Shown piece after piece: positions 1 through 64,000 of a stretch of DNA of 64,000 nucleotides. The DNA lies in NCBI GenBank assembly GCA_948567375.1, contig OX419756.1, positions 1,741,001 through 1,805,000 on the forward strand, read 5' to 3'. The notes beneath the pieces are model-generated. The model searched no databases. It was not told where the DNA came from and was given only the letters and a program-made list of their open reading frames with translations. How positions within the stretch are numbered: the stretch's first letter is position 1; each line of letters begins with the position of its first letter. Origin of the DNA: Lunularia cruciata. Lineage: Eukaryota > Streptophyta > Marchantiopsida > Lunulariales > Lunulariaceae. The position numbers and the translations under genes were made by a program.

Positions 1-45
1 TACTCTTCCTACTGATTCCCGGACCGGGAATCAGTAGGAAGAGTA
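1..45. repeat. Perfect inverted repeat at window edge
   Basis: Bases 1-22 and 24-45 are exact reverse complements separated by one base, so the stretch can fold into a 22-bp hairpin. It lies at the very edge of the window, and the arms may continue to the left. It is not part of any terminal repeat recognised elsewhere here. It could be a natural palindrome or a fold-back assembly artefact; the sequence inside the window cannot decide. Confidence 0.9.
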
Positions 46-59
46 GAAATTTTGCTTTG

Positions 60-2706
60 AGGGTTTGATAAAGAGGTAGAGGATGTTGAACTTCACTTCA
101 TGGAGGTATCAATGTTAGAAGTCAATTGTCAGAAATATATCATGTAGCACAAGGCAAGTCCATGATGGACAAGTTCTGCAATTATTATAAATCAAAAGCT
201 CATTATGAAAAGACTTGTTCTAAGAAGCAAGCTTATATTCAATCAAGTACACTCATTCAACAAAACTACATGAAGAAGAATTTCTACTTAGAAGAGCATC
301 CACTATTGATAACTCATATGGTTGTATCAATTCCCAAGGAGAAAGAAACAAAGATTCATCTACTATGGATGCTCAAACCACACGACTCATCAAGCTAGTA
401 TATTTGGTTCCAAACAAGCATTATCTTAATGTCTGGTTTGCATTTGGATGATGATATTGAAATACTATCATTCATATAGGCACTATCCCATTAAAGTCCA
501 TCAAGGAGTTTTAGTGATTTAGGAGAAGTCATTCATGCATTTAAAATCAACAAAAACCTAGTTTCTATAAGCCAAATTATTGAGAAGGGTTTTCATGTTT
601 TATTTAACCAAGATTGTGTCTTTTTTCAACAAGTATGAGAAATGTGCTATTCTTGTAGGTTGCAAATTTGGATTCAAAATAGTAAAGATGTTTAAGTAAG
701 ATATCAAGACCACCGATGCTACAAATCAGAACTTTATGTCTAGTCGTGTCTCAACTGCACTTTCAGATCTTGAGATGTGGTATAAAAGAGCGGGTCAAAC
801 TACAAAAGATTGAAGATGCTACCTACCTCAGATCTAGTTATGTGTCTTAATCCCAAAAAGATACATACCTAATTAAGATTTGATATTATTCTATCTTGAT
901 ATCCAACATTTTATGATCCTTTTCCCAAAGGTTTGTCAGGCTTGTGAATTTGGTAAGCAAGCTAAATAACCTTTCAAGCATCATGGTACAAGAGCATTTG
1001 GGGTGCTAAAATTGATTCGCAATAATGTATATATTGCTTCAAAAAAGATTTTGATAGGTTCTAAGTATTTTTTCTTATTTATTAACAATGTTTCAAGATA
1101 GAAATAAGTCTACTTTTGAAAGAAAAAACTAATTCCTTTTGGTCTTCCAAATATTCAAGCTACTTGTGGAGGAGTAATATGGTCATAATATCCTAAATCT
1201 ATGATTTGATGGAGGAGGAGAGTTCCCTTCAAATTATTTTGATATTATTTTACATAAGCAAGGTATCAAGTGTGAAGTTAGTTGCAACTACAGAACTGAA
1301 CAAAATGGAGTTGTTGAACAAAAGAACCAACATTGCAAGAGCTATTCTCAACAAGAAAGCAATGCCCAAGTGCAATTGGGTAGAAGCAATTAATTATACA
1401 TTTTTCTTGATGAATTGATCTCCTACCGTGGTAGTGCATAAAATGAGACCTTTTCAAGCTTGTAAATGTAAGAAACCTGATTTATCATATTTGAAGGTTC
1501 TTGTTCATACTTTCTTTATTCATATTCCTAATAAGAAGAAGCAAAAGCCAGATCCTAAAGCACCAAAATGTGTCTTTCTTGGATAAGCCTCAAATTCAGA
1601 AGGATGTAGTTCTTATAATCTTTATTTAAAGAATTTTATTATCAATGGAGATGTTGTATTTGAGGAGTTAAACTCTTGGTACTATGCTTCAACAAGTTGA
1701 AAATCTTATTTCCACTTACAATACACTCTACTTCTTCCATTGGTCCAACTAGTACTTCTTTCACACAAGCTGGTACTTCAAGTGCTAATGGTATTTCTAG
1801 TGAGCCCTCTCATTCTAATCCATTTATAAATCCATGGTCAAGATAGGGTGTTGAGAAGCCTTTAGTTAAAATATCTCAATGTATAAGAAAATTTATCCTC
1901 ACTTTGTTCATTGATATATTTATCCTTTGTTGAAACAAATGGTTGATCAACCACATAGTTCAGAAATTCTAATTCCTTTAGAATAAGGATATAATTGCTT
2001 CTCAACCTGAACTTATATCTTAACAAAGTGCAAGTACATGGGTCAAATATCAAATATTAAAGGCTTCAATTTGAAGTGTTGTTAGCCCAACACCATACAT
2101 ATATGGTGAAGTCTATCCAAGAAAAGGAACCAAATTCTCTTGAGGAAGTGATGTATCATACAGATTGGATGCAAGCTGTGTAGCTTGAAGTTGTAGCAAT
2201 ACATCAACAGCAAACATGGGATTTGATGGATTTATCTCTCAATAAGAAGCCAATTTGTTGCATGTGGATTCTTAAGATTAAGAGAAATTTGCATGGTTTT
2301 GTGAATAAATATGTGGAAAATGTCTGTTCACAACAACATTGAATTGATTTTGATGAGACATTCATCCTTCTTGCTAAGAAAACATTAATTTATGCTCTCT
2401 CAATGTTATCCATCTTCAATTAAGGAAGCTCAATCAGGTAGATTTCAATAGTTCTATCCTCAAGGGAGATTTGGAGGAGGAGGTCTGCACTATCCAACCA
2501 CTTGGATATGAAATAAAAAGATATCTAAACAAAGTTTTTTTTAATTAAAAAAGTCTTTTAATGGACTTGAGCAAGTTCTACAAGCTTGAAATGCCATGAT
2601 AGATTCATACCTCTTATCCAATGGATTTCAAGTTTGCAGTTAAAATTCTTTGCTCTACCAACTACAAGCTAGTGGCAATATGGGTTTATTGATCATCTAT
2701 GTTGAT
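60..2706 (+). pseudogene. Ty1/copia polyprotein relic, part 1 (gag, integrase, start of RT)
   Basis: A decayed copia polyprotein readable only across frames and stops. A gag zinc knuckle of CX2CX4HX4C spacing lies near 175-220, with the second Cys replaced by Tyr (CNYYKSKAHYEKTC). A GAG-pre-integrase/integrase Cys region follows near 925-980 (CQACEFGKQAK). The integrase C-terminal region near 1280-1690 contains NKRTNIARAILNKK and PKCVFLG. RT begins near 2140 (WDLMDLSLNKKPICCMWILK) and runs to IIYVD at 2706, where a gypsy element interrupts the YVDD box. The continuation is at 8181. The order gag-integrase-RT is diagnostic of Ty1/copia. Many stops and frameshifts make it inactive. The left LTR is not visible in the window. 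Confidence 0.8.
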
Positions 2707-3090
2707 TGTAAAAGACCAAGGAGAGAAATAATGGAATAGAAGATTGGAGTAGAAGATTGCACTAAGACTCCCAGTTGAGAGAAACTCCAAATGCCTAGCA
2801 TGAGCTTGGGCTTTGGTATTTATAGGAAACATATAGAGCTATTGCAAATTTCCCAAGGAAAATTTCTACTAGAAGTCACCTTCTTGGCGTGTAAGCTAAG
2901 CTAGTCAAGAAACTTCCTAGGTAGCTTCATAGAAGCTACCTACTAGAAGCATACATATTTTTCAATACATGGAATGTACCAAGAATTTTCTTAGATACTT
3001 CTAGAATATTTTTATATTGCTTGGCTAATTTGGCCTATTTGCTAACTTTTTAGCATCTTTTAACTTGTCTGCTACCTCCATATTGTTACA
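2707..3090 (-). repeat. 3' LTR of gypsy element A
   Basis: It starts TGTAAAAGACC and ends TATTGTTACA, and is homologous along its length to 7752-8175. In element orientation this is the downstream LTR, because the polypurine tract abuts it at 3091. It carries one fewer of the roughly 50-60 bp internal subrepeats (GAAGCTACC/TAGCTTAGCTTGC type) than the other LTR. Confidence 0.9.
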
Positions 3091-3106
3091 TATTCTCCCT
3101 CTGCTA
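3091..3106 (-). other. Polypurine tract of gypsy element A
   Basis: On the minus strand the bases just before the 3' LTR read AGCAGAGGGAGAATA. A purine-rich run at this place is the expected plus-strand primer of LTR retroelements, and it confirms minus orientation. Confidence 0.75.
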
Positions 3107-3399
3107 GTTGGTGATGTCCTTATTATCATAGAATCTTCAAACTCTTGGAGTGCTATTTGTGCATTATAGAGATGAGAAAGAGGTTCTCATGTGGCATCAT
3201 GAAGAAGATACACTTTCCAAAGGACTTTTACTTAGTGTGTCATTGGCATCCATGTTGGATGTTGCACTATGCAAGGATACAATCAACTTCATACTCCTTG
3301 TGATTGTTGATAAGGATAGGAAGAGGAAAAGATTGGACATGAATAGAAAAGGAAGATGGATTAGAATCAAAGGGTTTCAACTTTGAAACATGAAGACAA

Positions 3400-6000
3400 T
3401 GCAATTTGCTTATGACTAGACAAGGCAAGTTGATAAGCAATAAAAGAATGATTTATGTTATATCAAATAGACCTATCCAATAAGGAGTGAGTTTACAAAC
3501 TTGGGCATCTAGTGGGAGGGGCAGATTATTAGACAAAAGCATGACTTTATCACCTAGTTGAAAGATGAGATCCTAATAATGTTGATCAACATATTACTTT
3601 TGCCAATTTTGAGCAAAAAGGAGGTGAGATTTGGCTTGTTGTTGGATTTAGATTTTGTCAACAAGAAGATTGAAGTATGAGGATAATAAGATGGTGAGAG
3701 AGAAAAAAGGGAATCTAGAACAAATGGGTCTTGGCCAAAAGTAAGGAAGAAGGGAGAGAATCCAAGGGTTGCCTACTTGGAGCTATTATAGGTAAACTTA
3801 ACATCCACAAGGCAAGCATTCTAGTTGGTAAGGTGAACACTGACAAAGGCATGAAACATATCTTCCAAGGTATCATTTTATATGTTCAATTTGCCCATGA
3901 ATTTGAGGATGATAGACCATAGACAAAGCAAGCTTGGTGCCGAGTAGCTCAAAAAGTGCTTGCCAAAATTTACCAATGAGTTGATGATCACAATTGGAGA
4001 TGAGAACCCATGGCATCCCATGGTGCTTAAAGATAGTGTCAAAGTAAATCTTGGCTAGCATGGGATCATCCATGGTATCCCACGGTGGGTGCTAAATAAA
4101 TTCCTTGCTAAGTTTAGTGAAAAACACCACAATGGCGGTATGATCTTGATTTGTTTTGGGTAAGGATGTTATAAGGTCAATACTTACTTGTTCCCATTGG
4201 GAAATTGGGATAGGAAGAGGTTGAAGGAGTCCACCTAGTTTTTTGTTGCTGACTTTGTTGCATTGGCAACTCTCACAAGAGCAAACAAACTCTCAAACTT
4301 CTCATGCCATGTTTGGTTAGCATGATTGATATTAGAGGGTATCAAGGTTTTATCCACACCCAAATGACCAGAAATTAATAAGTTGTGGGGTTCTTGAAGG
4401 CACATAAGCTAGAGGTCACTCATTGCTAGAACATAGATCTTATGCTCAAAAAATAGAATGCATTCCTTGAAGGAAAATGTATTGTACTCCTTGTCATGCA
4501 TTGCAAGACAACTTTGCACCAATTGAACAAAGGGGTCCTATTATAAAACAATCTTGGATGACATGCGTACCTTTGAGTTAGTTGACATTGTGGTGATTTT
4601 TGCAACCATGGGAGATTTAGGAAGAAGCTTCAAATCAAGACGTCATGATAAGACATTAGAAATGATATGGAACCTATTAGGTTTGTACATAAGCTTGATG
4701 TCAAATAACTATAGTTGTTCCTCCCATCAATTGTACTCTTCATGTGCTCCCAATATATTAAGTCTACAATAAAGGTTTGTGATTGATTTGCATGATCACT
4801 TGTTTCTCCAAGAGATAATGCTTCCATATGTTTGTAGCATATATCATTGCTAGTTGTTCTTGATCTAAAGCAAAGTAATTCTTTTCTATGGTATTTAGTC
4901 AATGAGACACAAAGGCAATGGGATGTTACCCATATGGAAGTTAATGCTGCAACATTACTCCAATGGAAAAGTAAGAAGCATCAAAATCAATCACATAAGG
5001 TAGTAGGGGGTTATATGGTTGGAGGATGGGTCATGAAGATATACCATATGCTTCAATTACTTGAATGATTCTTTGTGCCTGGTTGTCCAATAAAAGCTTG
5101 AGGTCTTCCCCAAGAGATCAATCAATGGTACAGCCACATGAGCATAATAGTGGATGAACCATTGGTAAAAGCTCACCAATCAATTAAATGTTTGCACTTT
5201 TGTGATATTTTTTTGAGTATGCAAATTGATAATGGCCTTGATTTCTATTCTTCCATCTTGATCCCTTTTGATGAGACTTTATGACCTAAAAGGTAACTTC
5301 TTTTTGCAAAAAGGCACATTTTGACTTCTTGCAATAAAATTTCCATTGGCATGGGCATTTTAGGTCTTCTCATATATGATTCTTGTGTTGTACCTCTATC
5401 TTTCCATAACTTAAAATATCATCCAAGAACACTGCCATGTACTGATCCAATAGTCCATCCAACAACCAATGCATTTGATCCATGAAATGACATTAGTGAG
5501 CATTAGTGAGCCCAAAAGGTAAGACTCTCCATTCAAAATGCCCATACCTTGTGCAAAAGGTAATCTTTTGCACAACTTCCTTATCAATGGAATTTGCCAA
5601 TAGCCACTTCAAAGGTCCAACTTGGAGAAATATTTTACTCCACTAAATTGATCTAGAAAATCATCAATTTGAGGCAAGGGATATGCATTCTCATACAATT
5701 TTTTTTACTAAGGCCCTGGTAAACAATATAGAATCAAAGTCCTCCATACTATTTTCTTACAAAGAGTATTCGTGCTCCACAAGGAGATGTACTATGTTGA
5801 ATGAAATATTTCTCCAACAACTTGGTTTGTGTTGTTTGAAGTTCTTCTAACTCCTTTGGTGAGAGCCTATAGATTGGTCTACTCACAAGAGTACTACTTG
5901 GTAATAACTCAATCTTGAAGTGCATACCTTGATTAGAGGGTAATCCCTTTGGAAAATCATCAAGAAACACATCTACAAACTCCTAAAATATTTGATCAAC
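3400..6000 (-). pseudogene. Gypsy A pol relic: RT, RNase H, integrase
   Basis: Minus-strand fragments match Ty3/gypsy pol in order. RT starts near 5970 (FPKGLPSNQGMHFKIELLP, then SRPIYRLSPKELEELQ) and continues to about 5200. RNase H with the tether region lies near 4620-4900 (KELLCFRSRTTSNDI). The integrase zinc finger has CSCESCQC near 4280. The integrase core lies at 3873-4073, with FKHHGMPWVLISNCD carrying the second catalytic Asp and HPQIHGQIEHIK carrying the Glu region (consensus HPQTDGQTERVN). Frames shift repeatedly and internal stops are frequent, so no functional polyprotein is possible. Family identity is clear; exact domain edges are approximate. Confidence 0.8.
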
Positions 6001-6444
6001 TATGGTTTGATGAGGCTTTTGGCTGTCATCAACTTCTCTTTGACCAAAAAGCTTGATCCACACTATTTAAAGAAGAATATCTTCTTCCAAAGCTTGCTTT
6101 ATGATTGCTTTCTTGAAAATTTTCCCATCTTGGGAATGATTGTTCTTAGATGTCTTACTCAAAGGTTCTTGACAACCTAATTGGTAATTCTTACCTTGGT
6201 CTTGTACTTGAATTTTTTAATGGATCTAATCAAAATGAACCTTATGACATTGAAGCCAAAGTAAACCTAGAATGACATCATAGTGTAGAGGTGTTACTAC
6301 AAATCTAATACACTCCTCATATTCCTTCCCAATTTTGAATGTAATAGGATGTGTGGTATAGAATATATAGCACTTTCTACTATCCACAATCATTAATTTA
6401 CTTCCAAATATTGGCTTGACAAGGATACATAATTTCTTTGCTAA

Positions 6445-7733
6445 TTACATTGACATGCAATTTTCTAAATTTCCAAAATCAACCAAAATCCTACAACCAC
6501 GATCAAATATTATACCTTGCAAGTGAAGGAATCTTTCATAGGTCAAGCCTTCAATCCCATTAGAACCATTATGTTCCCAATAGATGGCTTGATATTTCCT
6601 ACTAGGATTCTTTATTTCATTGATCATCACATTTCATAAACTCCATTTGGCAATTTGTTGGGGCCATCTATTCTTTAGTGTACACTCAATAATTCAATGT
6701 CCAATTTGATGAAAATAAAAGCAACCACTATTTTATAGTAATCTCATCTTAAATGTAGTGCAAAGTGGTCTCCATTGGATGATATCAATCTCCATCTCCT
6801 CCATCCATATGTTATGTGTTGGTAGGCTCTATGAAGGTTGACTTCAAGATCTAGTTGTAGCAACCAAGGAATCAAAGTGCTCAACCAATTGCATGGCTTT
6901 CTCCATGTGTTTGTGCTCCCACATGGTCATTTCTTATTTGGTGCATGACTTCAAGCTCCTCCCAAATTGATCCAAAGCTTCAACTTCTAGTATCTTTGGA
7001 ATTTGCATTATGGTGTTCTAGAATTGAATGATGTATTGAACCAATTGGCTTCAATTTTTCCAATCTATAGTGTAGTGAATGTAATATTTATAACTTGGAA
7101 TCCCTCAATTATCATGCTATTGAATTTTCACATGTCGAGATTGGTACAATAAACTACCATTGAGCTTGCTCCACTCAAAATTTCCACCATATTTTTGCCT
7201 CTCCATCTAGTTGGCTTGAAGCCAAAAGAATCTATCCCTCTTCATCTTGAAGATTTGTAACTTCAAAATAACATTTATAATGAAAGATAAAATTCTCCAC
7301 TACTCCCAAGAGATTCTTGCCTTCAAATACCTTGGGGTTTAGAAATTGGATTTGCTCTTCTAGTACTCAAAATGGTTCTCTTTCTACATGCTCTTGTTGT
7401 TGATGATCTTTATGTTTTAGCAATTAAGTAAGGTGCTTGATTTGTTGTTGCATAGCAATGATAACTTTGGGCATCATTGTCATGGCTACTACTCTATCAA
7501 ACTACTTGCAATTATTTCAGTTAACACAAAGATGCAACAAGTCTACCACTTTTTGTAAGTTACAATCTAAAGTATCAATGGTTCATCAAATAAGGTGATC
7601 ATATTCAAAAAGAATTTCCCAAAGTGTTAAATGATGAATTGCATGAAATGATATTTGGGTAGTAAATGGATTCAAACCTCCTAATGGTTTGAGAAAAATG
7701 GATTTGGTTGTCCATAAATTCCATCCATCCATC
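6445..7733 (-). pseudogene. Gypsy A gag and protease relic
   Basis: Gag begins downstream of the primer-binding site (MDGWNLWTTKSIFLKPLGG near 7730-7670). A zinc knuckle occupies 6682-6723 on the minus strand with CX2[C to F]X4HX4C spacing and a stop inside it. The protease segment follows at 6445-6630 (GCRILVDFG). The usual DSG triad reads DFG, and the same DFG occurs in the sister copy near 61750, so the change may be inherited from a common source copy. The frame is broken. Confidence 0.7.
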
Positions 7734-7750
7734 CCATTACTTTGATACCA
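7734..7750 (-). other. Primer-binding site of gypsy element A (tRNA-iMet type)
   Basis: One base inside the 5' LTR (minus strand) the sequence reads TGGTATCAAAGTAATGGG. TGGTATCA is the standard match to the 3' end of plant initiator methionine tRNA, used as primer by many plant gypsy elements. It independently confirms minus orientation. Confidence 0.8.
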
Positions 7751-7751
7751 A

Positions 7752-8175
7752 TGTAAAAGACCAAGGAGAGAAATAAAAGAATGGAAGACCATAGTGGAAC
7801 ATCACATTGGGACTCTCGGTTGAGGATTCCTCCAAATGCCTAGCATGAGCTTGGGCTTTGGTATTTATAAAAAACATACAAGGCTCTTGAGAAGTTCCCA
7901 AGGAAGATTCCTACTAGAAGCCACCTTTTTGGAGTGCAAGCTAAGCTAGCCAGGAAGCTTCCAAAGAAGCTTCCTCATAAGAACCACCTACTTGGCATGC
8001 AAGCTAAGCTAGCCAAAAAGCTTCCTCCTAGAAGCTACCTACTTAGCATACATGCTACTTGACACATGGAAGGTACCAAGAAGTTTCCTAGATGTTTCTA
8101 GAACATTGTTAGGTTGCTTGGCTAATTTGGTCTATTTTTTTACTTGTTAGCCTCTACTAACTCTATATTGTTACA
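7752..8175 (-). repeat. 5' LTR of gypsy element A
   Basis: TGTAAAAGACC...TATTGTTACA on the plus strand, 424 bp, homologous to 2707-3090. In element orientation it is the upstream LTR because the primer-binding site adjoins it at 7750. It contains an extra copy of the subrepeat built around AAGCTAAGCTAGCCA and GAAGCTTCC. The family member at 60000-60484 is longer again (485 bp). Confidence 0.9.
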
Positions 8176-8180
8176 TTGAT

Positions 8181-8763
8181 GACCTCTAGATCTCATTTGG
8201 CAAGTAAAAGATTAATTGAAGAGAGAGTTTGACACAAAGGACTTTAGAGAACTCAAATGCTTATTGGGTATTAAGTTTATCAAAGACTACAATAATCTTT
8301 GATTACTACAATATCAATATTCTCTCAACAGGTTGTAGAAGTTTAGTATGATAGCCTACAAGCTTATTTTACTCCTTTCCCAACTTCTATTCAATTAAGT
8401 GCTAAAGATGGTGAGTTGATGGTTGATCCAAATATGTATAGAGAGATCATTGGAAGTCTCATGTAGTTAGACTAGAGAGTCAACTTTTACAAGCACCAAG
8501 AAAGTAACATTTTGATATGGTTTGAAGGATTCTATGTTAATATGAAGTTTATCATTTAATTTGGTCTTCACTATTTAGCTAGTGGGTTAACAATTGTATA
8601 AGATTTATTGCGTGGATTGGGCAAGAAGTGCTCAAGATAAAAGATCAATATTAAGTTATGTCTTTTTACCTTAGAAGGTCTGCAATTAGTTGGTTTTCAA
8701 AGAAGAAACCTGTTGTTACTTTATTATTGACAAAAGTAAAATATAGAAATACCGCTAATGCTA
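8181..8763 (+). pseudogene. Ty1/copia relic, part 2 (end of RT and RNase H)
   Basis: This resumes the copia RT interrupted at 2706. The second Asp of YVDD is the GAC at 8181. It continues through a segment matching LGxLxxFLGIKF (near 8250), DPNMYREIIGSLM (8424-8465) and the RNase H signature SYVF...SAISWFSKKK (8655-8725), followed by a degraded STEAEY region. The segment ends at 8763, where a pogo-like transposon is inserted. Frames are broken throughout. Confidence 0.8.
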
Positions 8764-8787
8764 TAGTTGAACCTCTCTCAGTCAATA
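8764..8787 (+). repeat. Left terminal inverted repeat of pogo-like element
   Basis: TAGTTGAACCTCTCTCAGT is an imperfect reverse complement of the right end. It is preceded by TA at 8762-8763. The first base is T instead of the canonical C. Confidence 0.65.
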
Positions 8788-9210
8788 AGATCTATGCACC
8801 AAGATTATATTTGAGTTATAGAGTTTATCAGGTTAGGTAGGTAAGGTATAATGTCATGTTGTTGTGATGATGGCTAGGTCTTACATTATGATAATTGGTG
8901 TACTATAATTACAGCTAGTCCAATATCATGGTCCAGAAATTGTTTATTTCACCTATTATTACTATATGTTCTGAATACTTATGCATTCATCCACAAACTA
9001 TTACTAGCACACAAGCTATGGATTGGTAACCTTTGAAATGAGTAAATAGGTTTTTCAATAGATAGATAACAAAAAGAGCCAAGATTCTCAACCATTATAG
9101 CATTTAGATACTGGTTAGGAAATGATGTAGTGGTTGAGAGTCTTGATCTTCTTTGACTATCTATTCATCATAAAAGAGTTTGAAACTTAGTTAATATCTC
9201 TTCACCTTGT

Positions 9211-10632
9211 TACCATGGCCACCGCCCAAAAGCAAGAACTCTATCATTATGCTCAGTCAATCAACCCCTCAATCAGCTAGAATTCACTGAGTGCTTGGGC
9301 CCTACAAAATTTTAACCTTTCAAAAGCATCATCACATGGAACTATTAGCAACATCTTTGGTAAGAAAGAAGTGCTCAAGGCTGCTGACCTTGGCCAATCT
9401 AATAGAAAAAAGAAGCATAAGGTTACCAATCCACAACTTGAAAAAGTTTTGGTACTTTGGATGCTTTAGGGTGAGGTATGATGCATCAACATCTCAGTTG
9501 AATTGATCAAGGAAAAAGGTAAAAGTTTTGCAAAGTCTTTGGAACTAGCAAAAAATGCCCCCACTTTTTCAAACAGTTAGCTACAGAAGTCTCAAAATGG
9601 TCACAATCTGGAGAAGCATAGATCACATGGTGAAAGTGGCAATGCTAACAATGCTACAATTGCTAAACAGCTCCTTATCCTACAAGCAAAGATTACAACC
9701 TATGCATGGAAGGATGTCTACAACATGGATGAGACTCGTCTTTTCTTCCAAATGGCACTCGACAGTACAATTTCCCTACACCAAAGTGAAGGGTCTAGAG
9801 AAGACAAGTCATGATTTACACTTGCATTTATTGCAAATGCAGAAGGATCAGACAAGTTAGAGCCATTTATCATTGGCCATGCCAACAAACCACATTGCTT
9901 CAAGAGAAAGACTGGTCAATAGTTGAGGTTCCATTATGCCTGGATGACTGGTGTCTTATATTGAGAATTGGCTTGCAGATCTGGATAGCCGCATGCAAGT
10001 AGCCAGCCGCCACATCTTGCTACTTCTGGACAAGGCACCACCCCATGTTATTGGTGAGTTGGTCCTCACCAATGTGGAAGTTTGCATACTTCCCCCAAAT
10101 ACAACGTAAAAAATACATTGTCAGGAATACAATCCATGGATGCTGGAATAATTGTAGCATTCAAACAATGCATTGTTGTTTTCAGCTTCAACATGCCATT
10201 GATGAATTGGTGAATTGACATTTACAAAGTTCACCAATTAATGGCAATGCAATGGGCAAAAGCTACATGGAATGAAATTTCTGCCAACACCATCAAATTT
10301 CTTTTTACCATATAAACCTATTTGAGACTCAAGAGGAAGCCATTTTAATGAGTGCCGTTGAAAGTGACAATGAGCATAGCATTAACGAGCAGCTTATTGC
10401 TTCAAGCGGTGCTCTAGGTGTAAGACACCAAATGTACATTGAAGCTCTACTCAATCCAGCTGAAGAGGCCAATAGGTCCCATGAAGACCTTTCTAATGAA
10501 ATTCTGCTAAGTTTAGCCGGCATAGCAGGGGAAGTGGAGGAGGCAAATGCCACAAATGAAGCCGTGTTTGATGAGGAGGACAGTCCCAAGGTCAGTTGGT
10601 CTGCCAAAGAAAAAATATTTCATTCTTGGTAA
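9211..10632 (+). pseudogene. pogo/Tigger-like transposase relic
   Basis: Pieces in several frames line up with a CENP-B/Tigger transposase. The N-terminal helix-turn-helix region has QKQELYHYAQSINPSISQ near 9225-9280. A CENP-B-type second DNA-binding domain lies near 9430-9550 (INISVELIKEKGKSFAKSL). The DDE core follows: first Asp in YNMDETRLFF near 9725, then EPFIIGHANKPHCFKR near 9860, second Asp in LLLLDKAPPH near 10020, and third Asp in IQSMDAGIIVAFK near 10130. An acidic C-terminal tail reads in one frame at 10348-10632. All three catalytic Asp codons survive, but stops and frameshifts separate them. Confidence 0.8.
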
Positions 10633-10922
10633 GGCAATCACCTTGCTAGATCCAACTAATCACCACCAATATACAAGATATCAGGTCTTAAGAATCATGC
10701 AACAAGATATTAGAGCATCAAAAATTACACAAACTACTTTACATAGTTGGCTTCATCCATAGTATTTGATTTTATAAATCATATTAAATCTTCCTCTATA
10801 AACTTATATTTTCATTGTAGGGTATTGAGTATCAAGATACCGAGGATATTGACTTGATAGTTGGGAGAGCCATTGGTGGATTGAAATTGTATCAAGTTAT
10901 AGAGGATATTAAATTAATGAGG

Positions 10923-10945
10923 ATCAACTTATAGAGGTTTAACTG
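10923..10945 (-). repeat. Right terminal inverted repeat of pogo-like element
   Basis: Read on the minus strand it is CAGTTAAACCTCTATAAGT, very close to the published Lemi1/Emigrant type of terminus. It is followed on the plus strand by the TA target duplicate at 10946-10947. Confidence 0.75.
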
Positions 10946-11040
10946 TATATGTAAATTAATTTTGCTTCACACCTTTATTACAAGATTTGGGACGTACATG
11001 TCATGATCTATATTCAGATAATATCAATAGTAGTAATTTG
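10946..11040 (+). pseudogene. Ty1/copia relic, part 3 (RNase H end)
   Basis: Directly after the pogo element one frame gives PLLQDLG near 10974-10995 and YSDNINSSNLM near 11010-11045. This matches the copia RNase H motif LLxDLG...xxCDNxSAI that follows STEAEY. It shows that the copia element continued through the transposon insertion. Nothing copia-like was recognised past about 11050, and the right LTR was not found. Confidence 0.6.
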
Positions 11041-11049
11041 ATGAAAGTA

Positions 11050-14000
11050 AACTCCAGAGGAGACGTCACTTTTAACACTCCTAGAATCTCAGTTTCAGGT
11101 CACATGCTGCCAGGCTAAGCATACATTTCCTCATACATAAGGTGCTCATTTCCTCATCGTCATGGTTTCCTTCAATACGTCACACAAAGTTTTGAATATG
11201 ATTGATAGGTACATCCAACTTACGACAACTTCCGAAGTCATTCAAGCCACCGAAGATCGTGTGTAGATGATTGTACAGTAATCATAGCCTTGCTTTCCCG
11301 AGGACACGTCCGTCCTAGGCTTAGGTTGCTTTGATAAGGATTTCTGCTGTTCACAGCCCGCGACTACTCTAGAGTCTCGGGTTTAGTTCCTACATAAAGA
11401 AAAAAAAGAAGTTAGAGGAGATATTAGAGGGTTTCATAAATAGTTTTGATATATGTCTTCGGGATAAATAATAAATTTTATAATTATTTTTTGTTAACTC
11501 TTCAAGGAAAGGAGATGGTATTAAACAAATATTTTATAAATTGTTATCCATATCACATACAATTTGCATTCATTTATAAAAATTATATATTATATGATCG
11601 ATGTTTAAGATTTCTTTAGTGAAATAAATAATTATCAAAAGAGATGATGTGATTTCTTGAGAGAATTATCACGTTTCTTGGTGCGTGATTTTTAGAGTGG
11701 AATTTATGGGAAAAAATTTGATGAATCCACAATGCAGCTCTCAATTATTCAAATTCAAATTCACCATCTGCAAATGCTCTTATCAATAAACTGAACTTGT
11801 GTGTTTTATAGTTTTTCAATGGTGTGTTGGTTCATTTTCATAGATTCGTGCGGCAAGGGAAGATAGCACAAGTTATGGAAAATGATTTGCATCGTCTTGC
11901 GACAACCAAATAATTAATTGGAGGTCGAGGAATTTTACTCCAAAGGAGCAACAAAAATTTAGCAAAAACCTTATTGCAATGCAAGCTCACATTTGGATGC
12001 AACAGGCTGGCACTATCAATGGACACTATCAAGCGACTACCAGCGGCAGCAAGCGGCTTTGGGCGCCAACAAGCGGGTACGGGCACCAACGAGCTTCGAG
12101 CTTTGGGCACCTACGAGCAGCTACGGGCGGCAATGAGCAACAACGAGTAACGACAAGCAAAATCCCATTTTATCCTAAATTAACACATTATTAACACATT
12201 ATTGAGCGGCTACCAATGGCAACAAGCAACTACCAACGGCAACGAACAACTACAGGCACCATCAAGCGGCTACAAGCAACGACGAGCAAAATCTCATTTA
12301 ATCCTAAATTAACACATACACTGAGCGGTAACCGGTGCAGACCATATTCACCCTAAAGCAACACTTTATTAAACCTAATATGTAATTAATGCATTATTGT
12401 TTGACTACAGAAACTCCATATCCCTTATTTTCTACGAACCACCTCTTATGGAGTTTACTAATAATAAAGAACTTGGCCAAAACTCCGTAGTGGGACTCTT
12501 TCTTCCTCATACCAATTTAGTCAATGCTTCTTAATAATGCATATGAAAAAATACAGAACTTCATAAAACTATTTCTGGAACCCCTTATTCTTTGACAAGT
12601 TTATTCCCTTTTTCATCTTGGGCGGGTGATTACATTCAATCCATGTTTTGCACTAGTTATTTTCTTTACCTGAGCGACAATCGGTTATGTGATATAAGTT
12701 AAGAATAAATAATAAGAAGAAACTCTAAATATAAGAGCTTCGGTGAGCGACAATTTTACTATGCGATTGTAGCTCAACAAATATTTTAGTTTCTGGTTTT
12801 TCTTTCCTTACTTGCTTTCTATTCGCTTACCGTCGCTTGTCTAATACTATTTATAGTTGTATAGTTGTACAATTGTTGTTTGGTGTGTTATGTGTCCTTA
12901 TCTTCTCAAATGATATCTTTCATTTACCTTATTATTACTGAAGATGTTTCTTTATGTTAGATTTTGCAATGATTACAGTAAAGGAAATTATATCAACATA
13001 TAGTTCCCTTTTGATAGGATGATTATCCAAGTAAATATCTCAAATACCTTTAAAACCATGTTTGTTTACTTTATTTTATGTTTTTTTGGCAACGAGTCAA
13101 ATCTGTTCCTTGGGATGGAATCACCTCTATTGTATATCTAACATACCACACGAAAAGTAGTTTATCTAGTTTGCATATGCCAATAGCATCCACTAGAGGG
13201 ATTCTTAGGTAGGCCTTTGTTTGTTGTTTGTTCGTCACTTCACCACTTCTACGGGGTTTGCCTTTCCCCCTTTGAGAGAGATAGTAAAAGCTTTTACATT
13301 GTGTTTCCTCCTTTTCCTTCTAAAGAATATCTATATACTATTTCCTTTGTACGAATTAGTTTAAGATTTGTTTGCCTTTATGCTTTGCATTGAAAGCTTA
13401 GGTTAAACTTGTGAATACCAAGCTTGGAATCCGCAAGCAATTATCAATCCTTCAAGCTTTTTCCCCCAAGATTTAAGTTAAGAGAAGTAGGTTTAAGATT
13501 TTTCATTCAATGAATTTCAAAGCTCTTTCATCTTTAACACCTTGGTCTAGCCTACATCTTATGTTTATTTAATCCTCATTTGAGAATTATATAAATGGCC
13601 TATCTATTTTGTTGAGATATTATGTGCCTTAAACCACTTCTTTGACACATACTTACCCTCAATAAATACTCTCTTAGTTGATTTGTGTATATTTGATATT
13701 ACTATAGTCACACCTTCTGCACTTTGTTAAGATCAAGATGCTTCAAAAACTTTCAAAATGAGTGGTTCAGCTCATAAATAACATTCCCCGTGGTCTCTAA
13801 GAGTATGTGGTCCCAAAACATAAGAGACTACATCACCATCAACATTTCTGAGATGTTTGGGCCTTATTAGTTGACAACTTCTCTCAATATGGTTACCCTT
13901 TTTCTTCTTGCAGCTATTGCGCCAAGAGACCAAGGATGAATGATTGAGTCAAATCTTTGACTACCTTAAGATTTATTTTTTGTTCTAAGCTATATGACAC

Positions 14001-14794
14001 ATCTTGTAATTATAGACTTTCTATCTCCTAGACTCCAGGAAGATTTAAGTAGTGCTTAGGAAACATATGCACACTTGACCCTTACTAACATCTTTGTTTA
14101 TGGGGTTATTATCGATAAAGGTGTGTTATTCTTGATAAGAGTAGAGTTTCTTTTTCTTTCAGAGGGAGGGAGTGTTCTAAAGCTTGGCTCTATGCTTCTT
14201 GTTTGATTGAGTACTTTTGTTTCTATTCTGTTACAATACTCCTTTAATTTTTTTATTTTTGGGTTTAGCATATATACACTTTTGAATCTACCAAACTAGA
14301 ATAATTGCATATTACATATATGCAATTGAATAACATATGATTATATGAGACACCAAGTAGACATATCTTTGGACGTGATTTGGGTGAAAGGCACACCAAA
14401 GTCTATGTAGCTACTAGATATAAAATTATAAATCTATATGTTCCTAAGTACTTGCGTATACACATTGGGTGATGTTCTTTTGGTAGAGATCCGTAGGAGT
14501 TTATAATGCTGTCATGAATAGAATGACATAAATGTTATGGTCTATATGTTTCCAAGCATAGATTAAGTGAGTGGTGGTTAGATTTACCTAGCGTACCTCC
14601 TTGGAGAATGAGGGAGCAAGGGCAAAGACAACCATTTCCACGAAGGAGGAAGAGGACTACTATGGGCCACAACTAGTCTTATATACATTTTACCTTTGAC
14701 ATTGGAGATTTTTGGGTATCTTTACATAAATTATATATGCAAGCAAAAGGTGGCTCTTTATCAAACACTTCGACAAGGTTATATACCTCAATAT
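11050..14794. other. AT-rich intergenic stretch without recognised genes
   Basis: No frame gives a recognisable protein and no paired terminal repeats were seen. The only clear structure is the imperfect tandem repeat at 11990-12330. Scattered short motifs look like old transposon debris but could not be assigned. Confidence 0.5.
11990..12330. repeat. Imperfect short-unit tandem repeat
   Basis: Many degenerate 12-15 bp units of the type AGCGGCTACRRGCAMC are strung together and interrupted by a larger duplicated block (GCAAAATCYCATTT...ATCCTAAATTAACACAT), present near 12160-12195 and 12290-12318. The open reading frames crossing it look like repeat translation, not genes. Confidence 0.7.
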
Positions 14795-15230
14795 GTTATT
14801 GTTGCAGACTAGAGCTAGTCTTTCCCCACGGGCATGAGATGACTTTCCATCTTTTGCTTCACTATTGTCATATTGGACTAGAGGTTTACAATCTTCCTTG
14901 ATGGAATGACAATGTGAGCGTATGCTACATTCTCTCTTAGTTGACGTCCATTCCTCAAGCTACTAGAGCACCTCTTCGCTCTTGCTCCACCAACGGTACA
15001 TGCTCTTGGATCCTAGCTTGACCGTGGATTAGGGCATTCTGACTCGCACCAGCTACTTTCTCTATAGCTATGAGGTTTTGCTAGGTTTGGTCCACCCATC
15101 TGTATCTTCATTACTCACTTGTGAGTATGGTTCTACACTAGATCCAACAGCGGTCCATATGACACAATGTCCTTTTGGAGGACAAAGGATAGCTACCCAT
15201 GATGCTATTAGGGACATAGTGTTTGCTATG
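14795..15230 (+). mobile_element. RLE-type non-LTR retroelement, 5'-truncated copy, left half
   Basis: This is homologous to the minus-strand element at 40008-43343 (its 41100-40640 portion read in reverse). It includes the region encoding the zinc-binding segment before the endonuclease: TCEYGSTLDPTAVHMTQC and GGQRIATHDAIRDIVFAM at 15119-15230. Homology appears to begin near 14795, consistent with the 5' truncation usual for target-primed reverse transcription. The methyltransferase retroelement is inserted at 15231, and the right half continues at 25317. Confidence 0.72.
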
Positions 15231-15686
15231 TGTCACGCCATTTGTAGTTCCGCATCTAGCTGCTCGGACACTGGAGTTCTAGTGATAGTAGTTAGAGTTA
15301 TTCTAGTAGTTTCTCAAGGACTACTTTCCGACAGTCTGATTTGGTGTTCGGGGTACTGACTTCACGGTGGGGCCCACCGTCACTTTGCACCGTCGAGTGT
15401 GCCGTCAGCGGGACCGTTAAGGTTCCAGTGCTAGCTCGAGTCCAGGGGGGTATAGTTTCGAAGTGAGCTCCAGAGAGCTCACTTCTCTGATGTTGAGCCT
15501 TCGAGTTCCTGGCTATGGTAGATAGAGGCCGGCGAGCGTCACCTGGATTCTCTATGCTTGAGTGGGTGTGGCTTGAGTGGGTGTGGCTTGACTGTAATCA
15601 GTGCCCAGTTGTTGGCAATTTATAGAGTGACAGATCAAGTACTAATCTGAGTTGAGTTGAGTTGAGAGTGTTAAGCAATCTGATTA
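15231..15686 (+). repeat. 5' terminal repeat, B segment only
   Basis: It starts TGTCACGCC directly after the TSD and matches the 3' repeat until GCAATCTGATTA at 15686. There the 3' repeat continues into segment A, but this copy goes into the internal leader (CATTAGAGAAG). It contains (GAGTT)n near 15645-15665 and a hairpin at 15460-15485. Compared with the 3' copy, substitutions are almost all transitions and about half are CG to TG/CA. A 15-bp duplication (CTTGAGTGGGTGTGG) is specific to this copy. Confidence 0.9.
15460..15485. other. Hairpin within terminal repeat
   Basis: GAAGTGAGCTC and GAGCTCACTTC form an 11-bp perfect stem around a CAGA loop. The same hairpin is intact in the 3' repeat at 24990-25015. 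In the two older family copies one arm (GAGCTCACTTC) is retained exactly while the other has drifted. The role is unknown; possibilities are an RNA structure in the transcript end or a protein-binding palindrome. Confidence 0.8.
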
Positions 15687-16102
15687 CATTAGAGAAGTGA
15701 AGTCAAGGGGAAATTGGGTACAAGAACGTTGAGTGTTGGTGGTATCTCCAAGCTCGGTGGATCGTGGTAGCTCGATTCAAGTTTTGTGTTTCCCTAGTGT
15801 GCAGAAGCCCGTTCAAGTGATTCAGATTTGGCAGTTAGGCGGACGGTGTGCGGAAGTGCTTGCCAAATTTTGAGCAAAGAAGGAGCAATTTTCGAGCAGT
15901 GTTGTGATTTTGAGCTCAGGAGGTGAAGGCATGACCAATTTGCTGCGAGTTGGGCTTAGAAAGTGAAATTGAAGGTGGAGTTGGGAAGCTCTTCTCATGA
16001 AATTGTGATTTAGAAAAACTTGTTTTATCAATTTGGCTCGAGTGGAAAGTTAGCGGGGGATTTGGCGGACAGCCATCTTTAGGGTTTACGTCAAATTTTG
16101 AG

Positions 16103-16215
16103 CCAGATTTGGAGGAGTTTTCGCTGTTTGGCCAGATTTGGAGGAGTTTCACTAGTTTGGAGGACTTCTGCAGATTTGGAGAAGTTTTGCCAATTTTGGA
16201 GGAGGTTTCGAAGTG
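16103..16215 (+). repeat. Tandem repeat in retroelement leader
   Basis: About four imperfect 25-30 bp units beginning CAGATTTGGAGGAGTTT, each followed by a variable CGCTGTTTGGC-like tail. It explains the open frames seen here on both strands, which are not genes. Confidence 0.75.
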
Positions 16216-16470
16216 GCAACAAGAAAGGCCCCATTTGGCTGAATTTTGGCGTTTCAAGGCTTTGATATATACCATCAATAGGCATGGAGTGAGCAACGTA
16301 CGTTCATGCACTTCGCCATTTGCAGAGCTCAGGTGCCAATGGTTAATTGCTGGTTGACAAGGACCGAAAGAGTCTCCGATTTGCCAGTACAGAACCTCAT
16401 CTTAAATACAAGAAAACCGGCTTTGAGGCATAGGGTTGTGGGCTATGAGAGGCTACGAAGGCCTGGAAGG

Positions 16471-16492
16471 GCCAGCAAGCCAGCTTGCTGGC
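16471..16492. other. Short perfect hairpin in leader
   Basis: GCCAGCAAGC and GCTTGCTGGC form a 10-bp stem with a 2-base loop. It lies about 0.9 kb upstream of the likely gag start. It could be an RNA packaging or dimerisation element; the function is not shown. Confidence 0.7.
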
Positions 16493-17156
16493 GTGAGGCT
16501 AGCTAGTTTAGAGTAGATCTTGGTCATTGGTTGGCAAAATCTGCCTTTCTCGCTAGATTGTGCGCAACAGGGTTTGACTCCTAGATCTCTTGTTCCTAGA
16601 CTGGTGCCCTAGCCAACTGGTCCACCCTCACTTGTTGTCCTAGTGACTGCGCCACTGTTATCTATACACATGTAGCTTTGGCTAGGAGAGGCAGTTTGAT
16701 CCCATTCTTGGTGATCCTGGTAGCTTAGGACTTAGATACGAACTCCTCTTATGTCAAATGCCAAATGGTGGCAGAGTCTGTCCTGTGTTGTGTTATGAGA
16801 TGGAGGGTTTTCGTTTAGATTTCTTGTGATTGGATCCCCTCCATTCTGTGCTTCTTGTTTATGCACCATGTTTGTGTGAGGTGCCCTAACTTTTGAGCGT
16901 TGGTGCTCTGGTGTGCTCTCGGTGGTGAGGCTGGAGTGATGACCAGTCAGACTACCTTTGTTTCTCTCCGGTAAGGCAGGAAGTGATGACCTGTAGACCG
17001 TGAGAGTGCGTGTTATGATGGCAGGTTACAGGTTGCACTTCCCCTAGTGTAGTTATCTCGGTTAGAGTTACATTAGTGGGTGGTGTTTAGTTGGTGTTGG
17101 CACGTGGTGGTGTTGGTACTTGGTGGGGTACTTGCGGTTGCGACTTGCGGTTGTAG

Positions 17157-18638
17157 TTGGTAGTTCGGGTTTGGTGTTGTGGTTACTTTGTCACGACGGA
17201 GTCCTTTGGAGATTCAAGAGGAGTTAGCCCTGCAGTACATAGTGGGTTTACTCGGAGTGGTGCTCGGTATCAGCTTGTATCTCAGGTCCCAGTGAGGGAG
17301 GAGATTGACTCTGAGTTGGAGTTTGACACAAGAGCTGATTTAGTTGAGAGTGCACTTGGTGTGTCTGCACCGTTGTTGTGGGACATGGACGAGATTTATG
17401 GGGCCTCCAAAGGCCCTAGGCGTTACTCTGGTACAGTGGGTACCATTGAGTTGGATGACTTCATCCAGGAGTTTGATAGTTGGTGTGATCTGCAGCAGAT
17501 GCGGAACCCGACTTTGTTCACACCCTTCATGGCATGGAAGGGGTTGTTTCAGCATCTAGAGGGTCCGCCGATGGATGATTACCATGATTTCAGGAGAGCT
17601 CATTTGGAGGAGATTGAGTTATGGAGACAATATTGGTCTCCACACTATGTTTCCATCACTTCAGGCTTGGTGGCCAGGAGTAGATCAGCTATACCCACGA
17701 GTTCTAGCTCGAGTAGTGGTGGTGGAGCTAGTGGAGGTGCACTAGCTGGAGATAGTGCTACTACGAGTGGAAGTACCGCTGCAGGAGGTGGTGTGGTACC
17801 GGGGTTTAACCCCATGGTTGAGTTCTTCCTATGTTTGAGGCAGAACTACCAGGGAGTTCGGACTTACAAGCTGAGGAGCTTGCAGGAGTTCTAGCGGAAG
17901 GCTAGAGAGAGCCTACGCGAGGCATACACTCGCATGAGGCGGCTGATCAGTTTCACTCAGGGAGTTACTGAGGCCCAGGCAGTCCAGTTTTGGTATGGGA
18001 TACTGGATAGGGAGTTGCAACGTAAAGTTCGTGATGCTACGTTGTTGCAGGCTACTTCGCCCACCTTGGCAGTAGTCTTTGGTTTGGCTAAGCGTATTGA
18101 GCTCAACATGGTGGAGGAGAGAGTGGTGACATCTGGATTTGGTAGGGAGACCTCATCCACGGCTGTGACTTCTTCTAGAGTGCAGCAGAGTGCACCACGC
18201 CCAATTGGTTTTTGAGGACAGGGTGGACATCCTAGATCCTATGGAGCAAGTGGAGGAGCTAGTGGAGTTAGACCCTTACCCTCATTTTTGGGTCAGCAAC
18301 AGCCAGTGAGTGGTGGTGTTGCTTGTTGGACTTGTGGTGGACCTCACCATAGGAGAGAGTGTACTCAGGGCAGCGGACCTGATACCTCTGGTGCATTACA
18401 GCCAGCACAGAGGCTGTGTGAGCATTGCCATAGGTTTGGTCACACTAGTGACTGGTGTTTTGACCTACACCCGGAGTTACGGAGTGGTAGGGTTGCTATG
18501 GCAGGTAGTAGAGGAGCTCCAGTTCATGGAGGACGAGGTGGTAGAGGTGGTGGTAGAGGATCCACATCTAGTAGGGGTACAGTACATGCCCTTACTTTTG
18601 ACACAGCTATGGCTACTCGGATTGAGCAGTTGGAGTAG
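17157..18638 (+). pseudogene. gag of methyltransferase retroelement
   Basis: The Gag-like capsid region binds and packages element RNA. The frame is open from 17157 with no ATG at its head; the first in-frame ATG is at 17385 (MDEIYGASKG). The gag core lies at about 17430-18120 (ELDDFIQEFDSW...FWYGILDRELQRKV). A Ser/Gly/Ala-rich linker occupies 17700-17800. Two zinc knuckles follow: CWTCGGPHHRREC at 18324-18362, then CEHCHRFGHTSDWC at 18417-18458, a textbook CX2CX4HX4C. A Gly/Arg-rich tail is at 18525-18560. In-frame stops are TAG 17892, TGA 18213 and TAG 18636. The TGA is a likely CGA (Arg) to TGA change. The same frame continues into the protease, so the original was a gag-pol fusion. Confidence 0.85.
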
Positions 18639-19748
18639 AGATTGGCTAGTATGGCTATTGCTCAGAGGAGATCAGATTCGGGTGCTGAGGCTTCCACCTC
18701 ATATGTTGGTGATAGAGATGCTTTGGACTTCATGTGCGGAGCAACACAGGTGGATGCATCTGCAGCAGTGACTAGGAGTGCAGTACGTGCTCTAGAGCCT
18801 AGACGAGCATCAGTGGAGTTGGACCCACAGAGAGGAGAGGTTGGGAGACAGGTCAGACTTCCCCAGTCTTTCATGCTATTTGAGGCATTGCAAACGACAT
18901 CCATGGTTCCTAGACGTCCTAGTGCAGGTGTGGTAGGTGGTGATGGAGTACCTGCTAGTCAGCCACCTGCTACTACACAGATTGAGTCTAGCATGATGTT
19001 GGGGGCGGCTCAGCTGATTATGCGGCATCCGTTGTTTTCAGCCAGTGACATGTTTACATTGGGAGTTGACCCAGCCCCAGTGTTCCGGTTGGCTGCCACG
19101 TTGTGCGAGAGTAGGGATGGTGCAGTTCCTACTGCTAGAGCAGAGGTGGTTGGTAGTGGAGCTGACTTGGTTGAGGAGCATGGGATCCGTTCAGCGACCA
19201 ATGGTTTATGGCAGGCAGCAGCGGCTAGACTGGAGGAGTTTCCAGCTAGACCGGCCTTTGAGAGAGCGTGGTTTACACTTGGTGTTGTCCTATTGGATAA
19301 CCAGAGGGGGATTTTTTGTTTGGTGGGACCTTCAAGGAAGGTATATACACCACAGAGAGTCTTGTTAGACTCTGGTGCACAGCCCCTTATGTTGGGGAAG
19401 GCTGCAGTTGTTGGTCTGGAGTTACGGAAGACCGATGTGGAGAGGTGTCCATTTCAGATCTAGACATCTCTAGGTGGTGGTTCGACACAGGACATCACAC
19501 GTGGAGAGCTTGTTGTCCAGGTTCAGCGTGGTCATCCGACTGATAGCTTGGTGGTGAGAGCTCAAGCTATTGCAACGATAGCTGAGTCATATGATGTGCT
19601 AGTTGGTGGAGCGGTGTTATACCCCATGGGTTTCAGCATTGACTATTGGGAGGAGACAACCTCTTATAGACCTGGTTGGCAGTCTGGTGAGGGACGGGTA
19701 TGTCGCCTACCAGTACGCTTCAGTAGTGGCAGTCTTGGCTCACTATAG
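18639..19748 (+). pseudogene. Aspartic protease region of methyltransferase retroelement
   Basis: It continues in frame from gag. The retropepsin-like active site LLDSGAQP is at 19362-19385, with the catalytic Asp codon at 19368. It is followed by MLGKAAVVGLEL and the region YDVLVGGAVLYPMGFSIDYW near 19590-19650, typical of the C-terminal half of Ty3 proteases. An N-terminal region of about 200 residues between the zinc knuckles and the active site (18640-19340) has no recognised domain. Stops are TAG at 19461 and 19746. The enzyme would process the polyprotein. Confidence 0.75.
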
Positions 19749-19757
19749 TCCGGGACC

Positions 19758-21364
19758 ATGGTAACATCAATTTTAGCTTTTAGTGGTGCAGTTACTTGGC
19801 CTGATGACTTGTTGGAGAGGAACGCCCATGCAGAGGATACTCCAGTACCAGAGGAGATCACTCGGCTTTGGATTACGAGTGGGATTGTTCCATCCACCTT
19901 GGATGTTCCATTGTGGAGTTCAGAGGAGGCATTGCAGCAGCATGCAGATCAATTGGTGTAGCAGGCTTGGAGTGGAGCTTCGTACCATCAGGAGATGAGT
20001 GTGAGGATGAGCCTCTGGAGGCAATTGCTTTGACACCTCTGGATACCACACTCATTGCTTGGTAGTATCCAGTAGAGGGGATATGCCTATTGGAGTTGTT
20101 TGGTGGGATCAGCACCGGACTAGCTGCGGTGTTACAGGCGGGTATTCAAGTACAGAGGTACTTGTATGTAGAGAGAGATAAGACTGCTAGGCGAGTCTCT
20201 CTACATCATGTGGCACACTTGGCTTATCAGTATCCGGAGTTATTACCGATGTCAGCAGTCAGAGGTTACTAGAAGGCCTTGCCAGGAGATATTTCCTTAC
20301 TGGGGGCGCATGACCTAGAGAGACATGGGCCTATTCACTTGGTGATTTCTGGATGGCCATGTCAGGGACATACACATGCAGGCCGCGGTTTGGGTCTTCA
20401 GGAACCTCGTTCTGGTGTGTTTTGGGAGATGTTACGGATACTACGACATCTCCAAGTTCATCAGTCTGTTTCTCCAGCTTACCTTTTGGAGAATGTTCCA
20501 TTGATGGGTGATTCTCGCACTAGAGTGGTGGCAAGTACACATCAGGTCCATTCATAGATGGGACCTGCTGTATTGTTAGATGTAGCCAGAGTGGGATCAC
20601 GGGCTCATTGTCTTTGTCTTTGGTGGACAAACCTCTTACCCAGAGAGGTTCTACAGCGTAGTTATGATAGGATGCAACGACTAGACCACATTCTTGTTGA
20701 TGATATCTTGGATGTTGGGCGTCAGTCTTAGACAGTGGTAGTGGCTGATAGGTCACCTATGGCAGTGGTGAACCTAATTGGACAGCCTAGAGCTGCATTT
20801 CCCACACTGATGAGTTTCCCAGGCTCTCATGCTTTTTGAAAGGGAGGACCTGGACTTGTTTGGGACTCACAGTTACAGCAGTTGGTGGAGCCCAATGCTG
20901 ATGAGAGAGGGCGGGCAATGGGTTTTCGCATCGGTATTACCGCTGTTCCAGTAGTGTCAGAGGCATCTAGGCGTCAGGTGTTAGGTTAGGCTATGGACCT
21001 AAACTGTTTGACCTGGATTGTGAGCCTTGGCTTGGCAGAGCATCATAGGATGCACTTGATAGGCATCACCACTCGGACACTTGTGAGCCATGTGCCTATC
21101 GAGACGATTCAAGCACATGCTGGGAGTGATAGACCGAGTGGACATGGTATTCTTGGGACACATCCAGTAGCTACTAGGGAGAGTGGTCTACTTGGAGTCC
21201 ATCCAGGTGAGCGTGGGCTACTTGGATTACACCCTTGGTCCACATGGGATGCAGCTAGAGGACGTGTGGAGCTTGCAGCCAGAGTGGAGGGAGTTTTTCA
21301 CACAGAGGTTGGGACCTCTAATGGTCAGGAGCATGACACTATTGCTCCCAAGGGCCCAATGTAG
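19758..21364 (+). pseudogene. Cytosine-C5 DNA methyltransferase domain captured in retroelement pol
   Basis: It transfers a methyl group from S-adenosylmethionine to cytosine C5. Recognised motifs in order: motif I LELFGGISTGLAAVL (SAM binding, about 20087-20131); motif IV GWPCQG with the catalytic Cys codon at 20360-20362; motif VI LENVPLMG with ENVP at 20489-20500; a motif VIII-like segment LLDVARVGSRAHCLCLWWTN near 20575-20633; motif X-like RAMGF and QVLGxAMDLNCLTW near 20920-21010. It lies between protease and RT. The linker 19758-19961 is in the gag-protease frame, and a frameshift near 19965-19990 moves to the methyltransferase frame. Stops at 20063, 20270, 20555, 20729, 20837 (TGA) and 20987 (TAG at a position conserved as Gln) break it. 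I see no additional targeting domain within it. It is not a host DRM or CMT gene: it is embedded in pol. Confidence 0.9.
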
Positions 21365-21397
21365 CAGTCAGCAGTACGTCTTCCACTCCTACTACAG

Positions 21398-22472
21398 TTA
21401 CAGAGGATACTTGGGAGCCAGATCTTGGACCTAAGCTTATTGGAGAGGAAAGACGGAGGGTTAGGAGGTTCTTGAGGAGTCACACGAGTTGTTTTGCCTT
21501 CAGTTGAAGGATTTGGGTGCTCTAAAGGGACCTGGTATACGGATTGAGCTGACTAGCGACACACCAGTTTTCTGACGTCCTTATTGATATAGTGATATGG
21601 AGAGGACATTGATTCAGAGCCGGAGAATTGACCTTTTTGAGGCTGGTTTGGTAGAGATTTCACATGGAGAGTATGCATCAGCGACAGTGATGCCAGCCAA
21701 GAAGGATATGCATGGCAACTATACAAATAGGTGGATGTGTGGAGATTACCGTCCTATCAACCAACAGACCAAGGCTGATCGGTATGCCATGCCTACACCG
21801 GAGGAGATTTTTGATGCGATTGGGCATGCAAAGGTCTTCAGTACTTTGGATCTTTGAGCGGGATATCATCAGTTGCCAATTAGAGAGGAGGATAAGTCCA
21901 AGACAACATTTTGGGCTATTGATCCTCACGGCAAGGATGTGTTATATTAGTGGAGGTTCTTACCATTTGGGTTGAAGAACACTCTTGATGAGTTCCAGAG
22001 GGTCATGGATAGGATCCTAGCTGGATTGGATTTTTCTCGGTGCTATATTGATGACATTTTGGTTTATAGCACTACTATGGAGGAGCATGAGAGACAGTTG
22101 TTGGAGGTGTTTGAGAGGTTGAGATCTCATGGACTCAAGCTACATCCTGGGAAGTGTAGGTTCTTCCACGAGCAGGTTGAGTATTTGGGTCACTCTATCT
22201 ACCCCGGAGGACTTGGTGTTCAGCAGACTAAGGTGGAGCCTATTGCACGCATTCCTCGGCATACGGATGTGAGCAGAGTGCGAGCATTCCTTGGGTTGGC
22301 AAACTTCTATCGCCGCTATGTTAGAGGATTTAGTGCCATTGCCAAGGCCTTGACAAAGCTGACCAAGCTTACACAAGAATGGTGTTGGGGAGATGAGCAG
22401 GAGAGAGCTTTTGTAGAGCTCAAGGAGAGGTTGACATCTGCTCCTATTTTGAGGAGACCGATCAGGGGATGA
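21398..22472 (+). pseudogene. Reverse transcriptase of methyltransferase retroelement
   Basis: A Ty3/gypsy RT. The connector near 21398-21535 has a one-base frameshift close to 21500. RT proper starts with TPVFxRPYxYS (21560-21593), where both x positions are TGA in place of Arg CGA. It continues through GLVEISHGEYASATVMPAKK, GDYRPINQQT and FSTLDLxAGYHQL (another TGA at 21855). The active site YIDD has its Asp pair at 22050-22055, and the thumb region has VEYLGHSIYPGGL and VRAFLGLANFYRRYV. Catalytic residues are intact. It ends near TGA 22470. Confidence 0.92.
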
Positions 22473-23000
22473 CCATTTCAGGTTCACACTGATTGGAGTA
22501 TGTTGGGGCTTGGAGCGGTGCTCACCCAACATGATGATGAGGGGAAGGAGATTGTGGTGGCCTATGCTAGTTGCTCCAACAATTCAGCGGAGGCGAAGTA
22601 TAGTTCATATGAGGGAGAGTGCTTGGCAGCAGTTTGGGCAGTAGCACATTTCCAATGTTACCTATTTGGTAACCCCTTCACTCTCATCACTGATCATCAG
22701 CCGCTGAAGTGGCTGATGGAGTCCGACAAGCTTTTAGGGAAGCTTGCACGATGGGCTCTGATTTTACAGGAGTATGATTTCACGGTTGTTCACAGACCTG
22801 GAGTGGTGAACCGTGATGCAGATGGGTTGAGTAGAAACCCATGTCCCAGCCAGCAGGATCAGACCGGAGCACGTTGGCATGGTGAGGCAGATGAGGAGAT
22901 GGTGCCAAGTTGGCATGCATCGGCCTTTTTGTGTATATTTGCAGAGGCTTTGGTGGTATCTCTCTCAGCGCATACAAGAGGAGTTATTGAGGTCACAGAT
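22473..23000 (+). pseudogene. RNase H of methyltransferase retroelement
   Basis: It degrades the RNA strand of the RNA-DNA hybrid. Motifs: VHTDWSMLGLGAVLTQ (first Asp) at 22482-22530, SSYEGECLAAVWAV (Glu) near 22610, TDHQPLKWLM (Asp) near 22690-22720, and HRPGVVNRDADGLSR (last Asp) near 22790-22830. It reads in one uninterrupted frame from 22473 into integrase until 23313. A decayed homologue of its C-terminal part is at 59762-59953 on the minus strand. Confidence 0.9.
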
Positions 23001-24131
23001 CTAGAGAGTGAAGATATTGGTACAGTTCAGCGAGACATTTATGATGATGTCTTAGTGATGGACTATCTTCGCACTGGTGTTGTGGGTGGCACAGTTGGGG
23101 CCAAGGAGAGAGACCGTGTTCTTCAGCAAGCCAGACGGTTCAGATTGGAGGGTAGACACGTTTTGTGTGTATGGGAGGATGGTAGAGTGCGAGTAGTACC
23201 ACTTCCATCACAGAGACCACAGTTGGTCCATCATGCTCATGAGGAGCTAGGACATTTTGGAGTAAAGCGTACATATAGCTTACTCCAGAGTCATTATTGG
23301 TGGCGCGGTATGTAGACCAAGGTACAACAGTTTGTTGCCAAATGTGTGGTTTGTGACCGAGTTAGAGCATCATTCAATGCTCCTATGCCACAGTTACACC
23401 CATTACCTATAATGGGATTGGGTTACCGTTGGAGTTTGGACTTCGCCGGACCTTTACCGCTGACTGTGAGACATCATTGGTATGTTTTGGTGATGGTGGA
23501 GCACTTCTCCAAGTGGATTGAGTTGGTGGCACTTCCTGACAAGTCTAGTGAAGGGACAGCTTACTCGTTCCTGGATCGAGTTCTTAGTCATTTTGGTGCA
23601 CCAGCTGAGGTTTTGACTGATCAGGGTACAAAGTTCTTGGGGGAGTTTCAGGTCTTGTGTGACAAAGCTTTGATTGATCATCGTACTACATCCCGAGATC
23701 ACCCTGAGGCAGATGGCTTAGCAGAGAGAGTGGTTCAGACGGTGAAGAGAGGATTGCAAAAGTATGGTTTGTAGAGAGGCCACTTGGGAGATTGGGATCT
23801 CCAGTTACCTTGGTTGGCCATGGGCTATCGGTTCAGCCGGCAAGCCTCCTTAGCATCTTTCTCTCCATACTTTCTACTCTATGGACAAGATCCAGATTTA
23901 CCTGCAGCCATTTGTCGAGATGCTATTGTAGTTTTGGACTTGGATGACCCCGATGTATGGATGAGTGCATGTTCTCAGCGGGCCGAGATCTTTCGAAGAG
24001 TGATGCCGATGGCCTTTGAGAACTTGGCGATTGCTCAGCATAGAGATACTTTACGCTATGCTACCATTCGAGGAGGAGGTTATAGACCCTTGATCCGTCA
24101 ATTTCATTCAGGCGACTATGTATATCTATAG
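23001..24131 (+). pseudogene. DDE integrase of methyltransferase retroelement
   Basis: It inserts the element DNA. The HHCC zinc-binding domain has HHAHEELGHFG and CVVC at about 23229-23360, interrupted by TAG 23313. Catalytic core: first Asp in WSLDFAGPL near 23432-23455, second Asp in VLTDQGTKFLG near 23612-23640, and Glu in the segment HPEADGLAERVVQ near 23700-23740. Stops TAG at 23772 and 24129. A C-terminal region GYRFSRQASLASFSPYFLLY follows. The presence of a DDE integrase argues against classification with tyrosine-recombinase (DIRS/Ngaro) elements, despite the split terminal repeats. Confidence 0.9.
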
Positions 24132-24476
24132 CAGACAGCACCGATGACACTTGATGTTTCTACAGGCCGCACTATCTTGAGAGTGCGTGAGGTTTTGCCA
24201 TCTGGAGTCCTTGTGTTAGAAGGACGTGATGGTGTTGTGTGGAAGGATCATGTGCGCAATTGTGCGCCATGCCACCTCCCAAACATTGATGGTACTATGG
24301 ACCCAAGCTTGGCACTTGTACGTGCAGGCTTGAGGTGTATGTTATGTGGCTCTTCTGGTGGAGCTGCTACTATGTTAGTGTGTGATAGTTGTTTGAGAGG
24401 ATGGCATATGGCATGTATGACTCCTCCCCTCATGGTGGTTCCTCAGGGATAGTGATTATGTCCTAGATGTACTTGA
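24132..24476 (+). pseudogene. PHD finger at the polyprotein C terminus
   Basis: After VRNCAPCHLPNIDG the frame encodes a C4HC3 PHD finger. CMLC is near 24336-24347, LVCDSCLRGWHMAC near 24376-24418, TPPL follows, and the final W-x-C-x2-C appears as two stops followed by LCPRC at 24456-24470. The first stop (TAG 24450) falls where the conserved Trp is expected. PHD fingers commonly bind the histone H3 tail. In a retroelement integrase this would plausibly replace a chromodomain for target-site choice; that role is inference. Confidence 0.85.
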
Positions 24477-24628
24477 CCTATAGCTAGTTCATTCTTTGTA
24501 TGGTATAGATTGCAGACATGCGACTAACGATGGGGCTCCATAGCACCCGGCCTCCTGATCTTTGCCCATTAGAGGGTATACCATATACTTAGAGTAGATG
24601 GCTATCTGGAGTTAGAGGGACCTAACCG

Positions 24629-24643
24629 CCAGCTAGGGGAGCG
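24629..24643 (+). other. Polypurine tract preceding segment A
   Basis: CCAGCTAGGGGAGCG lies directly before segment A (ATTGTGGCAC). The decayed minus-strand copy has CAACTAAGGGAGCT in the same place before its own segment A (58521-58535), so the tract is conserved. Its position before A, not before B, suggests reverse transcription treats A as the start of the downstream repeat. Confidence 0.7.
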
Positions 24644-24750
24644 ATTGTGGCACTTTAGAATCTATGTATGACTTATGTGTGAGTTGTGCTTCTATAGTGT
24701 ATGATGTTGACAACGATGTATGTTGTGTAGCGATGTATATACGCACAACA
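24644..24750 (+). repeat. Segment A, internal copy
   Basis: 107 bp from ATTGTGGCACTTTAG to CGCACAACA, nearly identical to 25206-25312. It follows the polypurine tract and is separated from the next B segment by GC (24751-24752). Segment A is absent after the 5' B segment. Confidence 0.9.
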
Positions 24751-24752
24751 GC

Positions 24753-25312
24753 TGTCATGCCATTTGTAGTTCCGCATCTAGCTGCTTGGACACTGGAGTT
24801 CCAGTGATAGTAGTTAGAGTTATTCTAGTAGTTTCTCAAGGACTACTTTCCAACAGTCTGATTTGGTGTTTGGGGTACTGACTTCACGGTGGGGCCCACC
24901 GTCACTTTGCACCGTTTGCACCGTCGAGTGTGCCGTCAGCGGGACCGTTAGGGTTCCAGTGTTAGCTCGAGTCCAAGGGGTATAGTTTTGAAGTGAGCTC
25001 CAGAGAGCTCACTTCTCTGATGTTGAGCCTTCGAGTTCTTGGCTATGGTAGACAGAGGCCGGCGAGTGTCACCTGGATTCTCTATGCTTGAGTGGGTGTG
25101 GCTTGACTGTAATCAGTACTCAATTGTTGGCAGTTTATAGAGTGACAGATCAAGTACTGATTTGAGTTGAGTTGAGTTGAGTTGAGAGTGTTAAGCAATC
25201 TGATTATTGTGGCACTTTAGAGTCTATGTATGACTTATGTGTGAGTTGTGCTTCTATAGTGTATGATGTTGACAGCAATGTATGTTGTGTAGCGATGTAT
25301 ATACGCACGACA
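24753..25312 (+). repeat. 3' terminal repeat, B plus A segments
   Basis: B (24753-25206) starts TGTCATGCC and A (25206-25312) ends CGCACGACA, so the unit has TG...CA ends followed by the TSD. It carries the 26-nt hairpin (24990-25015) and (GAGTT)n at about 25162-25188. A solo copy of this B-A unit is at 62747-63308. Confidence 0.9.
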
Positions 25313-25316
25313 TATG

Positions 25317-25968
25317 GCACGAGAGAGAAGATACTTGGCTCGGAGGGAGCGTTCATATGCTTTGGATGAACGTTCCCTCCAAATGACACATGTCAAGGCA
25401 GATTTATACTTGGTCTGAGATGATCAAGTGATAGAAGCGGGTGTTGGGGTTACGGACCCTATGCAATATACAGTTTTGGAGGGAGTGATTACACACCCCC
25501 TTGGGTGGGCGGCGAGTGCAACAGCAGGTCGCAAGGTCTCTAAGTATAGAGGCATGCAGCAAGGTCACCTCTTTGTCCCTCTAGCCCTAGAGTTATATGG
25601 AGCGATGGACTCGGCATTCGACACATTTGTCAAGGAGTGCACGAGAGCTTATCATGTTAAGCACCAGGGGTACCACTCTCACTCTCATACTTTGTAGTAT
25701 ATTTTAGGCAGCGTGTGTCAATTGCTCTACAGAGGGCAATGGCTGGTGCAATCTATAGGAGAGCAATCACACTAGGTGTGCTTCTTTGGATGCTCCAGTT
25801 GTTTGTAGACCATTCGACTGGCATAGCTCGGATATCTTAGGTGCAGTACGGCAGATTTCTCATACAGACTCTATTGGGGCCCAGCCTATTTTACCTTTTT
25901 TGTCCCTCCCTTCTTCGGCTTGATGGGGTCTTCCCATCCAGTCGATTCTGTACAGGGTCGCATTTTTC
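25317..25968 (+). mobile_element. RLE-type non-LTR retroelement, right half with endonuclease remnant
   Basis: This is the continuation of the copy interrupted at 15231. The frame 25428-25697 encodes the end of the restriction-like endonuclease domain: VTDPMQYTVLEGVITHP, ATAGRKVSKYRGMQQGH and FVPLALELYGAMD. Compared with the 40.3-kb copy, the catalytic-type Asp in VVDVVVTDP is lost (here EAGVGVTDP). The 3' untranslated part ends near 25968 (CTGTACAGGGTCGC), where homology with the minus-strand copy (end near 40008) stops. Confidence 0.75.
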
Positions 25969-28900
25969 CATATTTAGTGCCCTTATCAAATTTGTTTGAT
26001 GTGATCTCCAAGACTTTGCACATTTTTACATTCTGCATTTTCAAGAACCTTATTTAGCTTTTCCTTGGGTATACTATTTGATTCTATTTTCTTAGCGAAT
26101 TGAATACACATGCCATACATGTATTATGGACTAGACTAATTAGAATGTTACCAAGCGTGAGAAACGAATTGCTCAACTGAAAAATTTTAAAATTTGCACC
26201 AGTATTTGGTAACCATCTCAGAGTGTTCAATATTCAGGAGACTGAAAAAGGAACACCTATGAACCTATGAACAATGAAAAATGGAACATTTATGAGCACC
26301 TGCCTAGGTAGATCCATCCTACTGCCACGCTCGTGTCTACATCGCATCTTCTGTCAAGAGTATAGATAAAGAAAACGATTGTTCATTGTTGATTCTGGGA
26401 TACTCGAGCTCAATGTTGTCTCCTTACGCGGCAGGTCTTGAATTTTGTCTGCAGAATGTCAACACAGGCGACGGGAGGGGATAGGAAAGGGGAGAACCTG
26501 CTTACACTCTGATGGAGGTGTGTAGACATTTGGATCAAACGCGCGAAATAAAAACTTTCGAAACGTAACAAAAACCCTACGATACACGCGGCTTCATGTG
26601 CTTGGCACCAAAGTATCAAGATCGTGGGCTGTTCATTATTTTTCTAGGTTTTGTGCAGTTTACCTCTGAGCTGAAGGCGAACAATCTGTTATCTCTGGGA
26701 AGGACAGGAGGATAGTGTACAGTACATCCTATGCCAGCAAGTATCAAGCTCAGGTGAGATTGCGGAAATTTTAGTTCTTTTATGGCTTGTAAACTTTCCT
26801 CGGTATAAATTGGGCTTAGTTCCATTTTAGTTTTTGGATTATATCCGTGTGTGTTTTATGGATCTTTCTATCCTTCTTGTCGTACTGTGAGAATCAATTT
26901 GACTGTATAGTCTAAATCACTTTCTTTCCGGACTCGAGCAATCCTGCGAGACGCGTGTGGATTGGCCGACATCAACACGCACGATACACGAGAATGAGGG
27001 AGGACCGTGCCAAGCTACAGTACTTGTACAGATGAAACATAAAGTTGTACTGTACTGTGGTGTACAGGGCTTAGGTGTTCGCAACTAATCATGTTGCTAA
27101 TGAAAGTGTGTTACGAAATCCAATCAACGCTGGCTGCTGCGGCACATGTGCAGGGTGACAAAGCCGGCATGCGTGGATGGATGCAAGGAAAGGATATGCA
27201 GTATGCAATGGACTGGCCCATTCTTCGTCTCTGCCCTGCCATGTCTGTGATACCTTAAGATGGAGGGATTGGATCGACACTTCAGCAGCCAGCCGATCCA
27301 AACCAAGCTGCTGCTGCATGAAGGCGCGCGTCAGAGTAATTTTGGCATGCTGTTGGGAACTGAGAAGGTTCTTGGTATCACCTGTGGAGGAGTCTGGTTC
27401 CGGTCACTCGCTATCCCTTCACGCGTGGGCCTAGGCTGCTTAACCAACCGGTAGCCCAGTCTCGCCAGCCGTGCGCGGCAGGAAAGCAGCACGTTGCTTC
27501 TCTTCGGAATCGAAGGTATCGTATTTCCTAGAAGGCAGACAATTTGTGAATCCAATTTGCTCTGATGCGTCAAGATCTGATCGGAGTGTATAACATAACA
27601 CAGTGGTATATTTTCGCTCTACCGTACAGATTCTGTTGGTCTTCCACTTGCGCACATTTCGAAGGATAGTAGTCAAATGGCTGTCTTGAAACACCTTTTC
27701 TCATCTGGTAATGAAGAAGGTTCAAGTTGGAATGAACTTTCTCCCGAGGGTTTAATTTCAAAAGGCTTTGTTTGTTGAGGGGGTTTTCTAGTGTGCAGAT
27801 CATATCGACTATATTCAGATATCAATGACGTGGCTGATATAAACGCGATAGATTCTGCAGGCCGGAGGAGGTTGCTGGAGATGATAACCTTATGCAAGAG
27901 ACCTGGAGACAAAACGAAACTGCAAAGCGTACAAACAGACGACAAAATATGGACAAGGGGTTGATGCGCTGTGATGAGATGGGGACCAAAGAAGTGATGA
28001 AACACTTGTGATATGTTATAAAACCGAAGAAGATGTGAAATAGTTGGTTAGTAGGTTTCTTATAGAGTCATGACGGAGCAGCTTGACTAGCTGCTGAGTT
28101 GCACCATCGAGAGCTGCATAGAGAAGTGCGTGAACATGACTAGTTCTTGAAGGTCGAATTATAAAGAGGAGAGGGACCGCTTGTTTAGTTTATATACGGG
28201 GTGAGGATGGTGGCCCTTCCGTTCCATTACATTTGATTCTGGAGCCACATATGATTTCCAGAGCTCCTTGCTGCTGCTGAATGAAGGATGTGTGGCCTAC
28301 CCTGCCTTGCCCGTCACTTCGCGAAGTGGACCTCTCTCGGATGATGATAGTCGAGACGATCATCTCATCATTTGAAGTGGGTGCGTGTGTCTTGGAGAGA
28401 CGAGGAGGAGGGACGGACTTTAGTTCGGACCGATAGATTAATGTTCGCAAAGGGTGTTCACAGTAAGGACCCGATGGCACTGCACCAGTGTCCAGGAGAA
28501 GCACATCCTAAAAGAGCAAAATGTCGAGAATGTGCTAAGGACCGGATGTCACTCACAATCCAAATTATTTTGGGTGCCTGGCTTTACATGCAGTGAAAGA
28601 TGTTCCACCAACCCTCGCAGTTCCCCGTTCCTTCTCCGGCTCGCTCCGCGCTCTCAGAATTTTAATAGGCCACGAATCCCCATGTGAGCTCATCCATCGC
28701 AACCAAGTGCCTCCTTTCACTATTGTGATTCTATGGGGCCACACAAAATCACAAAGTCCAAAAAAAGACAACAATACAGACACTTCAATAAGGCAAATTC
28801 AACTCTGAGTTGGTTCATTCTAACCAACTTCCTAGTCGATAGTTTCCCATCTGCATATACCTATTATCAACTTTTTGTTGGCTGGACTTTCCCCATTACG

Positions 28901-29963
28901 TTCATTTGCACCCCTTGATGTCAAAGAAGGTCCAATCTTCTACTGCTTTCTATTTCCGTTTTCACGTCAGGGTTCACGGCTATAAATCAAACGCAACCCT
29001 TCAACCTAGGGTCTGGTGCAACTTGCATTATCAAGCACATTAAATTTCCCCACATTAAATCATGGTATCTTTCCCCTGGTGATCATTCTAAGATCCCTAT
29101 CTTTCCACTTAACCTATTTGGGTCTTGAGACTTTAAATGTCGAAAACGTACAGCCGCGGTTCAGGTCGGGCATCAAATCGAGTCTCAATCTAACCTGCCA
29201 TAATAGCTTAGAGAGCATCTGGAAATCTGCACACAATTATCGGATTGCCCACTAGGCAGCATTTTCTCCTTCTCCAGCAAAGGGAACACTTGGCTTGCTA
29301 TTAACACCATGGATGTGTACGACTCTCTATGTCAATTGTCGATCCGATTCCGAGTCGTGTCAAGTTCAATGTCCAGATGAAGAGCGAAGATAAAACTATG
29401 ACCTTGGTGGACGGATGCCAGAGGAACTCAAGGGGAATAAATATACACTTGGAGCACCTTCCACTTGGCTATTTGAACTGGAATCTGGAACGAACCTTGA
29501 ACGATTTCACTTCGACATATCATTTATGAGGTAGATTACAAGCTAAATTGGTAAACCTTTCTGCAGAGGTCCAAGAAGTCCACCTCCTCAAGATTGAAAC
29601 TGCTTATTTAAGTGTTCTTACCAAATCTTTCCCTTGATACAGAGCAAGAAATTCGAGGACTCTCACAAGTCAATACAGCATAGCATAAATCCACAGGACA
29701 CTTGGAAGATCATACTCGCTACAAATCGAGACAGGCACACATCCAATATTTGATCCTCTTTATGCATCGACTTTTACAAGATACACATATGGGCAACAAA
29801 GATTGTCTCGTAGACAGCCCTTTAACCGGCGCCTAGCTTGGAATAAGCTCCAGAGCTAGATCTTCGGAGGATTCTCATTTCTTCTGTCAAGGAGATTGTA
29901 TCAGCAGATGATTCCAATCCCACACTTTTGGTCTAGTTCCCGGTACCGCGCGAGGTCGTTGAT

Positions 29964-30365
29964 TCAGTTCTTTCTCCATTGCGCGCGGGGTTTACTGTTC
30001 TTACCTCCACTGTCAGGAGCAAAACTTAAACCTCGGTAAAAGGCCGCACGACTGCAGATCTCATCCGCTTCCGTCCACGGAACGTTGTACATTGACGTGC
30101 TAGATTCAAGAAACACTGCTCTACCGACTTTACTAACAACATCTACTACGGTAACCTTGTGTGTGAAGTATTCGCGCGCTACCGGTTGCGCCGTCTCGGC
30201 CTTGAATCCTTTTGCTTTTGCCAGTTCCACTGACAATGAAGATGGCACTTTAGAGCATTCTTGTCTAAAGTGATCTCTAACTTGTCGGAGATTTCCTACG
30301 CATAGAGAATCACTATACGCAACAGCTAGACCATAAGCAACAGGAGATTTCGCTGATATGGGCAC
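29964..30365 (-). CDS. Unidentified 133-codon open frame
   Basis: An open frame on the minus strand starting at GTG, so no initiator ATG is visible at its head. It contains AKGFKAETAQPVAREYF and VPWTEADEICSRAAFYRG. I do not recognise a family, signal peptide or membrane segment. Its length in a region of otherwise short frames makes it worth keeping, but it may be chance or one exon of a larger gene. Neighbours give no functional clue. Confidence 0.2.
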   Translation of the reverse strand: MPISAKSPVAYGLAVAYSDSLCVGNLRQVRDHFRQECSKVPSSLSVELAKAKGFKAETAQPVAREYFTHKVTVVDVVSKVGRAVFLESSTSMYNVPWTEADEICSRAAFYRGLSFAPDSGGKNSKPRAQWRKN

Positions 30366-33098
30366 TGTGACATGTGGACCTCACGTACCGTGTAACTTCA
30401 TGAGAAGTAAATCACATGAGCAACGATCCTGTATGGGTGTCCATCTCATAGTTTTTACTCTATATGCTCTCTTCTTGCCCTGTAGAACTGTCCATTGGTG
30501 ACAGTAAAGTGGACCGAATATTTCTATCATGCTCTTTTGTAAGATTCAATAGTCCGTATCTGCAAATTCAATACATTCCTGGTTGCATGAAACATAGAAA
30601 TGGGCTTACACTACCGAATGAGAAATGATGATGTCTGAAGAATTAGTCGATACAACTGGACACACATTTGACTATATACAAAACTATCGAGATCCGTGTT
30701 GCGGAAGTGAGCACCCACTAGAACATGGTGTACGGTGTATGTGATACTCACGATACATCTCCGCCATGAAGATGTATTGTGAGAGTTCGAAGTGATTACC
30801 ATTGGTTGTTTGTGGAGTAAGTATACGTATACAAATGAGGTTAAGGAAGTACTTATACGATCTATTGCTACTAATATTTTAAACTCAGTCCGCACAAGTC
30901 ACAGCAATGGTTTGCTATTACTTGGTATGGCATTGTATGTTACCATATTTAAGGGATCTATTCTAGTAACATTGCCAATATTAATTTGTGTTGTTTACCC
31001 GAACACTACCAAAGAGCAGAGTTAGAACTACACTTGATATAAAACCTCCTTGACCTAACTCACCTTACGCAATGTCAATGTCTGTAGTGAGTTTTGAAAG
31101 TGAATGAAAAAACAATCTGATTAATAATTTGGTTATGACTTGCAGTACCCCATGAGAACTTAGAAAATGAAGGTAGGAAACATTATGTCGATATAAATGA
31201 TTGTGAGCGACATAAGATGGATAACTCTTTTATTTTGCTCATATCCATCATATTATTGTCATTTTTAATCTCAACATTCCATAGACATGATCTGTGGACT
31301 ACCAACAACACTTATATTGCATCATGGTTCACGTTCTCCTATAACTGCCTACTGAGAAGGTGAAAGAAACGTTAGATTTTTCTTTAATGTGACAGATAAG
31401 AACCTGTTTTTTGTTAATTATGATAAAGGTATGAAGGCTAGTTCTAGTTCGAAATACACGTCAATTTGTTTCAAAATTTTAGATTGCACATGCAATATGT
31501 TTATTGACATGCCTATCATTACAATCACATTTCGCGGTATACTTGGCGACATTCACTGTGTTCATCAACTTCTAATGCGACTAAAGGTATACCATGCATG
31601 TAGTAATGTACTTATCACCAGTGATGTTTGAGATTACATTTACGTGCTGATTCACACATGGAGGATAGTGTTAGACTGGAAACCTAGAAGGTCTTTTAAA
31701 TCTCAGATTAATTCGTTCAAATTGTCCTCGATTTAGAACTAGAATCTCAACCACCCTCAAGCAGATTGTAAGCTTATCGAGTGATGCGCACGCGTATCAT
31801 GCATAAAATTTAGGCAATATTAGATATACTAGATTTAGTTTGGCGAAATTCATTTTATGATGGAGGGGGAGGAGGGGAGGAGTTGAGTTCCTTGCTATTC
31901 CGATACATAGCTGTGTCGCTACTGGAATTTTGGAGAGAACTTTGACTCAATTCTTCAGAAATCTTTCGTCGTTAAGCGTCTGTATGCATAACAGAAACTT
32001 CTCGAGATGTTTTGTCAAGGGTCAAGTTATATTCAAATTTTGTCAGCTTCGTAAGTGTCAAGATCCAGTGAAGTCATGGAAAGGGGAAACTAGGTACTGC
32101 ATGTTGCCCAAAGCCCCAGTTGGTATAGAGAATAACTAGCTTCCCACACTAGCGCTTGCACCGAACGAACAATAGAATAATGAACAATTAGTGGAAAGCC
32201 ACCAGGTTTGTGGATGTATCTACATATGAGAGATTTGTTCGTGCAAGATAAGAAGTTGGTTTATATTTTGGATACTATCACACGCGGTCGCCTCCTTGTT
32301 TTGGAAACTATTGCAAGAACTAGTCCTTCATTCCAACTGACTCCGGGTTCCTGCCAAATCGTTTTAATAAGAAGAGAACAACAGAGAATATATTATACAC
32401 TTTGTTACATTCTGGCTTATTGTACAGGCTCATTATTGAAATCTGAATTTCTTCGCATTAGGTAAATAGCAGAGCTTGGAAGAAGGCATTATATATTTTG
32501 CCCAAAGGATGCACCTAGGAGGCAATTCGGTATGCCCACAGACAAACTGGAGGCAGGGTTTGAATGAGAAACGTGTGTTGCTGTTTATAGGCCGCCCAGG
32601 AACCTATGGGAACCGCATTATTAATTGAAAAATGAAACGGTCGTTTGTGTGTTGGATTTCATAGGCCTACTTCCGTCACAATAGTCGACAATCGCTCTTT
32701 ATTAAGGGGTCAATGGGTCATCATGGACCTTCCATCTTTGGACAGATGATGGAGACGATTAAGCAGTAGTCGTAGTAACCACCACTAAGGTAGTAGCAGT
32801 AGGAGGATAGTGCAGCTGCAGCTGCGGCAGCAGCTTATCTGAGTGAAAATGCACTTGGGTAAGCTCGAGAATGCCTTCATTGACTGACTATAACCTGTCT
32901 GTCTCACCTGTTCATGTGAGATAGAAAGACAGTGTTGAAGATTTGCTTATAGATAGATGTACTTGAATAGGAGTTCAGAAGGGACAGATTGTGAGCTTGG
33001 AGCAGAGGTGGGGCCGGGGCTTTCTACTTAGTACGAGGAGAAGGAGGTGCAGCTGCGAATGAGAGGTTGGCGACGGATTCGTTAGGCTGTGGAGAGAG

Positions 33099-33530
33099 TT
33101 GAGACTAACTGTGGAGCAGAAGATCTTGTCCCAGTCCTGTTTCGAAAGAGGAGGTAACGCCATAAAATTTGATCACAGAGCCGCAGCAAGATTGTGGAGG
33201 ACTTCTGGACTTACTTCGCTTTGTGGCAGCAGTATCTGCGCTGGAACTCCTTTCTGTCGTCGATTTGATCGACTTTCACTCCACGTTCCCAAGGCTTCAA
33301 TCTTCACTTCTGTTCTTGTTCTCCTGGTAATCTCTCTTCCAACGGTTGAAAGACGAGGAACAGAACTTCTCAGCCGGCGTACCCATCTTCCTGATTCCAC
33401 TCTCTTCTCTCAGTCACTCTATCCCAGATTGCTATTCTCACTCGCTCACGCGCATCTTGGTGAGTTCACTGAGAGAGGACCGTCATTCTCTCTACATCGC
33501 ACCTTGCCCGCCAGCCACATTTTGATCTGA
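33099..33530 (+). other. Possible transcribed leader upstream of bHLH gene
   Basis: An open frame of 143 codons that resembles no known protein. The segment 33300-33500 is CT-rich like plant 5' leaders, with a donor-like TTG/GTGAGT near 33453 and an acceptor-like TTTGCGCAG near 33718. A further donor-like CAAG/GTAAGT lies at 35040. These could be exons of a long spliced leader of the gene at 35113. This rests on signals only; transcript evidence would be needed. Confidence 0.25.
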
Positions 33531-35112
33531 TTAGGGGATCCGCACCCATTAGGGGATTTCCTGCTTCGGACCATCGTTCGTGTTCACTACGATCTCGCTG
33601 TAACTCCACCCAGCGCAGTCAGCCGACCGTGCCGCCAGTCTCTCTGCTGACACCCCGTGCCGCAGGTTCATTTCTGCCCACGGTTGGATGAATTCTCACA
33701 AGTGAGATATTTGCGCAGGTCTTTGAACTGAGGTAACGCAAGAAGTAGCTACTTGGGGATTATCGAACCCGTGATGGAGATCTAAGTAGGTGGGTTGGAC
33801 CGCGAGGAACTCGAATATATTGGTGGAGAGAGTGAATCCAAACGGGTTGCTCTCTCCTAGTAATGAAGCGGGACCTCCCGGATCTTCTTTGCTGGAGAGT
33901 TGGGAGTGGGTGTATGAGAGGAGAGAACAGCGAGGGCACTGGTGCTGAGAATAGTGCTTTCTTCTACTACCACAGAAAAAAGGCGTGGGTGGTATCGCAA
34001 TCCCTCTAACATGAGGCCTTGGCTGAGAGTGATCAACTGACTGAACCCGTTTTTCACCAACAAACACCAAATTAATGAAGTAAACAAAGCTACGAGGATA
34101 TCATTCTACACAGTCGCGTGATTCATTGCATAAAGAACTCTGACAACAGCGGACTTACTAATCGAAGAGTGGTTTACTGCTTCGAAATTCAACTGTCTCA
34201 CACTTCCTCAGAGAGGTCTGGATATCGGATCAAGATTACTTAGGGAAATTCTGATCAGAAGATTCTTAAATTTGTTGACCCGGTGGTGGACTGCGAGTTT
34301 ATCGGGTACTGCTCAGCTTGAAGACAGAAGCTGTGCTCATTTGAGTGATATATTCTGTTCCCTAGGTCAAGCTTCAGCCTCAAAGTACGAAAGAGCCGTG
34401 TTGTAGATGGCTATGTACATAGCGATGGATGTGAACGTTGGGCATCTGATTCACACTTGTGCCTGAAGCAAACTTGTACTTTTTCAAGAATTCAAAAGTG
34501 TCAGGAAGCACAGGAGCAATTTGCACAGGTTCAAATTTCGATGTCTTCGGAAGGAGGGAGTTTGACATAGAATTCTCAGTTGTCATTTGCTTGGAAGAGA
34601 AAGAGCTCGAGCTGTTCACTTCAACATTCAGGTCGCTTGTAGCAGTCAGAATCAGACATCCCCGAGTGGTGTATCATTTGCATCTTCAGGTTGTTAAGGA
34701 TCACCAGATATACTACGTCCATTCTTGAGGGCTTCTTGCATCGGCATAACCCGATATCATCCGGTGATAATGGCGGGAGTAGGTGGCCATAGTCCAATTT
34801 CAAGAAATGAACGGACGATTGAAAGTCAGGATGGAGAATGTGCTGTCTTGACTCATGATATGTGACCTTGCTCCTGGAGAGATGATCTGTGTGTAATGAC
34901 GACCTTACAAGCGCTCTACTTGTAACTTTGGGAAATCGCTTCAAGCGATGGATGGCAGCTAACGAAAACAAGAGCCCGAGCTATATCTCCAAGCAATTTC
35001 TTTGAAATTGTTGTGATCGAACCGACCACTGGTTTTCAAGGTAAGTTTTATTTAGCTACTCTACGATTTATTGAGATAGGAGAAGTAAGCAATATCTCCT
35101 GCTTTGCGGTCA

Positions 35113-37299
35113 ATGGGTGGAGAAGCCACTGGCCGTGTAGATTTTTGCTCGCAGTGGCAAATCACCTCGGATCCTGGCCTCAGCAGATCCTCTAATAAGT
35201 CTGTGCTGGAAGAACCCAACTTCTCCATACCAGTGTTGCCAAATTCCGGTGTTTGGACTGTGGGGCAATCACTGGCAGCAACTGCCAGCGCTGGCTGTTC
35301 TGCTTTACTCAGTGTTTCAGCAGTAGCAGCATCGCGAGGATTGTTGGATAATCACGCTGCTTCTGGAACAATGCAGTGCAACCATTTGCTTCTGAAGTCG
35401 GAGCCTTTCATCTCCTCTCAGTTCCCTCTGATGGTCGGACATACGGTACCACCTCTGACTTACGATCAGCTTGGTCAACAGCAGCATGACTTTGGGAACT
35501 CCCCAATGCACAACTCGGAGTGTAATCATCTCGGAAGGAGCCCGCACATTAATTCCCTCGGTTGTTTCAATAATAATGGCGTTCAAGGGCACAGTGGCGG
35601 CCCTGTCCATCGAGAGAGGGGGAAACAACCTCAAATTGCCTCTCTCCCAGGCGGGCAATCCACCGGAGGATCGTTGGTCCTCGACGCGTCGAAAGGCGAG
35701 CTAATCAACCTGTCGAAATTGACTCCTCAGGAGATTCTCGATGCCAAGGCATTGGCTGCCTCCAAGAGTCACAGCGAGGCGGAGAGGAGGCGGCGTGAGC
35801 GTATAAACACCCATCTTGCTACATTACGGAGTAATCTGCCAAGTTCAACAAAGGTCAGTATCAGATGCAACTCATTGCTTATCTTTCATTTGTTAAACGC
35901 GGTTATAAATTGTGGAATATATCGTGTGTCATGAGCAGTTTTAGACTGTCCATTTACCAGTTCTTTCTGCCTTGCAAGATCTTCGCCTGAATGTCACCAT
36001 ACATTACGTTGCTTCGTGGCGGTCATAGCAGCCAGTAGTAGATCAAACTTCTCTGTAATAATCCAAATGGCGCTGTTAATCGCAAGACTTGTTAGAATTA
36101 GGTGTTCGCTTGAACAAGGAATGGACTCGGGATCAGATACCGTACGAGGAATTGTACTTTCTTCATTGTACCATAGAGGGCTGTGAGGGGATTCTTTGTC
36201 ATCTTCAGAAGACAAAATTACATGCGACGTGTACTGTGATCCAACCTCATATCAAAATAGCTGGAGATAAGTACTCGTGAGCGCTATCAACCTCTTCTCA
36301 AAGTAGTTGATGTATAGAACCAGCATAGCGCGGTGAACACCGAATGAAGTAGCTGAAGAAGGTAAACCAGTGAATTTCCGCCGAGTTATGACTCGATGGT
36401 TAGCACTCTGTAGTTAACATGCCTAGACTCGAAGAATTAACCCTTGGGATCAAGCCAACCACGAGTCATATTGGATGGTTCAGAATATTTATCGTCTCAG
36501 AATAGTTGACCGGTTTTCCTGCCGATAAATAAAGCACTACAGACACACGTGAACATTTGGATGTGTCTTGCTGGAAGAGGAAAGGAGCTGGCTGGGAATG
36601 TAGTCATTCATGGTGATCAGATGAGAAAGATGGTGATCTCAGTCTCTCTTTGTAGCCATAAATGCCGATGATACGATCAAACTTTTATTTTTCTGGGAGA
36701 TGTTCCAAGGTAGGTTAGGACTTCGCTTAAGTAACTGCATGCATCAGTTCTAAACACTGTACCACTTTCATGAATCTTCGAGAGTGGAAAATTGGAATGA
36801 GAGTTTGCGTCGTGTGGCTGTGCAGACAGACAAGGCATCACTTCTTGGGGAGGTGATAGACCACTTGAAGTACCTCAAGCGGCAAGCAGCTGACACTGCG
36901 GAAGGCGGTCCAGTGCCCTCCGATGTGGACGAGTTGACTGTAGACTTGGATCCTTCTACGAATGAGATGGGTGATGGACGGGTTTATTATCGAGCATCAA
37001 TTTGTTGCGACGATAGGTCGGATCTTTATCCAGATCTGATGCGGACTCTGCAAAATCTCAGACTTCAGACTGTCAAGGCTGAAATAGCAACTTTGGGCGG
37101 GCGGATAAAAAATGTGTTGCTCATGACTAGAAGCGATGGGGGCAATGACGAGGACGACAAAGAAAGTCCTTCTGTGTCGTCCGTGATGGAAGCTCTGAGA
37201 GTAGTCATGGAGAGGTCAGGGCTTGGAGATCAATCGTCAGGCTCCAGCAGCAAAAGACAGAGACTTGCATCGTTAGATTCATCCAGCCCCTCGATGTAA
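35113..37299 (+). CDS. bHLH transcription factor, TMO5/bHLH30-32-106-107 clade
   Basis: A nuclear DNA-binding regulator. Two exons, 35113-35853 and 36826-37299, are joined in phase 0 (Lys/Thr), giving about 404 residues. The ATG at 35113 gives MGGEATGRVDF. The N-terminal 210 residues are Ser/Gly/Asn-rich. AKALAASKSHSEAERRRRER is the basic region with the family E-R-R-R pattern that contacts E-box DNA. Helix 1 is INTHLATLRSNLP; the intron falls in the loop; helix 2 is KASLLGEVIDHLKYLK. A C-terminal ACT-like region follows (DGRVYYRASICCDDRSDL, TVKAEIATLGGRIKNVL), and the end has SSKRQRLASL. In Arabidopsis this clade (TMO5 and T5L proteins) pairs with LHW-type bHLH partners to promote vascular cell divisions. 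The exact orthologue cannot be assigned by eye. The frame is intact; this is the only clearly functional gene in the window. Confidence 0.93.
35854..36825 (+). other. Intron of the bHLH gene
   Basis: 972 bp from donor AAG/GTCAGT at 35854 to acceptor GTGCAG/ACA at 36825, phase 0, located in the bHLH loop immediately before T-D-K-A. Introns at this loop position are common in this bHLH subfamily. No nested element was recognised inside. Confidence 0.85.
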
Positions 37300-40007
37300 C
37301 TCACATATCCTTCTCTCTGCTACACCTCTAATGACTGGGCAGTTGCAGTAGTGAGATTCTACTGTAGCTATCTATGTAGCTCAACCTCTCTTCATTATTC
37401 TCCTGAAACCTATTTCCGGATATTACCTCTGTGGGTCTTTCGAAGAGGATGCTCGAGTTGATGATATTCTCTCTGTAGGTTCAACCACCATTGAAAATCA
37501 GCCAGTAAAGACCAATTTGGCTGGTTATATTTCATGTACTTTCATGGCTCGGGGTGGCGCATGATCTGAGGCAAATCTGCAATCTAAAACGGATGCTTCT
37601 GCCAGTCGCCCTCTCTCCTTTCAGCTGGTGCTTCTGTTCAATTACCTCATCATTCGTCCCTGCATAGTAACATTCTCTTGTGAAAGTCACGGATGCATCT
37701 GAATGGAGAGAGAACTGAATCATGTGGACCAGAGCTATAGCTGGTGCATCTGAGCAGTACCCTAGCTATGGACTCGTCGGGCTTTGTGGACATTCTCTAG
37801 TGAAGGTTCCATGTTCAGCTAACTGGACAATTGGACCCATTCATGTAGACCAAGGCTACCTCCAGCAATGCAGAACATACTCACGTGAAGGGAACTGTCA
37901 GGGTGTCTAGGAACTGATGGCGGTCCTATCTGTACTCGGAGCGGAGTTCGGCCCTTGTCTACTTTGTGGAGAGAGGTGGAGGTGGTCGGTGACTGCAGCT
38001 GATACTTCTGTTGGATAGATGTACCCGTAGTAGAAAGATCAAAAGGATTGGAAGGATGGTAGTGACAGTGGATGTAACGACCTTGTTGAGATATCCAGAC
38101 CCAAGTCAGTAGGGAGAAAATCCCAGGATGGGCATGGGGGTTTGTATCCACCACGAATCTTACTCCCATTTCCAGCCACTCAATGGGGTTCTGGAGATAA
38201 ATTCAAGGTCGTGTAGGTGGTAGCTTCCCATCTGAACCAGTTCCACCGGGAAACAGATTATTCAAATTTTGACTGCGGAAATGAATATTTGTAATTACGC
38301 TGTGCAAGTAAAGTAGTAAAGCTGAGCTCCGGCACGTTGGGCTACTTTGTACATATTCCATGTCAGATCCATCCAAAAGTTCCCAGTGTGGGTGAAGTGT
38401 CATCCACATATACTGTAGCTTACATCGTCATTCTCTCTTTTCACTTGAGTGTTTCTGCCCGGGGGATAGACGGTGACAAAATATACCCCGTATTTGATAC
38501 TGGGAATGTGAATGATGGATTTTTGATGAATGATTTCCTTCTAGTACGTATACACTTCCACTTTGCAGTAATGTTTCATAATGTGCATGGCAGCGAGGTT
38601 TACTTCATAGATCATCGTTGGAAACTCTCAAGTCATGGATGTCAGTCCTTGTCTGGAATCGACGCTAAAAAGGTTTACCTTTAAGGACTTCTTCGCAGTT
38701 CCCAGGCAGATTGCCCTCTTCACATTTACGATTACAATCACGCATCAGTTTCGGCCTCCAGCACCACATACCATGTCGGCAATTCACCAAGAAATAGATC
38801 ACGGAATATGATTATGGTCTGCCGGCTGACAACAACCTGCACGTGTATTCGGTGCCTAAGTTTCTAGTCTCTCACTCGCATCTTGAGTGTCCACTGAGTT
38901 TTACATCTCCTGCTATCCTTGCTTCCACAGTCTCTCGTTTTTTTATTCTCCTGCTAATACATACAACGCAAATCGGAAACCACTTCAAGTTTTTATACTA
39001 TCGACGCAGACCTACGACCATGTTTTGTGTAGTTCATAGGTACAACTGCATCACGCTCACAACGAGATATCTGTACTGTTGAGTTTTCTAGCCTGTAATA
39101 CCCTGATGAAGAAGAAGGGCAGACTTATTCTTCATACTACAGCAAACATTCTTTCGCCACTCTCTAATCCAGAACTGTAACCTTCGAATATGGATCTCAA
39201 AGTTTTCACCTTCCCCGAGTTATTGCTCAGTCATTACAACGGTGTTCTGTAGATCGTATTTCTGTACTTGGAAATGAGAGGGGACGTCAGGGACTAAGAT
39301 GAATAGTGACAGAAGCCAGTTAATGTAACCATGTATCTCACCAGTACATCCAACTAACCATGTTGACCAGTCATTACGATAACATCATGACGTATCTGAG
39401 ACCGTATGTACGTGTGGAAAATAGTATTCGAGAGTCAAAGATGGAGTCGCCAGGGTTGTCCACACGTCTAGGCGACCCGGTCAAAGACGCTATGATGCAT
39501 CATACCAGTATTAATGGACTTTCACTTACGGTCATTTACCATTCATCGTACAAGTACATAGAGCCCATACAAAGTAATCTTCCTCATACTCCCTCCCTAT
39601 AGTTATATAGTTATAGTTACCTTTCTGTTAATGATGGATCAAGCAACATTAAATAGGACGAAAAGGAGGATGCGTACTGACAAACGAGCAATGTATCTAT
39701 GGAGATCACCTCGTAAATTTCTGCAGTAGAACTTGTCAAATGGTTCAGGATATTTATAGTATGTAACCCCTACTGTCACCCTAGGTAATAACACGACATC
39801 AAGACAGTAAACATATGAACATGGTTACAAGTGGTTACGTTAACACATATTGTCCTCAACTTAGTTGTGATGGATTAAAAGTAATTTCATACCAATTACT
39901 TTATCCGGTATATATGGAGATAAGTAGGCGCGCGTAGGATAACAAGAAGGACCCCAACCTTTACATACCTTTATATATTTGGGAATCCTTATATATGTAG
40001 ATTGAAA
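37300..40007. other. Downstream intergenic region
   Basis: It contains the 3' untranslated region of the bHLH gene at its left end and otherwise only short, unrecognised frames. The longest is 38337-38684, which begins at TTG and has no family resemblance. No transposon ends or RNA genes were seen. Confidence 0.5.
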
Positions 40008-40304
40008 GGCAACCCTGTAGGAGAAATGAAGGATGGGAAGACCCCATCAAGCCGTACAAGGGAGAGACAAAAAAGGTAACATGGGGCTAAGCCCCAATAG
40101 AGTCTGTATGAGAAATCTGCCCTACTGCACCTAAGATAACTGAGCTATGCAAGTCGTACAGTCTACACACAATTGGAGCATTCGAAGAAACATCACCTAA
40201 TGTGATTGCTCTCCTATGGATTGCACCAGCCACTGCCCTCTGTAGAGCAATAGACACACGTTGTCTAAAATATGCTACAAAGTATGAGAGTGAGAGTGGT
40301 ACCC

Positions 40305-40900
40305 CTATCGCCTAACATGATAAGCTCTCGCGCACTCCCTGACAAATGTGTCAAATGTTGTGTCCATCGCTCCATATAACTCCAAGGCTAAAGGAACAAA
40401 GAGGTGACCTTGCTGCATGCCCCTATACTTGGAGACCTTGCGACCTGCTGCTGCACTCGCCGCACTTCCATGGGGATGGGTAATCACTCCCTCCGAAATT
40501 GTATCCCGGGTAGGGTCTGTGACCACGACATCCACTACTGTCACCTGATCATCTCGGACCAAGTATAAGTCTGCCCTGACACGCGTCGTCTACAAAGCAT
40601 ACGAACGCTCCCTCCAAGCCAAGTATCCACTCTCTCGTGCCATAGCAAACACTATGTCTCTAATGGCATCATGGGTAGCTATCCTCTGTCCTCCGAAAGG
40701 ACACCGTGTCATGTGGACCACCGCTGCATCTAGTGTAGGACCACACTCACAAGTGAGTAGTGAAGATGCAGATCAGTGGACCAAACCTAGGCGAAACCTC
40801 ATCGCTGTAGAGAAAGTAGCCGGTGCGAGTCGGAAAGCCCTAATGCACGGTCGAGCTAGGATCCACGAGCCTGCACCCTTGCCGGAGCAAGAGCGTAGAC
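40305..40900 (-). pseudogene. CCHC segment and restriction-like endonuclease of non-LTR element
   Basis: On the minus strand, CECGPTLDAAVVHMTRC (about 40760-40710) followed by GGQRIATHDAIRDIVFA matches the C-x-C...H-x4-C...R...H arrangement that precedes the RLE in R2-type elements. The nuclease-like core follows: RADLYLVRDDQVTVVDVVV with Asp residues in the PD-(D/E)xK manner, AAAGRKVSKYRG with the Lys, then FVPLALELYG. It would nick target DNA for target-primed reverse transcription. A frameshift separates the CCHC part from the nuclease part. Confidence 0.72.
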
Positions 40901-42250
40901 ATGCTCTAGTAGCCTGAGGAATGGACGAGTCAACTAAGAGAGAATGTAGCATATGCTCACACTGTCGCTCCATCAAGGAAGACTGTAAACCTCTAGTCCA
41001 ATCTGATGATAGTGAAGCAAATGGTGGAAAACCCTCTCGTGCTCGTGGGGATAGACTATCTCTCGTCTGCCGCAACAACACCTGGAGAGAAAAGGCTCCT
41101 CCCTCCACCTCTGTCACATAAGTCTCCAAAACCGGCCTATCAGCAACCACACAACGAGAGGAAAGTAGGGGTGCTGAGAGAGCCCAACTACCCAAGAACA
41201 CTATAGGTGCCATCTCCTCCATAGAAAGCAAGCCAACCCCACCACATGAGATCGGTAGAGCCATCTGTCTACCTGCCAAATCCCCTATCACACAGTCAAA
41301 AGTCCCTGGTCCAATAATATCACCAAAGACTCCCATAATCCTCCTATCAAATGCTCTCAAAGGTGATAGGAAGGACGGTGAGGAGGGAACTGTACAGATA
41401 AGGTAGGAAGGTCAGCGAGCAATAATGGAAGAGAGTATACCAAATGCCACCTACGGATCTCCTAGTAATGGAAGGTCATCCACATGGAGAACATCCTCTG
41501 CAAGGGCAGCGTCCAAGAAGCGTGTGACAAAATCCTCCAATCCTACTGGCACACCAAGAACACAAAGTCCATCTGTGGATGTGATACACCCCTCTGGAAG
41601 CTCAAGGTGGGGAGGGATACCTAAAGGGGACCATGCCCTACACTTTGACACCTTGACTCTCAAGCCTACTAGATGTAGCTCGGTAGTCAAGTAGTCAAAG
41701 GCCTGCCTAATCTGATCTACAGGGTCTATGATGTGTGTATCATTTGCCAAGGAGGGAAATACACAACTTGGCATGGCCAAAGTAGTAGATAGGAGAGCTG
41801 TAAAGTGAGCCATGGCAAATAAGTGCCCTCCCCCCAAAGGATCTCCTTGATGTGTACCAACAACTGACTCCAAGACGGTGACTCCCTCTTGTGAACCACC
41901 ATGCTGGTAGTAAAGGGAAGCAGGAGAGCCACAGAAAGACCGCAAAAAAGGAATGAGACTTGCCAAGGATCCACCAGCCTCCCTAAGCTCTCTAGAGATG
42001 GATGCACGTGAGACGCTATTAAAAGTGTTCTCAACATCCACTTGTAGGATGAACCACTCCGGATGGATACCTAGGAGTGCTCTAATGCATAGAGATATAG
42101 CCTCATATCCTCCAGGTGTAGCTACTCCAAACTGATGTGGACTAAGGTGTTGTCAAAAGTGAGAACAATGTTGAAGGACAATGGTACGACTGACCAAACG
42201 CAAAAAGATCTCTCTAATAGCAATCGGTCTAATGCCTCCCGTGTCCTTCT
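40773..42250 (-). pseudogene. Reverse transcriptase of RLE-type non-LTR element
   Basis: Minus-strand reading: RPIAIREIFLRLVSR near 42235-42190, FGVATPGGYEAI near 42130-42095, LQVDVENTFNSVSR near 42045-42005 (first catalytic Asp), GTHQGDPLGGGHLFAMAHF near 41855-41795, and FPSLANDTHI near 41755-41725. The last is the A-D-D box, here AND, so a catalytic Asp is lost. KCRAWSPLGIP and VLGVPVGLEDF follow. The thumb and linker region SCGGVGLLSMEEMAPIVFLG lies near 41260-41200. The pattern is that of non-LTR retroelements and differs from the Ty3 and Ty1 RTs elsewhere in the window. Confidence 0.82.
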
Positions 42251-42752
42251 CCATTGCAAGAAGTCAACTAGCACCTAATACCCGACTAACAGACATAGGA
42301 ATGTCTCCTCTCGCTACTGTTGCAGCCACCTGAAACAACTTGGTAAAACCACTAGAAGGATCATCTGCTTGGAAGCAATCTCTAAGGTGCTCATAAACCA
42401 TCCCTTACAAGCCTCCCGAGGAAAGGCGAGGGGTAGTGCACAATGCTTGTGCAAATAGCGACCTATCAAGACATAAAGGCTGCTCAGGCTGATAATCTAA
42501 GACCTCTAGTGGTAGTCCCTTTACTGCTATTGGATGTAATGAGCATAGGGAAGAGATGGTCTCATCAGTAGGACTCGCTATAGACAAAGGGTGTAGTGCT
42601 TGTGCTGCTCTACTAAACTCTCCTGCCTGACCCAATGTCCTACATTGTCATAATCAAGTGGAATCTGTGGTATCTTGTGGCGATGCATGTCTCCTAAATC
42701 GTGTAGCCCTAACAGACTCCTCCTGAAGGGCTGCCCAATCCCCCGCTCGGAA

Positions 42753-43256
42753 TCAAAAAAATCTAGCCGCCACCTCTCTATGCCCCGCACGTCTCCCTCT
42801 AGCATAACGAAGACACCATCGAGGGATTAGGAGGAATAGGAACCATGCTAACTCGTCCAAGGGATCACGTGCCAAACGATCAAGTGGTAGGCAAAAAGCC
42901 TGTCTAGCCTCATCATGGAGTGTGCGGGGTAGCCTATGGAATAGACGTGGACATGGAAAACTAGTCTCAAATAACCCCAAAATGCAACCCGCTTGAGAAG
43001 CTAACCACTCCCACGACTCGATCGGTATCCCTAGAACGATAAATGAAGGTATAGACGAAGCGTGCGTAATCCCGAGTATCACCGCTATCGATGTGGTCGC
43101 TCGTCTCACGTGGGCCTCCCAAGTGGTCCAATCATAGTCCTTGTGCATCCTTCCCACATGGGTCTTTACCCCTTGAGAGGTAAAGCGTCGGTGACACACC
43201 GAGCATGGTGTATCCCGACCCGCTTTAGGCGACCCCACATGGGAAGGTGTAGCCAT
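42753..43256 (-). pseudogene. N-terminal C2H2 zinc-finger region of non-LTR element
   Basis: The likely ATG is at 43256 on the minus strand (MATPSHVGSPKAGRD). The zinc finger CSVCHRRFTSQGVKTHVGRM followed by His lies about 20 residues in. N-terminal C2H2 fingers of this kind recognise target DNA in R2-type elements. The remaining 120 residues have no recognised motif. The frame is lost near 42750 before the RT region. Confidence 0.7.
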
Positions 43257-43893
43257 GGTTAGCACAAGAATAGTGATAGTAACACATGTTGCTCCTCTCC
43301 ATATCTCCCCATATCTGCAAAACCACAACCTTTCACATCCCAATTCACATAAGAAAACAATCTCTCTAAACCCTAAAATCTATAAGCTCTCATAATTTTC
43401 AATTTACTTCTCCAAAATTTTCAAATTAAATTCCCATGGAACTTAATCATGGAACTTAATCATGAAAACAAAGAGATTGGAAATGAAAATTCTCAACTTA
43501 TCACTCTCAATGTATAATGATCACTCTAAACCCTAAAAAAGCTAAAAAATTTCATAACTTTTTATTCCATTCTCCATAGTCTTCAATCTAGGTGCCAATG
43601 GAACCGAAATTGAAAAATGAAGAGAATAGACTATTCACTCGAATGCTACATGCTAGAGAGCACTCAGAAATTACAGAAATTGTCTCACGTCTCTCCCTCT
43701 CCTCTCTCGTCTCCACACTCTCCCGCAGCTCCCGCACACTAGTCTCCCAACTCCGAAGTAGAAAATTATAGGGGGAAGAGATTATAGGAAGAGATATAGT
43801 AGGGGGCTTCAAGAACCCCTTTTCGGCTTCCGTAAACTTTGTGTACGGGAGGTCTATTGGATTACGGGACGTGAGAGAGGAATACTTCCATAT

Positions 43894-43912
43894 TACGGGA
43901 GGAACTCCCGTA
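43894..43912. other. Palindrome within a TTACGGG motif cluster
   Basis: TACGGGAG and CTCCCGTA form an 8-bp stem with a GAA loop. Further TTACGGG or TACGGG copies sit at about 43843, 43862 and 43926. These are unusually CG-rich words for this AT-rich neighbourhood. Confidence 0.7.
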
Positions 43913-46116
43913 GAGTCCTGACATTTTACGGGTCATCCTTTACGTGAACTAAACTTTGATGGTATGGGTGTGTAATAGAATTCAGTTATCCAGACAAGTC
44001 AGCTGAAATTCCCCCCTGAAATTATTTTTTCAAAATCTTAAATTTTATGGCAAAATTCATAATCGTTTTTCTTTGGTTTACGACCCGGTTAATAAAATTA
44101 CTTTTGGGAACCATTAATTCCCTTAAAGTTGGTTTTGGACACCCCATAGTGTCTACTGATCTTTTATTTTGAATAATTGTTGAAGAGGTAAAACTATTTG
44201 AAAGTTGCATGACTTAATTTAAGAAGTAATTTTATTTACAAGAAGTAAAACTTTTAACAATGCTTTCACCATTGGAAGAATCTTTCCACATTACCGACCC
44301 TTATGAATATTTTGACGAGGTGGCAATCTTTTCCAGTAAGCACCGGAAAAGGTTACATGTTCAGAATTTTTTTGATTTGCAGGTTGATTCATATAGAAAG
44401 ATTCGCCGTATAACAATTGATCATTATTTACGATAAAACAATTTGCCCGTTATGCTTAAGACTACAAAGAAAATGTATCTTGGACTTTATTTTAAAGATT
44501 CCCTTTAGGAGGGATAAAATGCGATTAAAAGTTTCCACTTAGAAAAAGTAAAACAAGCAAATATTTGACTTTTGACTCACAACTAAAAGAAAACCCAAAG
44601 AAATAATTTTGAGCTTTCAAACCTGCAAGCTTTTTACAGATATGATACTAGCTTGTTCGAGTATCCCAACTTTCTCAAAGGAGTTTTCCAAAGATATTGC
44701 TCTTGGTGGAGAGCTTGGAAGTTTAAGTGATTACTCATGAGTACACAATACTAACCTAAGTCATAATCGAGCCTAGAAACGCCTTCAGGATTATATTCAA
44801 GATATTGTGTGGCCTTCCTTTAAGATATAATTTATTACTTCGAGATGTAAACTCACGCAAAAATGTAAAGTCAAGCGACTTTGAAAAACTCTAGCAATGA
44901 TATTTTATCTTCTTATATGCAAATCTTCTAAATTGAAAAAAAATACAAAATTTTTAGCCTATTTTTCTATCTTCAAAACGTTTCCAGGCTTGAGTTCAGG
45001 CTTTACCTTTGGGTAGAGCCTGAAATTTTACACCCATGGTTTAAGTTGTTCCCGGTAAGCTTGAGCTCCAAATTATTCCAGTATAATCGCTTGCATGTCT
45101 CTCCCTTTGGTTGGAACATCCAAGGATAAGTTGAATTCTCACATAGATATTATGTAAAATACAAGATGTCTGAATGAAGTTATGAATCCCGTAGACATTT
45201 GAGAGGATTTTGGAGATCCAATATCCTTACGACATCTTTAAATATACACATTCCACGACCAATCTACTTTGTATAAGAGCTCTTAAAAAAACAATTCCCT
45301 ATAAATTCCCTTTATTAGATAGCAAGAAATTCCCTTTACTATAGCAAGAAACCGACATCCATCTTACAAAATATATCTTCAATCAACAAGAAAATGAAGA
45401 TGGAAGATGTACTATTATTGATAGGTTTTGCAAGAGAAGAGAAATACACTCCAAGCCCTATCCTTAGATAAAATGAAAAATTCCTTCACAAAAGTTCACC
45501 AATATTTTTATCATTGCAATTCCTCATAAAACTGAACAAATATTATAAAACTTGTATTTTGATAGAATATAGCGCTTATCATTAACTAAACTTGGTTTCC
45601 CACAAATGATCACGACAAAACACTAACTAAATTTGCTATACTTTATATACTATACATTGCACATCAACACTAAGGTAAACCTAAATTTCATGCAAATTCT
45701 TGATTTATCCTCTATATGTTTTTATCTATAAGCCAATTTTCAAATTTAGATCTGGATACAAAGACTATTGCTTCCAATTTTTGTACCATTTATCTCTGGA
45801 TTGTATATTCACTAACTCAAAGTATTCAAATCTAAGATAATGAGAAGATCTTGCATCTATATATAAACAATTTTCAATCCTACTTTTACAAGAGCAACCT
45901 TTTGTAGATGTAGATATAAATATGCCCATATTTATTCCTTCAATAAAGTGGAAATTACACTCCATTATTTCATTGTTAGGTTTTAATATGAAAATCTTAA
46001 CTTTCTAATATTAGACATATGACACAAAAGATTAGAAATTTAGGATAGTTTGAATACATATTTAAGTTCTTGTATTTGACAAGTTAGACTCTATATCTCA
46101 CAATTAGGTTCTCATG

Positions 46117-46260
46117 TTGAAGATTTGAGTTCCAATATTGGATATTTAATTAGTTAATTTTTGAGTTCTGATTTGGATATTTAATTCAAATATCGGGCAT
46201 AGAGGTCCAATATTGACCATTTAGATTTTAATGATGCACATTTAAGTTCCACCAATAGAC
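46117..46260. repeat. Degenerate tandem repeat
   Basis: Three or four loosely conserved 40-45 bp units of the type TTGAGTTCCAATATTGGATATTTAA. No coding potential. Confidence 0.45.
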
Positions 46261-48447
46261 TCCATAATGTCATGGTGCATACATTTTTACAAAATTTGCT
46301 CTTTTTATTAAAGCCCACTCTTGTTTGTAAAGATATGATTAAACAATTTAATTTTTAAGAATGAAATCTTCTTAGTTGAAGTATACTTCAGAGTTATGTT
46401 TTTTTTATGCAACTATAGAATGGAAGAAGCACAAAGCCAAAGCGTTTGGAAGGAAGGATTCAAAGAAGTTGAGCTTGAAGGATGGTGGGAGGCAAAGAAC
46501 TCAAGTCCAAATACCTTCATACCCAAACACCTTTGTATCCAAAAATCATACAAAAACTCAAATATGCCACTACCTAGATAAAGAATTGCTGCCAAAGACT
46601 TTTCACATTTAGCAAGAAAATGCTTTGCATATGCAGAAAAAGACTAGTCACCAAGGGTCTCATAGGTGTGGAGAAAGACTAATCATTGTCCATTGAGGGC
46701 TTTGCATGTGTGGAGAGAGAGTGCCACCAAGTACTCAATCATTAAAGAATGATGACTAAAAAATCTAGCTATAAAACCAAATGCACATTGATCAATTTTT
46801 CTTTTCACATAATAATCTCATTCTTAGATTTGAGTGAGCTCAAAATTTCCAAGTGTTAGAAAGCCTTTATAGTTATCACAACCTTTATACTTGTCTATCT
46901 TTCATCTTTGGACCCAATCTAAAGTTGATAGGAAACATGGTGTTTGTTCTATAACATGCATTTGTGCATCTATGTGCTATTGTGATATTTAGTTTGGTAT
47001 TATATGTACTTGAGAGATATTATTTATATAAAGATAAAGGATGATTTTATATTATCCATGATTGGCTAAAGTTAGTCATAGCTAAGATAGAGGGGACCCT
47101 ACTTTAGTGGAAGTAGATGAGAACTACTATTTTGGATTCTAGAGTGTTGACTTGGTATTATTCCTAGATGTTTGGCTTTGACGAAAGAATTAAAAACACT
47201 TGGACCCACAAGCCTCTTTTTTTTGGATTCTTCTACAGTCCAAGGATATCCCATGTGAAAAAATCCTTGACTTAGTGGTTCAGTCAAGATAAAATTACAT
47301 GCTTAGGAGAATATTCCAATGAGTATGGATATTCCTTTAACTCTTTAATTTTATTTGAATTTTACCTAGTAACTTGAGTTATTCCAATAATTAGTAACTT
47401 TGGTGTGTAACTATTTCACAAGTATATAAACTAAGAGTGAGAGGTAATTATTACCCTTTCATTAGCAATTATCTCTCTCTCATTAGGTTCTCTAGTGAGT
47501 AATGGTTTGAGTCTTGGAGTAGGATTATGATGGAGTTATTTGTGTTTTAGTCTATGGTGTGTTACCATAATAGCCATCAGAGTTTCATCCTAAGTGAGAG
47601 ATATGCCGGCTCACAATTTTTGGTTCCATTGTCAAGACTTCTATAGAAGGCAAGATAATATTTTTTGTACAATTCTATATTAGGCAAAAGGAGGCTATGA
47701 GAGCTCACTTGGAGAGAACATTAGGGGAGTAAAGGGTTGAACTTATGTTAGATAACCAAGATCCATTTTTGTACCCTTTAGTTCATTATGATTTCTTTGA
47801 GTTGATTTTGTATATCTTGTACACATTAGAGGATTTGGAGAGATTCTGTAAGGTGGATTGCAGATTTTTGGGGATTACGGTGATTTTGGGCAAAACCTCA
47901 AGTTTTATATCTGAACTTGAGATTTTCACAAAGGATACCTTGGATTATTTGTTAGTTGAGACACTTGAAATTATTGTAAGGGCTGCTACACGCATTGAGC
48001 TAGATATTTTGGAAGGTGGTAGGGTAAATTGTTCATTCAAACTATATACTCTCTAGAATTTTGTATAGAATTTACCATTTCTTCAGTTTTTGTTGGATTT
48101 CTTTAAAATTTCCAAGAAAATTCAGTGAATTTCATTCTACTTTTTGGCCCAAGAATCAAGGAGATATCATTCTTGTGCAAGAAATTGAGTTTTTAAAGTG
48201 AATGGGATGGTTTTTGGATCAAATCTAAAATATGTGTGTTGAATAGAAAGGTGGTTAGGCCAAATAGTTCAATAGAAAGATCTGAAAATTTTCAAAAGAT
48301 GATTCCTTGAGGTCTTGATTAGGTGTGAAAAATTTCAAAGGATTGTAACATACCAGTTGAGAGAACTTAGTGACATTGTGAGAAGTGGTCAATTTTGAAG
48401 AATTGAGATCTCATACATGAGGAATGTGAGAGCAACCAAAAGCATAT

Positions 48448-48945
48448 TTGAGTGTTAAGACTCATCTTGGGAACAAGGACGGTCACCAAGAGTGGAAGTT
48501 GAAGCTATGCAAGGTTCCCCAAGAGTTTGAGGTGATTGTAGGGGTGGATTTGAGGAAAATGGAGTTTAGAATAGAATTTGAGGAGAGTGTTGAGAGGATC
48601 CAAAAACATACACTACTTGGAAGAAAGAGTGATTATAAGTGTTTTTTATGGAGAGAGAAGGGAAACAAGGAAAGTTCATATCCATTGACATTTGAGAGAA
48701 AGAGATTGAGGGAAAAGAGAGGCTTACTTGACTTGGGTTTGCATGTTGGACCTTCTTCATCAAGGGGAGGGAGGAGATCTAAGACCAAGGAGTTATGTGA
48801 GGTTTGTGGAGTGGAAGGACTTCCAAAAGGACATGAGTGTAATGGAGTTACAACCTTTTTGGAGACTTTGGTGAAGGATCTTGGAGAGAGTATTAGTATA
48901 GCTACAAAAATACTACCACCTTCATCAATTAGTTTGCAAGATTAA
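48448..48945 (+). CDS. Unidentified 165-codon open frame
   Basis: An open frame beginning at TTG; the first in-frame ATG is near 48559. It is rich in charged residues. It has a possible metal-binding cluster CEVCGVEGLPKGHEC in the C-terminal third, with C-x2-C-x8-H-x-C spacing, followed by a helix-like tail. It matches no family I recognise. It lies 0.25 kb upstream of a gypsy gag-like segment, so it could be part of a retroelement, but it is better preserved than its surroundings. Confidence 0.3.
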   Translation: MSVKTHLGNKDGHQEWKLKLCKVPQEFEVIVGVDLRKMEFRIEFEESVERIQKHTLLGRKSDYKCFLWREKGNKESSYPLTFERKRLREKRGLLDLGLHVGPSSSRGGRRSKTKELCEVCGVEGLPKGHECNGVTTFLETLVKDLGESISIATKILPPSSISLQD

Positions 48946-49678
48946 TGATGGAGATAATCTTTCAATTTATGGATAAACTATCCATGAGGGTTTGAGTAAT
49001 ATGCACTCTAAGATTTAATATTTCTATAGAAATCTTGGAGCAACCTGAAATTTTTTTGTTCTCTAGATTACTCTCAAATGGTGTTAGTCATGTATATACT
49101 CTATTATTTATAGAGTGAGAGAAAAGAAAAAAAAAGATTGAGAGAAAAGAGAAAGATAGTCAGGGGCTAAGATGGATAAACCTTCTAGTTTTCTTTGGCA
49201 AAGATATGGAAGCCTTTGTGAAAGCCTTTGTGAAAGATTTCAAGAGAGCTTGCATAAGAAACAATGAGAGAAGGAAGAATGAGTGGACCTTATTATCACT
49301 AAATTTCTTTGAATATGCAGCCCTTACATGGTATGAGTCATAATACCAAAAGAGAGAGAAGAGATGGGCAAGAAAGGTGTTTGAATTCCTAATACCAATC
49401 TTCTTACCCAATCATTCAGCTGAATCAACAAAATGTGGGCAACCATAATCATCAATGCTTAGACATGGATCATAATTGTGAATTAGGGATGTTTGTTATA
49501 TCAAAGTATTAGGAAGCTTTCCCAAAGCCATAGTCAAACAAGTTAATATGCTTGGATTTGTTGTGTCCTCTATCATGTGTATTGACATCATAACTTATCA
49601 ACTCTAGAGGAAATCAAGGAGTGTGAAAGTTAGGAAGAAGTTTGGAAGGGATTCAAGGAGGTTCTCCCAATGGAAAGG

Positions 49679-49737
49679 GAGGAATACTCCAATCCAAGCC
49701 TCTCTTTGAAAATGTCCTTGACTTGGAGTATTCCTCC
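49679..49737. other. Inverted repeat with 14-bp arms
   Basis: GGAGGAATACTCCA at 49679-49692 is the exact reverse complement of TGGAGTATTCCTCC at 49724-49737, with a 31-base loop. It lies within decayed gypsy sequence. Confidence 0.8.
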
Positions 49738-51450
49738 TTGTGTGCTCCATGCAAATTTACACAATATCAAGATCATATTAGTTAGGTTAACCTCCCATAA
49801 AGGCCCAATTGAAAATGGTAATTGCACCTTGATGGAAACTAAGGACAATGCAAAGAAGAGGCATTACTCTTTAAGCAACTACTATTGGTAGAAGGTATAA
49901 AATCCATCCAATCTATTGGAGAAGGAGACAAGGAGAGGAAGGAGCATACGGATCACATTACCAAGGTTGTTGATCAATCACTAGCTCCTTCTCCAATCCC
50001 CAACTTACTTTGGAGGAAGAAGAGGAAGAAGTGTGGTCAAATTGTGTCAAATAGAAGGAGTTCAAGCTTAATTTGTATGCTACAACAAAGGAAGTGCCCA
50101 AAAAGGACAAAGGGTCATAATTAGGAGGACCAAATTCTTGGCTAAGTAATGATTGGTTAGTAGTAATGGTAGCAAGATCAAAACCTTGTAATTAATTGTC
50201 TCCATGTGATCAATATATATTACTAAAAATATATGTATGCCATGTAGAAGGGAGATAAGATTGTAGGACCTTAAGTTAGATTGTTAGTGCCATAAATATA
50301 AGTCCATGACATGGAGTGATTAGTTGTATAGACAAATTCCAACACATCTAAGTATGGGAGTGGTGGTTTAGCCTTGACCAAAAGTGGTAAGTCATCATTA
50401 CAATAGGAAGTAGCGGTTAGTGAAGGGACTTGTCAAGCTCTCCTTTTCAAAAAAATAGTTGCCTAGTTAAATTTGCAAGATTTTGGTAGAGTGTATTCCT
50501 CCTTTTGGTTCTGATTGACTTCCTATTATTCCAGGTGGTAGGGGTAAGCCCAATAGACACCCAAGTTGGCACACCAAGAATAAGAGATGAATTGGTGGTT
50601 TAGTTTGGTTTAGTATTTAAGCAAGGGGAGGTAGTCCTATCATATTTTTAGCTAGTATGTGTATCATGTAGTGGATTAGGATCATAGTAACAAGCTTATC
50701 CAAGATTTGAAGGCTTAATAGTAAGATTCCAAAGAGTACTAAGAAATGTAGTGGGTAAACAAGAAGTTGGTTCATAGTTTAGTCTAAAACCAATTGACAT
50801 TCAGATTTTGTAATGTATTCTATGGATAATATGAGTCATGAGTGAGTCATGTTGAAGGAGTCATCAACCTTGATGATTGTCAAGAAGTTGCTTTGGGTGA
50901 AGGAAAAATCTTAAAATTTTTGAAGATAGTCACTTTGGAAGAATTGGTAGGATACACTACCCTATTTATAGAATTCTAGGATGTATTGGCCTGGTCTGTT
51001 GATCAAATTTCGGGTATTCCACAAGAATTTGGAGAACACTAGATTGGTTTGGCTGAAGGTGCAGTTCCGGTTTGGCAAAGACAGTATCGCTTGAACCCAA
51101 AGTAGTTGCTCTTGGTAAAAGATGAGATCAACAAGTACATAGTGGCCGGAATAATCTTTCCTATCTTAAGCAGTGAGTCTGTCTCACCCATTGTCATTGT
51201 CCCAAAGAAGAAAAATAGGAAAATTTAAGTGTGCCAAGATTTTTGCAAGTTGATTGTAGTTACAAGGAAGGATCATCATCCCTTGCCTTTTACCAGTAAA
51301 ATTTTGGACCAAGTAGCTGGTCATCCTTGCTACAGTTTCCTAGATGGATTTTCAGGGTATAATCAATTATCCATCCAAGAAGAGGACAAGGATAAAACTA
51401 TGATTGATCTGCTTCTCCTCCTACAATTTGGACATCTTTTTTCTTAATAT

Positions 51451-52923
51451 ATATTCTTCATTGATCTCCTTCCTCAAGGCCTGACTTTCTTCCTTGAGTT
51501 TGGCTGCCTTTTGCACCAAGTTTGTACTTTGTTTCCCTATCTCCAAATGTTGGACACAAATGTCTTGCAATTTTTCCCTTGCCTTTATCTTTTCTTCAAC
51601 TCCTATTTGCTCAAGTTGGTGAAGATGTTAGACAAGAATCACATAGTCTCTGATTTCCTTGTTGAATTCTGCATAGAAAAGAAGAAGCTACTCTATCAGT
51701 CAAGAGCAAAGTCCATCTTGTGAACTATTAATTAGGAAAGAGGCACTACTATGATCTGCCTAACCTCCTTCTTGCTCAAGCTTTCTCCTCTCTTGGTCTT
51801 GAATGAGGTTGAGGGCACACTCTTTGCTCTCTCAATGTCTACAAAGACAATTGGCACCCACTGCTTAGATATTGGTTTGGCTAGGGCGGTGTCTTTGTCA
51901 TAGAAAATCCTCTTTTTTTTGCCTTTGATTGAGTTGGTGAAGCTTGTCTTTGGCCTAGAGAGCAACATCATCTTGACCCAAACATGCATCTTCCACCTCA
52001 AGTATTTCTTCTACACAAAGGATGCCTTCTTCTCTTAACTCTACATCTCATATGGTTGGGAATAAAGGAGATTGCATCATCCCTAAACCCTCTACCATGC
52101 TTTTCTTGGAAGGGTTGGATCATGGTCATAATGCCTAGGGGTGGGTGTTTGTAACTACTATTGACAATCTATAGTTTGGGGAGAAGTTGGGGCTGGGATG
52201 AGTTGTACTCCTCCACCTTCACAATCTTCTATTGTGTCCTTGTCAGATGATATGGCAATCCATGTGAAGGATTTCTCACTTGTCATGGGCATAGGATCCA
52301 GCTATGGTCCTGCCGCTTCTTCTTCATGTCCTCTTCTTCCTCCTACAAGTAGATTCTCCTTGTCCGCTTTGTGGCCTTTGCCTTTAGCCTAGCAGAAGTA
52401 GCATTTCTTGAGTATCAGCTTGTAGTAATTTCCTTTGCTTTTGCTTCTCAAAACCTGGATGTTATAGGATTCCTTTACCTCCATGTATTTCCATCTGCAA
52501 GCAAACTATACATCCACCTATGCGTATTGTATACCATTAGTGCTCTCTTTCGAGGCTTATCAAAATGTCCTTCCAAGAAGAAGTGGTCAGGGTGCTTCTT
52601 CTCTTCTTCAGCAATCCCATGCCTAGGTAGAAATGGACAATGAAGGGAGAGATGAGAGTTACTTTACCTTCTTCATTCATTGATCCTCCAAGTTGTCTCA
52701 TTCTAGCCCAAAACATTGCTACCCAATTCACAAGTCTTCCTTGGTACAAGTACTCAAAGAATACAGCATGGCTATTGTTTGAATAAGTTTTTTGTTTGGA
52801 CTTGAATAGCTTCATAGCCAACTCTACCAAGATCCTTCTAAGAGGATCATTATTTCTAGGGATAGATCAACAATTGTTGGTCTTCTTGTAACAAAAGGTA
52901 GACTTGAATTTGGCCTCAAAGGT
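51451..52923. other. Unassigned degenerate coding-like sequence
   Basis: Frames on the minus strand at 51732-52001 (RIFYDKDTALAKPISKQW) and 52537-52830 (YLYQGRLVNWVAMFWARM) look protein-like but match nothing I recognise. They are in different frames and may be parts of one old element. They are not supported as a gene. Confidence 0.35.
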
Positions 52924-52928
52924 CAAAT

Positions 52929-53692
52929 TGTAATGTTCCAAGGATAGTAGAGAAATAAAAAATAAGAGAACAAAAGTTTTACACTCAAACTTTGATGCCC
53001 CAGAGGAGCACCTTGGCTTTATTATATAGCAAAATAGAGACACTCAATAGAAGCATAACCCTTGGATCAAATACATAGATTTGTGATATATCATTGATCT
53101 CTACCCTCATTAGATGCATGCATGGGTGACATGTTGGATCTGGTCCTATCTGGTTGGTCAAACTAGTGTCAGACTTGGTCTTGTCTGGTTGGTCAAACCA
53201 GTGTTGACTAAACGGAATCTTTAGGGAATCTTCTTGTAGGAATCTCTAAATCATATAGGTGAGGTACCATTGGAAAGATCTTGATGAAAAAATTTGGGGG
53301 GGAGAAGGCCAAATTGTTCTTCCTTGGGGAGAATCTGCCCATTTTTAAGGTCTAATTCATCCATTTAGGCCCTAAAAAATTGCCTTAGGCATATTTTGGT
53401 TTTTGCCCTATTAGTGGAAGTACCCTTTTGGTGATACCTATTTTTGATATATTTAGTCCATCATGCATAAAATCCTTCTAGATATTACCAAACTAAATTT
53501 CACTTCTAGATCATATGTCTAGCTATTGGTTCTAAGGTTTTCAAGTTTGTTTTGGTTTCTACCCTATTAATAGAAGTACTCTTTTGATTATACCTCTATC
53601 TGATCTACCTGGCGCATCACGTATAACATTCTTCAAGATGTAACCAAATCAAATTTCATCTCTAGATCATATGTCTAGCTATTGGTATTACA
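52929..53692. repeat. Solo LTR, copy 1, with TSD CAAAT
   Basis: A 764-bp unit starting TGTAATGTTCC and ending TGGTATTACA. It is flanked by CAAAT at 52924-52928 and CAAAT at 53693-53697. It shares extended similarity with the units at 54235 and 55480 (GATGCCCCAGAGGAGCACC, GGTTGGTCAAACTAG, CTCTAGATCATATG). No internal coding region adjoins it, so it is a solo LTR left by recombination. Confidence 0.85.
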
Positions 53693-54234
53693 CAAATCTG
53701 GTCTAGTCCATATGCTATTAGGAGTCATGCCATATGGGGGTGAATGACTAGGCCCTAACACTTTCTGCCAATGCTCTTTGTCCAGGTAACAAGATTCAGG
53801 ATCTTGGTTGTCACAAATTTCATGCAACATAGCGTGGGATAACTCAATTCCCAATTCAATAGCAAGAAGTTGAGCTTCTTGTTGCAAACCATCTCTTGGG
53901 ATATAGACCCCACTTGACTAATCTAGGGGACTTGATTATGAATTTTGGAGCTCTATACATCCTTTGTGGCACATGCAATGTAGCTACTTCCTTTCCTTTC
54001 TGCCCCTTCATCATTCTACACTCTTGTTTACCCTTTCACTTTCTCTTTGCATAGTCACTCTCTCTTGAAAAGCACAAGTTCAGACAAAGGTTCTTTGCAT
54101 GGGAGAAGGTAGCACAACTGAACTACCCTAGAAAATTCTTCAAAAAGTAAAGAGATTTCAAGTTCTAGACAAACATTTATCTTATGAGTTCAACCATTAC
54201 AACCATTTGGTAAGCATGCCCTTTGGTGAGTCAT

Positions 54235-54971
54235 TGTAATACTTCAAGGACAAGAGAACTCTTCAAGAGAGAAAACACAGATTTCACACTCATTCCTCCG
54301 ATGCCCCAAAGTAGCACCTTCTCTTTATTATATAGCAAAGGGGATCCCCTCAAAGGAAGCTCCACCCTTGGATCAGATACATGGATTGGTGACCTATCAG
54401 CATGCTCCATCCTTGGATTAGTTGTTTGGATGGGTGGCATGTCAATCCTTGTCCTAACTAGTTGGTCAAATGGGTTTGACCAAAGGGAATCTTTAGAGAA
54501 TACTCTTGTAGGAAGCTCAAAATTGCATGGGTAAGGTACCATTGGAAGCTCTCAATGAGACAAATCATGGGGGAAGAAGGCAAGCTTTTTCCTCTTGATG
54601 GGGGGAATCTTCCATTTTTGAGGCCTAGTTCATTAGTTTAGGTCTCCAAAAATGGCTATAAAGTTTTCAAGTTATTTTTGGCTTTTGCCTTATTAGTAGA
54701 AGTTCTCTTTTTGGTGATACCTCTATCTGATCTACATTCTCCATCATGTGTAACATTCCTTCCATATGTCAACACCCCAAGTTTCACCTCTAGATCATAT
54801 GCCTAGCTATTGATTCTAAAGTTTCCAAGCATGTTTCTATTTCTGGCCTATTAGTAGAAGTACTCTTTTGGTGACACCTATAGCTTATCTACTTAGTTCA
54901 TCATATATAACATGCTTACAAATGTTACCAAACGAAATTTCATCTCTAGATCATCTAGCTATTGGTATACA
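54235..54971. repeat. Related LTR, copy 2, no clear TSD
   Basis: About 737 bp, starting TGTAATACTTC and ending GGTATACA, homologous to copies 1 and 3. Flanking 5-mers (GTCAT and ACTAG) do not match, so either the ends are misjudged or the unit was truncated or recombined. Confidence 0.7.
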
Positions 54972-55479
54972 ACTAGCACGACTTGCACATGTGAGTGTTT
55001 AGCCCAACCAAAGAATCTCAATTATGGTTCTTGATCTGTTGGTACCATCTTTATATGGGTCACTTCAAGCCAAGGGAATTCCAAGGTGAATGTATTTTGG
55101 CCAAAGGTCTTCCCAAGACAAAGGTATGCCTTCAAGGCAAAGACATTCCAAGATGAATAGCTCTCTCACCAAAGGTTGTCTTGGTTGACCATTTTCTCCT
55201 ATTTTTTTACCAAATGAATATTCCTATACTTTGCCTAGCTAGAATCTATAGAAAAACCAAAAACATTACTCCATACAAAGGTATTGCATCACACATCTAT
55301 CCAAATGATGTTGTGGTTTCATTTTAATTCTTTTTTTAGCTAAGCTATTAGTATACAAATGTGTTGCCCCAATCTCTTCTTTACTATTGCTATATTGATA
55401 TTTGGGTTGTAACCTATCAACTTGTACTTTACTATCATTTGAAGATGATTTCTCTACAAACTCATCTTTGCCATCTATA

Positions 55480-56081
55480 TGTACTACTCCAAGGACAAGA
55501 AAACCCCTAAGAAAAACACAAGAGAGAAAACACAAAGCTTCATGCTCAATACTTCGATGTCCCAAAGAGGCACCTTGCCTTAATTATATACCAAAGAGGA
55601 TCTCCTTAGAGGAAGTTCCACCCTTCGATCAAATACATGGATTTGTGATATGTCAATGAGCCCCACTCTTAGATTTGTTGTATGTATGGATGGATGACAT
55701 GTTGGTCCTTGTCCTATCTGGTTGGTGAAATAGGTTTGATTAGAAGAAATCTTTAGAGAATATTCCTATAGGAAGCTTAGAATGGCATGGGTGAGGTATC
55801 ATTGGAAAGGTTTTGATAAGACAAACAATGGGGAGAGAAGGCAAGCCTTTTCCTCCAAGGTGAAAAAATTTATTTTATTTTTAGAGCCTAATTCATCCAT
55901 TTAGGCTTCCAAAATTGGCTTCAAAGTGTTCAAGATACTTTTGGCTCTTGTTATATTAGTGGAAGTACTTTTATGGTGACACTACTATTTGATCTACTTA
56001 GTCTATCATATATAACATTCTTCTAGATGTTACCAAGCTAATTTGCATCTCTTGATGATATGTTTAGCTATAAGTATTACA
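55480..56081. repeat. Solo LTR, copy 3, with TSD CTATA
   Basis: A 602-bp unit starting TGTACTACTCC and ending AGTATTACA, flanked by CTATA at 55475-55479 and CTATA at 56082-56086. It is homologous to copies 1 and 2 but shorter by internal deletions. Confidence 0.82.
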
Positions 56082-56086
56082 CTATA

Positions 56087-57940
56087 CATTATTTGTGATT
56101 TCCCACTATCATTAAAGTTTCATATCAAAAGAAATGAAAAAAGATGGTCAAAAAATTTTGTTTTTCAAGACTCCACAAAAATCTACTCACTCTCCTCAAA
56201 TTCTTCTTGCATCTCTTGAGCAAGCATATCTTCTAAGTCAAGCTTTGTAATTAATTTAGTATATCATGTGTATATTTACATCCCATATCATAGTTTGTTC
56301 TTGGCCCAAATCCATTCTTGAGTTTTTTTTGATGTTATTCTCCCATGTTTAAGCTAGAACCTTCTTCATATTCTCCTAATACATGATTATAGCATAAAAC
56401 TTGTCATACATTTCTTGAGGTCCATATTTGAAGTAAATTTCTTTAGATACTTAATATTTTTATCAAGAAAGGGAAAGTTTTCTTTGCTTTTGCTTTATAG
56501 AAGTTATTATATTTAAAAGGAGAAGTTGCTAACAAGTTATTCCCCATCAAATGAGGGAAATTTTACTTTCAAATTGCCAATCATGGTGCTTGTAGTACTT
56601 GGAAAGTTTTTCTTTCTTTTTCTATTCTTTTTATCTTGAGTACAAAAATGTATTGTTTGTGTATTATGAGAGGTATTCCTTTGTTATATATTCTTTTATG
56701 GAGAGGAAGGTTGGTTCACCAAAAACTGCTTACATCTTTGGGAAGATTGTAAGCCAAAGGAACCATTGTTCCTTTGGTTTAAAAGAACTCTCAACCAAAG
56801 AATTTTGATGATGAAGGAATTGTTAGCCAAAATAATTTGATGATGAAGGAAGCTTGGCCAAAGGCAACAGATTTTGAATATTGGCAAAAGACATCTTCAA
56901 TCTCATCAAAGAGTGGAGGAAGTAACTTTGGAAGATGACTGTTTGTACCTATCAGGATGCAAAACACAAGAGACAACAAATTGAAAATGGATTGATGAGT
57001 GATAAATTAGAGCCTTAGGTTATAAATCAGATGTTCTTATTACAAATATCTTATTTTTAGCTTGATTTAATATTCAAGCCAAATTTAAACCTAATAAGTG
57101 CATGCAAATGGAAATTTGAGTATTAACTTTATGAATTTAAGTATAAAGTGAATGATCTATTGAGGAGGACAACGACTTGGAGTAGTTGTTTGCCTAGAAT
57201 ATTTTTTATGGTATTTGAGGAAGTTCTTAGTAGAAAGAGCAAGCAAAGGCCTTGAAAACTTAAAAATTGATAGAGAGGAGATGGTAGCTTGGAGGGAACT
57301 CTTAAGGATGTTTCACCTTACTTCCTCTTGTTGGATTAAATTACACATTGGGAGCAATTATGCAAGAGATATAATGTGGAAAGAATTGGCACAAAGACAA
57401 TCTTTGGGTATCCCAAAGGAATGGATGGAAGACTCTAGCAATAGGTTCTAGGAAATAAGATGGCCAAAAGAAGGTAGTCACATCTTCTATTCTCAAAATG
57501 TTGAGATTAGGAAGATGGATTCTAACTTCATAAAGGTTGCAAAAGGAGTGGTTTATAGTCCATTACCAAGACCAAGCAAAGAAGATAGTTGTGAAAGTAA
57601 TGATGAAGTTATTTCAAACTACCTACCTATCAAGAAACCATACAATCTCCTTTGAGAATCTATTTGCAATAGAGGTAGTTGATGAGGCATGCATATTTTG
57701 TGACTACACCCAAAAGATGTACAATATCTTTGTCATGAAGGGGCAATAATATTTGGTGCACTCACCTTTCACTTCAATCTATGGATTGGGTTCCTTATTG
57801 CCAAAAAAAGTAGAGTTGAATGAATATTTAATTATGGCTACTTGGTAAACTAGCCAAAAGAAGTAGTAGTGATCCAGGCAATTCAAGGCTACAATGCAAA
57901 GTTCTTAGAATTAGCTATGCTAGAGTTCCAACAAGGTCTT
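56087..57940. other. AT-rich stretch without recognised genes
   Basis: Short frames at 56599-56808, 57215-57451 and 57537-57749 have no recognisable family. Near 57215-57660 the readings AKGVVYSPLPRPSKEDSCE and RKFLVERASKGLENLK look like old coding sequence in different frames, but no element could be assigned. Confidence 0.4.
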
Positions 57941-58520
57941 TGTTGTGCACATATACATTGCTATCAACATCATATACTATAAAAGTACATCTCATATATA
58001 AAGTCACACATGAACTCCAAAGATCCACAATAAAGCAATGTCCCAAACCTGAAACTTAACACTCAATGTACATTGCAAATAGGCCTTGATCATATTTTCA
58101 AGTCACACTCACTCTAGCTAAGAGAATCACGGTGACACTTGCTGGCCTCTATCCACTATAAACAACAACTTGAATGCTCAAAATAGAAGAAGTGAGCTCT
58201 TTGGAGCTGCACTTTGAGGTATACCTTTATTGGAGTGGCTAGGAATCTAACCATACTGATGCATCTAATGGTGAAAATGGTAGCTTCAATGGGGCAATCA
58301 ATCAAATTAATACCATATCTAACCACCTCTAAGTATCTCTTGAGCAACTATTGATAATATAGTAATTGCCAAAACTAACACTCTAGTGTCCTAGCAAACT
58401 AGCTCCAATGCTACAAATGTTGTGACAACTATTGTGCATATATACATTAATATCAAAATCATATATTATAGATGAACAACTCATATTGAAAGTCAAACAT
58501 GAACTCCAAAGACTCACAAT
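57941..58520 (-). repeat. Terminal repeats A-GT-B-A of the decayed copy
   Basis: Read on the minus strand: A starts ATTGTGAGTCTTTGG after the polypurine tract and ends TGCACAATA (58430). It is followed by GT (58429-58428), then B starts TGTCACAACATTTGTAG (58427), and a second A ends TGTGCACAACA (57941). This reproduces the A-GC-B-A order of the 24.6-25.3 kb end in an old, independent copy. Confidence 0.82.
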
Positions 58521-59999
58521 AGCTCCCTTAGTTGGCAATTAGGTCCCTCTAACTCTAGATAACCATCTATTTTACGTATGTGGCATGCTTTATTGTGAGC
58601 AAACATCATGAGTTGGCTGTTTTTGAGCCCCATCAAGAGTTGTGATCTAGTGTATTATGGATATACAGAATCACCTAGATAGAACCAATAGATTTAAAGG
58701 TCTATAATCTCCCTCTCAAATTGTAGCATAACATAAGGTATCCCCATGCTAAGCAATTCCTAAGTTCTCTAAAGACATCAAAATCACTTTTCAAAAGATC
58801 TCTACCCATTGAGAACATATGCTCACCCATACAGCCAAATCATCCAAGTCCAAAACTATAACCGCATCACAATGAATGGCTACAAGTAGATCTAGATCTT
58901 GGCCATAAAGAGAAAGATGCTAAGGAAGCCTGTTGGCTGAAAAAATAGCTCATAGCTAAGCAAGGTAAATGCAAATCTCAAGCTCCTAAGTGGCCTATCT
59001 ACAAACCATACTTATGCAATGCTCTTTTCACCATTTGAATCACTCTCTTTGCTAAATCATCTACCTTAGGGTGATCTTGGGAGGTAGTACGGTGATCAAT
59101 CAAGTGCTTGTCACACAAGACTTGAAAATCCCAAAAACTATATACCTTGATCAATCAAGACCTCAACTAAGGCACCAAAATGACTAACAATCTAATCCAA
59201 GAACAAGTAAACCATCCCTTCACTAGACTTGTCAAGAATCACCACCAAATCAATCCATTTGGAGAAGTGCTCTACCATAACCAAAACATACCAATGATGT
59301 CTCACAATCAATGATAAAAGCCCAAAATCAAGCATTAATCCAACCCATGATAGATAATGGATATGATTGAGGCATAAGAAAATTTAATAATGCTCTAACT
59401 TGGTCACAAACCACACATCTAACAACAAATTAATGTACATTGGTTTGCATATTGCACTACCAATGATAACTCTAAAGTAAATTATATGCTTACTTTATTC
59501 CAAAATGTCATAGTTCCTCATGAGCATGTTGTACCATCTATGGTCGCTAAGATAGAAGGAGTATTACTTGTACTCTACCATCTTCCAACATCAAAGAAGA
59601 TGTTTGCATTCCAATCTAAATTGTTTGGCTTGTTGAAGGACATTATTTATCTCCTTGGCACCAATTATGCTACTATAACATTAGTGCAAAGATAGTCTAT
59701 CACCAACACATCATCATGAACATCTCAACTCTAGATCTAAGACCTTGACAACTTCTTGTATTTATACTAAGAGAGATACCATTAGAGTCTCAATCAATAT
59801 ACATATAAAGGTAGATGCATGCCAACTTGATACCATCTCCTCATTCTTCTCACCATGCCAATGTTCTCTGGTCTGATCTTGATGGCTAATATATAGATTT
59901 CTAGTTAGCTCATCTACATCATGATTCACCACTCTAGGTCTATGAATAACCATTCATGTAAAATTAGAGCACATTATATAAATTCCTTGAAAGCTTATC
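57941..59999 (-). mobile_element. Decayed minus-strand copy of the methyltransferase retroelement family (3' part)
   Basis: On the minus strand: RNase H to integrase linker at 59762-59999 (RPRVVNHDVDELTRN and DEEMVSSWHAS-like text matching 22790-22930); integrase core at about 58990-59430 (RHHWYVLVMVEHFSKWID, then SHFGALVEVLIDQG); a non-coding tail; the polypurine tract CTAAGGGAGCT at 58521-58531; and terminal repeats arranged A (58430-58520), 2 nt, B-A (57941-58427). The PHD region is not recognisable and may be deleted. The 5' part including the methyltransferase is cut off at 60000, where gypsy copy A2 begins. Confidence 0.78.
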
Positions 60000-60484
60000 T
60001 ATAACAATATGGAGTCTACCGACAAGTTAGTCAAGACCCAAATTAGCCAAGAATTATAAGAATATTCTAGAAGTATCTAAGAAGCTACTTGGTACTTTCC
60101 AAGTATGGTAATATGCATACCAAGTGGTGACTTCTAGGAAGAAGTTTTTTGAGAAACTTCTCGGCTAGCTTAGCATACACACCAAGTAGGTAGCTTCTAA
60201 AAGGAAGCTTAATGGAAAGCTTCTAACTAGCTTAGCTTGCACACCAAGTAGATGGCTTCTAAAAGGAAGCTACTTGAGAAACTTCCCAATTAACTTGGCT
60301 TGCACTCCAAAAAGATGACTTTCAAGAAGCTTCTTGAGAATCTTCTCAATGAGCCTTGTATAATCCCTATAAATACCAAAGCCCAAGCTCATGCTAGGCA
60401 TTTGAAGTTACCTTCATTCAAGTGTCCTAATGTGATCTTTCACTCCGGTCTTCCATTCTCTATTTCTCTTTTTGGTCTTTTACA
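60000..60484 (+). repeat. 5' LTR of gypsy element A2
   Basis: It starts TATAACAATATGG (family consensus TGTAACAATATAG) and ends GGTCTTTTACA, 485 bp. It contains three or four imperfect subrepeats of about 60 bp built from CACACCAAGTAG, GGCTTCTAAAAGGAAGCT and TAGCTTAGCTTG. Repeat number explains length differences from the 384- and 424-bp LTRs of element A. Confidence 0.85.
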
Positions 60485-61800
60485 TTGCTATTAAAGTAGA
60501 AATGGGATGGATGGAATTTATGGATCATCCATAAATTCATTTTTGCCAAACCATTGGGGTTACCCAAACACCATTTCACACAATTCATTGTCTCATGTTT
60601 GGGCAAATTTTTTTCAATACAATCACCTTGTTTGATGAATCCTTGGTATTTCCATGGTAACTTATGGAGAACTGTGTGCATGTTGCATCTACTTGTTAAA
60701 TTAGATAAATTATAGATATTTTGATAGAGTAATAGCCATGGCAGAAACACCCAATGTTATCATTGCATGTAACAACAAATTGAGCACCTTGCTTTATTGT
60801 TGGAGAAATGAGACTATCAATAACAAGAGCATATAAAGAGAGCACCAATTCAAGAACAAGGAGAGAAAATCTAATTTCCAAAACCCAAGGTATTCAAAGG
60901 CAAGAATCTCTCAAGCATAGTAGAGAATTTTTTGTTTGATTGTAAATGTTATTTTGAAGCTCCAAATCTTCAAGATGAGAGGAAACAGATTCTCTTGGCT
61001 TCAAGCCAATTGGATGGAGTGGAAAATATTTGGTGGAGGTTCCAAGTGGAATGATTTGAATAGTGAGTTGTTGCACCAATCTTGACATGAGTAGAATTCA
61101 AGAGTGCAATAATTGGTTGATTCTGAGCTATAGATGCCACATAAGCCATACAAGATAGATTGGCAAAGTTGAAGCAAATTAGCTCTATAAGAAGCTATAT
61201 CACATAGTTATAGACCACCATTATGTAAATTCTAGATATAATAGAAGGTGAAGATTTTTCAAGGGCTTGAAGTCATACATCAAGTTGGGATTGACCACAC
61301 AAGAGCACAAAGACTTGGAGAAAGCCATGTAGTTGGTTGAACAATTTGATTCCTTGGTTAAGACAACTTGGTATTGATCTCAACCTTCATCAAACTTGCC
61401 CACACACTACACACGGGTGGAGGAGCCAACACCAATGGAGATCAATGCTATCCAATAGAATCACTTGGCCCTCTAGATAAAGAAAGATTGCAACAAAATG
61501 GGGGTTTCTTTTATTGTTGCCAAATTAGGCATCACATTATTGATATCTGCTCAAGAATGGATGACCTTGACAAATAGCACAAATGGAGTTTGTGAAGGAT
61601 GATGGTCAAGGAAACAAGAAATACCTGTAGGAGAACTTGAGGCACCTATTGAGAACTTGATTAGTTCCAACTGGATTGAAGGCTTGGCCTATGCAAGTTT
61701 GCTTCATTTGCAAGGTATGATATTTGATCATAGGTGTAGGATTTTGGTTGATTTTGGGAGTTCAAAGAATTGCATGTCCATGCAATGAACAAATAAATTA
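60485..61800 (+). pseudogene. gag and protease relic of gypsy A2
   Basis: Gag-like text corresponds to that of element A (near 60520-60640, IHFCQTIGVTQTPFHTIHCL). Protease is at 61681-61787, GLAYASLLHLQGMIFDHRC followed by LVDFGSSKNCMSM, almost the same wording as element A at 6445-6560. Stops and shifts throughout. Confidence 0.65.
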
Positions 61801-62239
61801 AATATTCCTATCAAACCAATAACTAGAAGTAGATTGATGATGGTTGATGGTAGAAAGGAGTTCTATATTTTGTACTTCACATCCTGTTATATTTAAGATT
61901 GTGAGTATTTTGTATGTATGAGGTTTGTAATGGAACCTCTACACTATGATGTCATTCTCAATTTTCCTTGGCTTAAAAATCATAAGATTCAACACTAAGG
62001 TAAAAAATACCAATTAGGTTGTTTGATATTTTTGAGTAATGAATCCAAGAATAGTCAGTCCCAAGATGGGAAGTTATCAATAAAGTAGCCATAGAGCAAG
62101 CTCTGGAGGAAGATAAGACTATTTTTATAATGTGGATCAAGGCAATTGCGCATGGAGAATCTAATGAGAGCTAGAAGCCTCATCAAGCAATGGTTGATCA
62201 AATAGTTTAGGAGTTTGCAAATATTTTTTGTATGATTTG

Positions 62240-62746
62240 CCAAAAGGATTACCTTCCAATTATGATATTCCCTTCAAGATTGAGTTATTACCAAGAAGTA
62301 CTCTAGTGAGTAGATCAATCTATTGGCTCTCACCAAAGGAGTTTAATGATTTTTCAACAACACTAATGGAGTTGTTGGAAAAGGATTCCATATGAAATAG
62401 CACTTCTCCTTGGACAACATTGGTACTATTTATTTTAAAGTAGGATGAAGGACTTTGTTTTTGTATTGATTATTGTGGCCTCAATAAACACAAAATGAAG
62501 AATATATATCCCTTGCTTTGCATTAATGAACTGCATAATCAATTGAGTGAAGCATGATATTTCTCTTAGTTGGATCTTCAAAGTGATTATGGGCAGATTC
62601 CCAGTGATAGGGAGGATCTGCACAAGACTACCTTTTGCACAAGGTATGGGTATTTTGAATTGAGAGTTTTACCTTTTGGCCTCATTAATGCTCCACTTGT
62701 CTTCATAGCTCAGATGCATTAGGTGTTGATAGGCTATTGGATTAGT
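62240..62746 (+). pseudogene. RT relic of gypsy A2, first part
   Basis: LPSNYDIPFKIELLPRST, SRSIYWLSPKEFND, CIDYCGLNKHKMKNIYPL and ELRVLPFGLINAPLVFI are typical Ty3 RT motifs running up to the palm. The segment stops at 62746, immediately before the expected VFLDDILIYSK box, which resumes at 63318 after the solo repeat. Confidence 0.78.
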
Positions 62747-63308
62747 TGTTGTGCATATAAACATCACTACACAACATACATCAATGTCAACATCACCCAC
62801 TATAGAAGCACAACTCACACATAAGTCATACATAAAATCTAAAATGCCACAATAATCAGATTGTTTACAACTCAAATCACTTGAACTCAGATCAATACTT
62901 GATCTGATCCTCAACAACTTGCCAACAATAGAGTAATGATTATAGTCAAGCCACACCCACTCTAGCTAAGAGAATCTAGGTGATGCTTGCCGGCTTTTGT
63001 CCACTCTAACCAAGAACTCAAGGCTCAACATCAGAGAAGTGAGCTCTTTGGAGCTGCACTTCCAAGGTATACTCCTAATTTTGACCTCATTTTCACCTCC
63101 ATTAGGCCTCATCCCAACGGTCCTATTGACGGCACATGATGGTGTGGACGGTGTAAGCAACGGTGGGCCCTGCCATAAGTCAATACCATAAACACAAAAT
63201 CTAACCATTGGAAAGTAGTCTATGAGTAATTGCCAAATACCTCTAACTACTATCATTGGAACTCCAGTGTCCAAGCAATCTAGATGCAACTCTACAAATG
63301 GCGTGACA
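62747..63308 (-). repeat. Solo B-A terminal repeat of the methyltransferase retroelement family
   Basis: 562 bp on the minus strand from TGTCACGCCATTTGTAG (63308) to TATGCACAACA (62747). It matches 24753-25312 along its length with substantial divergence. Flanks TAGT (62743-62746) and TGGT (63309-63312) are a 4-bp duplication with one mismatch. There is no internal sequence, so it is a solo unit. It splits the RT of gypsy A2. Confidence 0.87.
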
Positions 63309-64000
63309 TGGTACGTGATGGTATTCTTGGATGATATTTTAATCTATAGCAAGACAAAGGTAGAACATACAAACCACATGCAAGAAGTCCTAAGATGACT
63401 ATGTCAATGAAAGTTTTATTGCAAAAAGTCAAAATGTGCCTTTTGGCAAAACAAGTTACCTTCTTGGGTCAGAAGATATCATTGGAGGGAATCAAGATAG
63501 AAGAAGAAAAAATCAATGTCATTATTGATTGGCCTACTTTGAAGGATGCCACAAAAGTATGGGCATTTAATGGATTGGCAAGTTTAGGTTGTATTGATGG
63601 TTCATCCGCTATTATGCTCATGTGGCCACACCATTTACCAACCCCTTGCGAAAGAACACAAGCTTTCCATGGACCATCAAGCACAAAGAAGCATTCTAGA
63701 AGTTGAAACAGATGGTGCCTTCAAGACCTATACTTCAACCACACATATATATAACTTCAACTACCTTGTGTGGTTGATTTTGATGCTTCTAAATTTGCCA
63801 TTGGAACCATGTTGCATCATGAATTCCCAGATGGGTTACATCCCATTGCCATTACATCTTGCCAAATAAACACCATAGAAAGGAATTACTCTTCTTGAGA
63901 TTGGGAACAATTAGCAATGGTATATATCACCAACATATGGAGGCACTACCTCTTGAGAAACAAGTGATCATGCAAACCAATCACAAATCCTTGTCATATA
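63309..64000 (+). pseudogene. RT and RNase H relic of gypsy A2, second part
   Basis: YVMVFLDDILIYSK at 63312-63353 supplies the RT active site with both Asp. It is followed by the thumb (KVTFLGQKISLEG-like text near 63455-63490; INVIIDWPTLKDATKVWAF) and the start of RNase H (KHKEAFQKLKQMVPSRPIL near 63680-63730; a KELLFL segment near 63880). It runs off the right edge. Confidence 0.78.

Follow-up and report, generated by a model that had tools for sequence, protein, structure and literature searches.

Why would a parasitic element in a plant genome carry a DNA methyltransferase? The question is raised by a 64-kb stretch of the genome of Lunularia cruciata (the window), in which an initial annotation had read a Ty3/Gypsy retroelement with a cytosine-C5 methyltransferase between protease and reverse transcriptase (RT). 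Both parts of that reading were borne out: RVT_1, RNase H, Integrase_H2C2, rve and PHD were found in separate open pieces, the Pol order of RT, RNase H and DDE integrase is that of Ty3/Gypsy (Pfam scan of the window copy), and PF00145, predicted near 20080–21010, was detected at 20063–21035 (E 1.2e-7 and 31.9 bits with stops read as X; curated cut-off 22 bits), downstream of a protease that was read by eye. The motifs FGGISTG, PCQG and ENVP, together with AMDLN, are all readable in a single frame. The insertion (15231–25312) has TG...CA ends, and both of its boundaries are exact in an alignment to an empty site inside the window, where the target sequence recurs on the minus strand (about 40.2–40.8 kb); this site and the flanking TATG duplications confirm the target site duplication (TSD) claimed earlier. 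The host is a land plant, as had been proposed, because the bHLH gene in the window (35.1–37.3 kb) is 75 % identical over its full length to MpBHLH7 of Marchantia polymorpha; the host genome, of 566 Mb, is that of a liverwort related to Marchantia.

The TG...CA ends and the short target duplication are those of a Ty3/Gypsy element; the two identical direct LTRs of the canonical form are not present, the repeats being A at the 5′ end and B-A-B at the 3′ end (Table 1). Because the repeats are split in this way, the element is named Gypsy-type from its Pol and is not a canonical LTR element. With the DIRS/PAT elements, which are defined by a tyrosine recombinase, it has the repeat layout alone in common, and it encodes an rve integrase. 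The window copy is decayed, with 25 stops within the alignments to relatives, and its methyltransferase is out of frame with both gag/protease (PR) and RT.

Table 1. Features of the window copy and of related repeats (positions in the window)
Feature	Position	Strand	Basis or remarks
Left TSD, TATG	15227..15230	.	Empty-site alignment to 40.2–40.8 kb (−)
Terminal repeat A, 5′ copy	15231..15686	+	Starts TG, ends CTGATTA; no adjoining B
Leader, A to gag frame	15687..17156	+	Begins CATTAGAGAAGTGAAG
Gag-like frame, stop-broken	17157..18635	+	Two zinc-knuckle-like motifs by eye in 18216–18635
Aspartic protease region	19350..19748	+	LLDSGAQP, by eye
DNMT3-like cytosine-C5 methyltransferase domain, stop-broken	20063..21035	+	PF00145, relatives, fold of P0001
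Predicted leaky stop TAG CAG TCA, UAG-CAR-YYA type, methyltransferase/RT border	21362..21370	+	Motif match
Reverse transcriptase	21588..22469	+	Open pieces 21588–21854, 21951–22469
RNase H and integrase zinc-binding domain	22473..23312	+	RT_RNaseH 3.4e-35, Integrase_H2C2 2.1e-10
Integrase core, DDE type	23316..23771	+	rve 2.5e-13
PHD finger, shortened by stop	24336..24449	+	PHD 6.1e-7, profile 1–33 of 47
Purine-rich PPT-like tract, immediately 5′ of B1	24635..24644	+	CTAGGGGGGCG, by eye
Terminal repeat B1, inner copy, ends CA	24645..24750	+	Repeat comparison
2-bp spacer GC, B1 to A	24751..24752	+	Repeat comparison
Terminal repeat A, 3′ copy	24753..25206	+	Repeat comparison
Terminal repeat B2, outer copy, ends CA	25207..25312	+	Repeat comparison, empty site
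Right TSD, TATG	25313..25316	.	Empty-site alignment
Older relative, matched only from RNase H end onward	57943..59951	−	3′ end B-A-B
Solo A-B, nested within another repeat	62747..63308	−	

Neither the two pieces of the gag-like frame that were scanned nor the protease region of the window copy gave a Pfam match; the gag reading rests on position, while LLDSGAQP recurs in the Calypogeia protein P0082 and the region of a further relative, P0156, corresponding to the window protease is PF13650. Within the RT, the RVT_1 match (3.3e-18) falls in the second open piece, and the first gave no Pfam match.

By sequence comparison the enzyme is DNMT3-like, with the canonical motif order and its closest similarity to the DNMT3 catalytic domain. 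Motif I lies ahead of IV and VI, and not in the DRM arrangement (VI–X before I–IV); neither a DRM nor a bacterial enzyme type is favoured by the family comparison or by the fold of the retroelement relative P0001. Two host genes belong to the same superfamily. One (L017) is DNMT3-like, with one exon closest to DNMT3, and unlike the element is split by an intron, and the other (L018), a DRM, has permuted motifs by eye, unlike the element enzyme; P0001 shares 29 % and 31 % identity with them, respectively, over about 130 residues. In the tree, a split of support 100 separates all 39 retroelement methyltransferase rows from host DNMT3 and DRM, whose own two branches are long, and the methyltransferase tree agrees with the RT tree for 37 related polyproteins, the RTs compared being those of the methyltransferase-bearing set.

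That the element might be a one-off chimera, a possibility raised with the initial annotation, is ruled out by the high-copy family found in the host genome: 19 of 20 sampled genomic PF00145 matches are members of the window element's family, a sample drawn from methyltransferase matches only. Of 13363 candidates the best 111, near-full-length methyltransferase matches, were scored, a choice that favours intact copies; 66 have no stop and 45 contain one. Relatives occur in liverworts and Sphagnum (protein matches), and Marchantia polymorpha accounts for 14 of the 75 rows of one protein search. A bryophyte DNMT3 gene census would miscount unless retroelement copies were set apart. Among the matches listed in two protein searches (120 of 222; 75 of 75) none was named as from a vascular plant (annotation often masks repeats) and none as from Klebsormidium. 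Two scans of viral_contigs found no relative, and a third gave 16 weak methyltransferase matches.

Stops facing Gln, Arg or Trp in relatives make up 12 of the 25 in the window copy, and deamination, which accounts for about half, is rejected as the source of all of them. Transitions at CG (52) and CHG (43) are nearly equal in the sampled copies; the CHG share points to host CMT-type methylation and, because CHG is nearly as common as CG, the deamination scar is no sign of self-methylation.

In all 24 copies examined, an in-frame UAG-CAR-YYA separates Gag-PR-methyltransferase from RT-RNase H-integrase-PHD. Beyond the UAG the same frame stays open, within the stretch seen, for between 36 codons (in the window copy) and 192. 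The arrangement is that of a TMV-type site (UAG, then CAR YYA, with an open frame beyond), and UAG-CAR-YYA is given as a readthrough consensus in the cited portion of PMC2754532. This predicted leaky stop would place the enzyme on the abundant product. The site could descend from one founder, the 24 copies not being 24 independent events.

The split repeats are also a family trait. Of 19 family copies sampled, 16 have the 3′ B-A-B, and the 13 in which a 5′ A was found all have it without B; row 30 (3′ end B-A-leader-B) and row 105 (without B2) are exceptions, and for row 80 the stretch examined shows no 3′ repeat. A 4-bp target duplication flanks 11 of 12 testable copies, row 35 lacking a match; the test put no constraint on the base preceding the final A, and row 100 has GA as its end. 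Upstream of B1, CTAGGGGGGCG or variants of it were found in the 18 sampled copies with B1 read, and the older 58-kb copy also has such a tract before B. In 13 sampled copies the A/leader junction is GATTA followed by CATCAGAG, with CATCAAAG instead in the one of them labelled row 35. Elsewhere in the family the spacer between B1 and A is GC, AC or GT, and it is GT at 58 kb. A search by eye of the leader start recognised no tRNA-like primer site after A. To judge from the PPT-like tract and the leader junction, the LTR used in reverse transcription is B-A, but the integrase ends (TG...CA, 4-bp duplication) are at the B/A border; by these marks the inserted A-internal-B-A-B is the form to be expected, B-A-internal-B-A, in circular permutation. 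One possible, if doubtful, interpretation is a split-repeat DDE-integrase retrotransposon that integrates from end-joined or circular cDNA, methylated before it opens at the B/A border. If true, a Gypsy group would replicate by a strategy of its own, combining circular cDNA, a Gag-level DNMT3 and a leaky stop. The simple circle model, with free choice of the two B/A junctions, is weakened because none of the A-B-A-internal-B insertions it predicts turned up in the 13 copies, out of 19 sampled, whose 5′ A was located.

Shared variants among family copies reveal purifying selection on the methyltransferase (39 shared sites). Singletons are depleted too (0.62), which is unexpected under wholly neutral decay, and some of the variation may predate insertion. 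Catalytic residues are conserved in distant methyltransferase relatives. As selection has kept the enzyme across copies, these data suggest that the parasite itself adds the plant silencing mark. The best explanation, and in our view a probable one, is that the family has retained the DNMT3-like enzyme as a working part and that it is a packaged de novo methyltransferase acting on the element's cDNA or new insertion. The methyltransferase ends the first translated unit (Gag-protease-methyltransferase), and in other copies RT lies in frame behind the UAG. A leaky UAG would cause the methyltransferase to be made at the Gag level, packed in the particle and released by the protease, and readthrough would yield RT and integrase in smaller amounts. 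Less surely, the enzyme would methylate the fresh insertion or, while still in the particle or the nucleus, the double-stranded cDNA of the element. New copies would then arrive premethylated, which would cut the cost to the host or hide the copies, rather than shield them from silencing. When the Klebsormidium domain was placed in yeast no activity was seen, a result called inconclusive by its authors in the cited part of PMC5890265. Because the enzyme has stayed with the element through deep divergence, why a parasite keeps an enzyme that marks it for silencing is a testable question in the transformable Marchantia polymorpha, which has relatives of the element.

Action mainly in trans on host DNA, with effects on host methylation or on how other elements are silenced, is unlikely; the many copies, the 66 stop-free matches among the 111 best of 13363, and the presence of the enzyme on the product upstream of the UAG are all in keeping with it, but the Klebsormidium methylome is described in the portion of PMC5890265 cited as land-plant-like although such elements are present. 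The charophyte precedent invoked in the initial annotation is real, and closer than was noted there, since KnitGypsy-Dnmt3 of Klebsormidium nitens, with Gypsy domains and a Dnmt3-like methyltransferase (de Mendoza et al. 2018, PMC5890265, as far as cited), has the same repeat arrangement. The liverwort family and KnitGypsy-Dnmt3 might instead have captured their methyltransferases independently. According to that source, the K. nitens lineage acquired the domain independently of dinoflagellates, and with no Klebsormidium-named sequence among the matches listed there is none in either tree; however, the A-coding-B-A-B split repeats and Gypsy pol reported there are common to both, and the 39 retroelement rows stand apart from host DNMT3 and DRM, long host branches notwithstanding, making independent capture distinctly improbable. 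A single capture that is simply carried along, the element gaining nothing, would suit the broken window copy and the 45 stop-containing matches of the 111 best of 13363, but the purifying selection on shared variants, the catalytic residues retained in distant relatives and the co-inheritance with RT make such a passenger very unlikely. Morozov and colleagues suggested that transposon methylases serve to attack or ward off other DNA parasites (viruses, competing elements). Such a role is highly improbable here, since PMC6338049, in the part cited, argued that such transposons were absent from land plants, and their presence in liverworts and Sphagnum undoes part of that argument.

The kind of element is already known, from KnitGypsy-Dnmt3 in 2018: as defined in the cited part of PMC5890265, it combines a Dnmt3 domain, a Gypsy-type element and A-coding-B-A-B repeats, described there as those of DIRS elements, all of which are found here, and it likewise has an unrearranged motif order and is under purifying selection. 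The liverwort family differs in having a land-plant host and a high copy number, in its PHD finger at the end of Pol, a domain unmentioned for KnitGypsy-Dnmt3 in that part of the paper, and in carrying the methyltransferase at the end of Gag-PR-methyltransferase before the UAG, whereas that of KnitGypsy-Dnmt3 is reported in the Pol polyprotein ORF. Integrated KnitGypsy-Dnmt3 copies are, according to the same text, methylated in CHG and CHH; the counterpart in the liverwort family is its CG and CHG deamination scars. SymbioDIRS-Dnmt3 of dinoflagellates, also from the cited part of PMC5890265, is similar in having a Dnmt3 domain in a split-repeat retroelement, but has a tyrosine recombinase where the liverwort element has a DDE integrase. 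RIRE2-type Gypsy elements of rice, in the portion of PMC2754532 cited, share a proposed readthrough stop in a plant Gypsy element, but no methyltransferase is mentioned for them there, whereas the liverwort family carries one. Judged by searches of open-licence literature, the land-plant occurrence, the leaky-stop placement and the two domain orders appear to be new.

The initial annotation placed the methyltransferase (MT) of this Gypsy-type insertion between protease and reverse transcriptase (RT), and a Pfam scan of the window copy bears this out, PF00145 being matched and followed downstream by RVT_1, RNase H, H2C2, rve and PHD. Gag and protease of the window copy gave no Pfam match, and the putative gag and protease regions were recognised by eye. 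A Calypogeia protein (P0082) includes both the protease text of the window copy and the MT in one ORF, and a more distant relative (P0156) combines Pfam knuckle, aspartyl protease, methyltransferase, RT, RNase H and integrase in a single protein. The window copy is decayed; the MT frame differs from that of its neighbours, and 25 stops (16 TAG and 9 TGA) lie within its alignments to relatives.

Features of the window and their positions
Feature	Position (strand)	Details
Gypsy-type insertion	15231-25312	ends TG...CA; flanking duplication TATG
MT domain of the insertion	20063-21035	PF00145, E 1.2e-7
LINE-like repeat, two copies	40100-43379 (-); 14787-15226 + 25317-25901 (+)	RVT_1 E 0.007, under the curated cut-off
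Another repeat, two copies	4809-8025 (+); 60214-63955 (-)	inverted orientation
Diverged direct-repeat families	52994-56075	spacing mostly about 1.1-1.3 kb

That the insertion is bounded by a target site duplication was also confirmed, as the target is itself a repeat, an empty second copy of which is present in the same window (approximately 40.2-40.8 kb, - strand). Of the two LINE-like copies, the split one contains the insertion and the other represents its empty site. The Gypsy family is also represented by a solo A-B repeat (A and B being the two parts of its terminal repeats), which lies in the minus-strand copy of the inverted repeat. The bHLH gene in the window shares 75 % identity over its full length with MpBHLH7 of Marchantia polymorpha and 62-63 % with two Riccia species, and the host is accordingly taken to be a Marchantia-related liverwort other than M. 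polymorpha.

The MT-bearing element is not a one-off chimera. Searches of the host genome (566 Mb, 74 contigs) gave at least 123 scored matches to PF00145 (the best of 2161 candidates) and at least 111 to the retroelement MT relative P0001 (the best of 13363 candidates), these being lower bounds that are biased to intact copies. Residues 2-368 of P0001 were covered in 107 of the 111 matches, and nearly so in the other four; 66 include no stop in the match, and for eight of these the surrounding open frame is exactly 1428 aa long. When every fifth PF00145 match from row 10 to row 105 was sampled, 19 of the 20, all drawn from MT matches, belonged to the family of the window element; the other (row 15) is, by motif order, a host DRM-like gene.

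Protein searches returned 222 matches to the MT domain, 120 of them listed, and 75 long proteins, all listed. Among the listed matches, all those with an organism name are from bryophytes (Marchantia polymorpha, M. paleacea, Riccia sorocarpa, Calypogeia fissa and three Sphagnum species), and the remainder, three of them from EukProt, come from metagenomes or from sources that name no organism. Two domain orders were found, PR-MT-RT-RH-IN and RT-RH-MT-IN, the second mostly with PHD, and in the 37 polyproteins with both MT and RT the MT precedes RT in nine and follows RNase H in 28. This division corresponds to one branch in both the MT tree (support 96) and the RT tree (99), though these are quick trees without bootstrap, and MT and RT pairwise distances agree (Mantel r 0.79, 0/2000 permutations; 0.96 and 0.65 inside the two domain-order groups). 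Hence, MT and element have long been inherited together. The RT-RH-MT-IN-PHD order, found in a set of mostly metagenomic polyproteins (P0157-P0193), represents a second Pol position of the same MT lineage. Glu replaces the Pro before the catalytic Cys in 20 relatives including P0156 (GWECQG), P0160 and P0173; this motif generally shows almost no variation among C5 methyltransferases.

Sixteen copies were aligned with the window; among the variants shared by at least three rows, the MT has 17 nonsynonymous and 22 synonymous changes, whereas random mutation matched for context would give 27.5 nonsynonymous ones (z -3.8). Singletons were closer to neutrality (0.62), and a wrong-frame control revealed no depletion among shared MT variants. 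As the corresponding values for the integrase-PHD region were 0.53 (z -1.9) for shared variants and 0.93 for singletons, conservation of the MT is no less strict than that of the integrase end.

Between MT and RT, a TAG followed by CAR-YYA was found in 24 of 24 copies (the 19 sampled, the further loci L021-L024 and the window), the hexamer being CAGCCA in 19, CAGTCA in four and CAGCTA in one, and in L021-L023 the frame before the TAG continues into RT text. The 24 copies share a common ancestry and thus represent one conserved site, not 24 events. According to the available text of PMC2754532, readthrough in TMV requires CAR YYA 3' of UAG. The main product would then be Gag-PR-MT, with RT-RH-IN-PHD as the readthrough extension.

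The terminal repeats are split in the order A-internal-B-A-B. Among the 19 sampled copies, the 3' end is a contiguous B-A-B in 16, B-A only in one and B-A-leader-B in one, and one had no 3' repeat within the stretch fetched. The B-A-leader-B copy (row 30; L033 and L034) has a rearranged leader and is perhaps a recombinant or tandem form. At the 5' end, 13 of the 19 have A with no B beside it, and no 5' A was present in the stretch fetched for the other six; 11 of 12 copies with both ends are flanked by an exact 4-bp duplication. GATTA|TTGTGG forms the A|B junction in all 16 of 16 copies; at B|A there is a 2-bp spacer (GC, AC or GT).

Comparison of A with A and B with B in the window element revealed 22 transitions, 17 of them in CG or CHG, and no transversions; in 12 other copies there were 115 transitions (52 CG, 43 CHG and 20 CHH) and 19 transversions. 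As transitions are mostly in CG and CHG, integrated copies carry the traces of methylation in both contexts. The proportion in CHG suggests host enzymes of the CMT type and, hence, the scars are no proof of self-methylation. Only 12 of the 25 stops in the window copy lie opposite Gln, Arg or Trp of relatives, so deamination is not the cause of all decay.

The anatomy, conservation, selection, split repeats and stop context are read directly from the sequences; mechanistically, the polyprotein would be extended by UAG readthrough, and the MT may be packaged into the particle and methylate the element cDNA. A purine tract lies directly 5' of the inner B (B1) and the junction after the 5' A is constant and, thus, the LTR for reverse transcription would be B-A. 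By contrast, B|A marks the integrase ends, and the 2-bp spacer is missing from the inserted ends; this would be accounted for by the opening at B|A of a cDNA that is circular or end-joined. None of the 13 copies whose 5' end is known has the form A-B-A-internal-B, which argues against free junction choice.

No paper on DNMT3-Gypsy elements of land plants was found in the open-licence literature. Gypsy elements bearing Dnmt3 have already been published (PMC5890265, available sections), and a 2025 survey (PMC12344493, available sections) cites that report for streptophytes and dinoflagellates. The repeat arrangement of the liverwort family differs from that of an ordinary LTR element and is the same as that described by the authors of KnitGypsy-Dnmt3 from Klebsormidium nitens, in the sections of PMC5890265 available.
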